Source: Cyanobium sp. CZS48M (GTDB lineage Bacteria > Cyanobacteriota > Cyanobacteriia > PCC-6307 > Cyanobiaceae). From it: 64,000 nt of DNA. Below are positions 1-64,000 of this stretch, one piece after another. How positions within the stretch are numbered: position 1 is the first letter of the stretch; every line of letters starts with the position of its first letter. The position numbers were made by a program, and so were the translations under genes. The stretch lies in assembly GCA_030373145.1 (NCBI GenBank), contig JAUCZK010000020.1, positions 1 through 64,000 of the forward strand, given 5' to 3'. Below the pieces are notes generated by a model that had not been told where the DNA came from, ran no database searches, and saw only the letters and a program-made list of their open reading frames with translations.

Positions 1-2
1 CC

Positions 3-287
3 CAGGCCAAGGAGGACGTGCTGGCGTTCCGCCACTTCCCGCAGCAGCACTGGAAAAAGGTCTGGAGCACCAACCTGCTGGAGCGGCTGAACGAGGAAGT
101 GAAACGCCGCACCCGAGTGGTGGGCATCTTCCCCAACGACGACGCAATCACCCGACTGGTGGGTGCGGTACTGCTGGAGCAGGACGAGCACTGGCAGCTG
201 GAAGGCCGTCGCATGTTCTCAGCCGACAGCATGGCCGCCATTCCAGCCCTGGAGGCACTGCCAGCTCTGCAGGACGGCCTGGAATAA
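3..287 (+). CDS. IS256-family transposase, C-terminal part
   Basis: The frame is open from the window edge, so the 5' end lies outside. The visible ~94 residues match the C-terminus of IS256/Mutator-type DDE transposases: a WSTNLLERLNEEVKRRTR segment carrying the conserved ERLN, followed by VVGIFPND and the RLVGAVLLEQ helix. This end normally holds the last catalytic glutamate region. Whether the whole copy is intact cannot be judged. It is the first of several insertion-sequence pieces in the left 3 kb. Confidence 0.85.
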   Translation, partial: QAKEDVLAFRHFPQQHWKKVWSTNLLERLNEEVKRRTRVVGIFPNDDAITRLVGAVLLEQDEHWQLEGRRMFSADSMAAIPALEALPALQDGLE

Positions 288-549
288 GAGCCCACACTCA
301 GGCCCCAGGGGATCGTGGTCGTGGCGCCCGCCAAAGGGCGCAGCGGTCGTGCTCTGCGCCCGGGGGGTCGGCAGGTGAAACAGAACGCCCCGGATCACTG
401 GTATCGCCAACAACCGATCGCTTGCCCCGACGAAAGACTTGACAAGTCAATCGTCCGGGTTCATCGTGAAACAACGAGGCGCACATGCACCTCGCGAATG
501 GCCGCCCGTCATTCACCTCTGTTCACTCTTGAATCAGGGCAAACGGGCC

Positions 550-753
550 TCGGGATTTACACCTCGCAAAGGGACGTGGCCAGCCATCCTGAGCGGCAGT
601 TTCTCCAGCGTCAATGAGCTGATCGCCAAAATCGAGCAGTTCGTAGAGGCCTACAACAAAGCCAAGGCGCCGTTCAACTGGACCGCCACGGCGGACTCCA
701 TCCTGGAGAAGCTCCAGCGACTTTGCTCACAAATCTCCGGGACGGCACACTAG
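550..753 (+). pseudogene. IS630-family transposase, C-terminal remnant
   Basis: The last ~50 residues (SVNELIAKIEQFVEAYN, then FNWTATADSILEKL and RLCSQISGTAH) match the C-terminal end of IS630/Tc1-type transposases, where PFxWTATADSILEK is characteristic. Upstream, FTPRKGTWP looks like the FTPxxxSWLNxVE segment, but the normal linker between the two is missing, pointing to an internal deletion. No catalytic DDE core is present. This is a dead fragment about 40 bp upstream of the metalloprotease. Confidence 0.75.
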
Positions 754-794
754 CTATGGGATGATAATCGATAACCCTGGCTGGAGGTACCGCC

Positions 795-1907
795 ATGTCA
801 ACTGCCAAGAACAGCCCTAAAGAAACCAATCCCACGAATAGCAGTGGTGCCGGCGAGGAAGGAATCCGTCAGTACTGCACAATGCGTGAGCCAGCCCAGC
901 GCTCGTTTGCTCCCGGCGTCTCTCTCGGCCGACAGAGAGCCATAATTGTTATTGATCGGAAGTGGGTGAATGGCACTACCCTGCACTACGCGTTTTTTGA
1001 GAACCAACCACGTTTTGCTCACCTTGCCGCCACCGAGGCGTTCAAGAAGGTTTTCCGCGATGGTGTGAAGGCCTGGGTTGATCTTGGAATTGGTTTGAAG
1101 TTTGAGGAAGTCACGAGCCTTTCCCAAGCAGAGATGCGGATCGCGTTCCAGAAGAACGACGGCCACTGGTCATACATCGGCAGGGACGTTCTCAATCAAG
1201 GTGTCGATGACGCCACGCTGAATCTCGACCCCACTGCAGGCAACTTCAACTGGGAAACTGCCGCACACGAGATCGGACACAGTATGGGTTTACCCCATGA
1301 ACATCAGAATCCAAAGGCAGGGATTATGTGGAACGATGAGGCAGTCTATGCAGCGCTTGCTCAGCCCCCCAATCGATGGTCTCGCGACACCACTTTCCAT
1401 AACATCATTCGCAAGATTGATGCAGATACGGTTCAGGGCTCTTACTGGGACAAAGACTCAGTCATGCACTACCGGTTCGAGGCCGGGATGATCAATGCCC
1501 CGCAGGAGTACAAGACAAAACCATTGGTTCCTGCCGGTGGCCTATCCGCGCGCGATCGCGAATGGATTCGGACTTTTTATCCACCGCTTACCCCCGCGAT
1601 GGAGCCAGAACTACCACTCCTTACTACAAAGGCAATTGATGTTCCACCTGGAGGCCAGATCAATGTTGTGTTGAAACCAAAGACCAGTCGCAACTACAAG
1701 ATACAAACGTTTGGTGAGTCAGATGTTGTTGCAGTTCTGTTCGAGCGCACAACTGGCGGGGACGTCTACATTACAGCCGATGACGATAGTGGAGAAGATC
1801 GTAATGCGCTAATCCGTCAGCGGCTGCAACAAGGGCGTACTTATGTTCTTCGCATCCGCCTCTATCATGCTAATGATTCGGGTGAAACCGCTGTGATGTG
1901 GTGGTGA
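795..1907 (+). CDS. astacin/matrixin-like zinc metalloprotease with C-terminal beta domain
   Basis: A 370-residue protein starting at ATG 795 behind GGAGGTACCGCC, a good ribosome-binding site. A zinc-binding motif HEIGHSMGLPHEH lies at about residues 158-170 (HExxHxxGxxH of the metzincins). It is followed by HExQNP-like residues and a Met-turn-like DSVMHYRF about 65 residues later, the pattern of M12A astacins. The last ~100 residues form a separate beta-rich domain resembling pre-peptidase C-terminal domains, with acidic DDDSGED. No clear signal peptide is visible, so secretion would need another route. It is flanked by transposase remnants, which suggests acquisition by transfer. The substrate is unknown. 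Confidence 0.85.
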   Translation: MSTAKNSPKETNPTNSSGAGEEGIRQYCTMREPAQRSFAPGVSLGRQRAIIVIDRKWVNGTTLHYAFFENQPRFAHLAATEAFKKVFRDGVKAWVDLGIGLKFEEVTSLSQAEMRIAFQKNDGHWSYIGRDVLNQGVDDATLNLDPTAGNFNWETAAHEIGHSMGLPHEHQNPKAGIMWNDEAVYAALAQPPNRWSRDTTFHNIIRKIDADTVQGSYWDKDSVMHYRFEAGMINAPQEYKTKPLVPAGGLSARDREWIRTFYPPLTPAMEPELPLLTTKAIDVPPGGQINVVLKPKTSRNYKIQTFGESDVVAVLFERTTGGDVYITADDDSGEDRNALIRQRLQQGRTYVLRIRLYHANDSGETAVMWW

Positions 1908-2157
1908 CATGATGTCCCGAGGGCAACCATCTTTTTCATTCGAACGAGGGTTGCCCTCTCGTCCTGGCTGTCCTTCTCAGTTTGGCAGAAGGCAAGTTCG
2001 CGGCGATTTAGAGCTGAATGCTTAGAGCATTGGCTGCCACTTCTAGCGCCATCGACGGGTTTAGGCGGAAGTAATGACAGGTGAGGCAAACCTTGCGGCT
2101 GCGGCTGGGACGCCGAAAACCAGCTTGAATACTCGATGGAACGAAGGGAGAGATGAG

Positions 2158-2373
2158 ATGGCACTTTGTTACCGACGAGCTGATGTGATGGCTGAACCGG
2201 ACCCTCGTGCCTCCCGCCTGAGTGAACTGCGCCTGCGTCTTCCGGGCCTGGTGCGAGGGATTCAGGAGCCAGGGATCACACCCGAGTGGAAGGCTGAGCT
2301 GGCGGCCGCATATGAGCAGGTGCTCGGCGCAGTCCTGGCCCTGGCCGATGAATTGGACGTGCGCACCGAGTGA
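2158..2373 (+). CDS. small hypothetical protein, first of a coupled pair
   Basis: Unrecognised 71-residue protein. I chose ATG 2158 because AAGGGAGAG lies just upstream; the frame stays open further back to 2074. The sequence is helical and rich in Ala, Leu, Arg and Glu, with LSELRLRLPGLVRG and WKAELAAAYEQVLGAVLALADEL as likely amphipathic helices. It has no cysteines and no membrane segment. Its stop overlaps the GTG start of the next small gene by four bases, so the two are probably translated together. It sits between a protease gene and IS debris, an accessory setting. Confidence 0.55.
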   Translation: MALCYRRADVMAEPDPRASRLSELRLRLPGLVRGIQEPGITPEWKAELAAAYEQVLGAVLALADELDVRTE

Positions 2374-2549
2374 GGGTCCCTGACGACCGCCTGGTCCGCC
2401 GTGACGCCTTGCTGGTGGAGCTTGCCGAGATCACGGCCCAGATCCGCGATCCGTCTTCGACGTCGCAGGAGCGGGTGGAGCTGTTGGCACGGATGGCGGA
2501 GCTGCGCCGGATCGTGCTTGCGCTGGGCGATCAGGCGACGACTGACTGA
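2370..2549 (+). CDS. small hypothetical protein, second of a coupled pair
   Basis: A 59-residue frame beginning with GTG at 2370 that overlaps the previous stop (GTGA). The product is charged and helical: DDRLVRRDALLVELAEITAQI, a short break DPSSTSQ, then ERVELLARMAELRRIVLAL. The two helices could form a hairpin or coiled coil. No family was recognised. The four-base overlap and similar composition support a two-gene transcript, possibly encoding interacting partners, but there is no motif that says toxin, antitoxin or regulator. Confidence 0.5.
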   Translation: MRVPDDRLVRRDALLVELAEITAQIRDPSSTSQERVELLARMAELRRIVLALGDQATTD

Positions 2550-2589
2550 ACCACCGGAGCATTCGCTCACTATGGGAATAGATGTGCAC

Positions 2590-3003
2590 CTAACCATGAT
2601 TCCACCTGAAAGGCATGGCGTTGGTCTGAACGCTCCGCGATCCTTTGCTCTTCCAGCAGATGGCAAAGTTGAGAATCGTCGTCTCATCAGGGATCCGGCC
2701 TTCCATCGTCTCGATCCCTGCGAAGCGGCGTAAGCAGGGCGTATCGATCAGCATCTCCTCCATCAGGGGGTCTGAAAGCGTGAACCACTGCTGCAGCAGG
2801 TGGTTCCGGAGCATCACCTCCAAAGGAATCGGCGGACGACCTCCTTTGCTGGAGGGCTTGTGATACACGGGCTCGATCAAGGCCAGAAACGCTTCCCAGG
2901 GAACCGTGGCCTCCATCTCATCCAAGAAGCGCTGGCGGCGCGTCCTCTTTTTGGCGTAGATCTGCTCGTAGTCCGTGAAGCCCAGCTGGAGAGGGTCGGC
3001 CAT
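2590..3003 (-). pseudogene. IS5-family transposase, N-terminal remnant
   Basis: The frame from ATG 3003 (MADPLQLGFTDYEQ) carries the IS5 N-terminal hallmarks: AKKRTRRQRFLDEM, GGRPPIPLEVMLRNHLLQQW, LSDPLMEEMLIDTP and GRIPDETTILNF. Just after NF the expected RHLLEE continues only in another frame, so there is a frameshift. Soon after, the similarity stops and the DDE core is absent. A GGGGTCCCC-type motif with flanking T-rich sequence at about 3040-3062 may be the old terminal inverted repeat. The element is inactive. Confidence 0.8.
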
Positions 3004-3093
3004 CCGTTCCAGTCTCAGTCTTGGATCTGGACTGATTTTAGCGGGTTTTTCAGGGGTCCCCTGGCAATGCATATTCCAGAGCAGGAAATACAG

Positions 3094-3267
3094 TTATTTC
3101 CACTCACCATTTCGGCATACAAGCCCATTGACCACTGCACCCTCTGGATACTTGTAACCATTTCTTACGCAATCGGCACGTACTGGGGTTGTTGAGACTG
3201 TGATTAGAATCATGGGAAATGCCAAAATTGAGGCCAGTCCCAGCAGGTACGCAAGTTTTCGAGGCAT
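3094..3267 (-). CDS. small secreted peptide, two cysteines
   Basis: A 57-residue protein starting at ATG 3267, preceded on the minus strand by TAGGAG at good spacing, which decides this start over longer options. Residues 1-31 are a signal peptide: MPRK, a hydrophobic core LAYLLGLASILAFPMILITV, then TPVRA for cleavage. The mature part of about 26 residues is DCVRNGYKYPEGAVVNG followed by LVCRNGEWK, with two Cys that could form a disulfide. The CxxNGxxYxxGAxVxGLxC pattern resembles short secreted bacterial domains ending in NGEW. Function unknown. Confidence 0.6.
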   Translation of the reverse strand: MPRKLAYLLGLASILAFPMILITVSTTPVRADCVRNGYKYPEGAVVNGLVCRNGEWK

Positions 3268-3596
3268 GGTCAATCTCCTATTCAGATCTATTTGCGATGA
3301 TACCGAAGGCCGCACTGCGCGCAAGCCCCAAGCGTTCATCACTCATCCAAGGAATGAATAGAATTACCCGGCGTGAAACGTGCAACAAGACGGGGACATG
3401 AGTCTCACACTCTAGAGCAATAGTGCTCTCGACTTATCTAGTTCCATCCAAAGCAGCGAGTGCGCCGAAAATCTGCTTTAATGATACTAGCTGCAATCGG
3501 CACAAATTTAGATCGTGATAAGACTAGACGTCTATGAGGTGCATTCAAATGTTGCAATTCCAAGGCTAGTCAGGTGTAATTACCACCAGTCACGAA
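3268..3596. other. intergenic, AT-rich, no gene seen
   Basis: About 330 bases between two minus-strand genes. Composition is clearly more AT-rich than the core genome. The part nearest 3267 carries the ribosome-binding site of the small secreted peptide. I see no coding frame, RNA gene or strong hairpin in the rest. Confidence 0.5.
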
Positions 3597-4232
3597 TCAA
3601 CGCGGCGTGCGCGGAATTGTCAGCAGTCTCTTAGCTTTGGCCTCTGAACCGCCTCGCCTTGATTCATCGAATAGTTCTTTGTTACTTGTATAGATATTAG
3701 ATTTATCGCAGCTTGAGTATTTATTATAGATTGAGCCAGTACTTCCCCTTACGGCCGTCGCATTCTCGTTCTTGCCGTTACTATCGAATATTGCAACAAC
3801 AATCTCCTTCCCAAGCCAAGGACTGTCTTGACAGACCTCAAAGTAATCAGGAGGAAGGCCTTTTTGATACTTAAGAATCAAGTTATCGGTGAAATCCCAT
3901 TGAAAAGGATCACTGGGCAATTCTGCGCTTTCAAGTAATTTCTCTCCTAGCTCATCATTATACTTTGATTTCTTTATGGTGCGAACAATGTAGTCGATTA
4001 CTGCAGGCTTCTCGATTGGATCTTGCAATAACCTGTCCATTGTCCTTTCAACGCGCTCACCTGGTTTCGCAGATATTGAATGACCAAAAAGTTCTATGTC
4101 AATAATTCCAAAGTTATTGCCTGCATAGTATCCGAATCCAAAAGCAAGTACTATTATAGCGGGCCATTTAAGCCTGCTCGGGATTGAATCAATGTCATTT
4201 TTGTTGCCATTAGGGAGATTTTCATTTGTCAT
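3597..4232 (-). CDS. hypothetical single-pass membrane protein
   Basis: A 211-residue protein if started at ATG 4232 (MTNENLPNGNKND); a start five codons earlier is also open. One membrane helix, WPAIIVLAFGFGYYAG, lies near residues 24-40. After it comes a soluble, charged domain with four cysteines or fewer and no recognised motif. Positively charged residues flank both sides of the helix, so topology is not certain. The gene is distinctly AT-rich with codon use unlike its neighbours (many ATA, AGA, TTA), a sign of recent transfer. No partner gene is evident. Confidence 0.55.
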   Translation of the reverse strand: MTNENLPNGNKNDIDSIPSRLKWPAIIVLAFGFGYYAGNNFGIIDIELFGHSISAKPGERVERTMDRLLQDPIEKPAVIDYIVRTIKKSKYNDELGEKLLESAELPSDPFQWDFTDNLILKYQKGLPPDYFEVCQDSPWLGKEIVVAIFDSNGKNENATAVRGSTGSIYNKYSSCDKSNIYTSNKELFDESRRGGSEAKAKRLLTIPRTPR

Positions 4233-4247
4233 AAGACAGAATAACAA

Positions 4248-4696
4248 GCTACATATTCATGCTCCGCCAGCAACCCAGGAGCATCTAGATAATCTAGGAA
4301 CCCGGCAAGACCAAGGCAGGAGCCTCTTGTCCTTTCATAAAGTCGACTTCGCGTTTCAAGACTATCCATTTCACTCTCAAGAGGCTGAAATTAGTTTTTT
4401 AAGGCTCTCAGCCTCCTTTCTGGGAAATTTGCTTGCGGGTCGAAACATTTCCTCATAAGACATAGGCTCTGCTAGCAAGCTAAATGCATACTGCAGCTCA
4501 CAAATGCGGTAATAATTACTACAGAATGACGATTATGTTCGCAAATCTTAAGGAACGGTGATCGAGAAATGACTTGGCCCCACCATCATTCACTTACTCC
4601 ATGGCTGATGTCAGGGCCTTTGCGGTGGATGAGAGATTAGATCCAGAAGACGATGCTTGCACTGTTTACCATTCAAGCTGCCTGCCAAGGATTGCC
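4248..4696. other. intergenic between accessory genes, no gene seen
   Basis: About 450 bases from the AT-rich hypothetical gene to the end of the terminase. The first 300 bases are AT-rich like the gene beside it, then composition shifts near 4570-4690 to the GC-rich style of the phage remnant. Short open frames exist but have no start signal, composition or motif that I trust. The compositional change near 4600 may mark an island junction. Confidence 0.4.
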
Positions 4697-6715
4697 CTAC
4701 CGCCCCAGCCAGCCACTGCCGCGCCTGCCGCTGCCCCCCTGCAGCCAGCCGGAACTCTTCGATCGCCCACGAGTACGAGTAGCTGGCCGCTGCTCTGGGG
4801 CCTGCTGTAACTCCGGGCCAGCGTTGCTGGGTGCCTCAGGCTCCACCGGATCGGGCTCCGTAACGGCTGGCACTGCCGTACCTTCCAACGCCCTCACCCG
4901 CGCCGCCCACTCGCTCTCCGGCCAGCGGTCAACGCCAGCAGCGGCCGCCGCAGCCCGAGCCAACACCCTGCAGTCGAGGGGTTCGTTTCGCTGCCGCACC
5001 TTCTCCCACTTCCAAACCGAGAACCCCCGCAGCTCGGTGCGGCGCAGCTCCTCGGCTGTCAGCCCCAGGAAGTAGCTCTCGGGCAGCTCGGGGAAGTGGC
5101 AGAACCCCCTCGGCGCCGGGTCGCCAGGGTGCAGCGGCGGTGGCTGCAGCAGCCAGCCGTACAACTCGCTCTTCAACACAGACACGCCCACTGGCCACAG
5201 CCGGATCCCCCGGAGCACTTTCCGCCCCCTGACGTTCACGTCCTGAGGCACCGGGATGCCCAGGGCCGTCGTCAGGGAGTCGCGGCCTTTTGTGGCCATC
5301 AGCCTCGGGTCGCGCTGGCCACGCACCCAGGTGTAGACCACCTGCGTTTGGTCGCCGGAGTCGATCCCCACCTTGCTGATCGGAACCTCCGTGCCATTGG
5401 CGGCGGTGAAGGTCCGGCTCAATTCGAGGCCCAGGTTCCGCCAGACGCATGGCACCGCCGGATCCGCCTGGATCGAGGAGGTATCCCCCGGCAGGACGAT
5501 GTAGTCCACGCTCCAGCTCTCCAGGTTGCGGCCCCAGGCCACAATCTCCAACTCCAGCCTGTCCCGCTGAACATCCACGCCGCAGGTGAGGATCACGCCG
5601 CCGAGCGGCACCGTGCCCGGTCGGTAGGTCTCGCGGCGGCGGTAGAGATTGGACCAATCCGGCACCGCGGCGCCATCGCTCCAGCACTCGGCCAGCACCG
5701 TGTTCGTCCAGGGGCGAAGGCGAGACGGGTCATCCTTGGCCCGCTCGTAGGCCAGGACGATGTCGGTCCAGCTCAGCCAGCCCAGCGGCGCATAGAGGCT
5801 CGACAGGTGGTAACCCTTGATGGGTGAATCTGGCGCCTCTGCTATCCATTTCCCAAGGTCTTCTCGATACCACCGGCCTTTGGCATGTTCATCCATTCCC
5901 TCCCCACAGTTCTCGCAGATCATCACCGGCGCTCGGCTCAATCGATGCGGCAGCAATGGATCCAGCGGGTCGTAGCGCATCCGGTCCCAACTCAGGATCT
6001 GATAGTGCTTACATTGCGGACAGGGCAGGTTGTACCGCCGCTGGTCCGACTCCATGAACTTCGACCAGATAGCTGAGCGGCCAGCTAACGTAGGTGTTGA
6101 AGTCCAGCAGTGCTTCTTTCTCGCGCCGAAGGTTCTTGTTCTAGCCTCGACAATATCGACTGGGCTGCCTTCATCGTCTACCTCCAGCGGCCACCGGTCA
6201 ATCTCATCGCCGCCAAGATAGCGAAACGGCATACTAGCCAGACCGCTGGCAGCATTGGCGCCGCCCATGATCAGCAGGTGGTCGTTGATAAACTCCTTCA
6301 TCAACAATGTGTTGCCGCTATCTCTCTCCCGCGATGGCTTAACCTTCAGGCTCAAGTTTGGCGTGCTCTCGATCATCGGAGCAACCCGCTCCAGGTAGAC
6401 CAGCAGACAGCAGGCCAGACCACCGCCTTCAGGTACTCCCATCGTCTCCGAGATAAGGCAAGCCATGCAGTTGGGGTCCAACCCCAGTCGCGCCCTGCCC
6501 GCGTCTATAGCGGCTTGGTCGAGATCGAAACTGTCTGTCCATACCGAAGGCCAGTCGTAACCCACGAGGTTGCCGTACTCATAGCTGTTAGCCATTGTCG
6601 CGCGGCAGAGATCGGCGCCGCTGGGGGTTGTCTCCCCGGTACGGATCCAGTCTATTAGAACTATTTTAAGTTCCGCATAGACTGCTTCGAGTGTTGCCTC
6701 AGTTAGAGTCTCCAT
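4697..6715 (-). CDS. phage terminase large subunit (GpA type), N-terminus replaced
   Basis: A 672-residue frame. From about residue 115 on it matches lambda GpA-type terminases: VAPMIESTPNLSLKVKPS, then SGNTLLMK, FRYLGGDEIDRWP (DE of Walker B), a CPQC...CENC zinc site (~residues 235-275), and the RNase H-like nuclease region starting at GVDVQRDRLELEIVAWG with KVGIDSGDQTQ. The usual N-terminal Walker A (PxxxGKT/S) is missing. Instead residues 1-110 (METLTEATLEAVYAEL..., DPNCMACLISETMG) resemble nothing I recognise. This looks like an in-frame fusion after a deletion, so packaging activity is doubtful. The C-terminus is a basic Gly/Ser/Arg tail. Confidence 0.75.
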   Translation of the reverse strand: METLTEATLEAVYAELKIVLIDWIRTGETTPSGADLCRATMANSYEYGNLVGYDWPSVWTDSFDLDQAAIDAGRARLGLDPNCMACLISETMGVPEGGGLACCLLVYLERVAPMIESTPNLSLKVKPSRERDSGNTLLMKEFINDHLLIMGGANAASGLASMPFRYLGGDEIDRWPLEVDDEGSPVDIVEARTRTFGARKKHCWTSTPTLAGRSAIWSKFMESDQRRYNLPCPQCKHYQILSWDRMRYDPLDPLLPHRLSRAPVMICENCGEGMDEHAKGRWYREDLGKWIAEAPDSPIKGYHLSSLYAPLGWLSWTDIVLAYERAKDDPSRLRPWTNTVLAECWSDGAAVPDWSNLYRRRETYRPGTVPLGGVILTCGVDVQRDRLELEIVAWGRNLESWSVDYIVLPGDTSSIQADPAVPCVWRNLGLELSRTFTAANGTEVPISKVGIDSGDQTQVVYTWVRGQRDPRLMATKGRDSLTTALGIPVPQDVNVRGRKVLRGIRLWPVGVSVLKSELYGWLLQPPPLHPGDPAPRGFCHFPELPESYFLGLTAEELRRTELRGFSVWKWEKVRQRNEPLDCRVLARAAAAAAGVDRWPESEWAARVRALEGTAVPAVTEPDPVEPEAPSNAGPELQQAPEQRPATRTRGRSKSSGWLQGGSGRRGSGWLGR

Positions 6716-6813
6716 GGCAGGTCAATGCTGTGGGTGGTGAGCTGTTGATGTTGCCGCTGACTATCAGCGTTGCCTTTTTTTCGCTGGAGGCGTAGTAGTG
6801 CGATCCTGCGGGG

Positions 6814-7020
6814 CTACCAGACCAGCTCGGTTCGTGATCTCTTTTGAAGGGTTTCCTGCACAAGCGGAACATTCCACAGCAGGGGTGGGCGGTCTACACC
6901 TACACCTACGGCACGAAAATGAACGCCTGCTTTAAGAACACCCCTGCCGCGTAATCGGCGCAGGGTGGGCTCAGATATGCGCAGTAAAGCTGCGGTCTCC
7001 CTGGTCGTTGACTCGAACAT
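6814..7020 (-). CDS. small HTH protein, excisionase/AlpA-like
   Basis: A 68-residue protein. RETAALLRISEPTLRRLRGRGVLKAG is a helix-turn-helix of the MerR/AlpA/excisionase type, followed by HFR and a short wing ending PLLWN. Proteins like this commonly act as excisionases or phage regulators and are encoded beside a tyrosine integrase. Here the integrase lies 105 bp upstream on the same strand and the terminase 98 bp downstream. The start at ATG 7020 lacks a clear ribosome-binding site. A hairpin CGCTGA-CTA-TCAGCG lies between it and the terminase. Confidence 0.65.
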   Translation of the reverse strand: MFESTTRETAALLRISEPTLRRLRGRGVLKAGVHFRAVGVGVDRPPLLWNVPLVQETLQKRSRTELVW

Positions 7021-7124
7021 GTTGTCGGTGGAGAGGGATCAGAGCAGGCCGCTAGGGCTGCCCTTGGATTAACCGTACACCAGAAAGTCCGGCAGCGGGA
7101 GATTAAACAATGGTCAAAAGAGAC

Positions 7125-8373
7125 CTATTTCCCGGCTGTTTTGACCATTGTTTTTGCGACCAGTTCTTGCACTTTTGCCTGCAGCCGTGGGCCATCCAGT
7201 CGGCGGCCGTAGACGGCCAGGTGCGTCTGGGGGGAGTGCCCCATCAATTCCGCAGACTCCCTGACGCTCAGCTGCAACTCGATCCCCAACCGCAGCGCGA
7301 AGGCATGGCGCAGCCCGTAGAGCCGCAGATCCGCCGGCAGCTCCGCCGTGATCACATCCGCCCGGCGCAGCTCGGCCATCAGGTTGGTCATCGTGTGCCC
7401 TGGATCGATGGGCCCCTGGGTGGACGGAGGCAGACCGTGCTCCTGCCAGCGCTCCCACAGATCCCAGCAGCTGGGCCCAGCTGCAGTTGGTGGCACCGCC
7501 GGCACCGTGCGGGGTTTGGTGGCCCCCCGGGCGGAGCGCTTGATCCTGCTCACCTTTGCCACCAGACCGCCGGGCGTGCGCTCCAGCTGCAGCCCCTGCA
7601 GTTCCTGCGGCCGCAGGCCGAAGACGACCAGGCAGTCGAGGGCCACCAACTTGGAAGGGGGCTGGTTGCGCTTCGAGGGGCGGGTGATCAGATGCTGCAA
7701 CCGAGCTCGCATCTCGGTGATCTCCTCCTCAGTGGCTGACCTGACCCCGGCTGGATCTGCGCCGCCGCGTCCAGACCCCCGCAGTGGTTTCAGTTCCGCC
7801 GGCCACGGCCAGCCGTTGTGCAGCCAGACCCCCGCGGTAGAAATCGTGGAGCTTCATGCGGCTGGCGGACTGCGCCGGGTAACTGCTGATCACAGCGGAC
7901 AGCAGGGCCCGGTCATCACCGCCCGGGGGGGTGGCCGCGGCCACCGCCAGCAGGCGATCCACACAGAACGAGAGGCTGGTCCTCCAGGTGCGGGGCTGGG
8001 TGATCCCTTCGCTGATCTGGTGGGAGCGGAAGCGTTCCACGGCCGCGGCCAGCTGCTGGGGCGAACGGCCGGCGGGATCATCGGCCGCGGCCAGCTCAGC
8101 TGGTTGGGGCCAGCGCCAGGTGCCAGCTTCCACGGCCTCGAAGATGGCGATGGCTTCGGCCAGGGCGGCGCTGACGTGGCTGGGGCCCGGCGGTGAGAGC
8201 AGGGTCAGCCGCCGCCGCTTGATGGCCTGACCCGGGGGGTCACCTGGCCGCGGCGGCAGGGCGTCACAGACAAGCCGCAGCCGGTCGCGGTGCTCCTCAA
8301 TGGTCCAGCCGATCCGGCCGCCGCGGGCGCGCTTGAAGGTGCGGCTCAGGTCACGTAGCCAGGGGGCAGCCAT
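7125..8373 (-). pseudogene. tyrosine recombinase (phage integrase), split by a frameshift
   Basis: Two abutting frames make one integrase. The N-terminal part (8373-7729) has a SAM-like core-binding domain, with HVSAALAEAIAIFEAV and YPAQSASRMKLHDFYRG. At a run of five C (7829-7833) the reading frame slips; in the other frame the protein continues VWLHNGWPWPAELKPLRG and into the C-terminal part (to 7125). That part holds the catalytic residues FGLRPQEL (Arg I), YGLRHAFALRLG (Arg II; Tyr replaces the usual His), MGHS and the nucleophile in HLAVYGRR. The extra base is either decay or a sequencing error in a homopolymer. The gene follows dnaG by 105 bp, and the attachment site was not identified. 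Confidence 0.85.
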
Positions 8374-8477
8374 GGGAGCGGGGGAAATCTGGGGGAAATA
8401 TGGGAAGACTCTGGCGCATTGCGGCGCTTTCTGCTGTCTCCTGCCCCCACAGACCTATGCGGAAAACCCTGCCGTAG

Positions 8478-10547
8478 TCAGGGCTGAACGGCTGCAACGA
8501 CTGGGCCGCAGCACCTCTGGCTGTCCAGGTGGCTGATGTGTCGGCGTTCGTTGTAGTACAGCTCCTGGTAGCGCAGAGCATCGCCGTTCAGTTCGCTGAA
8601 CATCGAATCAATCCGGCTTTCCATGCTCAGTGAGGCAGAGGCGTTGGCCTCCGCCTCGCTTTCCTCCAGTAGCCGGGCGATGCAGCGCTCCAGCGTTTCC
8701 AGCCGCTGCGAGCCCCAGGCATCGAGCAGGTGGCGGCAGCGTTTGAGGCTGCGCTGCCGCTCCAGCACCGCCGTGGTGCCGCGCAGCTGCAGCAGGGGTT
8801 CGGCCAGGGCCATGCGCTGCAGTTCGCTCGGCTCCAGCAGGGGGGTGAGCCTGTTCAGAAGCTCGCTTTCCTCCACCAGCAGCCGGTCGCTCAGCAGACG
8901 CGGCAGGTCGAGGTCGGCCAGATCGTCGCCCGGATCACTGCCCCGGTTGATCGCCTCCAGCCGGCCGACGCCGAGGTTGTCTTCCTCCAGTTCGCTGATG
9001 CTTGCCCAGAGCAGGCGGTGGTGGGCGATGGCGAAATCCTCGAGCTCCCGCTGGCGCAGCTCCCTCCGGATCGCGCCGCGGTGACGGCCGGCATGCAGGT
9101 AGAGCCGCAGCAGCTCCGCTTCGGCGCGCTCGCGCAGGCCGATCTCCCCGGGTTGCTCCCAGCGGCTGGCCCGGCCATGCCAGCGCTCGCCCTTCACCTG
9201 CTGGCGCAGGTCTTCCTCCAGCTTCTGCGCCAGCCGCGCCTGGCCGCCGCTGAGCCGCTCGGCCACCTGCTGCAGGTAATGGCTGCGCACGGCGCTCTGG
9301 GGCAGCTTGCCCAGCAGTTCCACCAGCGCCGCCACCGCCTGCTGGAACTGGTCGGAGCGGGCCAGGTCCTTGCCCTCCAGGGCCTGCTCGATCTGCCAGT
9401 CGAGCCAGAGGGGTGCCCGCTCCAGCAGGGCCCGGTACTCCCCGGCGCCATGCTGCTGGAGGAACTCATCGGGGTCCTTGCCGGCGGGCAGGTGCAGCAC
9501 CCGCAGCTCCAGCTGACCCTGCAGCGCCTGCTGCTCCACCGATCCGATCGCCCGCTGGGCGGCGCGCACACCGGCGCCGTCGGTGTCGAAATTGAGCACC
9601 AGGCGGCGGCTGTCGCAGCAGCGGCAGAGCTGGGTGATCTGCTGGCTGCTCAGGGCCGTGCCCAGCGACGCCACCGCATTGGTGATGCCGGCGGCATGGA
9701 GGGCGATCACATCGAAGTAGCCCTCCACCACCACCGCCTGGTCGTCCTTGCGGATGGCGTTGCTGGCGCGATCCAGGCCGAACAGGTGCTTGCCCTTCTC
9801 AAACACCTCCGTTTCCGGTGAGTTGAGGTATTTCGGTTCGCCGCCATCGAGGCTGCGGCCGCCGAAACCGATCACCCGGCCCTGACGGTCGCGGATCGGC
9901 ACCATCACCCGGTGGCGGAAGCGGTCGTAGAAGCCGCCGCCGCCCTTGCGCGGCACCACCAGCCCGGCCGCCTCCAGCAGCTCCGGCGCCAGGTTCTCCA
10001 CCTGGCCGAGGTGGTTGAGCAGCCCATCCCAGCGATCGGGGGCATAGCCCAGGTCGAAGGCGTCGATCGTGCCCTCGCTCAGACCCCGCTCCTTGCTGAG
10101 GTAGGCCAGGGCGCCGGCGCCTTCGGGGCTGCGCAGCTGGCTGCGGAACCAGCCCGCCGCCAGGCCCAGGGCGCGCAGCAGCGACTCGCGGCGGGAGAGT
10201 TGCTTGCGAAGCCGCTCCTGCTGCGGTCCATCCAGCGTTTCCACCGGCAGCTGGTACTTGCGCGCCAGGTCCAGCACCACCTCGCTGAAGCTGGTGCGCT
10301 GCAGCTCCATCAGGAACTTGATGGCGTTGCCGCCGGCCCCGCAGGAGAAGCAGTAGTAGAACTGCTTGGCGGGCGACACCGTCATCGACGGTGATTTGTC
10401 GTCGTGGAAGGGGCAGATCCCCACGAACTCGCGCCCCTTCTTCTTGAGCACCACGTGCTCGCCCACCACATCAACAATGTCCGCGCGCTCCTTCACCGCT
10501 TCGATCGTGCGGGGGTGGAGACGGGCGTGGGGCTGGGACTGGCTCAA
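8478..10547 (-). CDS. dnaG: DNA primase
   Basis: A 689-residue primase that lays RNA primers for replication and interacts with the DnaB helicase. The N-terminal CHC2 zinc ribbon is clear (CPFHDDKSPSMTVSP, then YYCFSCGAGGNAIKFLM, residues ~40-75). The primase core has RVIGFGGRSLDGGEPKYLNSPET. The TOPRIM domain has VVVEGYFDVIALH and LNFDTDGAG, supplying the acidic metal ligands. A C-terminal helical region for DnaB binding follows. Length is slightly above the E. coli enzyme (581), as usual in cyanobacteria. The last residues DSQRCCGPVVAAVQP approach the integrase. It is divergent from the downstream permease gene. Confidence 0.97.
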   Translation of the reverse strand: MSQSQPHARLHPRTIEAVKERADIVDVVGEHVVLKKKGREFVGICPFHDDKSPSMTVSPAKQFYYCFSCGAGGNAIKFLMELQRTSFSEVVLDLARKYQLPVETLDGPQQERLRKQLSRRESLLRALGLAAGWFRSQLRSPEGAGALAYLSKERGLSEGTIDAFDLGYAPDRWDGLLNHLGQVENLAPELLEAAGLVVPRKGGGGFYDRFRHRVMVPIRDRQGRVIGFGGRSLDGGEPKYLNSPETEVFEKGKHLFGLDRASNAIRKDDQAVVVEGYFDVIALHAAGITNAVASLGTALSSQQITQLCRCCDSRRLVLNFDTDGAGVRAAQRAIGSVEQQALQGQLELRVLHLPAGKDPDEFLQQHGAGEYRALLERAPLWLDWQIEQALEGKDLARSDQFQQAVAALVELLGKLPQSAVRSHYLQQVAERLSGGQARLAQKLEEDLRQQVKGERWHGRASRWEQPGEIGLRERAEAELLRLYLHAGRHRGAIRRELRQRELEDFAIAHHRLLWASISELEEDNLGVGRLEAINRGSDPGDDLADLDLPRLLSDRLLVEESELLNRLTPLLEPSELQRMALAEPLLQLRGTTAVLERQRSLKRCRHLLDAWGSQRLETLERCIARLLEESEAEANASASLSMESRIDSMFSELNGDALRYQELYYNERRHISHLDSQRCCGPVVAAVQP

Positions 10548-10656
10548 GGGATGGCGCTACCGCTGGGGTCGCTCTGGCCCCCATTCTGCCCCACCACACC
10601 AGAAGTGGTGCGATTCAGCCCATGGGCAGCCGCCGGCCTGGCGGGCGGGCCTGTGG

Positions 10657-11535
10657 ATGGTGGCCAGCGCCCTGGCCTTCAGCCTGATGGGGGTGTGCGT
10701 CAAGGCCCTGGGCGGCCGCCTGCCGGTGGCGGAGGTGGTGTTGGCGCGGGCGGTGGTGAGCCTGCTGATCAGCTGGTGGATGCTGCGGCGCGCCGGCCTT
10801 AACCCCTGGGGCAACCGGCGGCGCTTGCTGGTGGGTCGCGGCATCCTCGGCACCGCTGGTCTCTACTGCGTGTATCTGGCCCTCACTGGCCTGCCGCTGG
10901 CGGTGGCCACGGTGCTGCAGTACCTGCACCCCACCTTCACGGCCCTGCTGGCCTGGCCGCTGCTGGCCGAGCGGCCGGGCTGGCGGGTGTGGGGCGCCGT
11001 GCTGCTGGGCTTTCTGGGGGTGGCGGTGCTGGCCGCTCCGGGAGGGGCCGGGGCGGTTGGTGCCGGTTTTGGCGCTGCGGCTGGCGCTGGTCTGCCGGCC
11101 CTGCCGCTGCTGTTCGCCCTGGCCGGTGCCCTGCTCTCGGCCCTGGCCTACGTGAGCGTGCGCGCCCTGCGCAGCAGCGAGCATCCCCTGGTGGTGGTGT
11201 TCTATTTCCCGCTGATGGCCCTGCCGCTCAGCCTGCCGCTGGTCTTGCTGCAGCCGGTGGCCCCCACGGCCGCTGAGCTCGGCTGGTTGCTGGGGGTGGG
11301 GGTCTTCACCCAGCTGGGGCAGATCGCCCTCACCTATGGATTGATGGGCATGGCGGCCGCCCGTGCCACGGCCATCAGCTACGTGCAGGTGCCGCTGGCG
11401 GCGCTGTGGGGGGTGTGGTGGTTCGGCGAGACCGTGCCGGCCAGGGCTGGGTTCTCGGCTCTGCTGGTGCTGCTGGCCACCCTGCTCAGCCTGCGGGCCA
11501 GGCCTGCCCCGGCCAGCCGCTCCGCCTCGACGTGA
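10657..11535 (+). CDS. DMT/EamA-family permease
   Basis: About 292 residues with ten predicted membrane helices in two EamA repeats (10657-11090 and 11100-11500). Typical features are ALAFSLMGVCVKALGGRLPVAEVVLARAVVS at the start, then LPLAVATVLQYLHPTFTALLAW, and GLMGMAAARATAISYVQVPLAALWG in the second repeat. The family exports metabolites or amino acids; the substrate cannot be told. ATG 10657 is the only in-frame start after the dnaG promoter region, but the first helix starts immediately, so a non-standard upstream start remains possible. Transcribed divergently from dnaG. Confidence 0.85.
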   Translation: MVASALAFSLMGVCVKALGGRLPVAEVVLARAVVSLLISWWMLRRAGLNPWGNRRRLLVGRGILGTAGLYCVYLALTGLPLAVATVLQYLHPTFTALLAWPLLAERPGWRVWGAVLLGFLGVAVLAAPGGAGAVGAGFGAAAGAGLPALPLLFALAGALLSALAYVSVRALRSSEHPLVVVFYFPLMALPLSLPLVLLQPVAPTAAELGWLLGVGVFTQLGQIALTYGLMGMAAARATAISYVQVPLAALWGVWWFGETVPARAGFSALLVLLATLLSLRARPAPASRSAST

Positions 11536-11555
11536 TTGGTCAGTTGTGGAGAGAG

Positions 11556-12431
11556 TCAGGAGGGAACGACGGATTCGGGAAGCATCAGCAGGGAACCGAT
11601 CAGAAAACCCATCGCCCCCACGAGGGTGAAGATCAGCGACACCGTTGGGAAAGCCGGCCCCACGGTGGAGGGCAGCACAATGCTGACCACGGCTGACAGC
11701 AGGAACCCCACACAACCCAGCAGGTTCGTGGTGGTGACCCACCAGGACAGGCTGCGGGGCTGCCATGCCCACGGGGAATGGCAGGTTTCCATGAAGGCGA
11801 AAGAGCCGGAGGCCATGAACAGCAACGAACCGAGAATGTTGGGCGCCCAGATCGACAGGTCCTGGTCGAACCAGTCCAGCCCGGTGTTGAGCGCGTTGTA
11901 GGTGTTGAGATTGAACAACAGCGTGCCGGGGAACTGCAGGGCACAGCTGAGCCAACCCAGATCCCCGGGCTTCCACCCGAACCAATGCCAGTGTCTTCGA
12001 TTGCGCTTGTGCTGCCCGGAGACCGGAGGGGCGTTGGCGGCCTGAAACAACTGCAGGTAGGCGGCCGTGGTGAACGGAAAGGAACCCAGAAGGAACACCC
12101 TGCTCACCGCCTCCGGGCTCAGACGCCACTGCTGGGCCAGCAGTGGGTGGAGGCTCAGCCAGCTTCCGAGCCCGAACAGCACTGATCCCAGGGCAAACAA
12201 CACGCCGATCCACCAGTTCAGCTCCCGTGGCATCCACAGGCATCGACGCAGAGCTATCTCCAGGGCCAGGGCGTTGTCACCCGCTTGCACAGGCAGACCC
12301 TTGCGATTGTGGCGTGAGCGCCACAGGCTCACGATCTGCCCCTCTCTCCAGGTCACGCGCTTGGTGATGAACGGCCATGGACCCTCCTGCACCAAGACGG
12401 AGCGTCCAGGCCGGTCGGCGCTGGTCGTCAT
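11556..12431 (-). CDS. multi-pass membrane protein in the gadB operon
   Basis: A 291-residue protein of unknown family. A soluble, basic N-terminus of ~70 residues (WPFITKRVTWREG, RSRHNRKGL) precedes about six membrane helices, including WWIGVLFALGSVLFGLGSWL, VSRVFLLGSFPFTTAAYLQL, ILGSLLFMASGSFAF and LIFTLVGAMGFLIGSLLML. It starts 10 bp after the end of gadB on the same strand, so the two are almost certainly cotranscribed. It is too short and has too few helices to be a GadC glutamate/GABA antiporter. A role linked to GABA or acid handling is inferred from context only. Confidence 0.7.
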   Translation of the reverse strand: MTTSADRPGRSVLVQEGPWPFITKRVTWREGQIVSLWRSRHNRKGLPVQAGDNALALEIALRRCLWMPRELNWWIGVLFALGSVLFGLGSWLSLHPLLAQQWRLSPEAVSRVFLLGSFPFTTAAYLQLFQAANAPPVSGQHKRNRRHWHWFGWKPGDLGWLSCALQFPGTLLFNLNTYNALNTGLDWFDQDLSIWAPNILGSLLFMASGSFAFMETCHSPWAWQPRSLSWWVTTTNLLGCVGFLLSAVVSIVLPSTVGPAFPTVSLIFTLVGAMGFLIGSLLMLPESVVPS

Positions 12432-12441
12432 CGCAGCTGTC

Positions 12442-13926
12442 TCAGTGATGGAAACCCGACGCTTCCCGGCTGCTCAGCGAAGTGCTGACGGGATGGAGCT
12501 GGAGATGGTCGATCGCGCTCCTGATGTCCTCCAGCAGCAGGTCGGCGAGGTCACGGCTGACGCCGTGCCGCACCAGGATCCGCTGGATGGCCTGATCGCT
12601 GCAGTGGGCCGGCAGGGTGTAGGCAGGCACCTGCCAGCCCCGCACCCGCAGGCGATCGGCCAGGTCGAAGAGGTTGAAACCCGGATCCACGCCATCCTTG
12701 ATCCTCCAGCACAGGGCGGGAATTCCTGTGTCGGGATCACCGCCGTAGATGATCTCGAACGGGCCAAGTGTTTCGATCTCCTTGGCCAGGTGCTGGGCGG
12801 TGGCATAGCAGGCGTTGTGCACCTTGCGGTAGCCCTCTTTGCCCAGGCGGATGAAGTTGTAGTACTGGCAGACCACCTGGCCGCCGGGCTTGGAGAAGTT
12901 CAGGGTGATGTCGCGCATGTTGCCGCCCAGGTAGTTCACCCAGAACACCATCTCCTCGGGAAGATCCTTCGCCTCTCGCCACAGCACCCAGCCGACGCCA
13001 AGCGGTGCCAGGCCGAATTTGTGGCCTGAGGCATTGATCGATTTCACCCTGGGCAGGCGGAAATCCCAGATCAGATCCGGGCTGCAGAACGGGGCAAGAA
13101 ATCCCCCGCTGGCCCCATCCACGTGGATGGGGATGTCGAGGCCGGTCTGCTGTTCATAAGCATCGAGCGCTTCGGCCACCTGCTGCACCGGCTCATACTG
13201 CCCAGTGAAGGTGACGCCCAGCGTGGGCACCACTCCGATCGTGTTCTCATCGCAATGCTTGAGCACCTGCTCCGGCGTCATCATCAAGCAACCGGATTCC
13301 ATGGGGATCTCCCGGTGCTCGATGTCCCAGTAGCGCGTGAACTTGTGCCAGCAGATCTGTACAGGACCGGTGACCAGATTCGGCCGGTCCGTGGGCTTCC
13401 CCTGCTGGCGCCGGCTGGCCTCCCAGCGGCGTTTCATCGCCATGCCGCCGAGCATGGCCGCCTCACTCGATCCCAGGGTGGTGCAGCCGATTGCCCCATC
13501 GATTGAGGGGGCATTCCAGAGATCGGCCAGCATGCGGGCGCAGCGGGCTTCAATCTCAGCGGTCTGGGGGTATTCGTCCTTGTCCTCCATGTTCTTGTCG
13601 ATGCACTCATTCATCAATTGATGAACTTCCGGCTCCAGCCATGTCTGGCAGAAGGTGGCCAGGTTCTGGCGGGAGTTGCCATCGAGCATCAACTCATCAT
13701 GAATGGCGGCATAAACAGCTCTGGGAGCTCTCTCCCTGGCCGGAAACAGGCGCTTCGGCATTCCGGCGGAGAGATCGCCGGAGGCATACATGTCGTCGTC
13801 ACTGGAGTGGTGACCCCCGGAGCGACCTTTTTGACCACTTTTGCTGTGATCTGAAGACCGATCTGATGACTGATCTGATGACTGATCTGAAGGCTGATCG
13901 GAATGAAGATCTGGCTTGGAAGTCAT
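12442..13926 (-). CDS. gadB: glutamate decarboxylase
   Basis: A PLP-dependent enzyme converting glutamate to GABA and CO2 while consuming a proton; it feeds the GABA shunt and helps resist acid. From residue ~48 it follows bacterial [70 protein letters not shown], and the PLP lysine in [14 protein letters not shown] (~residue 300). The C-terminal [19 protein letters not shown] is also typical. Residues 1-47 are an unusual low-complexity extension of Ser-Asp-Gln repeats and Gly/His, encoded by 12-bp tandem repeats. The true start could therefore be later. The next gene follows after 10 bp. Confidence 0.95.
13848..13907 (-). repeat. 12-bp tandem repeats in the 5' end of gadB
   Basis: Five consecutive 12-bp units read GATCTGATGACT or near variants on the plus strand, two of them identical (13860-13871 and 13872-13883). 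On the coding strand they spell the [12 protein letters not shown] run at the GadB N-terminus. Because the unit is a multiple of three, copy-number change would alter tail length without a frameshift. Confidence 0.85.
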
Positions 13927-14016
13927 TGATTGGCTTGCGAATCTGCGTGAGTTAACTCTATGACCGATGACACCCGATGATCGACTTCGCTGTTCCCCGG
14001 ACGACGCGGGCGCTGA

Positions 14017-14514
14017 TCAGGTCGGCCGGTCGCGCTCCAGGGGCAGGGGATCCACCAGCCACTCCTGGCTGAGGCTGTCCTCGGCCGCCCCGATCGGTCG
14101 GGCCAGTCGCCAGCTTTCGCCCCGCTCCCCCCGCAGCAGATACAGCTCAAAGGGGCTGTCTACCCGGTAGGGATCGTCCGCCAGGCGCCAGTCGAACTGG
14201 CCGGTGAGGTGCAGGCCCTCGCCCAGGCCGATCGCCACGGTCTCCTGGTGATCGACGCGCACGCGGCTCACCTGCGGTCGCCCGCCGCTGGGCTCCAGCT
14301 CCAGGGCATCGGCGATGGCCTGCTGGGTGAGCTCGATCTGCAGCCCCAGCGCCTGCAGCAGCACCGCCCGGGGCGGCTGGCCCGCCGCCTGGCAGCCCCC
14401 CAGGCCCAGCAGTCCCACACTGAGCAGGAGCGCCAGCAGGGCGCTCAGCCACGGGGCCGCTGGGTGGGGGATGGCCACAGACCGGCTGGCGGGGGTTGGC
14501 GGACCGGGCAGCAT
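14017..14514 (-). CDS. putative lipoprotein, unknown function
   Basis: A 165-residue protein with a hydrophobic stretch PWLSALLALLLSVGLLGLGG directly followed by C, a lipobox (LGGC) that would anchor it to the membrane after signal peptidase II cleavage. The mature part (~125 residues) is a soluble alpha/beta domain with VLLQALGLQIELTQQAIADAL and SRVRVDHQETVAIGLGEGLHL. No family was recognised. The first ~25 residues before the hydrophobic core are long for a signal peptide, so the start may lie at a later in-frame codon. It is divergent from ruvA. Confidence 0.7.
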   Translation of the reverse strand: MLPGPPTPASRSVAIPHPAAPWLSALLALLLSVGLLGLGGCQAAGQPPRAVLLQALGLQIELTQQAIADALELEPSGGRPQVSRVRVDHQETVAIGLGEGLHLTGQFDWRLADDPYRVDSPFELYLLRGERGESWRLARPIGAAEDSLSQEWLVDPLPLERDRPT

Positions 14515-14537
14515 GGATCGGTTCAGGAGTGGTCTCC

Positions 14538-15203
14538 ATGATCGGCTGGCTGCAAGGTCATGTGGCAGAGCCGTGGCAGCAGGGCAACCGTTGCGGTCTT
14601 CTGCTGGCCTGCGCAGGCGTGGGATACGAGGTGCACCTCACCCGCCGCCACTGGGAGCTGCTGCCCCCGGCCGGCAGTCCGCTCAGCCTCTACACCCACC
14701 AGTCGATCCGGGAGGACGGCTGGACCCTGTTCGGCTTCGGCGCCCGCCACGAGCGCGATCTGTTCCGCCTGCTGGTGGCCGTGAGCGGTGTGGGTCCGCA
14801 GATGGCCCTGGCTCTGCTGGGCACCATGCCCTGCGAGGAGCTGGTGCAGGCGATCGTTCAGGCCGATCTGCGCCGTCTCTGCCGGGCGCCGGGGGTGGGC
14901 AAGCGCACGGCCGAGCGCCTGGCGGTGGAGCTGCGCGGCAAGTTGGCGGAGAGCTTCGGGGCGGCGGCCGCCGCCGGCGATGACGACCTCCTCGATGGGG
15001 CGGACGACGGCCGCAGCGGCGATCCGGGGCCAGCGGCCTCCACCCGTGAGGAGCTGCAGCTCACGCTCACGGCCCTGGGCTATGAGCCGCTGGAGATCAG
15101 CCGGGCCCTGCGCGGTCTCGGCCGGGAGGGTCTGGATCCGGATCAGGGCGCCGAGGCCTGGCTGAGTGCCTGCCTGCGCTGGCTCGCCCGCGAAGCGGCC
15201 TGA
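14538..15203 (+). CDS. ruvA: Holliday junction branch migration protein RuvA
   Basis: A 221-residue protein that binds four-way junctions and recruits the RuvB motor in recombinational repair. The start MIGWLQGHVAE is the normal RuvA beginning, although the frame is open upstream. The N-terminal OB-fold is followed by two helix-hairpin-helix motifs, VSGVGPQMALALL (~residue 80) and APGVGKRTAERLAVEL (~115). An acidic linker (DDDLLDGADDG) leads to the C-terminal domain III that contacts RuvB (LTALGYEPLEISRALRGL). rpsO follows after 76 bp. Confidence 0.97.
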   Translation: MIGWLQGHVAEPWQQGNRCGLLLACAGVGYEVHLTRRHWELLPPAGSPLSLYTHQSIREDGWTLFGFGARHERDLFRLLVAVSGVGPQMALALLGTMPCEELVQAIVQADLRRLCRAPGVGKRTAERLAVELRGKLAESFGAAAAAGDDDLLDGADDGRSGDPGPAASTREELQLTLTALGYEPLEISRALRGLGREGLDPDQGAEAWLSACLRWLAREAA

Positions 15204-15279
15204 TGGGGAGGGCTTGCTTGGTGGCCAGCACCCTGAGGCATTAGGTTGATTGTTTGCACCGTCAGGGCCCGACGCCGGC

Positions 15280-15549
15280 ATGCCGCTCGACACCACCAAA
15301 AAGCAGGAACTGATCAATTCCCACCAGACCCACGGCACCGACACCGGTTCGGTTGAGGTCCAGGTGGCGATGCTGAGCGAGCGGGTGACCCAGCTCACCG
15401 GTCACCTGCAGAAGAACAAGCACGACTTCTCCTCCCGTCAGGGGCTGCTGAAGATGATCGGCCGCCGCAAGCGGCTGCTCGGTTATCTGCGCGCCGAAAG
15501 CGAGGATCGCTACTCCCAGCTGATCGCCAAACTCGGCATCCGGGGCTGA
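15280..15549 (+). CDS. rpsO: 30S ribosomal protein S15
   Basis: An 89-residue protein, exactly the usual S15 length when ATG 15280 ([12 protein letters not shown]) is taken as start rather than a codon 30 bases earlier. Family signatures are present: [43 protein letters not shown] and RLLGYLR. S15 binds the three-way junction of 16S rRNA helices 20-22. It is closely followed by the PAM68-like gene (8 bp), a common cyanobacterial neighbour pair. Confidence 0.98.
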
Positions 15550-15557
15550 GCCCAGCC

Positions 15558-15995
15558 ATGGCGGCCAAGCGCAAGCCCAAGCCCCTGCCGTTCAAGCCCG
15601 AGCGCCAGCCCAAAGCCGGCGCGAAAGCTCAGCCTGCCGCCAAAGCCAAAGCTCAGCCCAAGGGATCCCAGGTGATTCCGCCGGCCGTGGCCAATCGCAT
15701 GGCCCGCCGCATCGGGGTGGCCAGCGGCATTCCATCGGTGCTGGGAATGGGCGTGTTCATTGGCAGCTATCTGCTGGTGAGCCGCGGCATCATGGATGTG
15801 CCGCCCGTGGTCACCCTCGCGGGCTCCGGCGGGCTGTTTCTGCTGGGGGTGCTTGGCCTCAGCTACGGCGTGCTCTCCGCCAGCTGGGAGCAGCAACCTG
15901 GAAGCCTGCTGGGCAGCGAGCAGATCGGCACCAACCTGGCCCGCGTGAAGGCCTCGATCAAGGCGATCCGCCAGGGCAGCGGCAGCGGCGCCTGA
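15558..15995 (+). CDS. PAM68-like protein (DUF3464), photosystem II assembly
   Basis: A 145-residue membrane protein. The N-terminal ~45 residues are basic and repetitive (Lys-Pro and KAQP/AKAK repeats). Two membrane helices follow, IPSVLGMGVFIGSYLLV and LAGSGGLFLLGVLGLSYGVL, then the conserved tail LSASWEQQPGSLLG and VKASIKAIR. This is the layout of PAM68, which in plants and cyanobacteria assists early photosystem II assembly in the thylakoid. It lies 8 bp after rpsO and is probably cotranscribed. Confidence 0.9.
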   Translation: MAAKRKPKPLPFKPERQPKAGAKAQPAAKAKAQPKGSQVIPPAVANRMARRIGVASGIPSVLGMGVFIGSYLLVSRGIMDVPPVVTLAGSGGLFLLGVLGLSYGVLSASWEQQPGSLLGSEQIGTNLARVKASIKAIRQGSGSGA

Positions 15996-16000
15996 GGCCT

Positions 16001-16018
16001 CAGTCTCAGTCTCAGTCT
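16001..16018. repeat. hexamer microsatellite (CAGTCT)x3
   Basis: Three perfect CAGTCT units followed by a degenerate fourth, in the 28-bp gap between the stop codons of the convergent PAM68-like gene and dnaE. No function is evident. Confidence 0.7.
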
Positions 16019-16023
16019 CAGGT

Positions 16024-19548
<3,525 letters not shown>

Positions 19549-19625
19549 GGGCTCAGGCGTCAGACGCCACCACGGGGTGTTGTCACGTTACCGGCCACCA
19601 GATGTGGTGTCAGCTGGCGGCTGAC

Positions 19626-21089
19626 TCAGGCCACCAGCGCCGCTTCGGGTCGGCTGTCCATCACCCGCGCCGCCTGCTCGTAGTGGTGGGCCACCTGCAG
19701 CAGGCGGGGCTCCTCGAGCACGCCGGTGATCAGCTGCAGACCGATGGGCAGGCCACCGTCATCGAAGCCGCAGGGCAGGCTGATGGCCGGTAGGCCGGCC
19801 ATGTTCGCCGGGATCGTCAGCAAATCGGCCAGGTACATCGCCAGGGGGTCGTCGGCGTGGGCGCCGAAGCGGAAGGCGGTGGTGGGTGAGGTGGGCGTGA
19901 GCAGCACGTCCACGCCGGTGAAGGCGGCGTCGAAGTCGCGGCGGATCAGGGTGCGCACCTGCTGGGCCTTCTTGTAGTAGGCATCCACGTAGCCGGCCGA
20001 GAGGGCATAGGTGCCGATCAGGATGCGGCGCTGCACCTCATCACCGAAGCCCTCGGCGCGGCTGCGGGCCGTCATCTCCGCCAGGCTGCCGGCCTGCTCC
20101 GAGCGGTAGCCGTACTTCACGCCGTCGTAGCGGGCCAGGTTGGCGGAGGCCTCCGAGGGAGCGATCACGTAGTACGTGGCGATGCCGTCGTTGAAGCGGG
20201 GGCAGCTCACCTCCACCAGCTCGCAGCCGAGGGCCTCCAGCTGGGCGGCGGCCGCCAGCACCGAGGCCTTCACCTGGGGATCGAGGCCGTCGGCCTCGAA
20301 GCACTCCTTCACCAGACCCACCCGCAGGCCCTTCACCGGCGCCTGCAGGGCGGCGGTGTAGTCGGGAACGGGGGCTTTGAGGCAGGTGCCATCGCGGCGG
20401 TCCTCACCGGCGATCACCTGCAGCAGCTCGGCGGCATCGGCCACGCTGGTACTGAACGGCCCCACCTGATCGAGGGAACTGGCGAAGGCCACCAGGCCCC
20501 AGCGGCTGACGCGGCCATAGGTGGGCTTGAGGCCCACCACCCCGCAGAAGGCGGCCGGCTGGCGGATCGAGCCGCCGGTGTCGGAGCCCAGGGAGGCGAC
20601 GCATTCGCCGGCGGCCACGGCGGCGGCACTGCCGCCGGAGCTGCCACCGGGCACCCGCTCGGGGTTCCAGGGGTTGCGGCTGGGGCCGAAGGCGGAGGTC
20701 TCGGTGGAGCTGCCCATGGCGAACTCATCGAGGTTGGTCTTGCCGATCAGGACCCCACCGGCCTGCCACAGCCGCTCGGTGACGGTGGACTCGTAGGGCG
20801 GTATGAACTGCTCGAGCATCCGGCTGGAGCAGGTGGTGCGGATGCCCTTGGTGCAGAGGTTGTCCTTGATCGCCAGGGGGATGCCGGCGAGGGGGGGCAA
20901 CGATTCACCGGCGGCACGGGCGGCATCGATGCGGTCGGCATCGGCGCGGGCCCGCTCCGTCGTGACCTCCAGGAAGGAATGGAGGGTGCCATCGACGGCC
21001 TCAATCCGGGCCAGGTGCTGATCGGTGAGCTCCCGGGCCGACACCTCGCCGCGCTCCAGCTGCCCGCGCCACTCAGCGATTCCCATCAA
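19626..21089 (-). CDS. gatA: Asp-tRNA(Asn)/Glu-tRNA(Gln) amidotransferase subunit A
   Basis: A 487-residue glutaminase subunit of GatCAB, which converts misacylated Glu-tRNA(Gln) to Gln-tRNA(Gln). The amidase Ser-cisSer-Lys triad is in place: Lys in [11 protein letters not shown] (~residue 75), cis-Ser in [10 protein letters not shown] (~170) and the nucleophile region [17 protein letters not shown] (~148). [22 protein letters not shown] is the family signature. Length is normal. gatB and gatC are not nearby. DUF1816 lies 26 bp upstream. Confidence 0.97.
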
Positions 21090-21115
21090 CCCTTGCCCTC
21101 GATCGAGCGACGCTA

Positions 21116-21364
21116 TCAGCCAGGGTCCAGGACTTCGGTGAGGGGTTCCCCGCGGCGGACCCGCAGCAGTTCGTGCTCAACCGAGCCCGGCTGCTCGCTG
21201 CTGACATCGCCGAGAAAAACGGGAAGCTTCGCCTCCAGATGCTCCCGGCTCACGAAGGGCCCGAACCAGTAGATGACGTGCGGCGCCTGGGTTTCGACCC
21301 GGGCCCACCAGGCCACCCCAAGACCGTTGGCGATGCCTCTAAGCAGCCGAATCAAGGGGTTCAT
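21116..21364 (-). CDS. DUF1816 protein
   Basis: An 82-residue cyanobacterial protein of the DUF1816 family, recognised by [20 protein letters not shown] and [15 protein letters not shown]. Related short domains occur next to CpcD-like phycobilisome linkers, but this family has no proven role. It lies between rlmB and gatA on the same strand with small gaps (48 and 26 bp), so it may share their transcript. Confidence 0.8.
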
Positions 21365-21412
21365 CGAACCTTGGCGAACCGCACCATTGTGCCGATCGAA
21401 GGGCCCCCGGCT

Positions 21413-23350
21413 TCACAGGCGGATGTCCCCCTGGAAGGGCGAGCCGGTGGTGGGTGTGAAGCCCAGCTCGATCGCTTCGGGCAGGGCCACCTGCAGCTCC
21501 AGTTCAGGGGCCTGTTCCTCAGGGGCCTGCACTTCAGCAACCGGCTCTTCAGCAACCGGCTTTAGAGGATCCTGGTTCTCGGCAGCTTGATTTCCAGCAG
21601 CCTGGTTCTCGGCAGCCGCTTCTGGAGAACCCTCCTGAGCGTCGCCTTCAAGCTCGGCCTGCTCAAGCCCGGCCTGAAGCTGCTCTTCGCTGGTCTCCTC
21701 GATCAGCTCGAGGTCCTGAACCACCGAGTGAATTACCGCTTCGGCCACGGCCTGGTCCTCGCTGGCCGCCTCAGGTGCCGGGGGTTCGAAGGAGGCTTGG
21801 GACTCAGGAGTTGATTCGAAAGAGGCGCCGGCTTCCGGCTCCAGAGCTGAGGTGTCTGCTTCCGGCATCGAGATCTCCAGATCTGAGATTGTGCTCTCCA
21901 GGTCGGGTTCCACGGCAGCGTCGGTTGCGCTGGCGGTGGTCGCCTGGCTGCTGTTGCTGGAGGCGGCGGTGGTGGGCACCTGGGGGCGCACCAGCTGCGG
22001 TGCCGGGGCGTTGCCGCTGATGTTCTTCATCCAGCTGCGCCGGGCGATTTCGTAGATCAGCAGGGCGGTGGCCACCGAGGCGTTCAGGCTGGGGGTGGCG
22101 CCGCGCAGGGGGATGCGGATCAGCTGGTCGCAGTGCTTGCGGGTGAGCATCGAAAGGCCCTGGTCTTCCGAGCCGGTGACCACCACCAGGGGGCCAGCCA
22201 GGTCGGCCTCCATCAGGCTGACATTGCCCTCTTCGGCCAGGCCCACCACGCGGTACCCCGCGTCCTTGAGCTGCTCGATCGAGCGGTTGAGGTTCACCAC
22301 CCGGGCCACGGGCAGGTGCTCCAGGGCGCCGGCCGCCACCTTGGCCACCGAGCCGGTGAGGCCCGCATTGCGCCGCTGGGGCAGCACCAGGCCATGGGCG
22401 CCGAGGGCTTCGGCGCTGCGCACGATCGCCCCCAGGTTGTGGGGATCGGTCAGGCCGTCCACCGCCATCAGCAGGGGCGCTTCACCGATGGAGCTGCAGC
22501 CGTCGATCAGGCTGGCCAGATCCAGGGTTTCCGCCGCCGCCGCCTGCAGCACGATCCCCTGGTGCACGGCGCCGCCGCTGATCTGTCCCAGCCGCGCCCA
22601 GGTGACTTCCTCCACCAGCACGCCGCTGGCCTTGGCATCGCGCAGCAGCTGCAGGAAGCGTGGGGCGAAGCGCAGCTCCGGGGTGCACCAGATGCGGTGA
22701 ATCGGACGATCGCCCTCCAGGGCGGCCTGGGCCGGGTGACGGCCCCAGACCAGGTCGTCGGCGGGCTCGGCGCCGAAACGCTCGGAGCTGCCACTGGGTT
22801 CGGGGCCGGGGGCCTCGGGCTCGCTGAAGCGGGGCGTGCGGGCGGGAGGACGTCCTGGCTGGAAGCGGGGCCTGTCGCCATCAGGTCGAATGAAGCGGGG
22901 TGCGCCGAAGCTGGGGCGGCGGCCCTGATCACGCCCCTCGGGCCGACTCTCGCCGCGGCCTTCGGGGCGGCCTTCGGGGCGGCCCGCTGGGCGGCGCTCG
23001 GGCCTGCCCTCGAAGCGACCCTCAGGCTTGCGGCCCGCTCCGGGGCGCTGGTCGTCGAAGCGCCGCGCCGCGGGGCGGGCGCCGATCACGCGGGCGGGGC
23101 GGGCGCTGGGTCGGCCCTCCCCCTGGGGGCGCTGGAAACCCTCACGCCGGGGGCGATCCTCCCGGCTGTCGCGTCCCTCACGGCTGCCGCGCTCGGCGCC
23201 ATAGCTGGAGCTGCCGCCGGTGCCGCTGCTGCCGCGCCATTCGGGGCGGGGTCCGCCAAAGCGGGAGGGTTTGCCTGCCCTGGCCCCTCCGGACGGGCGA
23301 TCTCCGGAACCGGCACCCTTGGGCCTGCGGCCCTCAAAACGTTGGCTCAT
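21413..23350 (-). CDS. rlmB: 23S rRNA 2'-O-methyltransferase of the TrmH/RlmB family with long tails
   Basis: A 645-residue protein built around a ~240-residue SpoU methyltransferase core (residues ~195-440). The core has VWGRHPAQAALEG (substrate-binding domain), then AVDGLTDPHNLGAIVRSAEALGAHGL, VVVTGSEDQGLSMLTRKHCD and IPLRGATPSLNASVATALLIYE, the trefoil-knot motifs that bind SAM. Residues 1-190 are a very basic Arg/Gly/Pro-rich region (RPEGR and GRPEGR repeats). The last ~190 residues are acidic, with many Glu, Ala, Gln and repeated AENQAAGNQ. Both tails are probably disordered. The four-base spacing to mrnC upstream indicates an operon. Confidence 0.88.
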   Translation of the reverse strand: MSQRFEGRRPKGAGSGDRPSGGARAGKPSRFGGPRPEWRGSSGTGGSSSYGAERGSREGRDSREDRPRREGFQRPQGEGRPSARPARVIGARPAARRFDDQRPGAGRKPEGRFEGRPERRPAGRPEGRPEGRGESRPEGRDQGRRPSFGAPRFIRPDGDRPRFQPGRPPARTPRFSEPEAPGPEPSGSSERFGAEPADDLVWGRHPAQAALEGDRPIHRIWCTPELRFAPRFLQLLRDAKASGVLVEEVTWARLGQISGGAVHQGIVLQAAAAETLDLASLIDGCSSIGEAPLLMAVDGLTDPHNLGAIVRSAEALGAHGLVLPQRRNAGLTGSVAKVAAGALEHLPVARVVNLNRSIEQLKDAGYRVVGLAEEGNVSLMEADLAGPLVVVTGSEDQGLSMLTRKHCDQLIRIPLRGATPSLNASVATALLIYEIARRSWMKNISGNAPAPQLVRPQVPTTAASSNSSQATTASATDAAVEPDLESTISDLEISMPEADTSALEPEAGASFESTPESQASFEPPAPEAASEDQAVAEAVIHSVVQDLELIEETSEEQLQAGLEQAELEGDAQEGSPEAAAENQAAGNQAAENQDPLKPVAEEPVAEVQAPEEQAPELELQVALPEAIELGFTPTTGSPFQGDIRL

Positions 23351-23353
23351 GGG

Positions 23354-23803
23354 TTACTCGGTCAAGGGGTCAGAAAGGTCGGTCTCGTCCAGATGATCCA
23401 GAAGCTGGGCAAGCCGCTCGGGATTCCGCAAAAAGAGCCAGCCCACCATTGTCTCAAATCCCGTGGCCCGGCCGTAGCTCGCCGGATCACCGCCGCGCGG
23501 GCCCCGGCCGGCCCGGTTGCGGCCGCGGCGCACCAGTTCCCGTTCCCGCTCATCCAGCAGAGGCTCCAGCTGCTGCAGCGCCCGGGCCTGGGCCTGGGCC
23601 CGCACCCGGGCCACCACCGCCTGGTGCAGCTCATCGGGGCGGCCCGGCTGCTGGCAGTGGCTCAGCCGCTGGTGCAGTTCCCAAACCGCATCCCCCAGCC
23701 AGGCGAGCTGGAGGGCGCCGAGGCTCTCCAGCCGCTGGGGATCACGGGGATCGGGCTGGATCTGGTGCAACCAGGCCCGGCCGTCGGGATCAGGGTTTGG
23801 CAA
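23354..23803 (-). CDS. mrnC: Mini-ribonuclease 3
   Basis: A 149-residue RNase III-like protein without a double-stranded RNA-binding domain, which matures 23S rRNA. The core LGALQLAWLGDAVWELHQRL contains the catalytic Asp of the LGDAVWE motif. Later YGRATGFETMVGWLFL gives the second conserved acidic region (FExxxGWL). Its start overlaps the end of the STAS gene by 14 bases, and rlmB begins 4 bp after its stop, so rRNA processing and modification genes are grouped. Confidence 0.93.
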   Translation of the reverse strand: MPNPDPDGRAWLHQIQPDPRDPQRLESLGALQLAWLGDAVWELHQRLSHCQQPGRPDELHQAVVARVRAQAQARALQQLEPLLDERERELVRRGRNRAGRGPRGGDPASYGRATGFETMVGWLFLRNPERLAQLLDHLDETDLSDPLTE

Positions 23804-24140
23804 GGGCGGCCAGGGCCGTGCTGAGGTCGGGCTGGAGGTGCAGAAACTGCTCCAGCCGCACCAGTTTCACCGTCTGGATCACGCGGGCATTGCCGACCAT
23901 CACAAAGGCCACCTTGGCATCGGCGCACTGTTTGGCCAGCTGCACCAGCACCCCCAGTCCGGAGGAATCGATGAAATCGATGTGGGTGAGATCCAGCAGC
24001 ACCGCCCGCTTGTCGCTTCCGCGCTGCTCGCTGACGAAGTCGCGGAACTGCTTGTCGGAGTAGGCGTCGAGCTGGCCAGTGAAGCTGAACAGCAGGCAAT
24101 CGTCCCGTCGCTCGAAGCCGCCCCGCAGGGATACGGTCAA
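23790..24140 (-). CDS. STAS-domain protein, anti-sigma factor antagonist type
   Basis: A 116-residue single STAS domain. LLFSFTGQLDAYSDKQFRDF, then LLDLTHIDFIDSSGLGVLVQLAKQ contains the DSSG motif with the serine that anti-sigma kinases phosphorylate in SpoIIAA-like proteins. LVRLEQFLHL ends the fold. No kinase or phosphatase partner is next to it. It overlaps the mrnC start by 14 bases, which suggests translational coupling. Likely a partner-switching regulator; its target is unknown. Confidence 0.9.
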   Translation of the reverse strand: MTVSLRGGFERRDDCLLFSFTGQLDAYSDKQFRDFVSEQRGSDKRAVLLDLTHIDFIDSSGLGVLVQLAKQCADAKVAFVMVGNARVIQTVKLVRLEQFLHLQPDLSTALAALAKP

Positions 24141-24234
24141 CCGGTGCAGTTCAGGAATCGTTCCAGCCCTCGCAGGGAATCAAGAGGCTGAAGTGTAAGC
24201 ACGTCTCAGAGCGGTATCGGCTCAGCCCTGATAG

Positions 24235-25407
<1,173 letters not shown>

Positions 25408-25448
25408 GGGGGGTCAACCGAGTGAATCGATCATCCCCCAGGCGGCGC

Positions 25449-26495
25449 TCAGCTGGCTGATAGCCCTGCCTGCAGGGCGGCCCTGAGCTGCTCCAGTCGC
25501 TGCCAGGGGGTCTCGCCACGGAGGGCCACGCGGGCCTGCTCCAGGCCATCCGCCACCGAATCGGCCTGCCCGGCGGCCCAGAGCACCAGGGCCGTGTTCA
25601 GGGCCACCACGTCCTGTTGGGGGGTGCTGCCCTGCCCGCGCAGCACGGCTTCGAGGATGCGGCGGTTGGTGTCGAGATCCCCACCGGCCAGGGCCGAGAG
25701 GGGGGCCAGCTCCAGGCCCAGCTGCTTGGGGTCGATCTCCAGGGAGCTCACCGTGCCCCCCTCCACCAGCCGCAGCTGATTGACGCCCGCCAAAGAAGCC
25801 TCATCGAGGCCGCCGTGGCCATGCACCACCACCGCCCGCTCCAGTCCGAGCAGGGAGAGGGCCTCGGCCATCGGCTCCAGCAATTCCGCTTTGGCCACCC
25901 CCAGCACCTGTGCTTCCGGCCGCAGGGGATTCACCAGCGGGCCCAGCAGGTTGAACACGGTGCGCACCCCCAGGCGCCGGCGCACCGGGGCGAGATCCAC
26001 CAGGGCCGGATGCCAGCCCGGCGCGAACAGGAAGGTGACCCCGCTGCTGGGCAGGGCGGCCACCACCGTCTGGGGGTCGGCCCTGAGGTTGAGGCCGATC
26101 GCTTCGAGCACGTCGGCGGAGCCCACCTTGCCGCTGGCACTGCGGTTGCCGTGCTTGGCCACCGTGGCGCCACAGGCGGCGGCCACGAAGGCCACGGCGG
26201 TGGAGATGTTGAAGGTGTCGGCCCCGTCGCCGCCGGTGCCGCAGGTGTCGACCAGCTTCAGGGCCGGGCGTTCGCCGGGCAGGCAGGAGGCCTCGCGCAG
26301 CACCCGTGCCATCGCCGCCAGTTCCTCGCCGCTCACCCCCTTGCTGCGCAGGGCCGCCAGCAGGGCACCGGTGAGCTCGGGCTCCAGGAGCCCCCCCAGC
26401 CAGCCCTGCATCAGGGCCGTGGCCTGGGGCTCCGAGAGGGCCTGGCCCTGCAGCAGCTGCTCCAGCAGGGTCGGCCAGGGGGAGGGAGCAGCCAT
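25449..26495 (-). CDS. trpD: anthranilate phosphoribosyltransferase
   Basis: A 348-residue enzyme that transfers phosphoribose from PRPP to anthranilate in tryptophan synthesis. VDTCGTGGDGADTFNISTAVAFVAAACG is the PRPP/metal site (given here in parts: VDTCGTGGDG and NISTA), followed by KHGNRSASGKVGSADVLEAIG and FLFAPGWHPAL. The family length is normal. The DUF3288 gene lies 38 bp upstream and carA follows downstream; other trp genes are absent, as is common in cyanobacteria where trp genes are scattered. Confidence 0.97.
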   Translation of the reverse strand: MAAPSPWPTLLEQLLQGQALSEPQATALMQGWLGGLLEPELTGALLAALRSKGVSGEELAAMARVLREASCLPGERPALKLVDTCGTGGDGADTFNISTAVAFVAAACGATVAKHGNRSASGKVGSADVLEAIGLNLRADPQTVVAALPSSGVTFLFAPGWHPALVDLAPVRRRLGVRTVFNLLGPLVNPLRPEAQVLGVAKAELLEPMAEALSLLGLERAVVVHGHGGLDEASLAGVNQLRLVEGGTVSSLEIDPKQLGLELAPLSALAGGDLDTNRRILEAVLRGQGSTPQQDVVALNTALVLWAAGQADSVADGLEQARVALRGETPWQRLEQLRAALQAGLSAS

Positions 26496-26533
26496 CGGTG
26501 CCAGCGAACAGCAGAAGGAATCCGCTCAGATTG

Positions 26534-26863
26534 TCAGCCCTCGGTCGAGGAGGTGTCGAAGCCGCTGCCCACCGCCTCGGCGCCCACCACCGCTCCGGGC
26601 CGGTAGCCCTGGGCCCAGATGGCGCGGGTGCGGCGCTGCAGCTCCTCCGGGCTCAGGCCCCAGAGCCGCAGGGTCTTGCTGAGGTCGTCCTGGAGATCCT
26701 CGGCACCGGGAAAGCCGTCGTAGCGGTTCAGCAGCCGGGCCAGGTCCGTCAGTTGGCCGTCGCTCGGTTGCTGGGCCGCCAGCAGGCCGTCCACCAGCTC
26801 CCTGTCGGTGGCATAGAGAGGATGGGCCTGGGAGTGGGCGGCGGAGCCGTCGGACGGGGCCAT
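26534..26863 (-). CDS. DUF3288 protein
   Basis: A 109-residue cyanobacterial protein. HPLYATDRELVDGLLAAQQPSD, LARLLNRYDGFPGAEDLQDDL and LRLWGLSPEELQRRTRAIW match the conserved DUF3288 pattern. It is soluble and helical; no function is known. It is divergent from the ABC exporter (20 bp between starts) and upstream of trpD on the same strand. Confidence 0.85.
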   Translation of the reverse strand: MAPSDGSAAHSQAHPLYATDRELVDGLLAAQQPSDGQLTDLARLLNRYDGFPGAEDLQDDLSKTLRLWGLSPEELQRRTRAIWAQGYRPGAVVGAEAVGSGFDTSSTEG

Positions 26864-26883
26864 GGGGCGAATCCTTAGGTTGG

Positions 26884-28653
26884 ATGCATCTGCTCCGCAT
26901 CATGGCCGCCATCCGTCTGGGCCTGATCTGGCGCTACCTCCGCCCCCACCGGCGCGACGTCTACCTCGGTGTCGCCGCCCTGGTGGTCGTGAACCTGCTG
27001 AGCGTCAGCATTCCGCTGCTGGTCCGGGGCGTCATCGACGACCTCCAGGACGGCTTCTCCCCTTCGTTGCTGCTGCGTCACGCCGGCGTGATCGTGCTGC
27101 TGGCCACCGTGATGGCGGCCGCCCGTCAGCTCTCGCGCATGCTCGTGTTCGGTGTGGGCCGCCAGGTGGAGGCCAACCTGCGCCAGCGCCTGTTTGATCA
27201 CATGCTGCGTCAGGAGCCGGGCTGGGTGCAGGTCACCGGCAGCGGTGAGGTGATCAGCCGCTCCACCAGTGATGTGGAGAACGTGCGCCGGCTGCTGGGG
27301 TTCGCCGTACTCAGCCTCACCAACACCGGCCTGGCCTATGCCCTCACCCTGCCGGCGATGCTGGCGATCGACCCCGGCCTCACCCTGGCGGCGGTGGGCC
27401 TCTATCCGGTGATGCTGGTGGTGGTGCGCCTGTTCGGCGGCCGGATGATGCGCCAGCAGCGGCGCCAGCAGGAGGCCCTCGGCAGCCTCAGCGACCTGAT
27501 CCAGGAGGACCTCTCCGGCATCAGCGCCATCAAGATCTACGGGCAGGAGGACCACGAACAGGGGGCCTTCTCCCGGCGCAATGGCGTCTACCGCGACGCG
27601 GCGCTGTCGCTGGCCCGCACCCGCAGCACTCTCTTCCCGCTGCTGGAGGGCATTTCCTCCATCAGCCTGTTGCTGCTGCTGGCCCTGGGCAGCGGCCAGC
27701 TCGAGAGCGGCCGGCTCAGCATCGGCAACCTGGTGGCCCTGATCCTGTTCGTGGAGCGGCTGGTGTTCCCCACCGCCCTGCTGGGCTTCACCCTCAACAC
27801 CTTCCAGACCGGCCAGGTGAGCCTGGAGCGGGTGGAGGAGCTGCTGGCTCGGCAGCCGCGGGTGGAGTCCCCGGCCATGCCCCAGGCGCCGGCCACGGTG
27901 GCGCGCGGGGCGGTGGAGGCCCGGGGGCTGAGCATTCGCTACGACGGTGCCCAGCGCGAGGCCCTCCAGGACGTGAGCTTCCAGCTGAGGCCAGGGGAAC
28001 TGGTGGCGCTCGTGGGCCCCGTGGGCTGCGGCAAGACCACCCTGGCCCGGGCCCTGGGGCGCATGGTGGAGGTGCCGGGCGGGCAGCTGTTCCTCGATGG
28101 GGTCGATGTCACGGCCCTCTCCCTCGATGATCTGCGCCGCCAGGTGGCCCTGGTGCCCCAGGAGGGCTACCTGTTCACCGCCAGCCTCGCCGACAACCTC
28201 CGCTACGGCGACCCGGAGGCCGACGACGCCCGGGTGGAGGCGGCGGCCGAGCAGGCCCGCCTGGCCGGCGACATCCGCGGTTTCCCCGATGGCTATCAGA
28301 CCCTGGTGGGGGAGCGGGGCATCACCCTCAGCGGCGGCCAGCGCCAGCGGGCGGCGCTCGGGCGGGCCCTGCTGGTGTCAGCTCCCCTGCTGGTGCTCGA
28401 TGACGCCCTGGCCAGCGTGGACAACAACACGGCCGCGGCGATTCTCGATTCGATCCGCGCCGAAAAGGGCCGCACGATCCTGATGATCAGCCACCAGCTC
28501 TCGGCCGCCGCCGCCTGTGACCGGGTGCTGGTGATGGAGGACGGACGTCTGGTGCAGCAGGGGCATCACCAGGAGCTGGTGGCCATCCCCGGCACCTACC
28601 GGCGTCTGTGGGAGCGGGAGCAGGCGCAGGAGCGGCTGCAGCAGGTGGCCTGA
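26884..28653 (+). CDS. ABC transporter, fused permease and ATPase (exporter type)
   Basis: A 589-residue half-transporter expected to work as a homodimer in the membrane. Six N-terminal helices (residues ~15-300) include LGVAALVVVNLLSVSIPLLV and the coupling region SRSTSDVENVRRLLG. The ATPase domain has Walker A GPVGCGKTTL, signature LSGGQRQRAALGRALL, Walker B LLVLDDALASVD and the His switch ISHQLS. It resembles MsbA/LmrA-like lipid or multidrug exporters; the substrate is not deducible. ATG 26902 (MAAIRLGLIW) is an equally good start. Confidence 0.93.
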   Translation: MHLLRIMAAIRLGLIWRYLRPHRRDVYLGVAALVVVNLLSVSIPLLVRGVIDDLQDGFSPSLLLRHAGVIVLLATVMAAARQLSRMLVFGVGRQVEANLRQRLFDHMLRQEPGWVQVTGSGEVISRSTSDVENVRRLLGFAVLSLTNTGLAYALTLPAMLAIDPGLTLAAVGLYPVMLVVVRLFGGRMMRQQRRQQEALGSLSDLIQEDLSGISAIKIYGQEDHEQGAFSRRNGVYRDAALSLARTRSTLFPLLEGISSISLLLLLALGSGQLESGRLSIGNLVALILFVERLVFPTALLGFTLNTFQTGQVSLERVEELLARQPRVESPAMPQAPATVARGAVEARGLSIRYDGAQREALQDVSFQLRPGELVALVGPVGCGKTTLARALGRMVEVPGGQLFLDGVDVTALSLDDLRRQVALVPQEGYLFTASLADNLRYGDPEADDARVEAAAEQARLAGDIRGFPDGYQTLVGERGITLSGGQRQRAALGRALLVSAPLLVLDDALASVDNNTAAAILDSIRAEKGRTILMISHQLSAAAACDRVLVMEDGRLVQQGHHQELVAIPGTYRRLWEREQAQERLQQVA

Positions 28654-28726
28654 TTCGCACGAGTTGTTGAACAGCACAGACAAGCCCGCGCCGAGGGGCT
28701 TAGCTGAGACAGTTCCCGTGAGGACG

Positions 28727-28990
28727 ATGGAGAACCCCAAGGGCTACAACCTGCGCTGCACCCTCACCTTCGGCGACATCTACGGCCAGGTGCTGGTGTG
28801 GATGGTGGTGATCTTCGTGAGCCTGGCGGCGGGCCTGGCCCTGATGGGATCCAGCAAGCCGATCTTCGCCCTGGTGGGGGTGGGGGTGATCCTGGTGCTC
28901 TCGCTGCCCTTCCTGCTCTTCGCCTTCACCACCACCCTGCTCAACCACATCGCCCTGGAGCCCGCTCCGGCCACGGAGCGTGTTGCCTAG
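28727..28990 (+). CDS. small cyanobacterial membrane protein
   Basis: An 87-residue protein. I chose ATG 28727 (MENPKGYNLRCTLTFGD) over an earlier in-frame codon because GAGGACG precedes it. Two membrane helices follow: VLVWMVVIFVSLAAGLALMG and PIFALVGVGVILVLSLPFLL. I recognise no domain name. It sits between the ABC exporter and msrA, all on the plus strand. Confidence 0.7.
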   Translation: MENPKGYNLRCTLTFGDIYGQVLVWMVVIFVSLAAGLALMGSSKPIFALVGVGVILVLSLPFLLFAFTTTLLNHIALEPAPATERVA

Positions 28991-29014
28991 GCTCGAGGCC
29001 TAAGCAGAGCAGCG

Positions 29015-29773
29015 GTGTTCGGACTCTTCAACCAGGCCCCAGGCGCGGCCAAGGGCAGGATCGTCTCGGCTGAGGAGGCCCTGCCCGGGCGCGACACCCC
29101 CCTGACCACGGCCCGTACCCACGTGGTGCTGGGCAGCCCGCTGCAGGCGCCCTTGCTGGCTGGTCAGGAGGAGGCCTTCTTCGGCTGCGGTTGCTTCTGG
29201 GGAGCGGAGAAGGGCTTCTGGCGTCTGCCTGGTGTGATCACCACCGCCGTGGGTTACTGCGGCGGCCACACCCCTAACCCCACCTACGAGGAGGTCTGCT
29301 CCGGCCGCACCGGCCACACCGAAGCGGTGCGGGTGGTGTGGGACACCGATCAGGTGGGCTTCGCCGATCTGCTCAAGCTGTTCTGGGAATGCCACGACCC
29401 CACCCAGGGCTTGGCCCAGGGCAACGACCGCGGCAGCCAGTACCGCTCGGCGATCGTCACCAGCACCGAGGCCCAGGCCGTGCTCGCCCGCGCCAGCCGC
29501 GACCACTACCAGCAGCAGCTCAGCGCCGCCGGCTTCCCGGAGATCACCACCGACCTGCTGAGCGGCCAGCCCTTCTATTTCGCCGAAACCCACCACCAGC
29601 AGTACCTGGCCCGCCCAGGCAGCCGCCCCTACTGCTCAGCCCGCCCCAGCGGCGTGCGCCTCACCCCGTTCCCCGGCGCCAGCTTCCAGCTGCCCGAGGC
29701 GGTCTGGAGCCAGTACGACTGGACCATTCAGCACTGCGTGCTGCGCAGCTCCAACGAGCCGATTCAGGCCTGA
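29015..29773 (+). CDS. msrA: peptide methionine sulfoxide reductase MsrA
   Basis: A 252-residue enzyme that reduces methionine-S-sulfoxide in proteins. The active motif GCGCFWGAEKGFW (~residue 57) carries the catalytic Cys. GVITTAVGYCGGHTPNPTYEEVCSGRTGHTEAVRV and HDPTQGLAQGND are family signatures (shown in parts: GYCGGHTPNPTYEEVCSG, GHTEAV). HHQQYLARPG and a second Cys near YCS are present. The ~45-residue N-terminal extension is common in cyanobacterial MsrA. The start is GTG 29015. The 3' end overlaps the convergent cNMP-binding gene by 10 bp. Confidence 0.95.
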   Translation: MFGLFNQAPGAAKGRIVSAEEALPGRDTPLTTARTHVVLGSPLQAPLLAGQEEAFFGCGCFWGAEKGFWRLPGVITTAVGYCGGHTPNPTYEEVCSGRTGHTEAVRVVWDTDQVGFADLLKLFWECHDPTQGLAQGNDRGSQYRSAIVTSTEAQAVLARASRDHYQQQLSAAGFPEITTDLLSGQPFYFAETHHQQYLARPGSRPYCSARPSGVRLTPFPGASFQLPEAVWSQYDWTIQHCVLRSSNEPIQA

Positions 29774-30207
29774 GGCGAGGCTCCGGCTGCTGCGTTGCTG
29801 CCGGCCCTGGCGTCGCGCAGCATCATCGCCATCCGCTGCAGCAGCTTCCAGCCGATCACGCCATTGGCCTCCACCAGCGGCCTGAAGTCCCAGTAGGTGA
29901 GCCCCCAGCAGTCGAGGCGGCTGGCGGCGGTGATGGTCGCCATGCGCGGGCCCTCGTCGATCAGGGCGATTTCGCCGAAAAAATCCCCCTGCCGCAGGAT
30001 CGAATGGGGTTTGCCCTGAATTTGGACGCCGGCCTCGCCCGCTTCGATCACGTAGAAGGCTGCGCCGCCTGAGCCCTCCTGGATGATCGTTTCACCGGCC
30101 TCGAAATCCCTCTCCTTGAACAGCAGGGCGATCTGAGCGATCTCGTCGCGGTCGAGGTCGTGGAAGAGGGGGACGCGCTCGAGCACATCAATCGGGGCAC
30201 CGCGCAT
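29764..30207 (-). CDS. cyclic nucleotide-binding domain protein
   Basis: A 147-residue stand-alone cNMP/Crp-type sensor domain. LERVPLFHDLDRDEIAQIALLF and FEAGETIIQEGSGGAAFYVIEAGEAGVQI form the beta-barrel. GDFFGEIALIDEGPRMATITA is the phosphate-binding cassette (FGEIALI...R.AT). There is no DNA-binding or enzymatic domain, so it probably works through a partner. It begins directly after the stop of the ATP-grasp fragment upstream, suggesting one transcript with the PEP-utilising genes. Confidence 0.9.
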   Translation of the reverse strand: MRGAPIDVLERVPLFHDLDRDEIAQIALLFKERDFEAGETIIQEGSGGAAFYVIEAGEAGVQIQGKPHSILRQGDFFGEIALIDEGPRMATITAASRLDCWGLTYWDFRPLVEANGVIGWKLLQRMAMMLRDARAGSNAAAGASPQA

Positions 30208-30762
30208 TCAGGATCCGGCTGTGGTGATCGCTCGGCACTGAAGCAGATGGAGCGTGCCGCGCTCGAAAGCCCACTCCAGATCGCGCCCGGGGCCGAACAC
30301 CTCTTCGCAGCGGCCGGCCAGGCGGTTCAGGGCCTGCAGCTGGCACTCGTCGAGGCAGAAGCGCTCCACCAGCTCGGCAGGAAGCTCCTCCTCCACGGTG
30401 CCGCCGCCGGCGACGGGACGGATCGCCACCGTCTTGTATCCCGCCTGGCGCTCGCGCACCTGGCCCTGACGGCTCAGGCAGACGTGGTCGGGGATCACCA
30501 GCCCCGCCACCACCGCTTCCCCCAGGCCCCAGCTGGCCTCGATCACCCGTTCATCGGCGCCACTGATGGGATTGCGCGTGAACAGCACACCGGCTGTCTC
30601 GGGAGCCAGCAGCTGCTGCACCACCACCCCCACGCTCGGGCGGCTGAACAGCCCCAGCTTCTGGCGGTAGGTGATGGCGGAATCGGAGTTCGCCGACCAC
30701 CAGATCTCGCGCAGGGCCTCCGCCAGCTCGCTGGCCTGCTCGAGGGCGACGACCCCGTTCAC
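30208..30762 (-). CDS. PEP synthase/PPDK-type ATP-grasp domain, C-terminal half only
   Basis: A 184-residue protein matching the second half of the PPDK N-terminal (pyruvate/PEP-binding, ATP-grasp) domain. It shows QKLGLFSRPSVGVVVQQLLA, AGVLFTRNPISGADERVIEASWGLGE (GVLFTxNP, GLGE) and VIPDHVCL. It ends DLEWAFERGTLHLLQCRAIT, where most relatives have QxRPIT. The first half of the ATP-grasp fold (~150 residues) is missing. It overlaps the upstream swivel-domain gene by four bases (ATGA), so it sits after, not before, the phospho-histidine domain. Probably non-functional alone unless a partner supplies the other lobe. Confidence 0.75.
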   Translation of the reverse strand: MNGVVALEQASELAEALREIWWSANSDSAITYRQKLGLFSRPSVGVVVQQLLAPETAGVLFTRNPISGADERVIEASWGLGEAVVAGLVIPDHVCLSRQGQVRERQAGYKTVAIRPVAGGGTVEEELPAELVERFCLDECQLQALNRLAGRCEEVFGPGRDLEWAFERGTLHLLQCRAITTAGS

Positions 30763-32238
30763 GGCAGCACCGTGACCTCGCCGGCCGTGCCGTCGACCCG
30801 CACCCGCTGGCTGTCGTTGAGGCGCCGGGTGGCCTCGCGGGTTCCCACCACCCCAGGGATTCCGTACTCCCGCGCCACGATCGCCGAGTGGGACAGCAGA
30901 CCGCCCCTGTCGGTCACGATCCCGCCGAGCAGGGGCAGCAGAATGTTGAAGGCCTCGGTGGTGGATTGGGTCACGAGCACGTCGCCCTTCTGGATCCGAT
31001 CGAATTCCGAGGGGTGAGACACCCGCCGGACCGGGCCCTCGTAGACGCCGGGACTGGCGGCCAGGCCCCGCAGCGCCAGGCCGCTGGCCTGCATCATCCG
31101 TGCGGCGGCCGGCGGCAGGGTGGAGAGATCCGGCGGGGGCGGGGGCGTGGGTCCCAGGCTGGGGGGAGCGTCGTGCGCATCGTGGGCCCCGCGGTAGGCG
31201 GCGCGCTCCGCCAGGTCATCGGCCGACGGAACGCCCTCAGCCGATGGCGTGGGCGCTCCCAGCAGGGCGAGCATCTCCGAGAAGCCGGCATCGACGATGT
31301 GGAGCGGATCGTGCAGCAGCCCCCTCTGTGCCAGGCGGCGTCCGGCCGCCAGGGCGGCCCGGCGCATCAGTCCCGACGCCCAGATGTCGCTGAACACGCC
31401 CCGTTCATCCCGGATCGGATACAGGAGCCGGGCTTCGGCCAGCAGCTCATCGAAGGCGGCTTGGTGGGCTTTGGGGACCCGGGCGCGCACCTCGGCCGTG
31501 CGATCGGTGGGGGCGGACGGGGAGGCGGCGTAGGTCAGGGCAGCGCGGATGGCCCGCAGCAGCACGTCGGGCAACTCCAGGGCAGAGGGGTTGGTGATGT
31601 CGAAGCCATCGAGCAGGCGATAGCCCACCAGATCGAGATAGGCCGCCATCGCAAGGCCCGTGCGTCCATCGCGCGTCCGCAGGGCCTCCATGTCGGCGGC
31701 GGGATCGTACGTGGTCTCGAGGGTTTCGCGGGCCGGGGGATCCTGTTGCAGGGCGGCGATCAGCTCGGCCAGCTCATGGGACGCCCCGGCCGACACCGGC
31801 GAGGTGCCGCGCATCAGACCCAGCAGTTCAGCCGCGGGCAGTTCGGTCCAGGCTCCGGCATGGGCCAGGAAGTCGCCGATGGGAACGATGGCAGCGCTGC
31901 AGGTACCCAGCCAGGTCGTCGTCGCTGAGGGCGTCCGGGTCCACCGCCTGGATCTGCCGGTGGGCGGCGATCGCTGCTGACTTCACGGCGTCGTTCCATT
32001 CCTGCAGCTGCTGACGCCAGAACTTCTGAGCGAACACCTCCTCAGCGCGGCGGAAGCGTTCGGGCAGCTCGGCTTCGGCCAGGGGTGTCACCCGCCGGTA
32101 GGCGAAGCCATGCACGCAGGCCATCTCCAGGGCCTCGAACAGCAGGCCGTAGGCACGGGCGAAGTCGGCGGTGCCGCGGCGGAAGGCGGCCGGTTGGATC
32201 TCCCTCCAGTAACGGCTCGCCGGTCGGGGGAAGTGCAC
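30759..32238 (-). pseudogene. PEP-utilising enzyme, linker and phospho-histidine domain, frameshifted
   Basis: Two frames form one protein of ~490 residues. The first (32238-31828, FPRPASRYWREIQPAAFRRG, EMACVHGFAYRRV) resembles the central domain of rifampicin phosphotransferase/PEP-synthase-like proteins. Near 31900 the frame breaks; the continuation AAIVPIGDFLAHAGAWTELP reads into the second frame (31814-30759). The latter ends in the swivel domain with the phospho-accepting His in GGLLSHSAIVAREYGIPGVVG. There is no ATP domain before it; a half ATP domain follows as a separate overlapping gene. The break may be real decay or an assembly error. Confidence 0.75.
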
Positions 32239-32421
32239 GGGGTCGAGCTCCTAGAACCCATCTCCCGGTGCCTCGAAGACAAGCTCACTGGAGGGTGCTG
32301 GAGACATCGGTGAACCCGGTGGATCGAGCGAACGCTTCAGTCTCACTCAGTCGCGAGCCCTTCATGCCCGTGGCGCCACCAGGAGCCACGGTGGCTGCTC
32401 GCTGGCCGCAGAATCAAGGCC

Positions 32422-33081
32422 ATGGAACTCCACGCCGATCTCGCCCAGCGGGTGGTGCTCGACACCACGGCCCTCCCCTGGAGCCCCTCGCCGATGGCCG
32501 GTGTGGAGCGGCGGATGCTGGATCGCCTCGGCGGTGAAGTGGCCCGCGCCACCTCGATCGTGCGTTATGCAGCCGGCAGCCGATTCGAGCGACACAGCCA
32601 TGGGGGCGGCGAGGAGATCCTGGTGCTGGAGGGCACGTTCTCCGACGAGCAGGGCAACTACCCAACCGGCACCTACCTGCGAAACCCGGCCGGCTCCGCC
32701 CATGCCCCCTTCAGTGAGCAGGGCTGCACCCTGCTGGTGAAGCTGCATCAGATGCAGCCGCTCGATCAGCAGACCGTGGTGGTCGACACCCTCAGCAGCG
32801 ACTGGTTGCCTGGCCTGGTGGCTGGCTTGCAGGTGCTGCCGCTGCACGCCTTCGGCTCCGAGCATGTGGCCCTGGTGCGCTGGTCGCCGGGCACACGCTT
32901 TCAGGCCCATGGGCATCCTGGCGGCGAAGAAATCTTTGTGCTGGATGGAGTCTTTCAGGACGAGCAGGGCAACTATCCCGCCGGCAGCTGGCTGCGCAAT
33001 CCCCACGCCAGCTCGCACCGTCCCTGGAGTGAGGCGGGTTGCACCATCTGGGTCAAGACCGGGCATCTGCTCACCCATTGA
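32422..33081 (+). CDS. double-cupin protein (ChrR-like)
   Basis: A 219-residue protein made of two similar cupin domains (residues ~15-110 and ~125-215). Each has a metal-binding core: RHSHGGGEEILVLEGTF and AHGHPGGEEIFVLDGVF, both followed by DEQGNYPxGxxLRNP and a terminal His (SAHAPF, SSHRPW). This HxHxGGEE pattern is that of ChrR-type anti-sigma cupin domains, but the N-terminal sigma-binding domain is missing. It could be a zinc or iron enzyme, or a sensor. It is divergent from the PEP-utilising pseudogene. Confidence 0.88.
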   Translation: MELHADLAQRVVLDTTALPWSPSPMAGVERRMLDRLGGEVARATSIVRYAAGSRFERHSHGGGEEILVLEGTFSDEQGNYPTGTYLRNPAGSAHAPFSEQGCTLLVKLHQMQPLDQQTVVVDTLSSDWLPGLVAGLQVLPLHAFGSEHVALVRWSPGTRFQAHGHPGGEEIFVLDGVFQDEQGNYPAGSWLRNPHASSHRPWSEAGCTIWVKTGHLLTH

Positions 33082-33375
33082 GCAGGGTGGATGGGCCATA
33101 CGGATTTCCCCACCCAGAACCGGGTCAATGCTGACCCATGCCTGATCCGAGCAGGCGGTAATCCGTCACTGGCAGATTCGGCGTATCGCTTTTCGGTTCC
33201 ATGAGATTACTTCGACTAGAATTACGGTCAGGAAGGGAAGACTGATCAAGATTGATTCGATGCGTTTGATGAAAAATCCACAAAAATCTGCAGTCGAACG
33301 CCATGGATCGTGACGCCATGGATGCTCCCCTCAGTTCCCTTCGCCACAGCCCACACATTTGCCAGGGTGAATGCC

Positions 33376-33648
33376 ATGACAGCTCCATCAGAACTTGCCA
33401 AGGTCAAGACTTACGCAGAGTCAGAGGGAGGCATGTGGGAGTCCGAAGGCTCCAAGCTGCTTGATCCCGCTGTCGTTGAACCGAAGATGTACCGTGCCAG
33501 CCCAGAAAGCGGGTGGGGCTTTCATCGTCGTGCAGAGCTTCTGAACGGGAGGCTCGCCATGGTTGGTTTCGTGATCGGGGTGTTGGTCGAGGCCTTCTCT
33601 GGCCAGGGGATTCTCCACCAGATCGGCCTCGGTGCCCTGCTGAATTAG
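33376..33648 (+). CDS. high-light-inducible protein (HLIP)
   Basis: A 90-residue single-helix member of the LHC superfamily that binds chlorophyll and carotenoid and protects photosystem II assembly intermediates under light stress. The helix carries the chlorophyll-binding motif AELLNGRLAMVGFVIGVLVEAFSG (ExxNxRxAMxGF). The N-terminal ~45 soluble residues end with GWGFHRRAE. I took ATG 33376 (MTAPSELAKV) as start; an upstream in-frame codon at 33310 is less likely. The ~300 bp upstream from the cupin gene should hold its promoter, but I see no convincing consensus. Confidence 0.93.
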   Translation: MTAPSELAKVKTYAESEGGMWESEGSKLLDPAVVEPKMYRASPESGWGFHRRAELLNGRLAMVGFVIGVLVEAFSGQGILHQIGLGALLN

Positions 33649-33888
33649 ATCGGCAACTTCCTGGGAGTTTCTGCTCATAGCGAAGGCCAGATCTAGCTGG
33701 CGGGTGTAGCGTGAAGCTGCACCTATTTCTGCAGATACTTTGACCGTTGCCGCGCAGAAACCCAGACCAGCACAGTCATTCCCTCTCTGTGGCTCCATTG
33801 CTTTCCCTCTGGCATCACGGAAGGACAGCACCGTGATCTTTCTGGGGTCAAAGTGTGTACGCTGGCTTCAGCCAACGATTCACCACCA

Positions 33889-34528
33889 TGGCTCTCCGGA
33901 TGCGCTGGCACCTGCTGACCGTGCTCATGGGCATGCTCTCCATGCTCCTGCACAATGCAGAGCCAAGATCCAGTTCTCGGATTGGCAGGGTGCCGTGGAG
34001 GCTTGAAGCCAGGCGATTGAGAGGAATCCGAAGCTGACCACCGCCTGGATCGACCGTTGCCAGGCCCAGCTCGAACTGACCCGGTTGAGCGGGGCGCTGG
34101 CCGATTGCAAGCAAGCCATCCGGCTGGAGCCTGACAATTCAGAAGCCTATTTTCGCCTTGCCGACGTGAAGGCCGCCGTCACCCCCGTGAACTATCCCAG
34201 CGTGCTGGAGGACTACGGCAAAGCCATCGCGCTTGATCCCAAGAATTCAACGGCCTACAACAACCGTGGGGTGACACGGAACTCCCTGAAGGATTATCCA
34301 GGAGCACTGGCTGATTACGACAAAGCAATTGAGCTGAACCCCAACGATGCTCTGTACTATTTCAACCGCGGCGAGACACTCTTTCTTAAGGGGCAGCGGG
34401 AGCTGGGATGCTCCAGCTTTCGCCAGGGCCATGACCTGAAACCTGACTTCAGCTTGACTACGCCGGATTTCGACGCCGCCTACCTCCAGTCCTGCAACCA
34501 GATCAAGGAGCCGGGCCATGGCTCCTAA
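33889..34528 (+). pseudogene. TPR-repeat secreted protein, broken
   Basis: A signal-peptide-like start (MALRMRWHLLTVLMGMLSML at 33889) lies in one frame. The mature TPR protein is in another, entering at AKIQFSDWQGAVEA and meeting an in-frame TGA at 34004-34006. It then continues SQAIERNPKLTTAWIDRCQA and is open from 34085 to 34528. Three to four tetratricopeptide repeats are visible, such as SVLEDYGKAIALDPKNSTAYNNRG and ALADYDKAIELNPNDALYYFNRG. One frameshift plus one nonsense codon make this a decayed gene; the last 147 codons remain open. Confidence 0.75.
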
Positions 34529-34561
34529 GCTCAGGCAGATGTGAAGGCCTGATCGGGGGTC

Positions 34562-34921
34562 GTGATGATGGCTCGATACGTCCTATCCAGCGTTGGTGCT
34601 GCCGCTCTTGGTGCTGCCGCCCTTGGCGTGACCATGGTTGATACGGTCGTGATGGCAGCCCCATGCCTGTCTCGGGCGAAGGGAACCACGGCCGGATCCT
34701 TTGGGTTCGACTGGCTCCAGCCCAGCTCAGCCGCCTGCACGCGACTTCAGCCAGAAAGCATCAGTCAGTTTCGCACCTGTACCCATCAGACAAGCGGCAC
34801 TTTTGGCCTCAAGGATCCGGCATTTGCCTGCAGGAGATCCGAGCATAGTGAAGTTCTGATCTACGTCGACAAAGCCACCTGTGAGCGTAATCTTGAGGTG
34901 ATGAAGTCGAATGGTCCTTGA
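34562..34921 (+). CDS. small secreted protein, cysteine-containing
   Basis: A 119-residue protein starting at tandem ATGs (34562/34565). An Ala-rich signal peptide (SSVGAAALGAAALGVTMVDTVVMAAP) is followed by a ~85-residue mature part with five cysteines (APC, AAC, RTC, FAC, ATC) that could be disulfide-bonded in the periplasm. A near-repeat GAAALGAAALG is encoded by repeated GGTGCTGCCGC-like units. No family was recognised. It follows the TPR pseudogene by 33 bp. Confidence 0.6.
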   Translation: MMMARYVLSSVGAAALGAAALGVTMVDTVVMAAPCLSRAKGTTAGSFGFDWLQPSSAACTRLQPESISQFRTCTHQTSGTFGLKDPAFACRRSEHSEVLIYVDKATCERNLEVMKSNGP

Positions 34922-34936
34922 TGATCCAGCGCGCAC

Positions 34937-35938
34937 TCAGAGCCGCTTCAGCAAGGCCCCGATTGAGATGTAGTGAAAGGCATAGCGCTCTGATGTCGTC
35001 ATCAGGCACTGCTCGATGCGTTCGTAGATCCACTCGAGGATTTCCGCCTGAGGCAGATCCTCGGGAAGGGCAGCCGCCAGGATGGCCTCGGTGAAGGCCC
35101 GCATGAAGCCGGTGTACAGCCTTGCCCAAGCGTTCACGTCGCCGTCGAGTTCCAAGTGCTGGTTGAAAGGAACCACAACCTCCTGGGCCTTAGCTTGAAG
35201 CACCTCGAAGCAATCCTCATGCTCAGCACCCGGCTGCACAGGCGCTAACAGCTCCTCCAGGCTGCGAAAGTAGATTGGGAAAGAGGAGCTGCTCGCAGAC
35301 CACCTGGGGAAGTCAGTCGTCCCTGTTCCACGGCGTCGAGCAGGGCATCACTGAGCACGTCATAGATCCCATGACTGGTGGAGAGTTCCCCGCGGCGACC
35401 AAAGACCTGCACAAGCAACTGCCCACCGCTCGCCAATTCGCTTGCACGTGCTGCGTAGAAGGCCTTGAGGTCTGAGGCCGCCTGGGTGCGGAAGGGAATC
35501 AGGTCCTGATCCGTCACGTCCACACCGCGCCGCGGGGCATGGTGTCCCGGTGCCATCGGCAGGATGAAATCAGGACGATCGGCCTTCGGCTTCTCGTTCA
35601 GAAAACCGATGGCATTGAACGTGATGGCGAGCTGGAGCGAGCCGGCCGGTACGGCCTTTGGCCGTACCGGCAACGGCACAGGCATAGATCTCGTTGGCCG
35701 CGAAGTCAAGTCGACCCTGGGGGAATAGATTAAGAAACAGCCTGTTGAAATTATTGCTGGGGAGGTCATCGAATCCCACCTGAATGGGTAGAGAAGACAC
35801 CCTCCGCAGAGCCCTGATCAAACGCTTAACGGCATACACGGCATTGGCGCCTTCAGAGCTGCCGATATCCAGGAACCGGTAACAACCCTGCCCTGGGATG
35901 GAGCCGGTCACCGCTCGATGGAAGCCTCCAGGTCCCAC
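34937..35938 (-). pseudogene. SABATH-type carboxyl methyltransferase, two frameshifts
   Basis: Three consecutive frames reconstruct one SAM-dependent methyltransferase. Frame 1 (35938-~35660): YRFLDIGSSEGANAVYAVKRLI, then DDLPSNNFNRLFLNL and IYACAVAGT. Frame 2 (~35680-35260): AGSLQLAITFNAIGFLNEKP and SDLKAFYAARASELASGGQLLVQVFGR. Frame 3 (~35280-34937): SSFPIYFRSLEELLAPVQPG and LYTGFMRAFTEAIL. The GxSxGxN motif, the DLPxNxFN motif and overall order match the plant-type SABATH family (salicylate/jasmonate methyltransferases), which also has bacterial members. Two frameshifts make it inactive as it stands. Confidence 0.72.
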
Positions 35939-36122
35939 TGATGTCGACGCAATTCACGACGACGCCAAAGTGCCGCCAGCCGTCCGGCGAGAGCGCCACG
36001 ATGGCCGGTCGATCAGGGATCATGTGGTCTGACCGCTGAGGTCCCCAAGCAGCTTCCGGTTGCCGTTTACGAGCCGGGCGCGTTGATGGGGAGTTTCTTT
36101 CATTCACTGCTTTCGTCAGCCC

Positions 36123-36344
36123 ATGAACGTTCTGTTGTTCCTGCTCGTGGGCGTGATCGCCGGATGGATGGCGGGTGGGCTGGTCATGCACCTGGTGGCT
36201 GGGATCCTCGGTGCCCTGATCGGTGGCCTGGCGCTGGCGGGCTTGGGTCCCTCCCTGGGCGGTGCGCTCCTTGACAGCGTCATCAAGGCGGCGATCGGCG
36301 CTGGGCTGGCGGTGCTGTTGTTGCGGCTGATCAAGCGGCCCTGA
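36123..36344 (+). CDS. GlsB/YeaQ/YmgE-family membrane protein
   Basis: A 73-residue protein with three hydrophobic helices and the glycine-rich pattern of this family: LLFLLVGVIAGWMAGGLVM, GILGALIGGLALAG and AAIGAGLAVLLLRLIKR. Members are stress-induced inner-membrane proteins whose exact role is unknown (the old label 'transglycosylase-associated' is not functional evidence). A 33-codon open frame starts two bases after its stop. Confidence 0.9.
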   Translation: MNVLLFLLVGVIAGWMAGGLVMHLVAGILGALIGGLALAGLGPSLGGALLDSVIKAAIGAGLAVLLLRLIKRP

Positions 36345-36346
36345 GC

Positions 36347-36448
36347 GTGTTCTGGCGTTGGGGTGAATCCGAGACCCTGGCTTATCGGGTGGTCTGGCAG
36401 GCCGTGGAGCAGCACGTCGAGCATCCGGACGAGAGCCTCAGCGGTTGA
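36347..36448 (+). CDS. possible 33-residue protein
   Basis: A short frame starting at GTG 36347, two bases after the GlsB-like stop. The product (VFWRWGESETLAYRVVWQAV, then EQHVEHPDESLSG) looks like real protein rather than a random frame: aromatic and charged residues alternate along a possible helix. It overlaps the 3' end of the opposite-strand TspO gene by 11 bp. No family was recognised; support is weak. Confidence 0.3.
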   Translation: MFWRWGESETLAYRVVWQAVEQHVEHPDESLSG

Positions 36449-36899
36449 GGCCTTCCATCCGCCAGGTCACGAAGCTGCCCACCGGGCTCCAGAGCAGGAA
36501 GGGGATCAGCAGCAACGCCGCCGGCCGCGACAGCGGCAGCACCACCACCGCCAGTGCCACTCCCCAGGCCCAGCCGGCCAGGCCGATCACGGTGCCGTTG
36601 CGCAGGGTCCGGCTGCGGCAGATCAACCAGGTGTAGCTCTGCACCAGCAGCACCAGCCCCAGGTAGCCAGCCATCAGCGCCAGGCTGGTGCTGGCCTGCC
36701 ACACCAGCAGAGCCGAAGCATAGAAACAGAGGTAGATCGCCAGCCAGATCGCCGGGATCCAGCGCTCGAAGGTCAGCCAGCGGGGGCGGCGCAGCTGCAG
36801 AAACCAGCGGAAGTCGTCGCGGGAGGGGTTGAGCAGGGCTCCTACCGCCACGATCACCGCCAGGATCACCAAGGCTGCCACCATCGCCTGTCCATGCAT
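36438..36899 (-). CDS. TspO/MBR-family membrane protein
   Basis: A 153-residue protein with five predicted membrane helices. The conserved patch RRPRWLTFERWIPAIWLAIYLCFYASALLVW (seen as RPRWLTFERWIPAIW) matches TspO's PxWxxP...W segment. Helices such as MVAALVILAVIVAVGALL and WGVALAVVVLPLSRPAALLLIPFLLW follow. TspO proteins bind porphyrins and relate to tetrapyrrole and stress physiology. I used ATG 36899 (MHGQAM); the frame is open upstream to 37001 but that overlaps the divergent gene. The usual late WxxY motif is weak, so it is a divergent member. Confidence 0.7.
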   Translation of the reverse strand: MHGQAMVAALVILAVIVAVGALLNPSRDDFRWFLQLRRPRWLTFERWIPAIWLAIYLCFYASALLVWQASTSLALMAGYLGLVLLVQSYTWLICRSRTLRNGTVIGLAGWAWGVALAVVVLPLSRPAALLLIPFLLWSPVGSFVTWRMEGLNR

Positions 36900-37527
36900 G
36901 GATCTCCAGGCTGATCGGGCATGGGGCACCACGACGGCTGTTTCTCCTCTGCCGTCATCAATCCCTACCCCGCAGGTCTTGCCCATCTCCAGCGCCATCA
37001 CGCTTCAGCGCCTGCTACGAGAGCGCCGCTCCGGCCTTGATGAAGCCCTGGCCGTCTTCGATGCGTTGCCGCCAGTGGATCCGGCCATGCTCTGGGGTCG
37101 CTGGCAGGGCAGCGAGATCCGCAGCGGCCATCCGATGGAGGGCTGGCTGGAGGTCTGCGGCTGGTATGGCAAGGAGTTTCTCGATGCCGAGACCGTCCAT
37201 CCGCTGCTGATGCGCATCGGCACGGGCGACCCTTTCCCGATCCGGACGTTGCCGGGGGCGCTGGAGCTGGCCCGCTGCGTCTCCCCCCAGGCCTTCACCC
37301 TGCCGGGGCCGCTGTTGCGCCGGTCGCTGCTGCTGCTGCGCACCCGGCGTTCCCAGGCCCGCCTGCGGCGCATGGAGGTGCGCGGTGTGGTCAGCGCCAC
37401 GATGCTCTACGACCATCTGCCTGCGCATGACGCCTTCCGCCGCGTCGACGACGACACCGTGCTCGGGCTGATGCAGGCCAAGGGGGACCCCCGGCCCTAC
37501 CTGTTCCTGCTGGAGCGTCGTCTTTGA
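36898..37527 (+). CDS. GXWXG/DUF4334-domain protein
   Basis: About 209 residues. The domain reads ALAVFDALPPVDPAMLWGRWQGSEIRSGHP (GxWxG motif near residue 65), then LEVCGWYGKEFLDAETVHPLL. A C-terminal DUF4334 part follows, with RRMEVRGVVSATMLYDHLPAHDAFRRVDDDTVLGLM. These proteins bind hydrophobic small molecules in some reports; the ligand is unknown here. The start is uncertain: ATG 36898 overlaps the divergent TspO start, and TTG 36979 is an alternative that would remove the overlap. Confidence 0.8.
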   Translation: MDLQADRAWGTTTAVSPLPSSIPTPQVLPISSAITLQRLLRERRSGLDEALAVFDALPPVDPAMLWGRWQGSEIRSGHPMEGWLEVCGWYGKEFLDAETVHPLLMRIGTGDPFPIRTLPGALELARCVSPQAFTLPGPLLRRSLLLLRTRRSQARLRRMEVRGVVSATMLYDHLPAHDAFRRVDDDTVLGLMQAKGDPRPYLFLLERRL

Positions 37528-37564
37528 GGCCTGGGTTACGTTGACGCCAAGACGCTGAGGTCAT

Positions 37565-38566
37565 ATGCAGATCACCGTGTGGCAAGCCCTGGCCAAAGGC
37601 GGCCGGCTCGAGCGCTCCCAGGCCACCCTGCTGGACCCAGGACCGGATGAGGTGCTGCTCGAAGTGCTGCATTGCGGGCTGTGCCACAGCGACCTCTCGA
37701 TGCTCGACAACTCCTGGGGGATCAGCACCTACCCGCTCGTACCTGGCCACGAGGTGGTCGGGCGGGTGGCGGCGGTGGGATCCGGCATGGACAACGGCCT
37801 GCTGGGATCGATCCAGGGCCTGGGCTGGATCGCCGGCAGCTGCCGCCACTGCGACTGGTGCCTCGGCGGCAACGCCAACCTCTGTCCCTCGCTCGAGGCA
37901 TCGGTGGTGGGTCGCCATGGGGGCTTCGCCAGCCACGTCATGGCCCATCAGGACTGGATCGTGGCCATCCCCGACGGCGTTTCAGCCGCCGATGCCGGGC
38001 CCCTGTTCTGCGGTGGGATCACCGTCTTCGCTCCGCTCTTTGATGAGGCGGTCTCGCCCACCTCGCGGGTGGCCGTGATCGGCATCGGCGGGCTGGGACA
38101 CATGGCCCTTCAGTTCGCCCGCGCCTGGGGCTGTGAGGTCACCGCGGTCACCACCTCTCTGGCCAAGGCGGACGAGGCCCGCCGCCTCGGGGCCCATCGG
38201 GTGCTGGCCCTCTCCGAGCTGGGAGACCATCCGGGTGTCTTCGACCTGATCATCAACACCAGCAACCACGATCTCGACTGGCCGGCCCTGATCGGCAGCC
38301 TCGCGCCCCTGGGCCGGCTGCATCAGCTCGGTGTGCCGCTCAGCCCTCTGCAGATCCCGGCGTTCCCGCTGATCGCCGGCCGTCGCAGCGTCACCGGCAG
38401 CCCCACCTCGTCTCCGGCCTCCCTGCGCTGCATGGTCGAGTTCTGTGCCCGCCACGGCATCGCACCACTGGTGGAGCACCTGCCGATGGCCGAGATCAAC
38501 ACGGCGATCGAGCGGCTGCGCCAGGGCGACGTGCGGTACCGCTTCGTTCTTGATGGACCGGCCTGA
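37565..38566 (+). CDS. zinc-dependent alcohol dehydrogenase (medium-chain, CAD-like)
   Basis: A 333-residue oxidoreductase. The catalytic zinc ligands are in CGLCHSDLSML (Cys) and VPGHEVVGRVAAVG (His-Glu). Four structural-zinc cysteines lie in SCRHCDWCLGGNANLC. The Rossmann motif is VIGIGGLGHMALQFARAWG. The SxKxxExR-type loop TTSLAKADEARRLGA suggests NADPH preference, as in cinnamyl alcohol dehydrogenase or AdhC-like aldehyde reductases. Likely reduces aldehydes to alcohols; the natural substrate is unknown. It starts 37 bp after the DUF4334 gene. Confidence 0.92.
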   Translation: MQITVWQALAKGGRLERSQATLLDPGPDEVLLEVLHCGLCHSDLSMLDNSWGISTYPLVPGHEVVGRVAAVGSGMDNGLLGSIQGLGWIAGSCRHCDWCLGGNANLCPSLEASVVGRHGGFASHVMAHQDWIVAIPDGVSAADAGPLFCGGITVFAPLFDEAVSPTSRVAVIGIGGLGHMALQFARAWGCEVTAVTTSLAKADEARRLGAHRVLALSELGDHPGVFDLIINTSNHDLDWPALIGSLAPLGRLHQLGVPLSPLQIPAFPLIAGRRSVTGSPTSSPASLRCMVEFCARHGIAPLVEHLPMAEINTAIERLRQGDVRYRFVLDGPA

Positions 38567-38591
38567 TGGCGGCCCGAGCTGAGCTCTGCTG

Positions 38592-39008
38592 ATGCTGGAG
38601 GTGGCCTTGGCGATGTTGGAGCGGGACGGCCGCTGGTTGGTGCAGCTCCGCGATGACATCCCCTGCATCGTCTCCCCGGGCACCTGGGGCCTCTTCGGCG
38701 GCCACCTCGACCCTGGCGAGAGCCCGGATCAGGCCCTCAGGCGGGAGCTGCAGGAGGAAATCAACTGGTGCACAGGGGAACTTCCCTTCTGGTTCCGCCA
38801 CAGCACCTCGCAACGGATTGCCCATTTCTTTCGCTCCAGCCTGCCGCTGCCTCTGGAGAAGCTTCAGTTGCTGGAGGGTCAGGACATGGTCCTGGCTGGC
38901 CTTGAGGAGCTGGCCACAGGCCAGGTCTGGAGCCCGAAGCTGCAGCAGGCCCGGCCCCTCGCCCCCTCCCTGCAGCTGGCGCTGGAGGCCCTGCGCCGCA
39001 GTCCATGA
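38592..39008 (+). CDS. NUDIX hydrolase
   Basis: A 138-residue pyrophosphohydrolase. The Nudix box [22 protein letters not shown] fits GX5EX7REUXEE at residues ~36-58 with all catalytic glutamates. [22 protein letters not shown] precedes it as usual. Substrate unknown: nucleoside diphosphate derivatives or oxidised nucleotides are possible. Its stop codon overlaps the start of the ABC ATPase by four bases (ATGA), so the two are translationally coupled. Confidence 0.9.
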
Positions 39009-39847
39009 GCGCGGCTGAGCCCTACCTCGAACTGCAGGCGGTGGAGGCCTGGCTGGGGAGCCGGCGGGTGTTCGAGAGCCTCAGCCTGCGGCTGCAGCAG
39101 GGGGAGAACAGCGTGATCCTGGGGCCGAACGGGGCCGGCAAGAGCGCCCTGATCAAGCTGCTCAGCCGTGAGATCTATCCCGTGGTCAAGCCAGGCTCAC
39201 ACCTGCGTCTGTTCGGCCGGGAAACAGTCAACCTCTGGGACCTGCGCGCCCGCATCGGCCTGGTCTCCCGCGACCTGCAGGCTGGCTACGTGGGCGCGGT
39301 GCCGGCCGCTGATGTGGTGCTCTCGGGCTTCTTCGGTTCGGTGGGAATCGGCCCCAGCCAGCACCCCAACGCCGGCCAACGCCAGCGGGTGCGCGAACTG
39401 ATGCTTCGGCTGCAGCTGGAGGACCTGGCCGATCGCCCCTACCGCCAGCTCTCCGACGGCCAGCGCCAGCGTCTGCTGCTGGCGCGCGCCCTGGTGCACG
39501 ATCCCCAGGTGCTGGTGCTGGATGAACCCACCACCGGACTCGATCTGCGCGCCAAACACCAGCTGCTGCAGATTCTGCGCGAGCTGGCCCAGGCCGGCAC
39601 CACCCTGCTGCTGGTCACCCACCAGATCGAGGCGATCATCCCTGAGATCAGTCGTTGCCTGCTGCTGAGCCAGGGGGCGCTGGTGGCTGATGGCCCGACG
39701 GACGAGCTGCTGGCCGCTGGCCCCCTCAGTGAGCTGTTCGGCATGCCGCTGCAGGTGTTCAGCGCCGGTGGGTTCCGCCAGGTGCTGCCGGCCCCTGCCC
39801 GTGAGCAGGGCCTCACCCAGCCCCACGGTTCCTGGCGTTCCCCGTGA
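39005..39847 (+). CDS. ABC transporter ATP-binding protein (ModF/COG1119-like)
   Basis: A 280-residue ATPase. Walker A is [14 protein letters not shown]; the signature is the variant [15 protein letters not shown] (D replaces the first G); Walker B is [12 protein letters not shown] and the switch His is in [32 protein letters not shown] is typical of the stand-alone ATPases of the ModF/YlmA type. No permease or binding protein is adjacent, so its transporter partner, if any, is elsewhere. It is coupled to the NUDIX gene upstream. Confidence 0.88.
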
Positions 39848-39882
39848 GGCTGGGGCAAACTCACACCAGGCAGGTCACGGGG

Positions 39883-40239
39883 ATGTCGACGACCAAGCAG
39901 CACCGCAGGCCGCGCTGGCTTGGGCTTCTGGCCTGGGCTCCCCTGCTGGGTCTTCCCTTCGGTGGCATCGCTGGGGCGATGTCCTCGCCCTGGTGGGAGA
40001 ACTACGAGGTGCGTGAAACCTTTCTCTGCAACGGCACCAACAAGGTGGTGGTGGAACGCAACGATGCCCAGGCCTCGCTGCTGGCCGGCCGCTCCCGCAC
40101 CACCGTTTTCCGCGAAGACTCTCCGCTGCCGGGCCTGCGCTACGGCACCGATCGTCTGCGCCTGATCCTGCGCGGCGACGAACTCACCCTGGAGCGGCTG
40201 CCGCAGCGGATGCTCTGCCTGCGTACGGATCAGGTCTGA
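39883..40239 (+). CDS. secreted protein with MliC-like domain
   Basis: A 118-residue protein starting at ATG 39883 behind CACGGGG. A signal peptide (WLGLLAWAPLLGLPFGGIAGAMS) precedes ~85 mature residues with YEVRETFLCNGTNKVVVERNDAQASLLA and GLRYGTDRLRLILRGDELTLERL. The pattern (Cys-x-G...V.V...A.L...RY....L.L.GDE..LE) resembles MliC-type lysozyme inhibitors, with two cysteines (FLC, MLC) that could pair. The assignment is tentative. Confidence 0.6.
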   Translation: MSTTKQHRRPRWLGLLAWAPLLGLPFGGIAGAMSSPWWENYEVRETFLCNGTNKVVVERNDAQASLLAGRSRTTVFREDSPLPGLRYGTDRLRLILRGDELTLERLPQRMLCLRTDQV

Positions 40240-40243
40240 TGGC

Positions 40244-40429
40244 ATGACGCCCCTCCCCGACCGCACCGTGCTGCTGTTGATGGCCATCACCCTGGGAGCG
40301 GTGGCGGCCCTGGTGTTCTGGAGCGTGCGGCTCCAGCCTGCCCCCGAGACCCCGCTGCTCTGGAAGGAGAGCCCCGGCCGCAGCGCGCCTGCCGCCCCGG
40401 CGACCCAGCCGAAGGGCACCCTGCTCTGA
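40244..40429 (+). CDS. small single-pass membrane protein
   Basis: A 61-residue protein with one membrane helix (VLLLMAITLGAVAALVFWSV) near the N-terminus and a Pro/Ala-rich tail (SAPAAPATQPKG). It starts five bases after the MliC-like gene, in the same operon-like run. No family was recognised. Confidence 0.6.
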   Translation: MTPLPDRTVLLLMAITLGAVAALVFWSVRLQPAPETPLLWKESPGRSAPAAPATQPKGTLL

Positions 40430-40434
40430 CTCCC

Positions 40435-40800
40435 TTGGCATCTCCCGACGACGGCCACGAGAGCAAACGACAGCTCCACCCCCTGCCCAAGGGGCTGGTG
40501 GAGCTCTACGGCCTGCTGGCGGTGCTGTTCGTGCTGGTGCCCGAGTGGATGGCCGGTGGTGCCATGCGCTCGATTCCCGGGGTGCACCAGGGCAACCCCC
40601 TGCCGGTCACGGCCAGTGCCTGGCGCCGGCTGCCGGAGTTGCGCCTGGCGGCCCTGAACCTGGCCCAGCTGCGCCAGCTGGCGCGGCGCCTGCGCCTCTG
40701 GGGCTACGCCAGCGACAGCCGCGAGCGGCTCACCCTGCGGATCCTGAGGCGGCTCAAACGGATGCGCGCCTGGGAGGCGATGCTGCCGCGGGGGCTGTGA
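40435..40800 (+). CDS. conserved-looking hypothetical protein
   Basis: A 121-residue frame starting at TTG 40435, five bases after the previous gene. One hydrophobic stretch (LVELYGLLAVLFVLVPEWM) is followed by a basic helical C-terminus: LPELRLAALNLAQLRQLARRLRLWGYASDSRERLTLRILRRL (in parts LNLAQLRQLARRLRLWGY and RERLTLRILRRLKRM). That half resembles SAP/HeH-type helix-extended-loop-helix folds that bind nucleic acids, but the match is weak. It ends 15 bp before tRNA-Pro. Confidence 0.6.
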   Translation: MASPDDGHESKRQLHPLPKGLVELYGLLAVLFVLVPEWMAGGAMRSIPGVHQGNPLPVTASAWRRLPELRLAALNLAQLRQLARRLRLWGYASDSRERLTLRILRRLKRMRAWEAMLPRGL

Positions 40801-40815
40801 TAGCTTCCATTTCGC

Positions 40816-40889
40816 CGGGGCGTAGCGCAGCTTGGTAGCGCACCACTTTGGGGTAGTGGGGGTCGTGGGTTCAAATCCCGCCGCTCCGA
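40816..40889 (+). tRNA. tRNA-Pro (anticodon GGG)
   Basis: A 74-nt cloverleaf. Acceptor arms CGGGGCG and CGCTCCG pair with one G-U. The D arm includes AGCGCAGCTTGGTAGCGC. The anticodon stem CCACT/AGTGG encloses loop TTGGGGT, giving anticodon GGG, which reads proline CCC/CCU codons. The T arm is GTGGG-TTCAAAT-CCCGC. The discriminator is A; CCA is not encoded. A terminator follows 25 bases later. Confidence 0.95.
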
Positions 40890-40893
40890 TTCT

Positions 40894-41877
40894 TTAATCG
40901 TTCATCTCTTCTTCACCGGCTTCCCCAGCCGGTTTTTTTGTGTCCTCCGTCGCCAACAGGGCCTGCAGCGACGAGCGGCTGCTGTCCTGGCCGAGCCGGC
41001 CGCCAAGCTCCAGCCAGTGCTGCCAGCCTTCGCTTTGCCGGCTCTCGATCCAGTGGCTGAGCTGGGGAAAGGAGGCGCTGGGGCTGGTGCCGAGAACGTC
41101 CTCGAGCGCCTCGGTCAGCACCTGCAGGTCGTGCAGGTCGCCGAGGATGTCCTGGGCCTGCCTGAGGTCGCTGAGCCAGGGGCTGAAGGCTGGATCAAGG
41201 TAGGGCTCCAGGTTTTCGAGGCCATAGCGCACCGCCTTGATCCGCTTGCGCAGCCCATGCAGGGCCGGATCAGCAGGATCAGCGCTGAACCAGCCCGGTT
41301 CAAGAAACAGCCCCGCCGCCGCCTGGGTGCGCCACTCCCCCAGCCAGGGTTTCAGGGGCCGCTCCCCCAGGCTGGTGAAGCGGGGATGGTCCTGCCAGCG
41401 GTGCAGGCGCTCCAGCAGCTTCAGGTAACGGTGGCCGCGCAGAGACTCCGCCAGTCCCTCGAAGGCCCGGCGGCGATCGCGGCTCAGCTGCTTCATGGCG
41501 GGTCGCAGCGCCCTGGCCTCACGCTCCGGCAGCGACGGCAGCAGCCCGCTCTCCAGGCACTCCCGCAGCACATCGAGATCGCGGCAGAGCCCGGTGCGCC
41601 GGGCCACCCGGGCAATGCGGCGCTCGCTGATGCCATCGGGCAGGGTCAGGGCCGGCTGGAATTGCACCAGGGCGGTGCGCAGCCGCCGCAGGCTCACCCG
41701 CAGCTGATGCAGGGGTTCGGGATCGGCATCGGCCAGCACCTCCGGCTGCAGACGTCCCAGCCGCCGGGTCTGCTTCTGGATCAGCCGGGCGGCGTGGCTG
41801 CCGTTGCTGATGGCCTCCGGGGCCGGCAGCGATGGCGCATCAGACCGATCAGAGCCTTGGTTCCCGGCTGGTTCCAT
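40894..41877 (-). CDS. CHAD-domain protein
   Basis: A 327-residue helical protein of the CHAD family (conserved histidine alpha-helical domain), which binds polyphosphate. Basic/His helices are visible: EPLHQLRVSLRRLRTALVQF, ARRTGLCRDLDVLRE, HGLRKRIKAVRYGLENLEPY and LRQAQDILGDLHDLQVLTEAL. The family is often linked to polyphosphate granules or to CYTH phosphatases; no CYTH domain is present here. Its stop lies five bases from tRNA-Pro and its 3' end contains the tRNA terminator. PstS, a phosphate-binding protein, is its upstream neighbour on the same strand. Confidence 0.92.
   Translation of the reverse strand: MEPAGNQGSDRSDAPSLPAPEAISNGSHAARLIQKQTRRLGRLQPEVLADADPEPLHQLRVSLRRLRTALVQFQPALTLPDGISERRIARVARRTGLCRDLDVLRECLESGLLPSLPEREARALRPAMKQLSRDRRRAFEGLAESLRGHRYLKLLERLHRWQDHPRFTSLGERPLKPWLGEWRTQAAAGLFLEPGWFSADPADPALHGLRKRIKAVRYGLENLEPYLDPAFSPWLSDLRQAQDILGDLHDLQVLTEALEDVLGTSPSASFPQLSHWIESRQSEGWQHWLELGGRLGQDSSRSSLQALLATEDTKKPAGEAGEEEMND
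40915..40939 (+). terminator. intrinsic terminator after tRNA-Pro
   Basis: ACCGGC-TTCCCCA-GCCGGT makes a 6-bp GC-rich stem with a 7-base loop, followed by seven T (40933-40939). It lies within the last coding bases of the opposite-strand CHAD gene, so one sequence serves both a stop signal for the tRNA transcript and the CHAD C-terminus. Confidence 0.85.
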
Positions 41878-41933
41878 GGTCCTGGCTACTGCTAGCTCTA
41901 TTCTCCCGCCGGTCCCGCCCGGGCCCCCGGTTT

Positions 41934-43010
41934 TCAGCGGGGCAGGGGGCGCTTGAGCTGCTGGAAGCTGCGGCCCAGGGCCTGGCCGACCGTCAGACCC
42001 ACCGGCAGATCGCCGGCGAAGGAGCTGCCCAGCACATGGCGGTAGAGCTTGGTTTCCACCAGCCGGTAGGTGGTCTCCGGCAGGGGAATCGCCCCAACGG
42101 CCTTGACGATCTCGGGACCCTGGCGCACGAAAGCCGTGACGAACCGTTGCAGCTCAGGGCGCTTGAGCAGCTGCTCGTTGTTGATGTAGAGGAATAGAGG
42201 ACGGGAGAAGGGGAGGTAGCGCTCCTTCTGTACGGTTTCGAAGGAAGGACGCACGGCCCCCTTGGGCCCCTTCACCGCCAGTGATCGGATGCGATTGCGA
42301 TTGGCGTCGTAGTAGCTGTAGCCGAAGTAGCCAAGGGCCTGCAGGTTGTTGGCTACGCATTTCACCAGCACGTTGTCGTCTTCACTGCTGGTGTAGTCGC
42401 TTCTGGAGTTATCGGCCTGGCCGCTCACCGCCTTGTTGAAGTAATCGAAGGTGCCGGAATCCTTGTCAGGACCGCAGAGTTTGATCGGTCGTGCCGGCCA
42501 GGCACTGTTCACCTGATTCCAGGTCTTGATGCGGCCCTGGGCTCGCCGATTCCAGAGACGGCCCAGCTCTGCGGGGGAGACCTCCGTGGCCCAGGTGTTG
42601 CGGGGATTCACCGCCACGGTGAGGGCATCGAAGGCGATCGGCAGCTCGATGAAGCGGATCCCCCTGGCTTCACAGGCCTTGAGCTCCTGGCTGTTGATCG
42701 GCCTTGAGGCATTGCTGATGGCCACGGCCCCGGAGCAGAACGCACGAAAGCCAGCGGTGGTGCCGGTTTCCTTGAGCTCAAAGCGCACATCCCGACCGGC
42801 GGAGCTCTGGCGGAAGCGGCGGATGGCTTCGGCGGTGATCGGGAAGACGGTGCTCGATCCACTGATGCGGATCACCCTCTGGCTGCTCTGGGCCAGAGCT
42901 GAGCTGGGAGCCGCCAACGTCTGCAGAAGGGCCAGGGCGGCCAGAGCGCTCAGCGGCCGAACTCCCGGGCCCAGAGGCGAACGCAGCAGCTTCAGGTTCG
43001 AGCTCATGGA
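41934..43010 (-). CDS. phosphate ABC transporter substrate-binding protein (PstS/SphX type)
   Basis: A 358-residue periplasmic phosphate-binding protein. I chose ATG 43010 (MSSNLKLL) with AAGGG upstream over a GTG at 43031. The signal peptide ends SSALAQS. Ligand-binding motifs are IRISGSSTVFPITAEAIRRF (SGSST contacts phosphate), VAISNASRPI, and DKDSGTFDYFNKAV. It would deliver phosphate to a PstABC transporter encoded elsewhere. Likely induced by phosphate starvation, but I do not see a clear Pho box in the short upstream gap. CHAD lies downstream after 56 bp. Confidence 0.93.
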   Translation of the reverse strand, partial: SMSSNLKLLRSPLGPGVRPLSALAALALLQTLAAPSSALAQSSQRVIRISGSSTVFPITAEAIRRFRQSSAGRDVRFELKETGTTAGFRAFCSGAVAISNASRPINSQELKACEARGIRFIELPIAFDALTVAVNPRNTWATEVSPAELGRLWNRRAQGRIKTWNQVNSAWPARPIKLCGPDKDSGTFDYFNKAVSGQADNSRSDYTSSEDDNVLVKCVANNLQALGYFGYSYYDANRNRIRSLAVKGPKGAVRPSFETVQKERYLPFSRPLFLYINNEQLLKRPELQRFVTAFVRQGPEIVKAVGAIPLPETTYRLVETKLYRHVLGSSFAGDLPVGLTVGQALGRSFQQLKRPLPR

Positions 43011-43135
43011 GTGGTTGCCCTTCGACTCCACTCTGGGGGCCGAAGGCCTGCCTCTCCGTTAAAGCGCGGTTAGGGCTGGGTTGTGATTGCCACAACCCAT
43101 AGGCTGCCTGCCACGGCGTTCGGACGTTGAGGCGA

Positions 43136-43540
43136 ATGGATCCTGGCTGCAGTGGCGAGCCCGCTTTCGACGACCGGCTGGGTGATCAACCGCCGGAGCA
43201 GTGGGCTGAGCTGGTGCGTCAGCGGCGCCGCTGGTTCTGGGGGGAGGGCTATCCGCTGGTGCGGATGTTGCAGCGCTTTCTGCAGGAGGCGCCAGGCCTG
43301 GCCGAGGGCCTTGGTTATGCCGACAGCGAGAGCCTGCTGCGGGAGGGCTATGGCCTCGATCTGGTGCTGGCGGAGGGAGACAGCCAGGGCTCTGTTGAGC
43401 TGCCGGTCGTCCTCCACGCCCGGCTCTGCAGCTGCTGTGGCGAGGCCTTCAGTGCCCGCCGCCGCGATGCCCGCTACTGCTCCAGCACCTGCCGCTCCCG
43501 GGCAAGTCGCCAGCGCCGTCGCCTTGATCAGGAGTCTTGA
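43136..43540 (+). CDS. hypothetical protein with C-terminal zinc ribbon
   Basis: A 134-residue protein from ATG 43136. The N-terminal two-thirds are helical (LVRQRRRWFWGEGYPLVRML, FLQEAPGLAEGLGY). The C-terminus has CSCCGEAFSARRRDARYCSSTCRSRASRQRRR, quoted here in parts (CSCCGEAF, YCSSTCRSR): a CxxC...CxxxC zinc-binding finger followed by a basic tail, suggesting nucleic-acid binding. Function unknown. Its last codons lie in a 13-bp tandem repeat. Confidence 0.65.
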   Translation: MDPGCSGEPAFDDRLGDQPPEQWAELVRQRRRWFWGEGYPLVRMLQRFLQEAPGLAEGLGYADSESLLREGYGLDLVLAEGDSQGSVELPVVLHARLCSCCGEAFSARRRDARYCSSTCRSRASRQRRRLDQES

Positions 43541-43562
43541 TCAGGAGTGTTGATCAGCAGCC
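43524..43562. repeat. three 13-bp tandem repeats across a stop codon
   Basis: TTGATCAGGAGTC, TTGATCAGGAGTG and TTGATCAGCAGCC follow each other without gaps. The second unit contains the stop of the zinc-ribbon gene (TGA at 43538-43540); the third abuts the 3' end of the Nif11 gene. Each unit contains the palindrome TGATCA. Confidence 0.85.
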
Positions 43563-43567
43563 CGGAA

Positions 43568-43864
43568 TCAACCAGCCCAGCCTCTGATCGACCAGAGCAG
43601 CTCGCCGGCGTCCCAACCCAGATCATCAAAGAGGGCCACGGCCTTGGTGTCGTCGCTCTCCAGCAGCAACTGAGCAAAACTCTTCACCAGTTCCGCCGCC
43701 GTGAAGTGGAATCCCGCCTCTGCGGCCAGGACCGCCAGCTCTTCGGCTTTGAGGGTCCGCTTGAGCTTGTCCTGCAGATCCTCGTCAACTTTGATGCGCT
43801 CGATGAACTGGTCAACGGCAGGGATCATTGCAGGCCTGAAGCTGGAGCGAACTTTAACCTCCAT
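43568..43864 (-). CDS. Nif11-domain protein
   Basis: A 98-residue protein starting at ATG 43864 (MEVKVRSSFRPAM). VDQFIERIKVDEDLQDKLKRTLKAEELAVLAAEAGFHFTAAELVKSF, read in parts (FIERIKVDEDLQDKLKR, VLAAEAGFHFTAAEL), is the Nif11 pattern. In picocyanobacteria such domains form leader peptides of lanthipeptides (prochlorosins), but here there is no double-Gly cleavage site followed by a Cys/Ser/Thr-rich core; it ends GELLWSIRGWAG. It is therefore more likely a stand-alone Nif11 protein. No LanM-like enzyme is in the window. Confidence 0.8.
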   Translation of the reverse strand: MEVKVRSSFRPAMIPAVDQFIERIKVDEDLQDKLKRTLKAEELAVLAAEAGFHFTAAELVKSFAQLLLESDDTKAVALFDDLGWDAGELLWSIRGWAG

Positions 43865-43962
43865 CGTCTCTGAACCCTGCAGATTCAGAACAACACGGCC
43901 TGAAGCAATGGGTTGGCTGCGCGGTTCGCCGCCGCGAGTCCGCCGTGCTTCGCATCCACTGA

Positions 43963-44308
43963 TCAGTGCCCGGTCATCGTCCAGTCCTGAAACCAACCGC
44001 GGCGCCTCAGCCAGAACCTCTGCAGCAGGGCCACCAGTCCCATCAGCACCAGAACCATCCCATAGCCATAGTTCAGGTGCAGTTCAGGCATGCTCACAAA
44101 ATTCATGCCATAGATGCCGGCGATGAAGGTGAGCGGAGCACGGAGCAAAGATCGTGGACACAATCGTCAGTGTTTTCATCACCTGGTTCAGGCGATTGCT
44201 GATGCTGGCCATGTAGGCATCGGTCAACGAGTCGCACTGGTGAAGCAACAGCACCATGATCTGGGGGCGCAGGGGCTGGAAAAAGCTGCCCGGATCGATG
44301 CGCCTCAT
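43963..44308 (-). pseudogene. CorA-type magnesium transporter, C-terminal remnant with frameshift
   Basis: Frame 1 (44308-44150) gives LRPQIMVLLLHQCDSLTDAYMASISNRLNQVMKTLTIVSTIFAP (in parts: LTDAYMASISNRLNQVMK, TIVSTIFAP). Frame 2 gives LTFIAGIYGMNFVSMPELH and a second helix, GYGMVLVLMGLVALLQRFWL. Together they make the stalk helix, the GMN selectivity motif and both membrane helices of CorA. A 7-bp tandem duplication (44134-44147) causes the shift. The large N-terminal cytoplasmic domain is missing, so the gene is dead twice over. Confidence 0.85.
44134..44147. repeat. 7-bp tandem duplication that breaks corA
   Basis: CGGAGCA occurs twice in direct succession. Removing one copy restores the CorA frame exactly (FAP-LTF), so this duplication is the frameshifting mutation. 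Confidence 0.85.
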
Positions 44309-44457
44309 CCACGGAGTGTGGCGACCTTCGCTCCCCCTGGGGAGGGGTTGCTGCGCTGAAGCAGGTGCTCCAGGGCCAGACCCGAGGCCAGCAGGGTGCC
44401 CTGCAGCAGCAGGCAGCAGCCGATCTGTGCGCGGCGTTCCCAGAGCAGGCCCGTCAT
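44305..44457 (-). CDS. possible small membrane peptide
   Basis: A 50-residue frame starting at ATG 44457 (MTGLLWERRAQIG). It has one hydrophobic helix (IGCCLLLQGTLLASGLALEHLL) and a polar tail. It overlaps the end of the CorA remnant by a few bases. No ribosome-binding site or family was recognised, so this is a weak call. Confidence 0.25.
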   Translation of the reverse strand: MTGLLWERRAQIGCCLLLQGTLLASGLALEHLLQRSNPSPGGAKVATLRG

Positions 44458-44592
44458 GACATCAGTGGAAGGGGCCCTGCAGTTGAGACCACCTGCCACC
44501 ACCCCGCTGCTATCCGGGCGACATCACGGGGCATGGGGGATCACCTGAGGCGCCGGCCAGGGCCCCCGTGGTGGCGGCACCGCCACCCATGC

Positions 44593-44850
44593 TCAGGCCA
44601 ACCTGGTGAGCGCTCCGTACCCCGCCAGCCAGCGGTTCACCCGAGGACGGATCGAGGGGGGCACTTCCTGCAGCAACTGGTCGAGCTCAAGGGCCCCCAA
44701 CCGGCGCAGATCGCGCACGTTCACCCGCCAGAGCGCCTCCGCTTCGCGGATCAGCCGCGCCCAGGTGCGTGCTTTCTGCCAGCGGCGCAACTGCTGCTGA
44801 TGACGGCGCCCCTGGGGCGGGGCCGGTTCTGCCCGCTGCTCCATCGCCAT
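44593..44850 (-). CDS. hypothetical small basic protein
   Basis: An 85-residue frame starting at ATG 44850 (a second ATG two codons later). It is basic and helical: RRWQKARTWARLIREAEALWRVNVRDLRRLG, then LDQLLQEVPPSIRPRVNRWL (first part quoted in pieces: RRWQKARTWARLIREAEALW). The composition is protein-like, but I know no family. It lies alone between the CorA remnant and the exonuclease. Confidence 0.45.
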   Translation of the reverse strand: MAMEQRAEPAPPQGRRHQQQLRRWQKARTWARLIREAEALWRVNVRDLRRLGALELDQLLQEVPPSIRPRVNRWLAGYGALTRLA

Positions 44851-44986
44851 GGCGGCCCTCAGACCTTGCGCTGCTGCCCACAGCTTGTGCCTGGCCGCTG
44901 GACTTGACAGCCCTTCTCAACAATGAAGTCGTGATTGGATGCAAACGAGCTGGTGGGCATCAAGCGGTGCCCTGCGCTGGTGGGCT

Positions 44987-45970
44987 TCAGGCGGCCCGGC
45001 GAGCGGCTGATTCCGTCTCCACCGGCCTGACGGAGAAATCCAGTTCTCGCACTTCCCGCTCACTCAGGCGCCGGCTCCAGGCCTTGGCCACCGGCTCGTT
45101 CCAGCGGAATCCCGCTGCGCGGGCCCGGTGGCGCTGGTCGTAGGGCAGCTCGGCCCGGTACAGCTGCCGCGGCTCCAGCCCTGCCAGCAGCAGGGAGTCC
45201 AGCTCAGCGCAGCGCTCAAAGACCTGGGCCAGGTAGATGCAGTCGGTGAGGGCCCGGTGGGCGGCCCAGACCGGGATGCCGTAGGCCAGGGCCAGGTCCC
45301 GCACCGATGGGGTGGCCTTGAGGCGGCGCTCCCTGGGCCAGCGCAGGTCCTCCATGCTGCAGAGCCAGGGTTTCTCGATCGCCGGCAGCGGACCGCGACC
45401 GAACCAGGGCCTGTCAAAGGCCACGTTGTGGGCCACGATCACATCGGCGCTGGCCACCAGCTGCTGGAAGTAGAGGAGTCCCGCCTGCCAGGGCTGCTCC
45501 AATCGGCTCACGCTGGCATCGATGCCGTTGATCTCCTCGGCTGCGTTGCTCTGGCAGGGCAGCAGCAGCGACAGCTGGCTGAGCACAGCGCGGCTGGGCA
45601 CATGAAACAGCACCGCCCCCACTTCAATGCAGTGGTCGCACTCGGGATCCAGGCCGGTGGTCTCGGTGTCGAGGATCAGCAGCCGCTGGGGGCAGGCCAG
45701 CTGGGAGCCGGTGGCCTGGGCTGGCGGAGTCTGCAAAGGAGTCCGCAGGGGCGTGGGGACCACAGCGGCCGGCTCGGCCAGATCAGCCGGCTCAGGTTCG
45801 GCTTGGCTTGCTTCTGCCGCGTCCGGCACGAGGCTGAGCAAGCTGGTCTGCTGCCAGCCATGGGCTTGCTGGCCCCCTGGATCCGGGGACTGCGGGGATC
45901 CCGACGCTGCTGCCATGGGCCTGCTCCCCCGGGTGGTTGCTGTCCATGATCCCAGTTCCGGGGAGCCCAT
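44987..45970 (-). CDS. DnaQ-like 3'-5' exonuclease (DEDDh)
   Basis: A 327-residue protein. The exonuclease domain occupies residues ~95-250: LLILDTETTGLDPECDHCIEVG (Exo I with D and E), VIVAHNVAFDRPWF (Exo II) and AHRALTDCIYLAQVF (Exo III, HxxxxxD). It resembles DNA polymerase III epsilon or RNase T relatives. The first ~95 residues are low-complexity Pro/Ala/Gln-rich. The C-terminal ~75 residues (YDQRHRARAAGFRWN) form an extra domain seen in cyanobacterial members. Coding-like sequence continues in frame upstream of the first ATG (to about 46130) but without an ordinary start codon. Confidence 0.88.
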   Translation of the reverse strand: MGSPELGSWTATTRGSRPMAAASGSPQSPDPGGQQAHGWQQTSLLSLVPDAAEASQAEPEPADLAEPAAVVPTPLRTPLQTPPAQATGSQLACPQRLLILDTETTGLDPECDHCIEVGAVLFHVPSRAVLSQLSLLLPCQSNAAEEINGIDASVSRLEQPWQAGLLYFQQLVASADVIVAHNVAFDRPWFGRGPLPAIEKPWLCSMEDLRWPRERRLKATPSVRDLALAYGIPVWAAHRALTDCIYLAQVFERCAELDSLLLAGLEPRQLYRAELPYDQRHRARAAGFRWNEPVAKAWSRRLSEREVRELDFSVRPVETESAARRAA

Positions 45971-46459
45971 GGGGTAGGCGCTGGTGCTGGGAGTGCATTC
46001 CCCCGCCGGGCCGACGAGCGCCTCTGTGGGGATCCCCAGGGCGGCGTTCTGAGTCTCAGCCAGTCGCTGAACCAGTCCGTCGATGTCTGGCAGATCGAGA
46101 AGGTGTCTCAGTTGCTCAGATGTCAGTGAGATCAGGGGATCTGCGCAGGCTGAGGATGCCTGAACTGTGACAGATGCAGCTCCACGATGTTGACAGGCAT
46201 GAGCTTCGTGATATGATCAAATCATCGGATGCACATCGCCCCGGCGAACAATGCAACCAGATGGCGCTCTTGTCCTCTGCTTTTTCATTGTCGCTTGGCC
46301 GCTCGATGTCATGCATTTCTGACTGACTGAAATCCTGCTCAGGCAAAGAATTCTCTTGACCTGCATGGTCTTGAGTCGTGCCCGCTTTGTGGTTCGCAGA
46401 ACCATCTCTGCGCTGTGCGTGTGAGTGCTTCCGTTGTTGAAACATTGGAGATGAATCCC
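45971..46459. other. intergenic with a coding-like 5' extension of the exonuclease frame
   Basis: From 45971 to about 46150 the minus strand stays in the exonuclease frame and reads as protein (LTSEQLRHLLDLPDIDGLVQ, then AETQNAALGIPTEALVG). A TGA appears at about 46210-46220 and no ATG, GTG or TTG precedes the segment. Past 46200 the sequence is AT-richer and holds the promoter region of the coiled-coil gene. No RNA gene was seen. Confidence 0.45.
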
Positions 46460-46795
46460 ATGACCACGACAACCAACCGGAGTGACGTTGACCAAAGCCA
46501 GGTGAATGAACAACTCAGGACGGCGATCCTGGATAAGAAGCAAGCCCAGGTTGAGGCCTGGTCCAAGCAAATCGAGACGTTGCGGGCGGGCCTGCAGGAT
46601 GCGGCCGCCACAATGCGCAACGAAACTGAAAAACGTGTGGCCGATCTCACCGAGGCCCGCGATCAGGCCAGCGAGCAGCTGGTTCGGCTTCAGAACTCCA
46701 CCCAGGAGACCTGGGCTTCCATCCTCCAGCAGAGCGATGAGTTGTTCCAGGACCTGGCCGAGCGCTTCCATTTCTTCGTCGACGCTCAGAGCTGA
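46460..46795 (+). CDS. coiled-coil protein, phasin-like
   Basis: A 111-residue protein. I chose ATG 46460 (MTTTTNRSD) with GGAG ten bases upstream; ATG 46451 is an alternative. Most of it is one long coiled coil: QAQVEAWSKQIETLRAGLQ, DAAATMRNETEKRVADLTEARDQASEQLVRLQ (in parts: NETEKRVADLTEARDQA) and ending ELFQDLAERFHFFVDAQS. The layout resembles phasin-like or apolipoprotein-like helical proteins. It is followed by a PfkB-like fragment 102 bp later. Function unknown. Confidence 0.7.
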   Translation: MTTTTNRSDVDQSQVNEQLRTAILDKKQAQVEAWSKQIETLRAGLQDAAATMRNETEKRVADLTEARDQASEQLVRLQNSTQETWASILQQSDELFQDLAERFHFFVDAQS

Positions 46796-46897
46796 GCTCC
46801 GAGCCGCACAGGCCCAGCTGGCAAACAGTGTTCGCTCAGAGCTTGCTCACTATTGGCTCTATTCAATCAATTCACTTCTATCCAATTCAGTATAATA

Positions 46898-47575
46898 ATG
46901 ACGTCTGCAATCACTGATCAAACCGTTGAAGGCACAACCAACCTTGTTGACTTTTCTCAGGCCCTGAGTGAGACAACGGCCTCCACCCCTGCCGCACGCA
47001 CAGAAGCACTTCTCCCCGGTATCACCGAGTCGTTCTGGTTGCTGGTCACCAGCAATGCGCTGATTGAGGCCAGGGAGACCCAGGCTCTGACAATGATCCT
47101 TGAACGTGCGCTCCCCAGGGGTGTCTCCATGGCCCTGGAGGTGAGCTGGACACCTGAGCGTTGGGGGCTGCCAGCCTCTGCTGCACCGACCCCAGAAGTT
47201 CTGCGCCGATTCCGCCCCTTGGCCGAGGCCGCCCAGCTGATTCGTTGCGATGTCGATGAGGCGGAAGCCTTCTTCAACACGGCTGATCCGGTCGTGGTTC
47301 AACAGCGCCTGCCGCAGCTGCCGGCTGTGCTGGTCACCGGACCAGCCGGTGGCCTGCAGTGGAGCATCGGCGGCCGCAAGGGAAGGATGAATCCCGGACT
47401 TGTGGAAGACAACGACACCTTTCTGGTCAGATTGCTCGACAGGCTCTGCTCCCATCCCCAGTTGCTGGGGAATGCCGGACCAGGGATCGATGCGATTGCC
47501 GACCCCGATCTTCTCGCTGAACAGTTGCTCCTTGCGGCCGCACCGGCAGCCCAACGGTCCTCAGGGCAAGGCTGA
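46898..47575 (+). CDS. PfkB-like carbohydrate kinase fragment, probably inactive
   Basis: A 225-residue frame from ATG 46898. The middle is recognisable as the central ribokinase/fructokinase fold: FWLLVTSNALIEARETQALT, SMALEVSWTPERWGL, LIRCDVDEAEAFFNTADPVV and LPAVLVTGPAGGLQWSIGG. The N-terminal sugar-binding part is missing. The catalytic (D)TxGAGD motif is also missing, replaced by EDNDTFLVRLLDRLC. Without the GAGD base it cannot be a normal kinase. It is either a diverged regulatory relative or a decaying copy that still has an open frame. Confidence 0.6.
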   Translation: MTSAITDQTVEGTTNLVDFSQALSETTASTPAARTEALLPGITESFWLLVTSNALIEARETQALTMILERALPRGVSMALEVSWTPERWGLPASAAPTPEVLRRFRPLAEAAQLIRCDVDEAEAFFNTADPVVVQQRLPQLPAVLVTGPAGGLQWSIGGRKGRMNPGLVEDNDTFLVRLLDRLCSHPQLLGNAGPGIDAIADPDLLAEQLLLAAAPAAQRSSGQG

Positions 47576-47660
47576 ATCAGCTGCAATCCCCTCTCTCCAG
47601 GTTTGAACGCTTCACCGTGCGATCAGAATGGTTCCCCGTCCACTCCCGCAGAGGCCCTTG

Positions 47661-47927
47661 ATGGAGAAGCAGGTCGTGGCCGCCAACGAACCCATTGCCG
47701 TTGAGCTGAAGAAAGGAAAAACGTACCCATTCATTCATAGTCGGTTCAACCCATCAGGCCCGTTGCTGAGCTTGCTCGATGCTGGCTTTATGGGGCTGGT
47801 GCCTGCCGGAAGTCGCTCTATCCGTTCTGGAGCCATGACCTTGTTGCCATGGACTCCTTACCCCCTGGTTGCGGTTTCCGGCAGGGCCACGCCGGCAAGG
47901 GCCCTGGCCTGTTATGGAACCCGGTGA
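47661..47927 (+). pseudogene. possible truncated CDGSH-type iron-sulfur protein
   Basis: From ATG 47661 the product begins MEKQVVAANEPIAVELKKGKTYPF, typical of small CDGSH proteins just before their CxC...CDGSH cluster (quoted in parts: NEPIAVELKKGKTYPF). After PF the sequence diverges (IHSRFNPSGPLLSLL) and contains no CDGSH motif, so only the first ~24 residues survive. The IS110 transposase begins 109 bp later, and insertion or rearrangement may have removed the rest. Short match, hence moderate doubt. Confidence 0.4.
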
Positions 47928-48035
47928 CATCCCTGTCCCCCTGGGCGTGGTGGTGATCCCTCATAGCGAATGACTGGTGCCGGCTCCTGCCGCCGTGACA
48001 ACCACCACACACCCACCAAGCACCAGGAGGTGTTC

Positions 48036-49445
48036 ATGGCCATCAGGATCGGCATTGATGTCGCCTGCCGCGCCGTCCATCGCGCTGCCTGCGCCGACGC
48101 CACTGGCTCGTTGCTCTGGAAAAACGTCCGCTTTCGCACCAGCCCTGAGGATCTGGAGGCTCTCTGGCAGCGGATTCCAGCCGGAGAAGCCGACATCACC
48201 GTCGTCATGGAACCCACCCGCAATGCCTGGGTTCCCCTGGCGGCCTGGTTCCGGCGCCACGGAGCAAAGGTGGTGATGGTGCCGCCGGAGCAATCCGCCG
48301 ATCTGCGGGACTACTACAACAAGCACGCCAAAACCGACCGTCTTGACGCCGAACTGCTGGCTCGTCTCCCTGGCCTCCATCCAGAGGGCCTGCACATCGA
48401 ACAGGGTCTCGGTTGCGCCGAGCCCCTGCGCCGGGCAGTGAAGATTCGCTCCACTCTGGTCAGGCGGCGTGTCACCTGCACGCAGCGGCTCGATGCTCTG
48501 CTGGAGATCCTTGGGCCCGACTGGATCTGTGCCCTGGGCACGGTGATGAGCGCCACCGTGCTGCTGTTCCTGACCCGTTGGCCCGATCCCCAGCAGGTGC
48601 TGCGTCTGGGGCACAAGCGTCTGACGGACTGGCTGGCCCGCCAGAGCCGCGGCATGTGGGGCGCCCAGAAAGCAGAGGCCATTCTCAATGCTGCGGCAGC
48701 GACGCTGCGACTGTGGGGAGCCGACGGCATGGACTTCGCCGCCCTCGCGGCCGATATCGCCCTGGAGGCGGAGCTGGCACTCGATCTCGATCGCCAGATT
48801 AAGGCGATCGACAAACGGATCGCGACGTACTACGACAAAGCGGATCCTGAGCACATCGCCCTTTCGGTACCTGGGGTCGGCCAGATCCTGGCGGCCCAGA
48901 TCATCGGGCGGCTGGGTGATCCGCAGCGGTTCACCAACCTGGCGGCGGTGCGCTCCTACTCGGGCCTGGTGCCAAGGCAGAACAGTTCCGGTGTAGCCAG
49001 CGCGGCCGGAGGACCAACCAAGCAGGGAGATGCCTGCCTGCGGGAGGCCATCTTCCTGGCCGCAGACCACGCCCGCCGCAGCGATCCAACCCTGGCCCAG
49101 CGCTATCACCGCCTCATGGTGGAGAACGGCAAGCACCACACCTCGGCCCTCTGCTCGATCGGAGCCGTGCTGCTCACCAGGATCGCGACTTGCCTGCGCA
49201 AAGGCGAGCCCTACCTGCTGCTTGATATTGATGGCACGCCAATCACTGCCCAGCAGGGGCGCGCAATCGCCAAGGAGCGCTACAGCGTGCCGGAAGCAGT
49301 GCGCAAGGCGCGGCGGACCGTCCATCGCTCGGACAGTCAGCAACCAACTGACGTGATGATGGGTGGGAGGGGCAGCAGCACCAAGAGAGGAGTCGCCAGG
49401 CGCTCCAAGGTGACAACCACCCCGCAACCAGCCTGCATCGGCTGA
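48036..49445 (+). CDS. IS110-family transposase
   Basis: A 469-residue DEDD recombinase. The start is ATG 48036 (MAIRIGIDVA), preceded by CAGGAGGTGTTC. Catalytic acidic residues are D in IRIGIDVA (~8), E in VVMEPTRNAW (~59), and the pair in KTDRLDAELLA (~100-103). The C-terminal Tnp_20 domain has VPGVGQILAAQIIGRLGDPQRF and the catalytic serine region YSGLVPRQNSSG. The C-terminal ~70 residues are an extra basic tail. It appears intact. In this family a noncoding bridge RNA beside the gene guides insertion; the flanks here (about 47930-48035 and 49446-49660) are the candidates. IS ends were not defined. Confidence 0.92.
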   Translation: MAIRIGIDVACRAVHRAACADATGSLLWKNVRFRTSPEDLEALWQRIPAGEADITVVMEPTRNAWVPLAAWFRRHGAKVVMVPPEQSADLRDYYNKHAKTDRLDAELLARLPGLHPEGLHIEQGLGCAEPLRRAVKIRSTLVRRRVTCTQRLDALLEILGPDWICALGTVMSATVLLFLTRWPDPQQVLRLGHKRLTDWLARQSRGMWGAQKAEAILNAAAATLRLWGADGMDFAALAADIALEAELALDLDRQIKAIDKRIATYYDKADPEHIALSVPGVGQILAAQIIGRLGDPQRFTNLAAVRSYSGLVPRQNSSGVASAAGGPTKQGDACLREAIFLAADHARRSDPTLAQRYHRLMVENGKHHTSALCSIGAVLLTRIATCLRKGEPYLLLDIDGTPITAQQGRAIAKERYSVPEAVRKARRTVHRSDSQQPTDVMMGGRGSSTKRGVARRSKVTTTPQPACIG

Positions 49446-49490
49446 ACAACCCTGGCAATCCCTTGGCTGGGGGTGATCCGTCAGGCCCCA

Positions 49491-49539
49491 GGTAGCCGTT
49501 CTGGTCCGCTCCCCACAAGAGCGGACCAGAACGGCTACC
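49491..49539. repeat. 21-bp perfect inverted repeat (hairpin) after IS110
   Basis: Arms at 49491-49511 and 49519-49539 are exact reverse complements, separated by CCCACAA. The arm begins GGTAGCCGTTCTGGTCC. The predicted hairpin is very stable and has no T-run on either side, so it is not a standard terminator. It lies 46 bp after the IS110 transposase stop and 128 bp before the IS66 left end. It may belong to the IS110 noncoding end or be a remnant of another element. Confidence 0.9.
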
Positions 49540-49666
49540 GCCCGGGGGCCGGCCGCTGCAATGCCCACGGGAAGACCGGCCTTTGGAGCGTCAGCTTGGT
49601 CGCAGCAGCGGTGCCGAGCACCCGGGCTGAAAAAAACAGCCTAGGGCTTGACATCCGTTAGGAACC

Positions 49667-51361
49667 CAGGGGGCGGGACGGCTCACCGCGAACTTCGGCC
49701 CTGCTGAACCCTTGACGGCAGCTTGATTCCCGGTTGCATCTCAGGTAGAGACCGCCTGTGATGTCAGCACCCCCGGCCGGGATTCCAGAAGCGGACTGGC
49801 TGGCAACTCCAGCCAGCGTCAGAACGTTGATTCTCGCTCAGCAGCAGGAGATTCAGGCACTCAGGCAAGAGAATGAGGAGCGTCGGGTCCAGCTCACCGC
49901 CCTGGCGACCGAGCTTTCAGAGCTGCGGGAGCGGATCGGCCGCAGCTCGCGCAACTCCTCGAAACCACCCTCCAGCGATGGGCCTGGCTTTAAGCCACCC
50001 GATCGGCGCAAGGGCAGTGGCCGAAAGCGTGGCGGCCAGCCGGGCCATCCCGGATCCGGGCCGGAGCTGCTGCCGATCGAGCGGGTGGATGAGGTGGTGG
50101 AACACCACCCCGATGCCTGCCGCCGCTGCGGCACCTTGCTGGAGGGAGAGGATCCAGAGCCCTTGCGTCATCAGGTGATCGAGAGTCCGCCGATCACGCC
50201 GCTGGTGATCGAGCATCGGCTGCACCGGTTGGTCTGCCCCTGCTGTTCCACCAGCACCTGCGCAACGCTACCGGCGGACGTGGAAGCGAGCCATTACGGT
50301 CCCCGGCTCAGTGCCCTTGTAGGTCTGCTGGGCAGTGCCTTCCCGCTGAGTTTCAGCAAGACCCAGGCTCTGCTGGATCAGCTGCTGGGGGTGGAGATCA
50401 GCTGCGGCGCCATTGCAACGATCCGCCAGCGCTTGAGTGCAGTGCTGGAGCAGCCCATGCAGGAGGCCCTTGCTTTTGCCCGTCAGCAACCGGTGGCCTA
50501 CGTGGATGAAACCGGCGCCCCCACCGGCAACGCGGACGGATGCAATCCCGATCGCAAGCGCGGCTGGCAGTGGGTGATGGTCACCGCCGTGGTGACGGTG
50601 TTCATCCAAGGCCTGAGCCGATCGACGGCCGCCGCGATCGAACTGCTGGGCAACGCCTTTGGCGGGATTGTGGTGAGCGATCGCTTCTCCGCCTACAACC
50701 ACCTGCCCACCCAGCAACGCCAACTGTGCTGGGCGCACCTGATCCGCGACCTGGTCGCCATCGCCGAACGCCCGGGCGCCAGCGCTGAGTTCGGCGCGGA
50801 GCTGCTGGGCCTGCAGCAGCAGCTGTTTGGCCACTGGCACCGCTACAAGGACGGCACGATCGACTGGCCCGCCTTGCAACAAAGCTGCCGGCCGATCCGC
50901 CAGGCGTTTGTGGCGAGTCTGCAGCGGGTGGTGGAGCTGGGCTACCAACGAGGCGAGCGAACGCCGTGGGTGAGCACGGTGCGCACCTGCCAGCAGCTCC
51001 TGAAGGTGGCCGATGGGTTGTGGACCTTTCTGGCGATCGAGGGGATCGAGCCCACCAACAATGCTGCAGAGCGAGCCCTGCGCCAGTCGGTGATTCAGCG
51101 CAAGATCAGTCAAGGAGTCCAATCACGCCAAGGTGCGATCTGCCGCAGCCGCCTGCTCACGGTCACCACCACCCTCAGGCAACAGGGCCGCGATGTCTGG
51201 CAGTTCCTTGAGCAGGCCTGGATCGCCCATCACCGAGCTGGGGTGATGCCATCACTGCTGCCTGATCGCTGAGTTCAGCAGAAAGAGCAGCCCTGCGTCT
51301 CTGCCTATTCAGCAATGAGCGTTCTGGCGTGAAGTGACACGGCAGCTCGTCCCGCCCCCTG
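49667..51361 (+). mobile_element. IS66-family insertion sequence
   Basis: Terminal inverted repeats are visible: CAGGGGGCGGGACG at 49667-49680 and its exact reverse complement at 51348-51361; partial similarity continues inward. The element is ~1.7 kb with a single transposase gene, the arrangement of the one-gene (ISBst12-like) IS66 subgroup. I find no matching 8-bp target duplication directly outside the repeats. The right flank continues at once into a BaeRF-like C-terminal coding fragment, so insertion or rearrangement cut that gene. Confidence 0.75.
49761..51272 (+). CDS. IS66-family transposase
   Basis: A 503-residue transposase. An N-terminal coiled coil (LILAQQQEIQALRQENEERR) is followed by the SSRNSSKPPSSDGPG motif, a basic linker GRKRGGQPGHPG, a CRRCG...CPCCS zinc-finger domain, and the DDE domain: YVDETGAP, GIVVSDRFSAYNHL, QLCWAHLIRDL and NNAAERALR (Glu). 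The C-terminal RSRLLTVTTTLRQQGRDVWQFL is typical. GTG 49758, one codon earlier, is an alternative start. The frame is complete, so the element may be active. Confidence 0.93.
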   Translation: MSAPPAGIPEADWLATPASVRTLILAQQQEIQALRQENEERRVQLTALATELSELRERIGRSSRNSSKPPSSDGPGFKPPDRRKGSGRKRGGQPGHPGSGPELLPIERVDEVVEHHPDACRRCGTLLEGEDPEPLRHQVIESPPITPLVIEHRLHRLVCPCCSTSTCATLPADVEASHYGPRLSALVGLLGSAFPLSFSKTQALLDQLLGVEISCGAIATIRQRLSAVLEQPMQEALAFARQQPVAYVDETGAPTGNADGCNPDRKRGWQWVMVTAVVTVFIQGLSRSTAAAIELLGNAFGGIVVSDRFSAYNHLPTQQRQLCWAHLIRDLVAIAERPGASAEFGAELLGLQQQLFGHWHRYKDGTIDWPALQQSCRPIRQAFVASLQRVVELGYQRGERTPWVSTVRTCQQLLKVADGLWTFLAIEGIEPTNNAAERALRQSVIQRKISQGVQSRQGAICRSRLLTVTTTLRQQGRDVWQFLEQAWIAHHRAGVMPSLLPDR

Positions 51362-51364
51362 AAT

Positions 51365-51502
51365 GGGTACAAAGATCCAGAGGTTAATGACATTCTCGAC
51401 GACCTAGGCAGGACAGCCTTGAAGAAGGGCGGACAGGTCATTGTCGTCCCCAGCGAAAGGATGCCGACGAAGACCGGAGTAGCCGCGATTTACCGGTATT
51501 GA
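51365..51502 (+). pseudogene. BaeRF-like protein, C-terminal fragment
   Basis: Directly after the IS66 right repeat an open frame reads KDPEVNDILDDLGRTALKKG, QVIVVPSERMPTKTGVAAIY and RY before a TGA at 51500. The ending (VVPxExMPTxTGxAAIYRY) matches the C-terminus of bacterial archaeo-eukaryotic release factor-like (BaeRF) proteins, found in stress clusters next to HPF-like genes. Everything upstream has been lost at the IS boundary. Confidence 0.6.
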
Positions 51503-51535
51503 ACCGCAGCTGTACTGATCACAGCAGGAGGAGCC

Positions 51536-51673
51536 ATGAAGATTGAGATCACTACGAGTAGCAATATCTAGGCTGTTCACCGCATGGTGCAGCAGGTAAA
51601 AACAGTGGCTGGGGATGCCGTGGATCAGCTGAGCACGAAGAACAGCGACGTGGATGGAGGACTACCAAAGTGA
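51536..51673 (+). pseudogene. HPF/RaiA-like ribosome hibernation factor remnant
   Basis: ATG 51536 follows a strong GCAGGAGGAGCC site. The frame reads MKIEITTSSNI, then TAG, then AVHRMVQQVKTVAGDAVDQL and STKNSDVDGGLPK before TGA. It matches the start of HPF/sigma-54-modulation-like proteins (MKxQITTDxNIEG, then a helix). The TAG at 51569-51571 sits where relatives have Glu or Gln, and the second half is lost. It follows the BaeRF fragment as in intact stress operons of other bacteria. Confidence 0.55.
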
Positions 51674-52087
51674 TATGGTCAGCAGCAAGAAAATCAGAGC
51701 GGAACATACTCGATACCTGTTCGAGATTCGCTTCTCCATATTCGGTCGATCTCTCTGAGGGGTGCATTCAGCCAGCGGCTCTTGAGCAATGGATGGTGTT
51801 CCCCGAAGTTTCATCATGGCCTCGTCAGCATGCTCTGGGGGCCTGGCCTAGCACGACTGAGCGGATCTCTCAGGCCACAAGAGCACCGGTCAGCAACAGC
51901 ATTAATCCCAGCCCCGGATCGAGAGGGATGGGCATCAACTTCATCAATCGTTATCCCAATGGAACGCCCTGCAACGACTGACCTGTCCGCATGATGCAGT
52001 AGCGAAAAACGCAAGGGGTAACCCAGCCACGGTCCCGGCCTGAACGCGTGACTAGCCTTCAGATGAAAGATGTACCGATGAAATCCT
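51674..52087. other. intergenic, probably decayed sequence
   Basis: About 410 bases between the HPF-like remnant and csbD-like gene. Only short frames occur on either strand, none with a good start or recognisable motif. The last ~60 bases should contain the promoter of the CsbD-like gene, but no clear consensus was seen. Confidence 0.45.
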
Positions 52088-52438
52088 ATGAACATTCGTC
52101 CACATATTTCCATTTCCTCGCTCATGGCGTTGGCCTTCATGATCTTCACCATGCTGATTCCGTTGACCGGCTCGGCCATGGCCATTGATCATGCACCTGA
52201 ACCCATCACAATCGCAACCATGTCAAACAGAATCGACGCCACAGCTAAAGCCACGGAAGGCAAGCTGGAATCTGCCTATGGTGAACTCACTGGCGATACT
52301 GGCCACCAGATCAAAGGAAAGGCCAAGCAGGTTCAAGCTTCGGCCATGAATACAGCAGAAGACCTGAAGCAAAGTGCAAGATCAGTCGCCAAGAATGTTC
52401 GTGATGCCGCCGGACAAGCAGCAGACGACCTGAGCTGA
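52088..52438 (+). CDS. CsbD-family stress protein with signal peptide
   Basis: A 116-residue protein. Residues 1-~32 are a signal peptide (ISSLMALAFMIFTMLIPLTGSAMA), unusual for CsbD proteins, which are normally cytoplasmic. The CsbD domain follows: NRIDATAKATEGKLESAYGELTGDTGHQIKGKAKQVQ (parts: KATEGKLESAYGELTGD, GHQIKGKAKQVQ). A C-terminal helical extension (EDLKQSARSVAKNVRDAAGQAADDL) resembles LEA/apolipoprotein-like repeats. CsbD is a sigma-B general stress protein in Bacillus; its function is unknown. Confidence 0.88.
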   Translation: MNIRPHISISSLMALAFMIFTMLIPLTGSAMAIDHAPEPITIATMSNRIDATAKATEGKLESAYGELTGDTGHQIKGKAKQVQASAMNTAEDLKQSARSVAKNVRDAAGQAADDLS

Positions 52439-52524
52439 GCCAACTAGACGTCGCCGTTGCAAAATGATGGCGAGGCTATGCATGACCTGGTCATCCCTCC
52501 ACTATTACCCCTTCTGGGAGAGAA

Positions 52525-52674
52525 ATGATGCTGGAACTCATTGCCATTGTACTCGTCGTTCTCTGGCTGCTTGGCCTTCTCACGTCTTACACCCTGGGAG
52601 GCTTGATCCATGTCCTGCTGATCATCGCAGTGATTGCCATCCTGCTACGCCTGATTAGAGGGCGTGGCCTCTGA
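52525..52674 (+). CDS. DUF5670/lmo0937-like small membrane peptide
   Basis: A 49-residue protein starting at tandem ATGs (52525/52528) after GGGAGAGAA. It is almost entirely hydrophobic: LELIAIVLVVLWLLGLL, then TSYTLGGLIHVLLIIAVIAILLRLI (parts: TLGGLIHVLLIIAVIAILL) and a short basic end RGRGL. This WLLG...GGxIHxLLxIAVI pattern is that of the lmo0937-type (DUF5670) peptides, widely linked with stress gene clusters. It lies between the CsbD-like and DUF302 genes. Confidence 0.85.
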   Translation: MMLELIAIVLVVLWLLGLLTSYTLGGLIHVLLIIAVIAILLRLIRGRGL

Positions 52675-52695
52675 ACACTTGAGGAGTCTCATCCC

Positions 52696-53142
52696 ATGAA
52701 TCCGTACTTCATTGTTGATACGGACAAATCGTTTGAGCAGGCCAGCGACGATCTCCAGGTCGCTGTAACAGCCAATGGTTTCGGCGTGCTGGCAGTGCTT
52801 GATCTAGGCGAGAGCCTGCGCAGCAAAGGCATCAACTTCTCCGAAAACTGCCGGGTGTTTGAGGTGTGCAACCCCAAGCAAGCGGCCAAGGTGTTGATGT
52901 CCGACATGAAACTGACCATGGCACTGCCCTGCCGGATCTCTGTCTACACCGAAGCTGGCCAGACGCGGATCGGCATGATCCGACCCGAGGGCATGCTGCT
53001 CAACCTGTCCTCAGAGCCTGACTTGATGGAGGTGGCGGGTGAGGTTGAATCCTCCGCCACAGCTATCATCCAGGCGGCAGCATCCCTGCGCACAGGGACA
53101 ATCCAGCACAAGGAAGATGAATCCAGCACGTCAGCGCCATAG
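52696..53142 (+). CDS. DUF302 protein
   Basis: A 148-residue soluble protein. KSFEQASDDLQVAVTANGFGVLAVLDLGESLRSKG (parts: SFEQASDDLQVAVTANGFG), then RVFEVCNPKQAAKVLMSD, LPCRISVYTEAGQTRIGMI and the tail of helix EVAGEVESSATAIIQAA match DUF302, a beta-alpha fold often found beside metal or proton transporters. The C-terminus overlaps the P-type ATPase start by 26 bases, indicating translational coupling. Confidence 0.9.
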   Translation: MNPYFIVDTDKSFEQASDDLQVAVTANGFGVLAVLDLGESLRSKGINFSENCRVFEVCNPKQAAKVLMSDMKLTMALPCRISVYTEAGQTRIGMIRPEGMLLNLSSEPDLMEVAGEVESSATAIIQAAASLRTGTIQHKEDESSTSAP

Positions 53143-55576
53143 GCACACTGAGAACTTGGACGATCTGGACATACAGCAACTGCAGGACAAGCTGAAGTCT
53201 TCACCGGATGGGCTCAGTCAGAGTGAAGCTCTTCGCCGCTTGACACAGTACGGCAGCAACGAGATTGCCGAAGAGAAGACGAATCAGATTCTGAAGTTTC
53301 TGACCTATTTCTGGGGTCCTATTCCCTGGATGATTGAAGCAGCCGTCGTTCTTTCCGCGCTGGCCCAGCATTGGCCCGACTTCGCCATCATCCTGCTGCT
53401 GCTTCTCGCCAACGCTGTGATTGGTTTCTGGGAAGAACACCAAGCTGGTAACGCCATCGCGGCACTCAAAGCCAAGCTGGCCATGAAGGCACAGGTGAAA
53501 CGAGATGGCCAATGGACCACGGTGGAGTCACGTGAACTGGTGCCGGGCGACGTCGTCCATATACGCCTCGGCGACATCGTGCCGGCGGATGCACGCTTGC
53601 TGGATGGTGAACCGCTGCAAGTGGATCAGTCTGCCCTGACGGGTGAATCGTTGCCAGCCACGCGGCAATGTGGTGAAGCTGTGTTCTCGGGATCGATCAT
53701 TCGCCGGGGTGAAATCGATGCGATGGTCTATGCCACAGGAGCAAACACATACTTCGGCAAAACAGCGGAGTTGGTGCAGGCTGCTCACAGCGTCAGCCAT
53801 TTCCAACAAGCTGTCCTGAAGATCGGCAATGTCCTGATCCTGCTGGCGCTGGCTTTGGTCTCGGTGATCATGGCAGTCGCGCTGCTCCGCGGCGACCCAC
53901 TGCTCACCACAGTTCAGTTCGCCCTGGTGTTGACCGTTGCTGCGATTCCCGTGGCCATGCCAACGGTGCTCTCAGTGACCATGGCTGTGGGAGCGCGCCA
54001 GCTGACGAAGAAAGGGGCGATCGTGACACGGTTGGCGGCCATCGAGGAATTGGCTGGGGTGGATGTGCTCTGCTCAGACAAGACCGGCACCCTGACCCAG
54101 AACAAGCTGACACTTGGCGATCCATTCAGCTTGGATCCACCGCGCGTTGACGGTGGTGCGGATCTGGTGATCTTTAACGCAGCCCTGGCGTCGCGAGCAG
54201 ACAACAAGGATGCGATCGACCGGGCTGTGCTTGACGGCCTAAGTGATGACCACAGCCTTGATGACTACCAATTGGTTCATTTCCAGCCCTTTGACCCGGT
54301 GCATAAGCGAACTGAAGCCACCGTCAGGGGACTGGACGGACTGGAGTTCAAGGTCACCAAAGGCGCTCCTCAAGTGATCCTGGCGTTGTCGGCCAATCGT
54401 GCCCAGGTGAAGGCCGCCGTCGACAGCGCGATCAGCGAGTTTGCGGCACGAGGATTCCGCTCACTGGGAGTGGCTCGCACGGATGCGCAACAGGAGTGGC
54501 AGTTTCTTGGTGTCTTGCCCCTGTTTGATCCACCTCGTGAGGAAGCCAAAGCGACCATCGCCACAGCACTGCAGATGGGAGTGAAGGTCAAGATGGTCAC
54601 GGGTGATCAATTGCCGATCGCCCAGGAAACAGCCGAGAACCTGGGGATGGGCCCCCTGATCCTCGATGCCAGTGGTTTCGAAACCACGGCGACCCATTCG
54701 TTGGAGTTGTTGGCGGAGTCGATCGAAAAGGCGGATGGCTTCGCCCAGGTGTTCCCTGAGCACAAGTTTCAGATTGTGGATGTCCTCCAGAAGCACGGCC
54801 ACATCGTCGGCATGACCGGTGATGGGGTCAACGATGCTCCCGCGCTGAAAAAGGCCGACTGCGGCATCGCCGTTTCGGACGCAACGGACGCGGCCCGCGG
54901 TGCGGCTTCCATCGTGCTGATGACACCGGGGCTGTCAGTGATTGTCGAGGCCATCAAGACGAGCCGCAAAATCTTCCAGAGGATGAACAGCTACGCGATC
55001 TACCGCATCGCCGAAACGCTGCGCGTCCTGTTGTTCATGACGGCTTCGATCCTGATCTTCAATTTCTACCCTGTAACCGCCGTCATGATCGTGATGCTGG
55101 CCTTACTGAATGACGGCGCCATCTTGTCAATAGCCTATGACAACGTTCATTACAGCAACGATCCAGAAAAATGGAACATGCGTGTCGTGATGGGGATTTC
55201 CGCAGTTCTAGGCGTTATCGGAGTCGTCTCAGCCTTTGGCTTGCTTTATCTCGGAGAGAACGTTTATCAACTTGATCGTGCACATATCCAGACGCTGATG
55301 TATTTAAAGCTCTCTGTGGCTGGACATCTGACGATCTTCCTCACACGCACCCGTGGGCCATTCTGGTCCATACGCCCAGCACGGATTCTGCTGTTGGCAG
55401 TTTGCGGGACGCAACTGGTGGCGACGCTGATCGCAGTGTATGGATGGTTCATGACCCCCCTGGGCTGGGGCTGGGCCCTGGCGGTTTGGGGGTATGCCCT
55501 GGCTTGGTTCTTGGTCAACGACCGTTTGAAATTACTGGCCTATGGGATCTTGAGTCCACAGCCTCATCGCCGGTAG
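53117..55576 (+). CDS. plasma-membrane-type proton-pumping P-type ATPase
   Basis: An 819-residue P3A-type ATPase starting at ATG 53117 (MNPARQRHRHTEN) with AAGGAAG upstream. The actuator domain has ALTGESLPAT (~residue 175). Membrane helix 4 has AAIPVAMPTVLSVTMA. Phosphorylation occurs at Asp in CSDKTGTLTQNKL (~321). The hinge is MTGDGVNDAPALKKADCGIAV (parts: MTGDGVNDAPALKKA, ~567). FLTYFWGPIPWMIEAA at the first helix is typical of fungal/plant PMA-like H+ pumps. It would expel protons using ATP. It is coupled to DUF302 and belongs to the stress island, fitting a role in acid tolerance. Confidence 0.95.
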   Translation: MNPARQRHRHTENLDDLDIQQLQDKLKSSPDGLSQSEALRRLTQYGSNEIAEEKTNQILKFLTYFWGPIPWMIEAAVVLSALAQHWPDFAIILLLLLANAVIGFWEEHQAGNAIAALKAKLAMKAQVKRDGQWTTVESRELVPGDVVHIRLGDIVPADARLLDGEPLQVDQSALTGESLPATRQCGEAVFSGSIIRRGEIDAMVYATGANTYFGKTAELVQAAHSVSHFQQAVLKIGNVLILLALALVSVIMAVALLRGDPLLTTVQFALVLTVAAIPVAMPTVLSVTMAVGARQLTKKGAIVTRLAAIEELAGVDVLCSDKTGTLTQNKLTLGDPFSLDPPRVDGGADLVIFNAALASRADNKDAIDRAVLDGLSDDHSLDDYQLVHFQPFDPVHKRTEATVRGLDGLEFKVTKGAPQVILALSANRAQVKAAVDSAISEFAARGFRSLGVARTDAQQEWQFLGVLPLFDPPREEAKATIATALQMGVKVKMVTGDQLPIAQETAENLGMGPLILDASGFETTATHSLELLAESIEKADGFAQVFPEHKFQIVDVLQKHGHIVGMTGDGVNDAPALKKADCGIAVSDATDAARGAASIVLMTPGLSVIVEAIKTSRKIFQRMNSYAIYRIAETLRVLLFMTASILIFNFYPVTAVMIVMLALLNDGAILSIAYDNVHYSNDPEKWNMRVVMGISAVLGVIGVVSAFGLLYLGENVYQLDRAHIQTLMYLKLSVAGHLTIFLTRTRGPFWSIRPARILLLAVCGTQLVATLIAVYGWFMTPLGWGWALAVWGYALAWFLVNDRLKLLAYGILSPQPHRR

Positions 55577-55835
55577 CCAGGAGACCTCCGCCACGCTGCT
55601 GGGGAACCTGCCGCCCCCGATCATCGGTCATTGGGGCTTCCTGAAGAAAGCCCTAGGCAGTACCGCAAGGCTGATCCCCCGTTTCTCTTCAATCTGGTGA
55701 TGACGTGGACCGAGAAGGTCCAAGCGTGATCAGCGGCGAGGATCGGCCCGGCCGCCTTGAGGCGCCAAGGGGCCAGGTTTCCTACAGGTTCGCAGTCTCA
55801 ATGTGCTGCTGAAGGCGATCGATCAGCAGGGGGCA

Positions 55836-56627
55836 TCAGGGGCCTGGCACCGTGCCCCGAATGGCATGGGCCCGCGCCGCCAGGGTGATCGGACCGCTGC
55901 CGGCCGGCTGCAGGCGGGCTCGCAGCAACTCGCGGAAGCCGGAGCGTTCCTCCTCGTTCATGGTCGCGAGGGCCTGACCCGCGCTCGGGCCGCCGAGGAG
56001 GGTGTTCCAGAACTCGTCGTAGTCGGCGAAGCTGCGTTCCACGGCGATCACTCTCGTCTGGATGTCGCTCAATCCGGCGCTGGCCCAGAGGTCCCCCAAC
56101 ACCTCAAAGCGGGAGGCCTCAGGACTGGGTGGCATGGGTGTGGGCCTACCGACGGCGCTCAGGCTTTCCGTCACGTCCCGATAGGGAAAGCCACCACCCT
56201 CCATGTCCCAGGCATAGGCGGCCACTGTTCCACCCGGGGCAACGACACGCGCCATTTCAGCCACACCTTGCGCCGGGTCGGGCACAAAGAAGATCACCAA
56301 CGGCATGACCGCCAGATCGAAGGCAGCATCTGGAAAGGGCAGGGTCATGGCGTCGGCGTTGACGAACTCGACGCTCTGCAGGAGAGGATGCTGCCGGGCG
56401 AAGGCGAGTTGCGCTTCCGACGGGTCAATGCCGACCAACGAGAGCGGTTCGCTCTGCTGAGCGATCAGTTGCGTGAAGGCGCCATTGCCACAGCCCACAT
56501 CCAGCCAGCGCTGACCGTGGCTGGGGGCGATCCAGCCGAGAAAGTCCTGGCCGGCGAGGCGGCTCCAGACCCCCATGAAGCGGTCGTAACCGGCCCCATC
56601 GGTGAAGCGGATGGGTTCACTGGTCAT
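55836..56627 (-). CDS. SAM-dependent methyltransferase (class I)
   Basis: A 263-residue enzyme with the Rossmann methyltransferase fold: RWLDVGCGNGAFTQLIAQQ (motif I), LVGIDPSEAQLAFARQH (motif II), NADAMTLPFPDAAFDLAVMPL (motif III region) and MARVVAPGGTVAAYAWDM. Similar to UbiE/Methyltransf_11 proteins acting on small molecules; the substrate is unknown. It is alone between the proton ATPase (converging, 259-bp gap that holds no recognisable gene) and the WD40 remnant. Confidence 0.9.
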   Translation of the reverse strand: MTSEPIRFTDGAGYDRFMGVWSRLAGQDFLGWIAPSHGQRWLDVGCGNGAFTQLIAQQSEPLSLVGIDPSEAQLAFARQHPLLQSVEFVNADAMTLPFPDAAFDLAVMPLVIFFVPDPAQGVAEMARVVAPGGTVAAYAWDMEGGGFPYRDVTESLSAVGRPTPMPPSPEASRFEVLGDLWASAGLSDIQTRVIAVERSFADYDEFWNTLLGGPSAGQALATMNEEERSGFRELLRARLQPAGSGPITLAARAHAIRGTVPGP

Positions 56628-56840
56628 GGCCTTCAGGTTTCAAGGGGTTCAAGGGCGCCCTTCGTTCACGGTTGCACGTTGCTCTTCCACGGCGGTTTCA
56701 CTTCGAGGCCGCCTCCTTGCCTCACCACCCCATGGCCGGCCTGACACCCACCGGTTGGGAACGCCTGGTCCTGTTGCCTCTTGATCAGGGCTGGCGTCCT
56801 TCTGAACTTCACCCGGGCGCACACTCCGTCGATCCGCTCC

Positions 56841-57017
56841 AACTGCAGCGGGCTGTGGTGGGCGGACTACAGCCCCGATGGCCGCTGGATCGTGAGCGCG
56901 GGCGTGGACCGCACGGTGAGGATCTGGGAGGCGCACAGCAACCGCGCATCTCTTGAGTTGATGAACTGCGGCTCACCCCAACAAGACAAAGCCCGGCGAC
57001 GAGGCCACCGGGCTTGA
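56841..57017 (+). pseudogene. WD40-repeat fragment
   Basis: A short open frame contains one clear WD40 blade: GLWWADYSPDGRWIVSAGVD, then RTVRIWEAHS. The pattern (SPDG..IVSAG.D.TVRIWxA) is that of the large WD40 proteins of cyanobacteria. The rest of the propeller is absent on both sides, so this is a leftover of a lost gene. Confidence 0.65.
56989..57015 (-). terminator. possible terminator hairpin
   Basis: AAGCCCGG at 56989-56996 pairs with CCGGGCTT at 57008-57015 around an 11-base loop. On the minus strand the stem is followed by TGTCTTGTT, a modest U-rich tract. It could end transcripts coming from tRNA-Ser 490 bp upstream, but the distance is long. Confidence 0.45.
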
Positions 57018-57503
57018 ATCGTGTGTTGTGGGGGCGGAGCTGCTGACGCTGGCGCCTGGGGCCAGGGTTCCAGTGGGGCTTCCCGTTGGGTCCGGGGCAC
57101 CTGGAGCAGGAGCTCGTAAACGGTGCAATGGACGGCGACGGCGTCACACGCCAGGGAAGCCAGTGATCCGTTGAGAGTGTTGGAGCAGGGGCCGGATCGT
57201 CAGCGCACTCCTGGCGGCTGCTGAGGTGGGGTGTCTTCCATGATCTGGAGCCTCCCGGTGTCGATGAACTCACGATCGTCCGGCCGGCGGTCTGGGGCAA
57301 TAGGGCTTTATGCCTGTCTCAGCCCCCTTGGCCAAAGCCAGGATCAGGAGTTCGGATGGGCGCCGTTCAGGCCCTGAAGCGATCCGGCCTCAACCTCACA
57401 CCTTCACGGTGACGGTGGTGACCTTGTTGACCTTCGGCGCCGTTGGCTCCAGGGGCCATAGCGAAATTCGCTGATCAGCAATCCCCGTTTTGGATCCTGA
57501 AAC
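57018..57503. other. intergenic between WD40 remnant and tRNA-Ser
   Basis: About 490 bases. Frames on both strands lack start signals and recognisable domains. The segment beside the tRNA on the minus strand is its downstream region. I see no promoter, RNA gene or repeat I can defend. Confidence 0.4.
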
Positions 57504-57587
57504 GGAGAGGGTGGGATTCGAACCCACGGAAGGTTTCCCTTCAAACGATTTCGAGTCGTTCGCTTTCGACCACTCAGCCACCTCTCC
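57504..57587 (-). tRNA. tRNA-Ser (anticodon CGA)
   Basis: An 84-nt type II tRNA on the minus strand. Acceptor arms GGAGAGG and CCTCTCC pair fully. The anticodon stem ACGA/TCGT encloses CTCGAAA, giving anticodon CGA for codon UCG. A long variable arm (GAAGGGAAACCTTC) marks it as serine. The T loop is TTCGAAT. CCA is not encoded. comEC begins downstream on the same strand orientation but upstream in coordinate order. Confidence 0.95.
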
Positions 57588-57663
57588 AGGACCAACCTCC
57601 CGTGCCCGCAGACATCGGTGGATCAGCCAGGAGTCACTCTACGGATTCATCTGCACGGGGCCA

Positions 57664-59733
57664 TCAGCCGGCGGCTCCCTGCAGCGAGCCATTCGCCCCG
57701 CTGGCGCTCCAACCCTGGGGCAACCCGGGGGCTGCGCCGCTGAGCCACACCCGCCGGGGAGCAGCCGCACTGAGCTGCTGCTGTTGGCGGCGGCTGGGGC
57801 GGAAGCCCAGCCACACCCCCGCCACCGGTTCGCCGCCGGCTGGGCCTTGCTGGCTCCAGGCCTCAAGCGACTGGGGGTCGGGCAGCAGCCACCAGCGATG
57901 GCGGCCGATGCCGAGGGCCAGGGCCTGGCTGTCGCCGCTGAGGGGAGCGAGGCTGAGGCCGGGGCTCTCCAGCCGTTGTCCTGGCTGCAGGCTGCTCTGG
58001 CCATCGCTGCTGGAGACCAGCAGGGAGGTCTGAGCGCTCCAGCAGGCCGGATCATCCGGGGCCACCGGATCGAGCAGGGTGATCCAGTCGTAGCGCTCCA
58101 GGCCCAGGCCGCCCGCGAGCTTGCGGGCATCGGCGCAGCTGAGGCCATCGGCCTTGCCACTGACCAGGGCGCCGCGGCCCCCGTGGCGGGCCACCAGCAG
58201 ATCGCCGCTCCAGCGGTGCACCAGCAGCAGTGCATCGCCGCCGAGCAGGGCCAGGTGCAGGGCCAGCACCAGCGCCAGCCCCGCCGCCCCCAGCCGCCGC
58301 GGCCAGACCCCCGTGCCCGGCAACAACCAGGGCAGCAGCGAGAGGCCGAACAGCAGCACCAGCAGAGGGACGGGCCGCCCCAGCTGCCACTGGGCCATCG
58401 GCAGGGCCGCGATGGTGCGGGTGATCGCCAGCAGCAGGCCGCTCAGGGGCAGCAGCGGCCAGGCCAGCAGCGGCACCAGCGGCGGCAGCAGCACCGCCGA
58501 GAGGGCCATCGCCATGGCGCCGAGGGTGAGTGGACTGAGCAGCGGCGCCACCAGCAGGTTGGCCGGCACCGCATAGATGGGCACGATGCCGAAGTGGTGC
58601 AACTGCAGCGGCAGGGTCCAGAGCGAGGCGGCCACGGGAACCGCCAGCCCCGCCGCCGCCCAGCCCGGCAGGCGCCCGGCCAGGGCCGTCTCCAGGGGGC
58701 GGGCGGTGAGGATCAGCCCGGCGGTGGCCGCCACCGAGAGCTGGAAGCCCACGTCCTGCAACCACCAGGGCTGCACCAGCAGCATCAGCAACACGCTCAG
58801 CAGCAGCACCCCCAGGGGCCGGCTGCGGCCGCCGCTCTCCAACACCGCAAAGGCCACCCCACCCATCAGCACCGCCCGCACCACCGAGGGCTGGGGGCCC
58901 GCCAGCAGCAGGAACAGCAGCATGGCCCCCAGGGCCAGGGCGCAGCGGGGGAGCCTCGGCAGCCGCCGCCCGAGGGCCATCACGGCGCCGAGCAGCACCG
59001 AGAGGTGGAAACCCGAGGCGGCCAGGGCGTGGGAGAGGCCGGCGGCGCGGAAGCTGGAGCCCACATCCGCCGGCAGAGGCACCACAGCGCTGCCGAGCAC
59101 GAGGGCCGCCAGGATTCCGCCCCGACGCTCCCCGCCCTGCTGGATCAGGCTGGCGGCCATGCGGCGGCGCAGGTCGGCGATGGGTGTGGCTGGGCGCGCC
59201 AGCACCTTCAGGTCGGTGCTGGCCTCCAGGCGCAGCTGGCTCCAGATGCCGCGGCGGGCCAGGCGCTCCGCCGGACCGCTCAGCAGCGGATGGGGCCCTG
59301 AGGCCGGCCGCCGCAGGGTTCCATGGGCCTCCACCAGCCAGCCCTGGCGCAGGGGCGGGCAGGGCTCGAGCAGCAGCTCGGTGCGGCCACCGGCCGTGCT
59401 CAGGGGCACCGAGCAGGCACCCGAATCGCCGCGCAGGCGGGGATCGCTGCTGAGCTGGCCGCGCAGCACCAGCTCCTGCCCGCCCGTCCCCTGCAGCTGC
59501 CGCACAGGATCCAGGGGGCCTGGCTGGGGCTGACGCCAGAGCGCCCAGAGCAGCAGCGACGGGGCGATCAGCACGAGCGCCAGCGACGGCAGCGGCCGTG
59601 CCCCCAGCCGCCGTGCCCGCCACCAGCCGGCGGCGCCCAGCAGCAGCAGGAGAGCCAACCGGGGCGCGGCGGCCAGGGGCACGGTGCCCAGGGCAAGCCC
59701 CGCCAGGGCCAGCGACACCACCAGAAAGGGCAT
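57664..59733 (-). CDS. comEC: ComEC/Rec2-family DNA uptake channel
   Basis: A 689-residue polytopic membrane protein that carries single-stranded DNA across the inner membrane in natural competence. An N-terminal OB-like domain (LVLRGQLSSDPRLRG) is followed by the competence domain with LSHALAASGFHLSVLLGAVMALG (HxxAxSGxH motif) and VRAVLMGGVAFAVLE, plus about ten helices. The C-terminal part (LLVHRWSGDLLVARHGGRGALV) corresponds to the degenerate metallo-beta-lactamase domain; the metal-binding HxHxDH is not evident. Picocyanobacteria with this gene are often transformable, but other com/pil genes are outside the window. Confidence 0.93.
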   Translation of the reverse strand: MPFLVVSLALAGLALGTVPLAAAPRLALLLLLGAAGWWRARRLGARPLPSLALVLIAPSLLLWALWRQPQPGPLDPVRQLQGTGGQELVLRGQLSSDPRLRGDSGACSVPLSTAGGRTELLLEPCPPLRQGWLVEAHGTLRRPASGPHPLLSGPAERLARRGIWSQLRLEASTDLKVLARPATPIADLRRRMAASLIQQGGERRGGILAALVLGSAVVPLPADVGSSFRAAGLSHALAASGFHLSVLLGAVMALGRRLPRLPRCALALGAMLLFLLLAGPQPSVVRAVLMGGVAFAVLESGGRSRPLGVLLLSVLLMLLVQPWWLQDVGFQLSVAATAGLILTARPLETALAGRLPGWAAAGLAVPVAASLWTLPLQLHHFGIVPIYAVPANLLVAPLLSPLTLGAMAMALSAVLLPPLVPLLAWPLLPLSGLLLAITRTIAALPMAQWQLGRPVPLLVLLFGLSLLPWLLPGTGVWPRRLGAAGLALVLALHLALLGGDALLLVHRWSGDLLVARHGGRGALVSGKADGLSCADARKLAGGLGLERYDWITLLDPVAPDDPACWSAQTSLLVSSSDGQSSLQPGQRLESPGLSLAPLSGDSQALALGIGRHRWWLLPDPQSLEAWSQQGPAGGEPVAGVWLGFRPSRRQQQQLSAAAPRRVWLSGAAPGLPQGWSASGANGSLQGAAG

Positions 59734-59783
59734 GGGACCAACACCAGCCCCGCAAGGGTTCCCCCCTCAGGGCCCCCTGGTCG

Positions 59784-59963
59784 TCAGCCGGGCAGATGGA
59801 GCATCAGCTCACAGAGCTGGGGGCTGGGTAACTCCTGACCCAGCAGCGGCGCCACCAGGGCCGCCAGCGGCCGCAGCCGGCAGGGCCAGATCGCCCGCTC
59901 CGTCAGCCGGCCCGCCTGGAAGCTGCCGGCGATCAGCACCGCCGCCAGCAGGGTGCGTTTCAC
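59784..59963 (-). CDS. small hydrophobic-N-terminal protein coupled to glyQ
   Basis: A 59-residue frame starting at GTG 59963 that overlaps the glyQ stop by four bases. [23 protein letters not shown] suggests a signal or anchor segment (quoted in part: [14 protein letters not shown]), followed by [18 protein letters not shown] and [10 protein letters not shown]. No family was recognised. The overlap with glyQ supports translation. Confidence 0.5.
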
Positions 59964-60838
59964 CTGTGGGGCGCCGCCAGCAGGGGAAAGCCCAGGGCGC
60001 GGCGCTCCTCCAGCCAGGCCTCGGCCACCTGCCGCGCCAGATGACGGATGCGGCCGATGGTGGCGGTGCGCTCGGTCACGGAGATCACGCCGCGGGCCTC
60101 CAGCAGGTTGAAGGTGTGGCTGCACTTGAGCACGTAGTCGAGGGCCGGCGCTGGCAGGCCCGCCGCCACCAGATCAGCGGCTTCCGCTTCGTAGAGGGCG
60201 AAGAGCTGCTGCAGGCGCTCCGGGTTGGAGGCCTCAAAGTTGTAGGTGCACTGGCCCTTCTCGGAGGCCAGCCAGAGGTCGCCGTAGCTGAGCTGGCCGT
60301 TCCAGCTCAGGTCCCAGATGCTCTCCACGTCCTGGAGGTACATGGCCAGGCGCTCGAGGCCGTAGGTGATCTCGATCGACACCGGCCGGCAGTCGAGCCC
60401 GCCGCACTGCTGGAAATAGGTGAACTGGGTGACCTCCATGCCATCGAGCCACACCTCCCAGCCCACCCCCCAGGCGCCGAGGGTGGGCGACTCCCAGTTG
60501 TCTTCGACGAAACGGATGTCGTGGTCGCGCTGGCGGATGCCGAGGGCTTCGAGCGAAGCCAGGTAGGTCTCCTGGATGCCGTCGGGAGAGGGCTTGATCA
60601 GCACCTGGTACTGGAAATAGTGCTGGGCGCGGTTGGGGTTGTCGCCGTAGCGGCCGTCGGTGGGGCGGCGGCAGGGTTCGGGGTAGGCCACGGCCCAGGG
60701 CTCGGGGCCGATCGCCCGCAGCACAGTGTGCGGACTCATCGTGCCGGCGCCCTTTTCGGTGTCGTAGGGCTGCAGCAGCAGGCAGCCCTGGTGGGCCCAG
60801 AAGCTGTTCAAGGTGGCGATGATGTCCTGGAAATGCAT
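59960..60838 (-). CDS. glyQ: glycine-tRNA ligase alpha subunit
   Basis: A 292-residue class II synthetase subunit that, with the beta subunit (glyS, not in the window), charges tRNA-Gly. The start [19 protein letters not shown] is the normal GlyQ beginning, although the frame is open upstream. Family signatures: [38 protein letters not shown]-like [37 protein letters not shown] and [14 protein letters not shown]. Length is as expected. menG lies 79 bp upstream on the same strand. Confidence 0.97.
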
Positions 60839-60917
60839 GGGGGAGGAGGGGTCGCCACCGACGGCGGGCATTCTCCCGTGTGGCAGTTCCAGCTGGCGGC
60901 GCGGCGGGCCGCTGCCC

Positions 60918-61631
60918 TCAGGCCAGCAGCTGCAGCAGGCCCATCTGGCCGGCAGCCAGGGGCCGGTGGCGCGCCCAGCCGAAGCCCGCCCGGCGCGCCA
61001 GCCGCTCCTGCTCGGCGCCGCTGGGGAAGCGCTCCAGGCTGGCTTCCAGGTAGGCGTACTGCTCGGGCAGATCGAACAGGCGGGCGGTGGGCACCACCAG
61101 CCGGCGCAGGTAGAGGCGCTGGAAGGCCGCGGCCAGCGCACCGGCCGGGGCGCTGGGGTCGGGGCGGTTGAAATCCAGCACCGCCGCCCGGCCGCCGGGG
61201 CGCAGCAGGCGACGCAACTCCCTCAGCCCCTCAGCCGGATCGGCCAGGTTGCGCAGCCCGTAGGCCATCACTGCCCCATCGAACGACTGGGACGGCAGCC
61301 CGCTGGCCAGGGCATCCCCCTGGCGCCACTGCAGCGGCAGCCAGGGCTGGCGGGCGGCGCGGGCCGCCGCCACCTGCAGGGGAGCAGCGGCGGCATCGAG
61401 GCCGAGCACCTGACCGCCGGGTCGCACCTTCCCGGCCAGCACCAGGGCGAGATCACCGGTGCCGCAGCAGAGATCGAGCAGGCGCTGGCCGGGCCGGGGC
61501 CGCAACCACAGGGCCGCCTGGCGCTTCCAGAGGCGGTGCAAACCGAAGGAGAGCCAGTCGTTGAGCTGGTCGTAGCGGGGGGCGATGGCCTCGAACAGCT
61601 CGCGCACCGCCTGGGGATCACCGGGCTTCAA
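60918..61631 (-). CDS. menG: UbiE/MenG-type quinone methyltransferase
   Basis: A 237-residue methyltransferase of the UbiE family. [25 protein letters not shown] is the family N-terminus, [15 protein letters not shown] the SAM-binding motif, and [20 protein letters not shown] and [16 protein letters not shown] follow. In cyanobacteria this enzyme methylates demethylphylloquinone in the last step of phylloquinone synthesis, supplying the photosystem I electron carrier; plastoquinone methylation is an alternative role. glyQ follows downstream. Confidence 0.94.
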
Positions 61632-61655
61632 CGGTGGGAAGGGAGCGGGGAACTC

Positions 61656-62000
61656 TCAGGACAATCGCAGGTCGGGGCAGCGAGCGGGATCCACCAGGCA
61701 ATCGAGGGAGTCCTCCCAGGGCAGGTTGATCGCATCGAGGCTGACGCCCGGTTCCTCGATGGGCTGGGGCAACCAGAGGGCGCGGCTGGAGAGGCGGTTG
61801 GGGCCGGTGAGGGTGAGCACCATCACGGTGGCCAGGCCCACGGCGGCGGAGCAGACCATGCAGCCGGCCAGCATCAACGAGAATTCGCGGCGATCACTGG
61901 CGGCCTGCATCAGCTGCAAGGCCCAGGCCACCAGCGCCACCACGAAGGCCACCATCAGCAGGCCGAGGGCGGTGGAGAGAGGCGGCTGCAGGGCCGGCAC
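61656..62000 (-). CDS. small two-helix membrane protein
   Basis: A 114-residue protein with two membrane helices (LGLLMVAFVVALVAWALQLM and LMLAGCMVCSAAVGLATVMVL) and a soluble acidic C-terminus (SLDAINLPWEDSLDCLVDPARCPD). The two late cysteines may be paired outside the membrane. Cyanobacterial style, but no family name recognised. It lies 24 bp upstream of menG on the same strand. Confidence 0.7.
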   Translation of the reverse strand: MPALQPPLSTALGLLMVAFVVALVAWALQLMQAASDRREFSLMLAGCMVCSAAVGLATVMVLTLTGPNRLSSRALWLPQPIEEPGVSLDAINLPWEDSLDCLVDPARCPDLRLS

Positions 62001-62099
62001 GGCGGGGGGGGAGCGGTGGAAAGCCTGATGAAGGCCTGTTGACCAATGTAACGAGCCGTTGCGAGCCGTCGCGATCAGGGATGAGCCCGCCAGCAGCGA

Positions 62100-62888
62100 T
62101 CAGGCCGCGAGCAACGATTCAGCCTCCAGGGGCCGCAGCTCCAGGCCCCGCGCCAGCAGATCCGCCTTGATCGCCTGCACCGTCAGCACGCCGTCGTGGA
62201 GCAGGGAGGCCAGCAGCGCCGCTGAAGCCTTGCCCTGGCCGAGGGCGGCTGCGATGTGATCGATGCTGCCGGCACCGCCGGAGGCGATCACGGGCACCTC
62301 CACCGCCTCGGCCACGGCGCGGGTGAGCTCCAGGTCGTAGCCGGCCTGGGTGCCGTCGCCATCCATGGAGGTGAGCAGGATCTCGCCGGAGCCGAGGGCC
62401 ACCGCCCGCTTGGCCCAGGCCACGGCATCGAGGCCGGTGTTCTGGCGGCCCCCTTTGACGAACACGTCCCAGCCGGAGCCATCGCTGCGGCGGCGCGCAT
62501 CGATGGCCACGACGATGCATTGGCAGCCGAAGCGGCGGGCGCCCTCGCTGATCAGCTCCGGCCGCGCCACCGCCGAGGAGTTGAGGCTCACCTTGTCGGC
62601 ACCGGCCCGCAGCAGCTCGGTGACACCCTCCACAGCACTGATGCCGCCGCCGACAGTGAAGGGGATGGTGACGGCCTCGGCGGTGCGGCGCACCAGATCC
62701 ACCAGGGTGCCGCGGCCCTGGTGGCTGGCGGCGATGTCAAGGAAGACCAGCTCATCAGCGCCGGCGGCGTCGTAGCGGCAGGCGAGCTCCACGGGATCAC
62801 CGGCATCGCGCAGGCCGACGAAATTGACCCCCTTGACCACCCGGCCGTCGGCCACATCGAGGCAGGGAATGATGCGCCGGGCCACCAT
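62100..62888 (-). CDS. hisF: imidazole glycerol phosphate synthase, cyclase subunit
   Basis: A 262-residue TIM barrel that with HisH makes imidazole glycerol phosphate and AICAR in histidine synthesis. The catalytic Asp pair is in [18 protein letters not shown] (Asp ~11) and IVVAIDARR (Asp ~130). Phosphate loops FTVGGGIS and [13 protein letters not shown] are in place, as is [10 protein letters not shown]. The family length is normal. hisH is not adjacent. It is divergent from the DUF2862 gene (45 bp between starts). Confidence 0.97.
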
Positions 62889-62933
62889 GGTCTCGCTGTT
62901 AAGGTTGCGCCACCCGATCCAGTCGCGCCGGTC

Positions 62934-63167
62934 ATGTCCCAGGCTGCCACCTCAGGCCCCTCGAGCGCCGTAACGATCGGTTCGAAGGTGCGGATCACGC
63001 GGGTGCGTGACCAGATCCCCGCCGAGCTGGTGGAAACCCTGCAGAGCGATGCCACCGGCACCGTCCGTGATTTCAAGATGACCGACGGCAGCGGCATCGG
63101 CGTGGTGGTGGAACTGGCCAACGGCAGCACCGGCTGGTTCTTCGACGACGAAATCGCCGCGGTCTGA
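62934..63167 (+). CDS. DUF2862 protein
   Basis: A 77-residue protein starting at ATG 62934 ([14 protein letters not shown]). [22 protein letters not shown] and [20 protein letters not shown], then [10 protein letters not shown], match the cyanobacterial DUF2862 family, a small SH3-like beta fold. No proven function. It ends two bases before the chlG start, so it is likely cotranscribed with chlorophyll synthase. Confidence 0.85.
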
Positions 63168-63169
63168 AT

Positions 63170-64000
63170 TTGAGCGACGCTCCCGACCCCAGCACCAGCG
63201 GCGGCGGCGCCCGTCAGCTGCTCGGCATGAAGGGTGCCAGCGGCACCAGTTCCATCTGGAAGCTGCGCCTGCAGCTGATGAAGCCAGTCACCTGGATCCC
63301 CCTGATCTGGGGTGTGATCTGCGGCGCGGCGGCATCCGGAAACTTCCACTGGACCCTGCCCCAGGTGGGTGCCTCGCTGGCCTGCATGGTGATGAGCGGC
63401 CCGCTGCTGGCCGGCTACACCCAGACCATCAACGACTACTACGACCGCGAGATCGACGCGATCAACGAGCCCTACCGGCCGATCCCCTCCGGTGCCATCT
63501 CCCTGCCCCAGGTGAAGCTGCAGATCTGGGTGCTGCTGATCGCGGGGCTGGCGGTGGCCTGGGGGCTCGACCTCTGGGCCGGCCACAGCACACCGGTGCT
63601 GCTGTTGCTGGCCCTGGGGGGTTCATTCGTGAGCTTCATCTATTCAGCACCGCCGCTGAAGCTGAAGCAGAACGGCTGGCTGGGCAACTACGCCCTCGGC
63701 GCCAGCTACATCGCCCTGCCCTGGTGGGCCGGTCAGGCGCTGTTCGGCCAGCTCACCTGGGCCACGGCCCTGCTCACCCTCGCCTACAGCCTGGCGGGCC
63801 TGGGCATCGCCGTGGTCAATGATTTCAAGAGCGTGGAGGGCGACCGGGCCCTGGGGCTGCAGAGCCTGCCGGTGGTGTTCGGGATCGAGAGGGCCAGCTG
63901 GATCAGTGCCGCCATGATCGATCTGTTTCAGCTGGCGATGGTGGGGGTGCTGATCGCCATCGGCCAGAACTTCGCGGCGGTGCTGCTGGTGCTGCTGATC
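63170..64000 (+). CDS. chlG: chlorophyll a synthase, 3' end cut by window
   Basis: The enzyme attaches a phytyl or geranylgeranyl chain to chlorophyllide in the thylakoid membrane. The start is probably TTG 63170 (LSDAPDPSTSGGG), as the family has such an N-terminal tail; ATG 63227 (MKGASGTSS) is the alternative. The prenyl-binding site TINDYYDREIDAINEPYRPIPSG (parts: NDYYDREIDAINEPYRPIPS) and the second Asp-rich motif VVNDFKSVEGDRALGLQSLP are clear. Membrane helices alternate through the visible 277 residues. It marks the organism as a chlorophyll-a phototroph. Confidence 0.95.
   Translation, partial: MSDAPDPSTSGGGARQLLGMKGASGTSSIWKLRLQLMKPVTWIPLIWGVICGAAASGNFHWTLPQVGASLACMVMSGPLLAGYTQTINDYYDREIDAINEPYRPIPSGAISLPQVKLQIWVLLIAGLAVAWGLDLWAGHSTPVLLLLALGGSFVSFIYSAPPLKLKQNGWLGNYALGASYIALPWWAGQALFGQLTWATALLTLAYSLAGLGIAVVNDFKSVEGDRALGLQSLPVVFGIERASWISAAMIDLFQLAMVGVLIAIGQNFAAVLLVLLI

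Follow-up and report, generated by a model that had tools for sequence, protein, structure and literature searches.

Genes of the Balon type mostly adjoin raiA, typically within stress operons (PMC10901736, available part). In Anabaena, two genes of the CsbD family, Asr1134 and Asr4653, are drought-induced, and their products are found at the cell surface without a signal peptide (PMC4103569, available part). Here we describe an islet in the picocyanobacterium Cyanobium sp. CZS48M, lying in a stretch of 64,000 nucleotides (contig JAUCZK010000020.1) that was analysed as a whole and is called the window below. Like the operons with Balon and raiA, it has a BaeRF-type hibernation gene followed by a short HPF gene amid stress genes; it differs from them in adding a P3A-type pump, DUF302 and CsbD, which the available part of that report does not mention, and in having hibernation genes that are broken and score under the Balon equivalog cut-off (PMC10901736). 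Its CsbD protein, unlike those of Anabaena, has a signal-peptide-like start (PMC4103569). The available parts of PMC7660261, PMC8886135 and PMC8196465 contain no link to the gene set of the islet, and the literature on DUF302 gave single mentions with no lead for it.

We propose that the locus is a stress islet of low G+C content, probably acquired, which comprises a putative hibernation module (BaeRF family 3, related to Balon, and a short HPF) and a putative envelope and energy module (a possibly exported CsbD, the small membrane protein DUF5670, DUF302 and a P3A proton pump), and which was split by an insertion sequence (IS). Our confidence in this reading is evenly balanced.

Gene content of the islet

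On the forward strand the IS block is followed by the 3' end of a BaeRF gene, a broken HPF gene, CsbD, DUF5670, DUF302 and a P3A-type ATPase (Table 1). The last four were described in the earlier note as intact stress genes on one strand, and each does match its family model: CsbD with 42.4 bits (PF05532, cut-off 40), DUF5670 with 54 bits (PF18919, cut-off 23.5; also NF033488, the lmo0937 family), DUF302 with 61.1 bits (PF03625, cut-off 23) and the ATPase with 1044.4 bits (TIGR01647, cut-off 615.5) over the full length of the model (1-755 of 755). DUF5670 is, like the lmo0937 family, a small membrane protein, and differs in being paired with CsbD.

Table 1. Features of the islet and its flanks, in window coordinates.
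Feature	Coordinates	Strand	Basis or remark
CDGSH-type gene, 5' part	47628..47722	+	interrupted by the IS; named by eye
8-bp duplication GGAAAAAC	47715-47722		joins the left IS end of the window to contig C35
Composite IS block, 3.6 kb	47723..51370		both outer ends open with GTACCCATTCA, read inward
IS110-family transposase gene	47970..49445	+	PF01548 and PF02371
IS66 inverted repeats CAGGGGGCGGGACG	49667-49680 and 51348-51361
IS66-family transposase gene	49758..51272	+	PF03050
Target-site duplication AAAGATCC, 8 bp	51371..51378		common to the end of contig C22
BaeRF-family-3 (Balon-related) gene, 3' end	51371..51502	+	NF052287 match; identity to G350
Broken HPF gene, truncated, one internal TAG	51536..51673	+	alignment to HPF of G350 and G141
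Shared block 5' of CsbD, perhaps promoter or leader	51937..52087	+	blastn; common to G004 and G007
CsbD-family protein, 116 aa	52088..52438	+	PF05532
DUF5670/lmo0937-family small membrane protein, 49 aa	52525..52674	+	PF18919, NF033488
DUF302 protein, 148 aa	52696..53142	+	PF03625
P3A-type (plasma-membrane proton-efflux) ATPase, 819 aa	53117..55576	+	TIGR01647
Class I methyltransferase	55836..56627	-
tRNA-Ser(CGA), island hot spot	57502..57588	-
comEC-like gene, flanking the cassette in G004 and G007	57664..59733	-	tblastn 93%; named by eye

The N-terminus of CsbD reads by eye as a Sec-type signal peptide (approximately residues 1-32, SAMA/ID), and the protein may be exported. Such a start had been thought unusual; it is common in the host genus, since 9 of 13 CsbD homologues from the genus and its neighbour begin with a strongly hydrophobic stretch (first possible start codon taken, damaged copy of the G007 cassette left out). 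Codon positions across this start show little constraint. CsbD and DUF5670 are a pairing typical of the host genus, standing side by side at 8 of the 12 other CsbD regions fetched (genus and G013).

The pump resembles plant AHA2 (5ksd) and fungal Pma1 in its full-length match above the cut-off, and differs in being a bacterial protein of 819 aa; its best solved relatives are 5ksd, 1mhs and 7vh5. Its translation carries DKTGT, TGES and TGDGVNDAP, an Asp aligned within LLNDG, and Asn, Arg and Asp aligned at AHA2 N106, R655 and D684. We take the three motifs, with a conserved Asp in M6, to be those of P3A proton ATPases, and assume the roles and numbering of the AHA2 residues; the protein probably transports protons. 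The 26-bp overlap with DUF302, from which a coupling of the two genes had been deduced, is real and is not conserved, as 54, 42 and 169 bp lie between the corresponding genes in the relatives G004, G007 and L085. In alignment, DUF302 of the window is approximately 15 residues longer than the copies in G004 and G007.

The two remnants upstream were rightly recognized as release-factor-like and ribosome-hibernation genes. The BaeRF tail, which alone has no match in Pfam, aligns with the final 42 positions of NF052287 (E 5.4e-5), a family of ribosome hibernation factors; BaeRF sequence proper starts at 51371, positions 51362-51370 being IS end. The 5' part lies at the end of contig C22 (43497-44528) and matches PF18845 (baeRF_family3) with 167.8 bits (cut-off 31.5), so that this domain itself is outside the window; with the 5' part located, an isolated degenerate remnant was rejected. 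Identity to the BaeRF of genome G350 is 71% for the tail (the C-terminus) and 73% for the 5' part, an equal distance that counts in favour of our reading. Since both pieces stay under the Balon equivalog cut-off of NF052287 (330, as compared with 143.8 bits for the 5' part and 22.8 bits for the tail), we call them Balon-related only. Searches with the tail gave nothing useful in 40 relatives and, in plasmids, one weak match with no annotated gene under it.

Searched alone, the HPF remnant gave no match in Pfam (PF02482, HPF/RaiA, included), a sole irrelevant one in NCBIfam (E 0.07) and nothing useful in plasmids. Aligned to the HPF that follows BaeRF in G350 it scores 63, and to that of G141 58, each reached by 0 of 1000 shuffles; the score against the HPF of acidobacterial locus L099 is 38 (5 of 1000). 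The remnant sits just 3' of BaeRF, the same placing as in G350, whose intact homologue passes PF02482 (32.2 bits, cut-off 23.7).

Recurrence of the modules in other genomes

The order CsbD-DUF302-ATPase is also present in three other picocyanobacteria (G004, G007 and L085), each with one or two cassette genes damaged; the window is the sole one of the four carriers in which CsbD, DUF5670, DUF302 and the ATPase are all intact. The 5' part of DUF5670 is lost in G004 and G007, CsbD of G007 carries a deletion within the gene and stops early, and the ATPase of L085 has a stop at codon 21, with a later start possible. In G141, which belongs to a different cyanobacterial family, HPF, BaeRF, DUF302 and the ATPase follow one another in that order on one strand, the ATPase and BaeRF falling in subclades other than those of the window, and in G162 HPF is immediately ahead of the ATPase; hibernation genes beside a P3A pump thus recur. 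In G350, BaeRF is followed by HPF, and a different contig carries a DUF302 remnant 5' of an ATPase with 79% identity (no 16-mer is common to the two contigs, i.e., no overlap was found). Of the 17 other cyanobacterial ATPase loci, 2 have HPF close by and 1 has BaeRF, which counts against our reading. The DUF302 profile finds 13 of 386 genomes of the phylum at E 1e-15, a limit under which the G350 remnant falls, and the gene is ATPase-adjacent in G000 and G141 only.

The adjacency of the same gene kinds in G141 and G162, and the close kin of both modules in G350, speak against chance neighbours, i.e., a BaeRF-HPF pair and a CsbD-DUF5670-DUF302-ATPase cassette that reached the tRNA-Ser hot spot independently of each other and are unrelated. 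We regard such separate entry as a serious possibility, if somewhat short of even. Of 8 genus relatives searched, two have the cassette and none has a BaeRF closely similar to the window type (six have distant kinds at 26-27%), and the two modules may therefore have met by chance; the block common to G004 and G007 begins only at 51937, an alpha-amylase-family gene lies upstream of the L085 cassette instead, and a phage-type integrase by the tRNA in G004 indicates that the site does collect islands. The modules are, against separate entry, similarly low in G+C (0.51-0.57 in the BaeRF pieces, HPF remnant and cassette genes; window 0.655; comEC-like gene 0.755), and on C22 the low G+C sets in approximately 1.8 kb ahead of the IS. 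The drop is just 1.3-2 standard deviations of the 1-kb values of the window, in which other stretches are equally low, and this counts against an acquired islet.

Insertion and probable exchange at the IS block

An IS cut the BaeRF gene: identical copies of AAAGATCC flank the insertion, and the IS ends match over 11 bases bar one. The supposition that IS66 made the cut is not supported: the IS end abutting BaeRF agrees with that of a different IS, and the IS66 gene sits within the 3.6-kb block. The second duplication, GGAAAAAC, recurs at the start of contig C35 with the 3' part of the CDGSH-type gene. Both IS ends in the window are of type GTACCC, and those on C22 and C35 of type GTAACC. Taken together, the two duplication pairs and the end types fit a reciprocal exchange in which two copies of one IS took part; such an exchange probably occurred here. 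This pairing of end types is at odds with a chimeric assembly join across the IS block, under which a single ordinary IS insertion would account for the split in BaeRF; that C22 and C35 each end 52 bases into the IS end, in a genome of 37 contigs, is in favour of such a join, which we nevertheless consider rather unlikely.

Origin of the pump and proposed role of the islet

A typical cyanobacterial pump was rejected, as 17 of 386 cyanobacterial genomes carry one over the cut-off (E 1e-200); another subclade holds 15 of the 17 cyanobacterial ATPase places outside the window genome. In quick trees with SH-aLRT support, built from the best 80 of at least 571 confirmed ATPase matches and thus liable to miss donors, the pump falls in a multi-phylum clade dominated by other phyla. 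Pseudomonadota are among the closest sequences in this sample, and the nearest neighbour is a Desulfuromonadales ATPase, whose support of 80-82 fixes no donor. At none of 79 ATPase loci from outside the picocyanobacteria was CsbD, DUF5670 or the DUF302 kind of the window found with profiles derived from picocyanobacterial sequences, which could miss other kinds of CsbD or DUF302; HPF was found at 1 of the 79 (L099); upstream sequence was at least 3 kb in 68 and at least 1 kb in 75 of the 79. Clustering of ORFs near 80 ATPase loci was swamped by overlapping frames. Import of all six genes as one unit from a proteobacterium, the version of the earlier note, is therefore highly improbable: the clade of the pump (best 80 of at least 571 matches) and the lower G+C of the islet support it, and the empty 79 loci, the unfixed donor and the CsbD-DUF5670 pair of the host genus oppose it.

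Under the reading we prefer, an acquired islet of two modules, the genes may be co-regulated and serve in stress. In an energy- or acid-stressed cell, hibernation proteins would park ribosomes; meanwhile the pump would use residual ATP to expel protons, holding cytoplasmic pH and membrane potential, with DUF302 as a possible helper and with exported CsbD and DUF5670 protecting the envelope. In this genome the BaeRF gene was split when an IS inserted with duplication of 8 bp; through exchange, another copy of that IS would have carried the 5' part of the gene elsewhere, and HPF decayed, only the pump module being left intact. A broader claim, that cyanobacteria have a portable dormancy set in which hibernation by BaeRF and HPF, halting protein synthesis, is coupled to an ATP-driven plasma-membrane proton pump with DUF302 as its partner, spared ATP holding pH and membrane potential, seems to us decidedly doubtful.

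Beyond the pump, the methyltransferase gene has an 87%-identical copy in Synechococcus sp. CS-1328, approximately 3 kb ahead of the cassette there. The gene order would link an uncharacterized P3A pump, together with three small stress proteins whose function is unknown, to ribosome hibernation, and G141 offers a complete natural example for testing this link. The locus also illustrates how, through exchange between IS copies, a stress islet can be dispersed over contigs, half of it then resembling junk.

A BaeRF gene split between two contigs

The Balon-related ribosome-hibernation gene (BaeRF) is split between the window, which holds its C-terminal end followed by a broken gene for the hibernation factor HPF (raiA type), and contig C22 of the same genome, where a search recovered a BaeRF frame running out at the very end. 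The C22 sequence reads ...AAAGATCC then GTAACCATTCATTC... and that of the window ...TGAATGGGTAC then AAAGATCC...; the 8-bp duplication AAAGATCC is common to both and lies beside IS ends matching at all but one of 11 bases. Identities of 73% (5' part) and 71% (3' part) to the BaeRF gene of another cyanobacterium, G350, fit both parts being one gene. The hibernation half is broken at this locus in this genome. A distant BaeRF gene (25% identical) is present on contig C11 (L161, 6476-7588), and of eight genus relatives searched, six carry distant homologues that are 26-27% identical to the split gene.

The left IS end in the window has a different flank, GGAAAAAC, within a CDGSH-type gene (named by eye), the remainder of which, carrying the identical 8 bp, begins contig C35. 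Both window ends are of the type GTACCC, those on C22 and C35 are GTAACC, and the latter two are identical across 52 bases. This pairing is what would remain if two copies of a single IS, oppositely placed, had recombined, an event that would have separated the 5' and 3' parts of BaeRF. Alternatively, the window junction may be a chimeric assembly join. As to the IS block itself, it contains IS110 and IS66 transposase genes, the IS66 gene having its own inverted repeats. The CDGSH-type gene, cut by the second copy of the same IS, continues on C35 from base 53 in a long frame that is glutamate-synthase-like (by eye).

Positions of features in the window
Feature	Position	Strand
CDGSH-type gene, cut part	47628-47722	
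Left IS end	47723	
BaeRF-type C-terminal end	51371-51502	
Broken HPF	51536-51673	
CsbD	52088-52438	+
DUF5670	52525-52674	+
DUF302	52696-53142	+
ATPase	53117-55576	+
Methyltransferase	55836-56627	
tRNA-Ser(CGA)/comEC junction	57489-57664	

The cassette and its position in relatives

The earlier note described intact CsbD, DUF5670, DUF302 and proton ATPase genes, and family models bear this out: all four are present and complete. The ATPase matches the plasma-membrane proton-efflux equivalog TIGR01647 (1044 bits), and its closest solved structures are plant AHA2 and fungal plasma-membrane pumps. DUF302 and the ATPase overlap by 26 bp, compared with gaps of 54, 42 and 169 bp in the picocyanobacterial relatives G004 and G007 and in L085 (Synechococcus sp. 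CS-1328), because the window DUF302 is ~15 residues longer than those of G004 and G007 in alignment. Stand-alone DUF302 genes of the genus (L170, L177) come after a DUF305-like gene (named by eye).

CsbD is a likely candidate for export, judging from the strongly hydrophobic N-terminus of 9 of 13 homologues tested; several of their start codons are uncertain, and codon positions there are under little constraint. Anabaena CsbD proteins without a signal peptide were found at the cell surface (PMC4103569), which provides a precedent for such a location. DUF5670 adjoins CsbD in 8 of 12 other CsbD regions retrieved from the genus and genome G013, one of them on C11; the four that lack it comprise one in G003, one in G013 and two distant copies belonging to the present genome.

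CsbD, DUF302 and the ATPase recur in G004, G007 and L085 (ATPase identities 90%, 87% and 84%), in cassettes that are all less complete than that of the window. DUF5670 is reduced to its 3' part in both G004 and G007. CsbD of G007 has lost an internal segment and stops early, and in L085 a stop at codon 21 interrupts the ATPase frame, a later start being possible. In G004 and G007 the cassette lies between tRNA-Ser(CGA) and comEC, a gap that is empty in seven of nine genus members (the window and six others); the window cassette is on the opposite side of the tRNA gene. A phage-type integrase adjoins this tRNA gene in G004, and G008 has a decayed pump at a distance of ~7 kb. Across the genus, the site acts like a hot spot for islands. 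The L085 cassette is flanked by an alpha-amylase-family gene and, on the other side, sbcDC-like genes (by eye). No transposase was seen inside the cassette. Methyltransferase genes that are 87% identical lie near the cassettes of the window and L085 (785-1651), on different sides.

Origins and base composition

Origins differ from gene to gene in the cassette. In a tree built on the best 80 of 571 confirmed ATPase matches, the window ATPase, other picocyanobacterial copies and G350 form one clade (support 100) within a group (support 99) of 61 sequences from other organisms and one more cyanobacterial sequence; the nearest neighbor among the matches listed is a Desulfuromonadales sequence (support 80-82). 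At 79 non-picocyanobacterial ATPase loci, CsbD, DUF5670 and this kind of DUF302 (picocyanobacterial profiles) were not detected, nor was BaeRF by profile. HPF is present at one of the 79, in an acidobacterium, with a BaeRF-like C-terminal scrap (by eye) upstream of it.

G+C is 0.51-0.57 in the BaeRF pieces, HPF remnant and cassette genes (window, 0.655; comEC, 0.755), and low values on C22 start ~1.8 kb ahead of the IS. This agrees only weakly with a single foreign islet of ~6 kb, because 1-kb values across the window (mean 0.654) have a standard deviation of 0.061 and 10 of the 16 below 0.58 lie outside the islet. A further low-G+C stretch occurs at 501-5000 (minimum 0.42).

Recurring gene order and possible function

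The pump exceeds the cut-off in 17 of 386 cyanobacterial genomes, at 18 places. G141, from another cyanobacterial family, has HPF-BaeRF-DUF302-ATPase on one strand, then cytochrome c and a SpoIIAA-like gene; G162 has HPF immediately upstream of the pump; G350 has a DUF302 remnant upstream, with BaeRF-HPF on a separate 3.5-kb contig. These are three of the 17 pump places in other genomes; at the remaining 14, HPF, BaeRF and DUF302 were not found near the pump. Since the G141 pump (65% identical) belongs to a different subclade and its best Pfam BaeRF match is family 7 (family 3 for the window), the association of hibernation genes with the pump arose or was kept more than once, albeit on small numbers; this speaks in favor of function and against a single recent transfer. 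Such hibernation genes are reported to adjoin raiA most often, typically within stress operons (PMC10901736).

In the proposed mechanism, ribosomes would be silenced by the hibernation module when cells face energy or acid stress, and the pump module would use leftover ATP to hold pH and potential. A limited, open-access literature search on Balon and hibernation in cyanobacteria, cyanobacterial P-type proton ATPases, and DUF302 with P-type ATPases found no account of this gene set. In other cyanobacteria (L180, L184, L185), genes that resemble GH65 and PPK2 (by eye) are among the neighbors of the pump, a hint of a broader neighborhood concerned with energy reserves.
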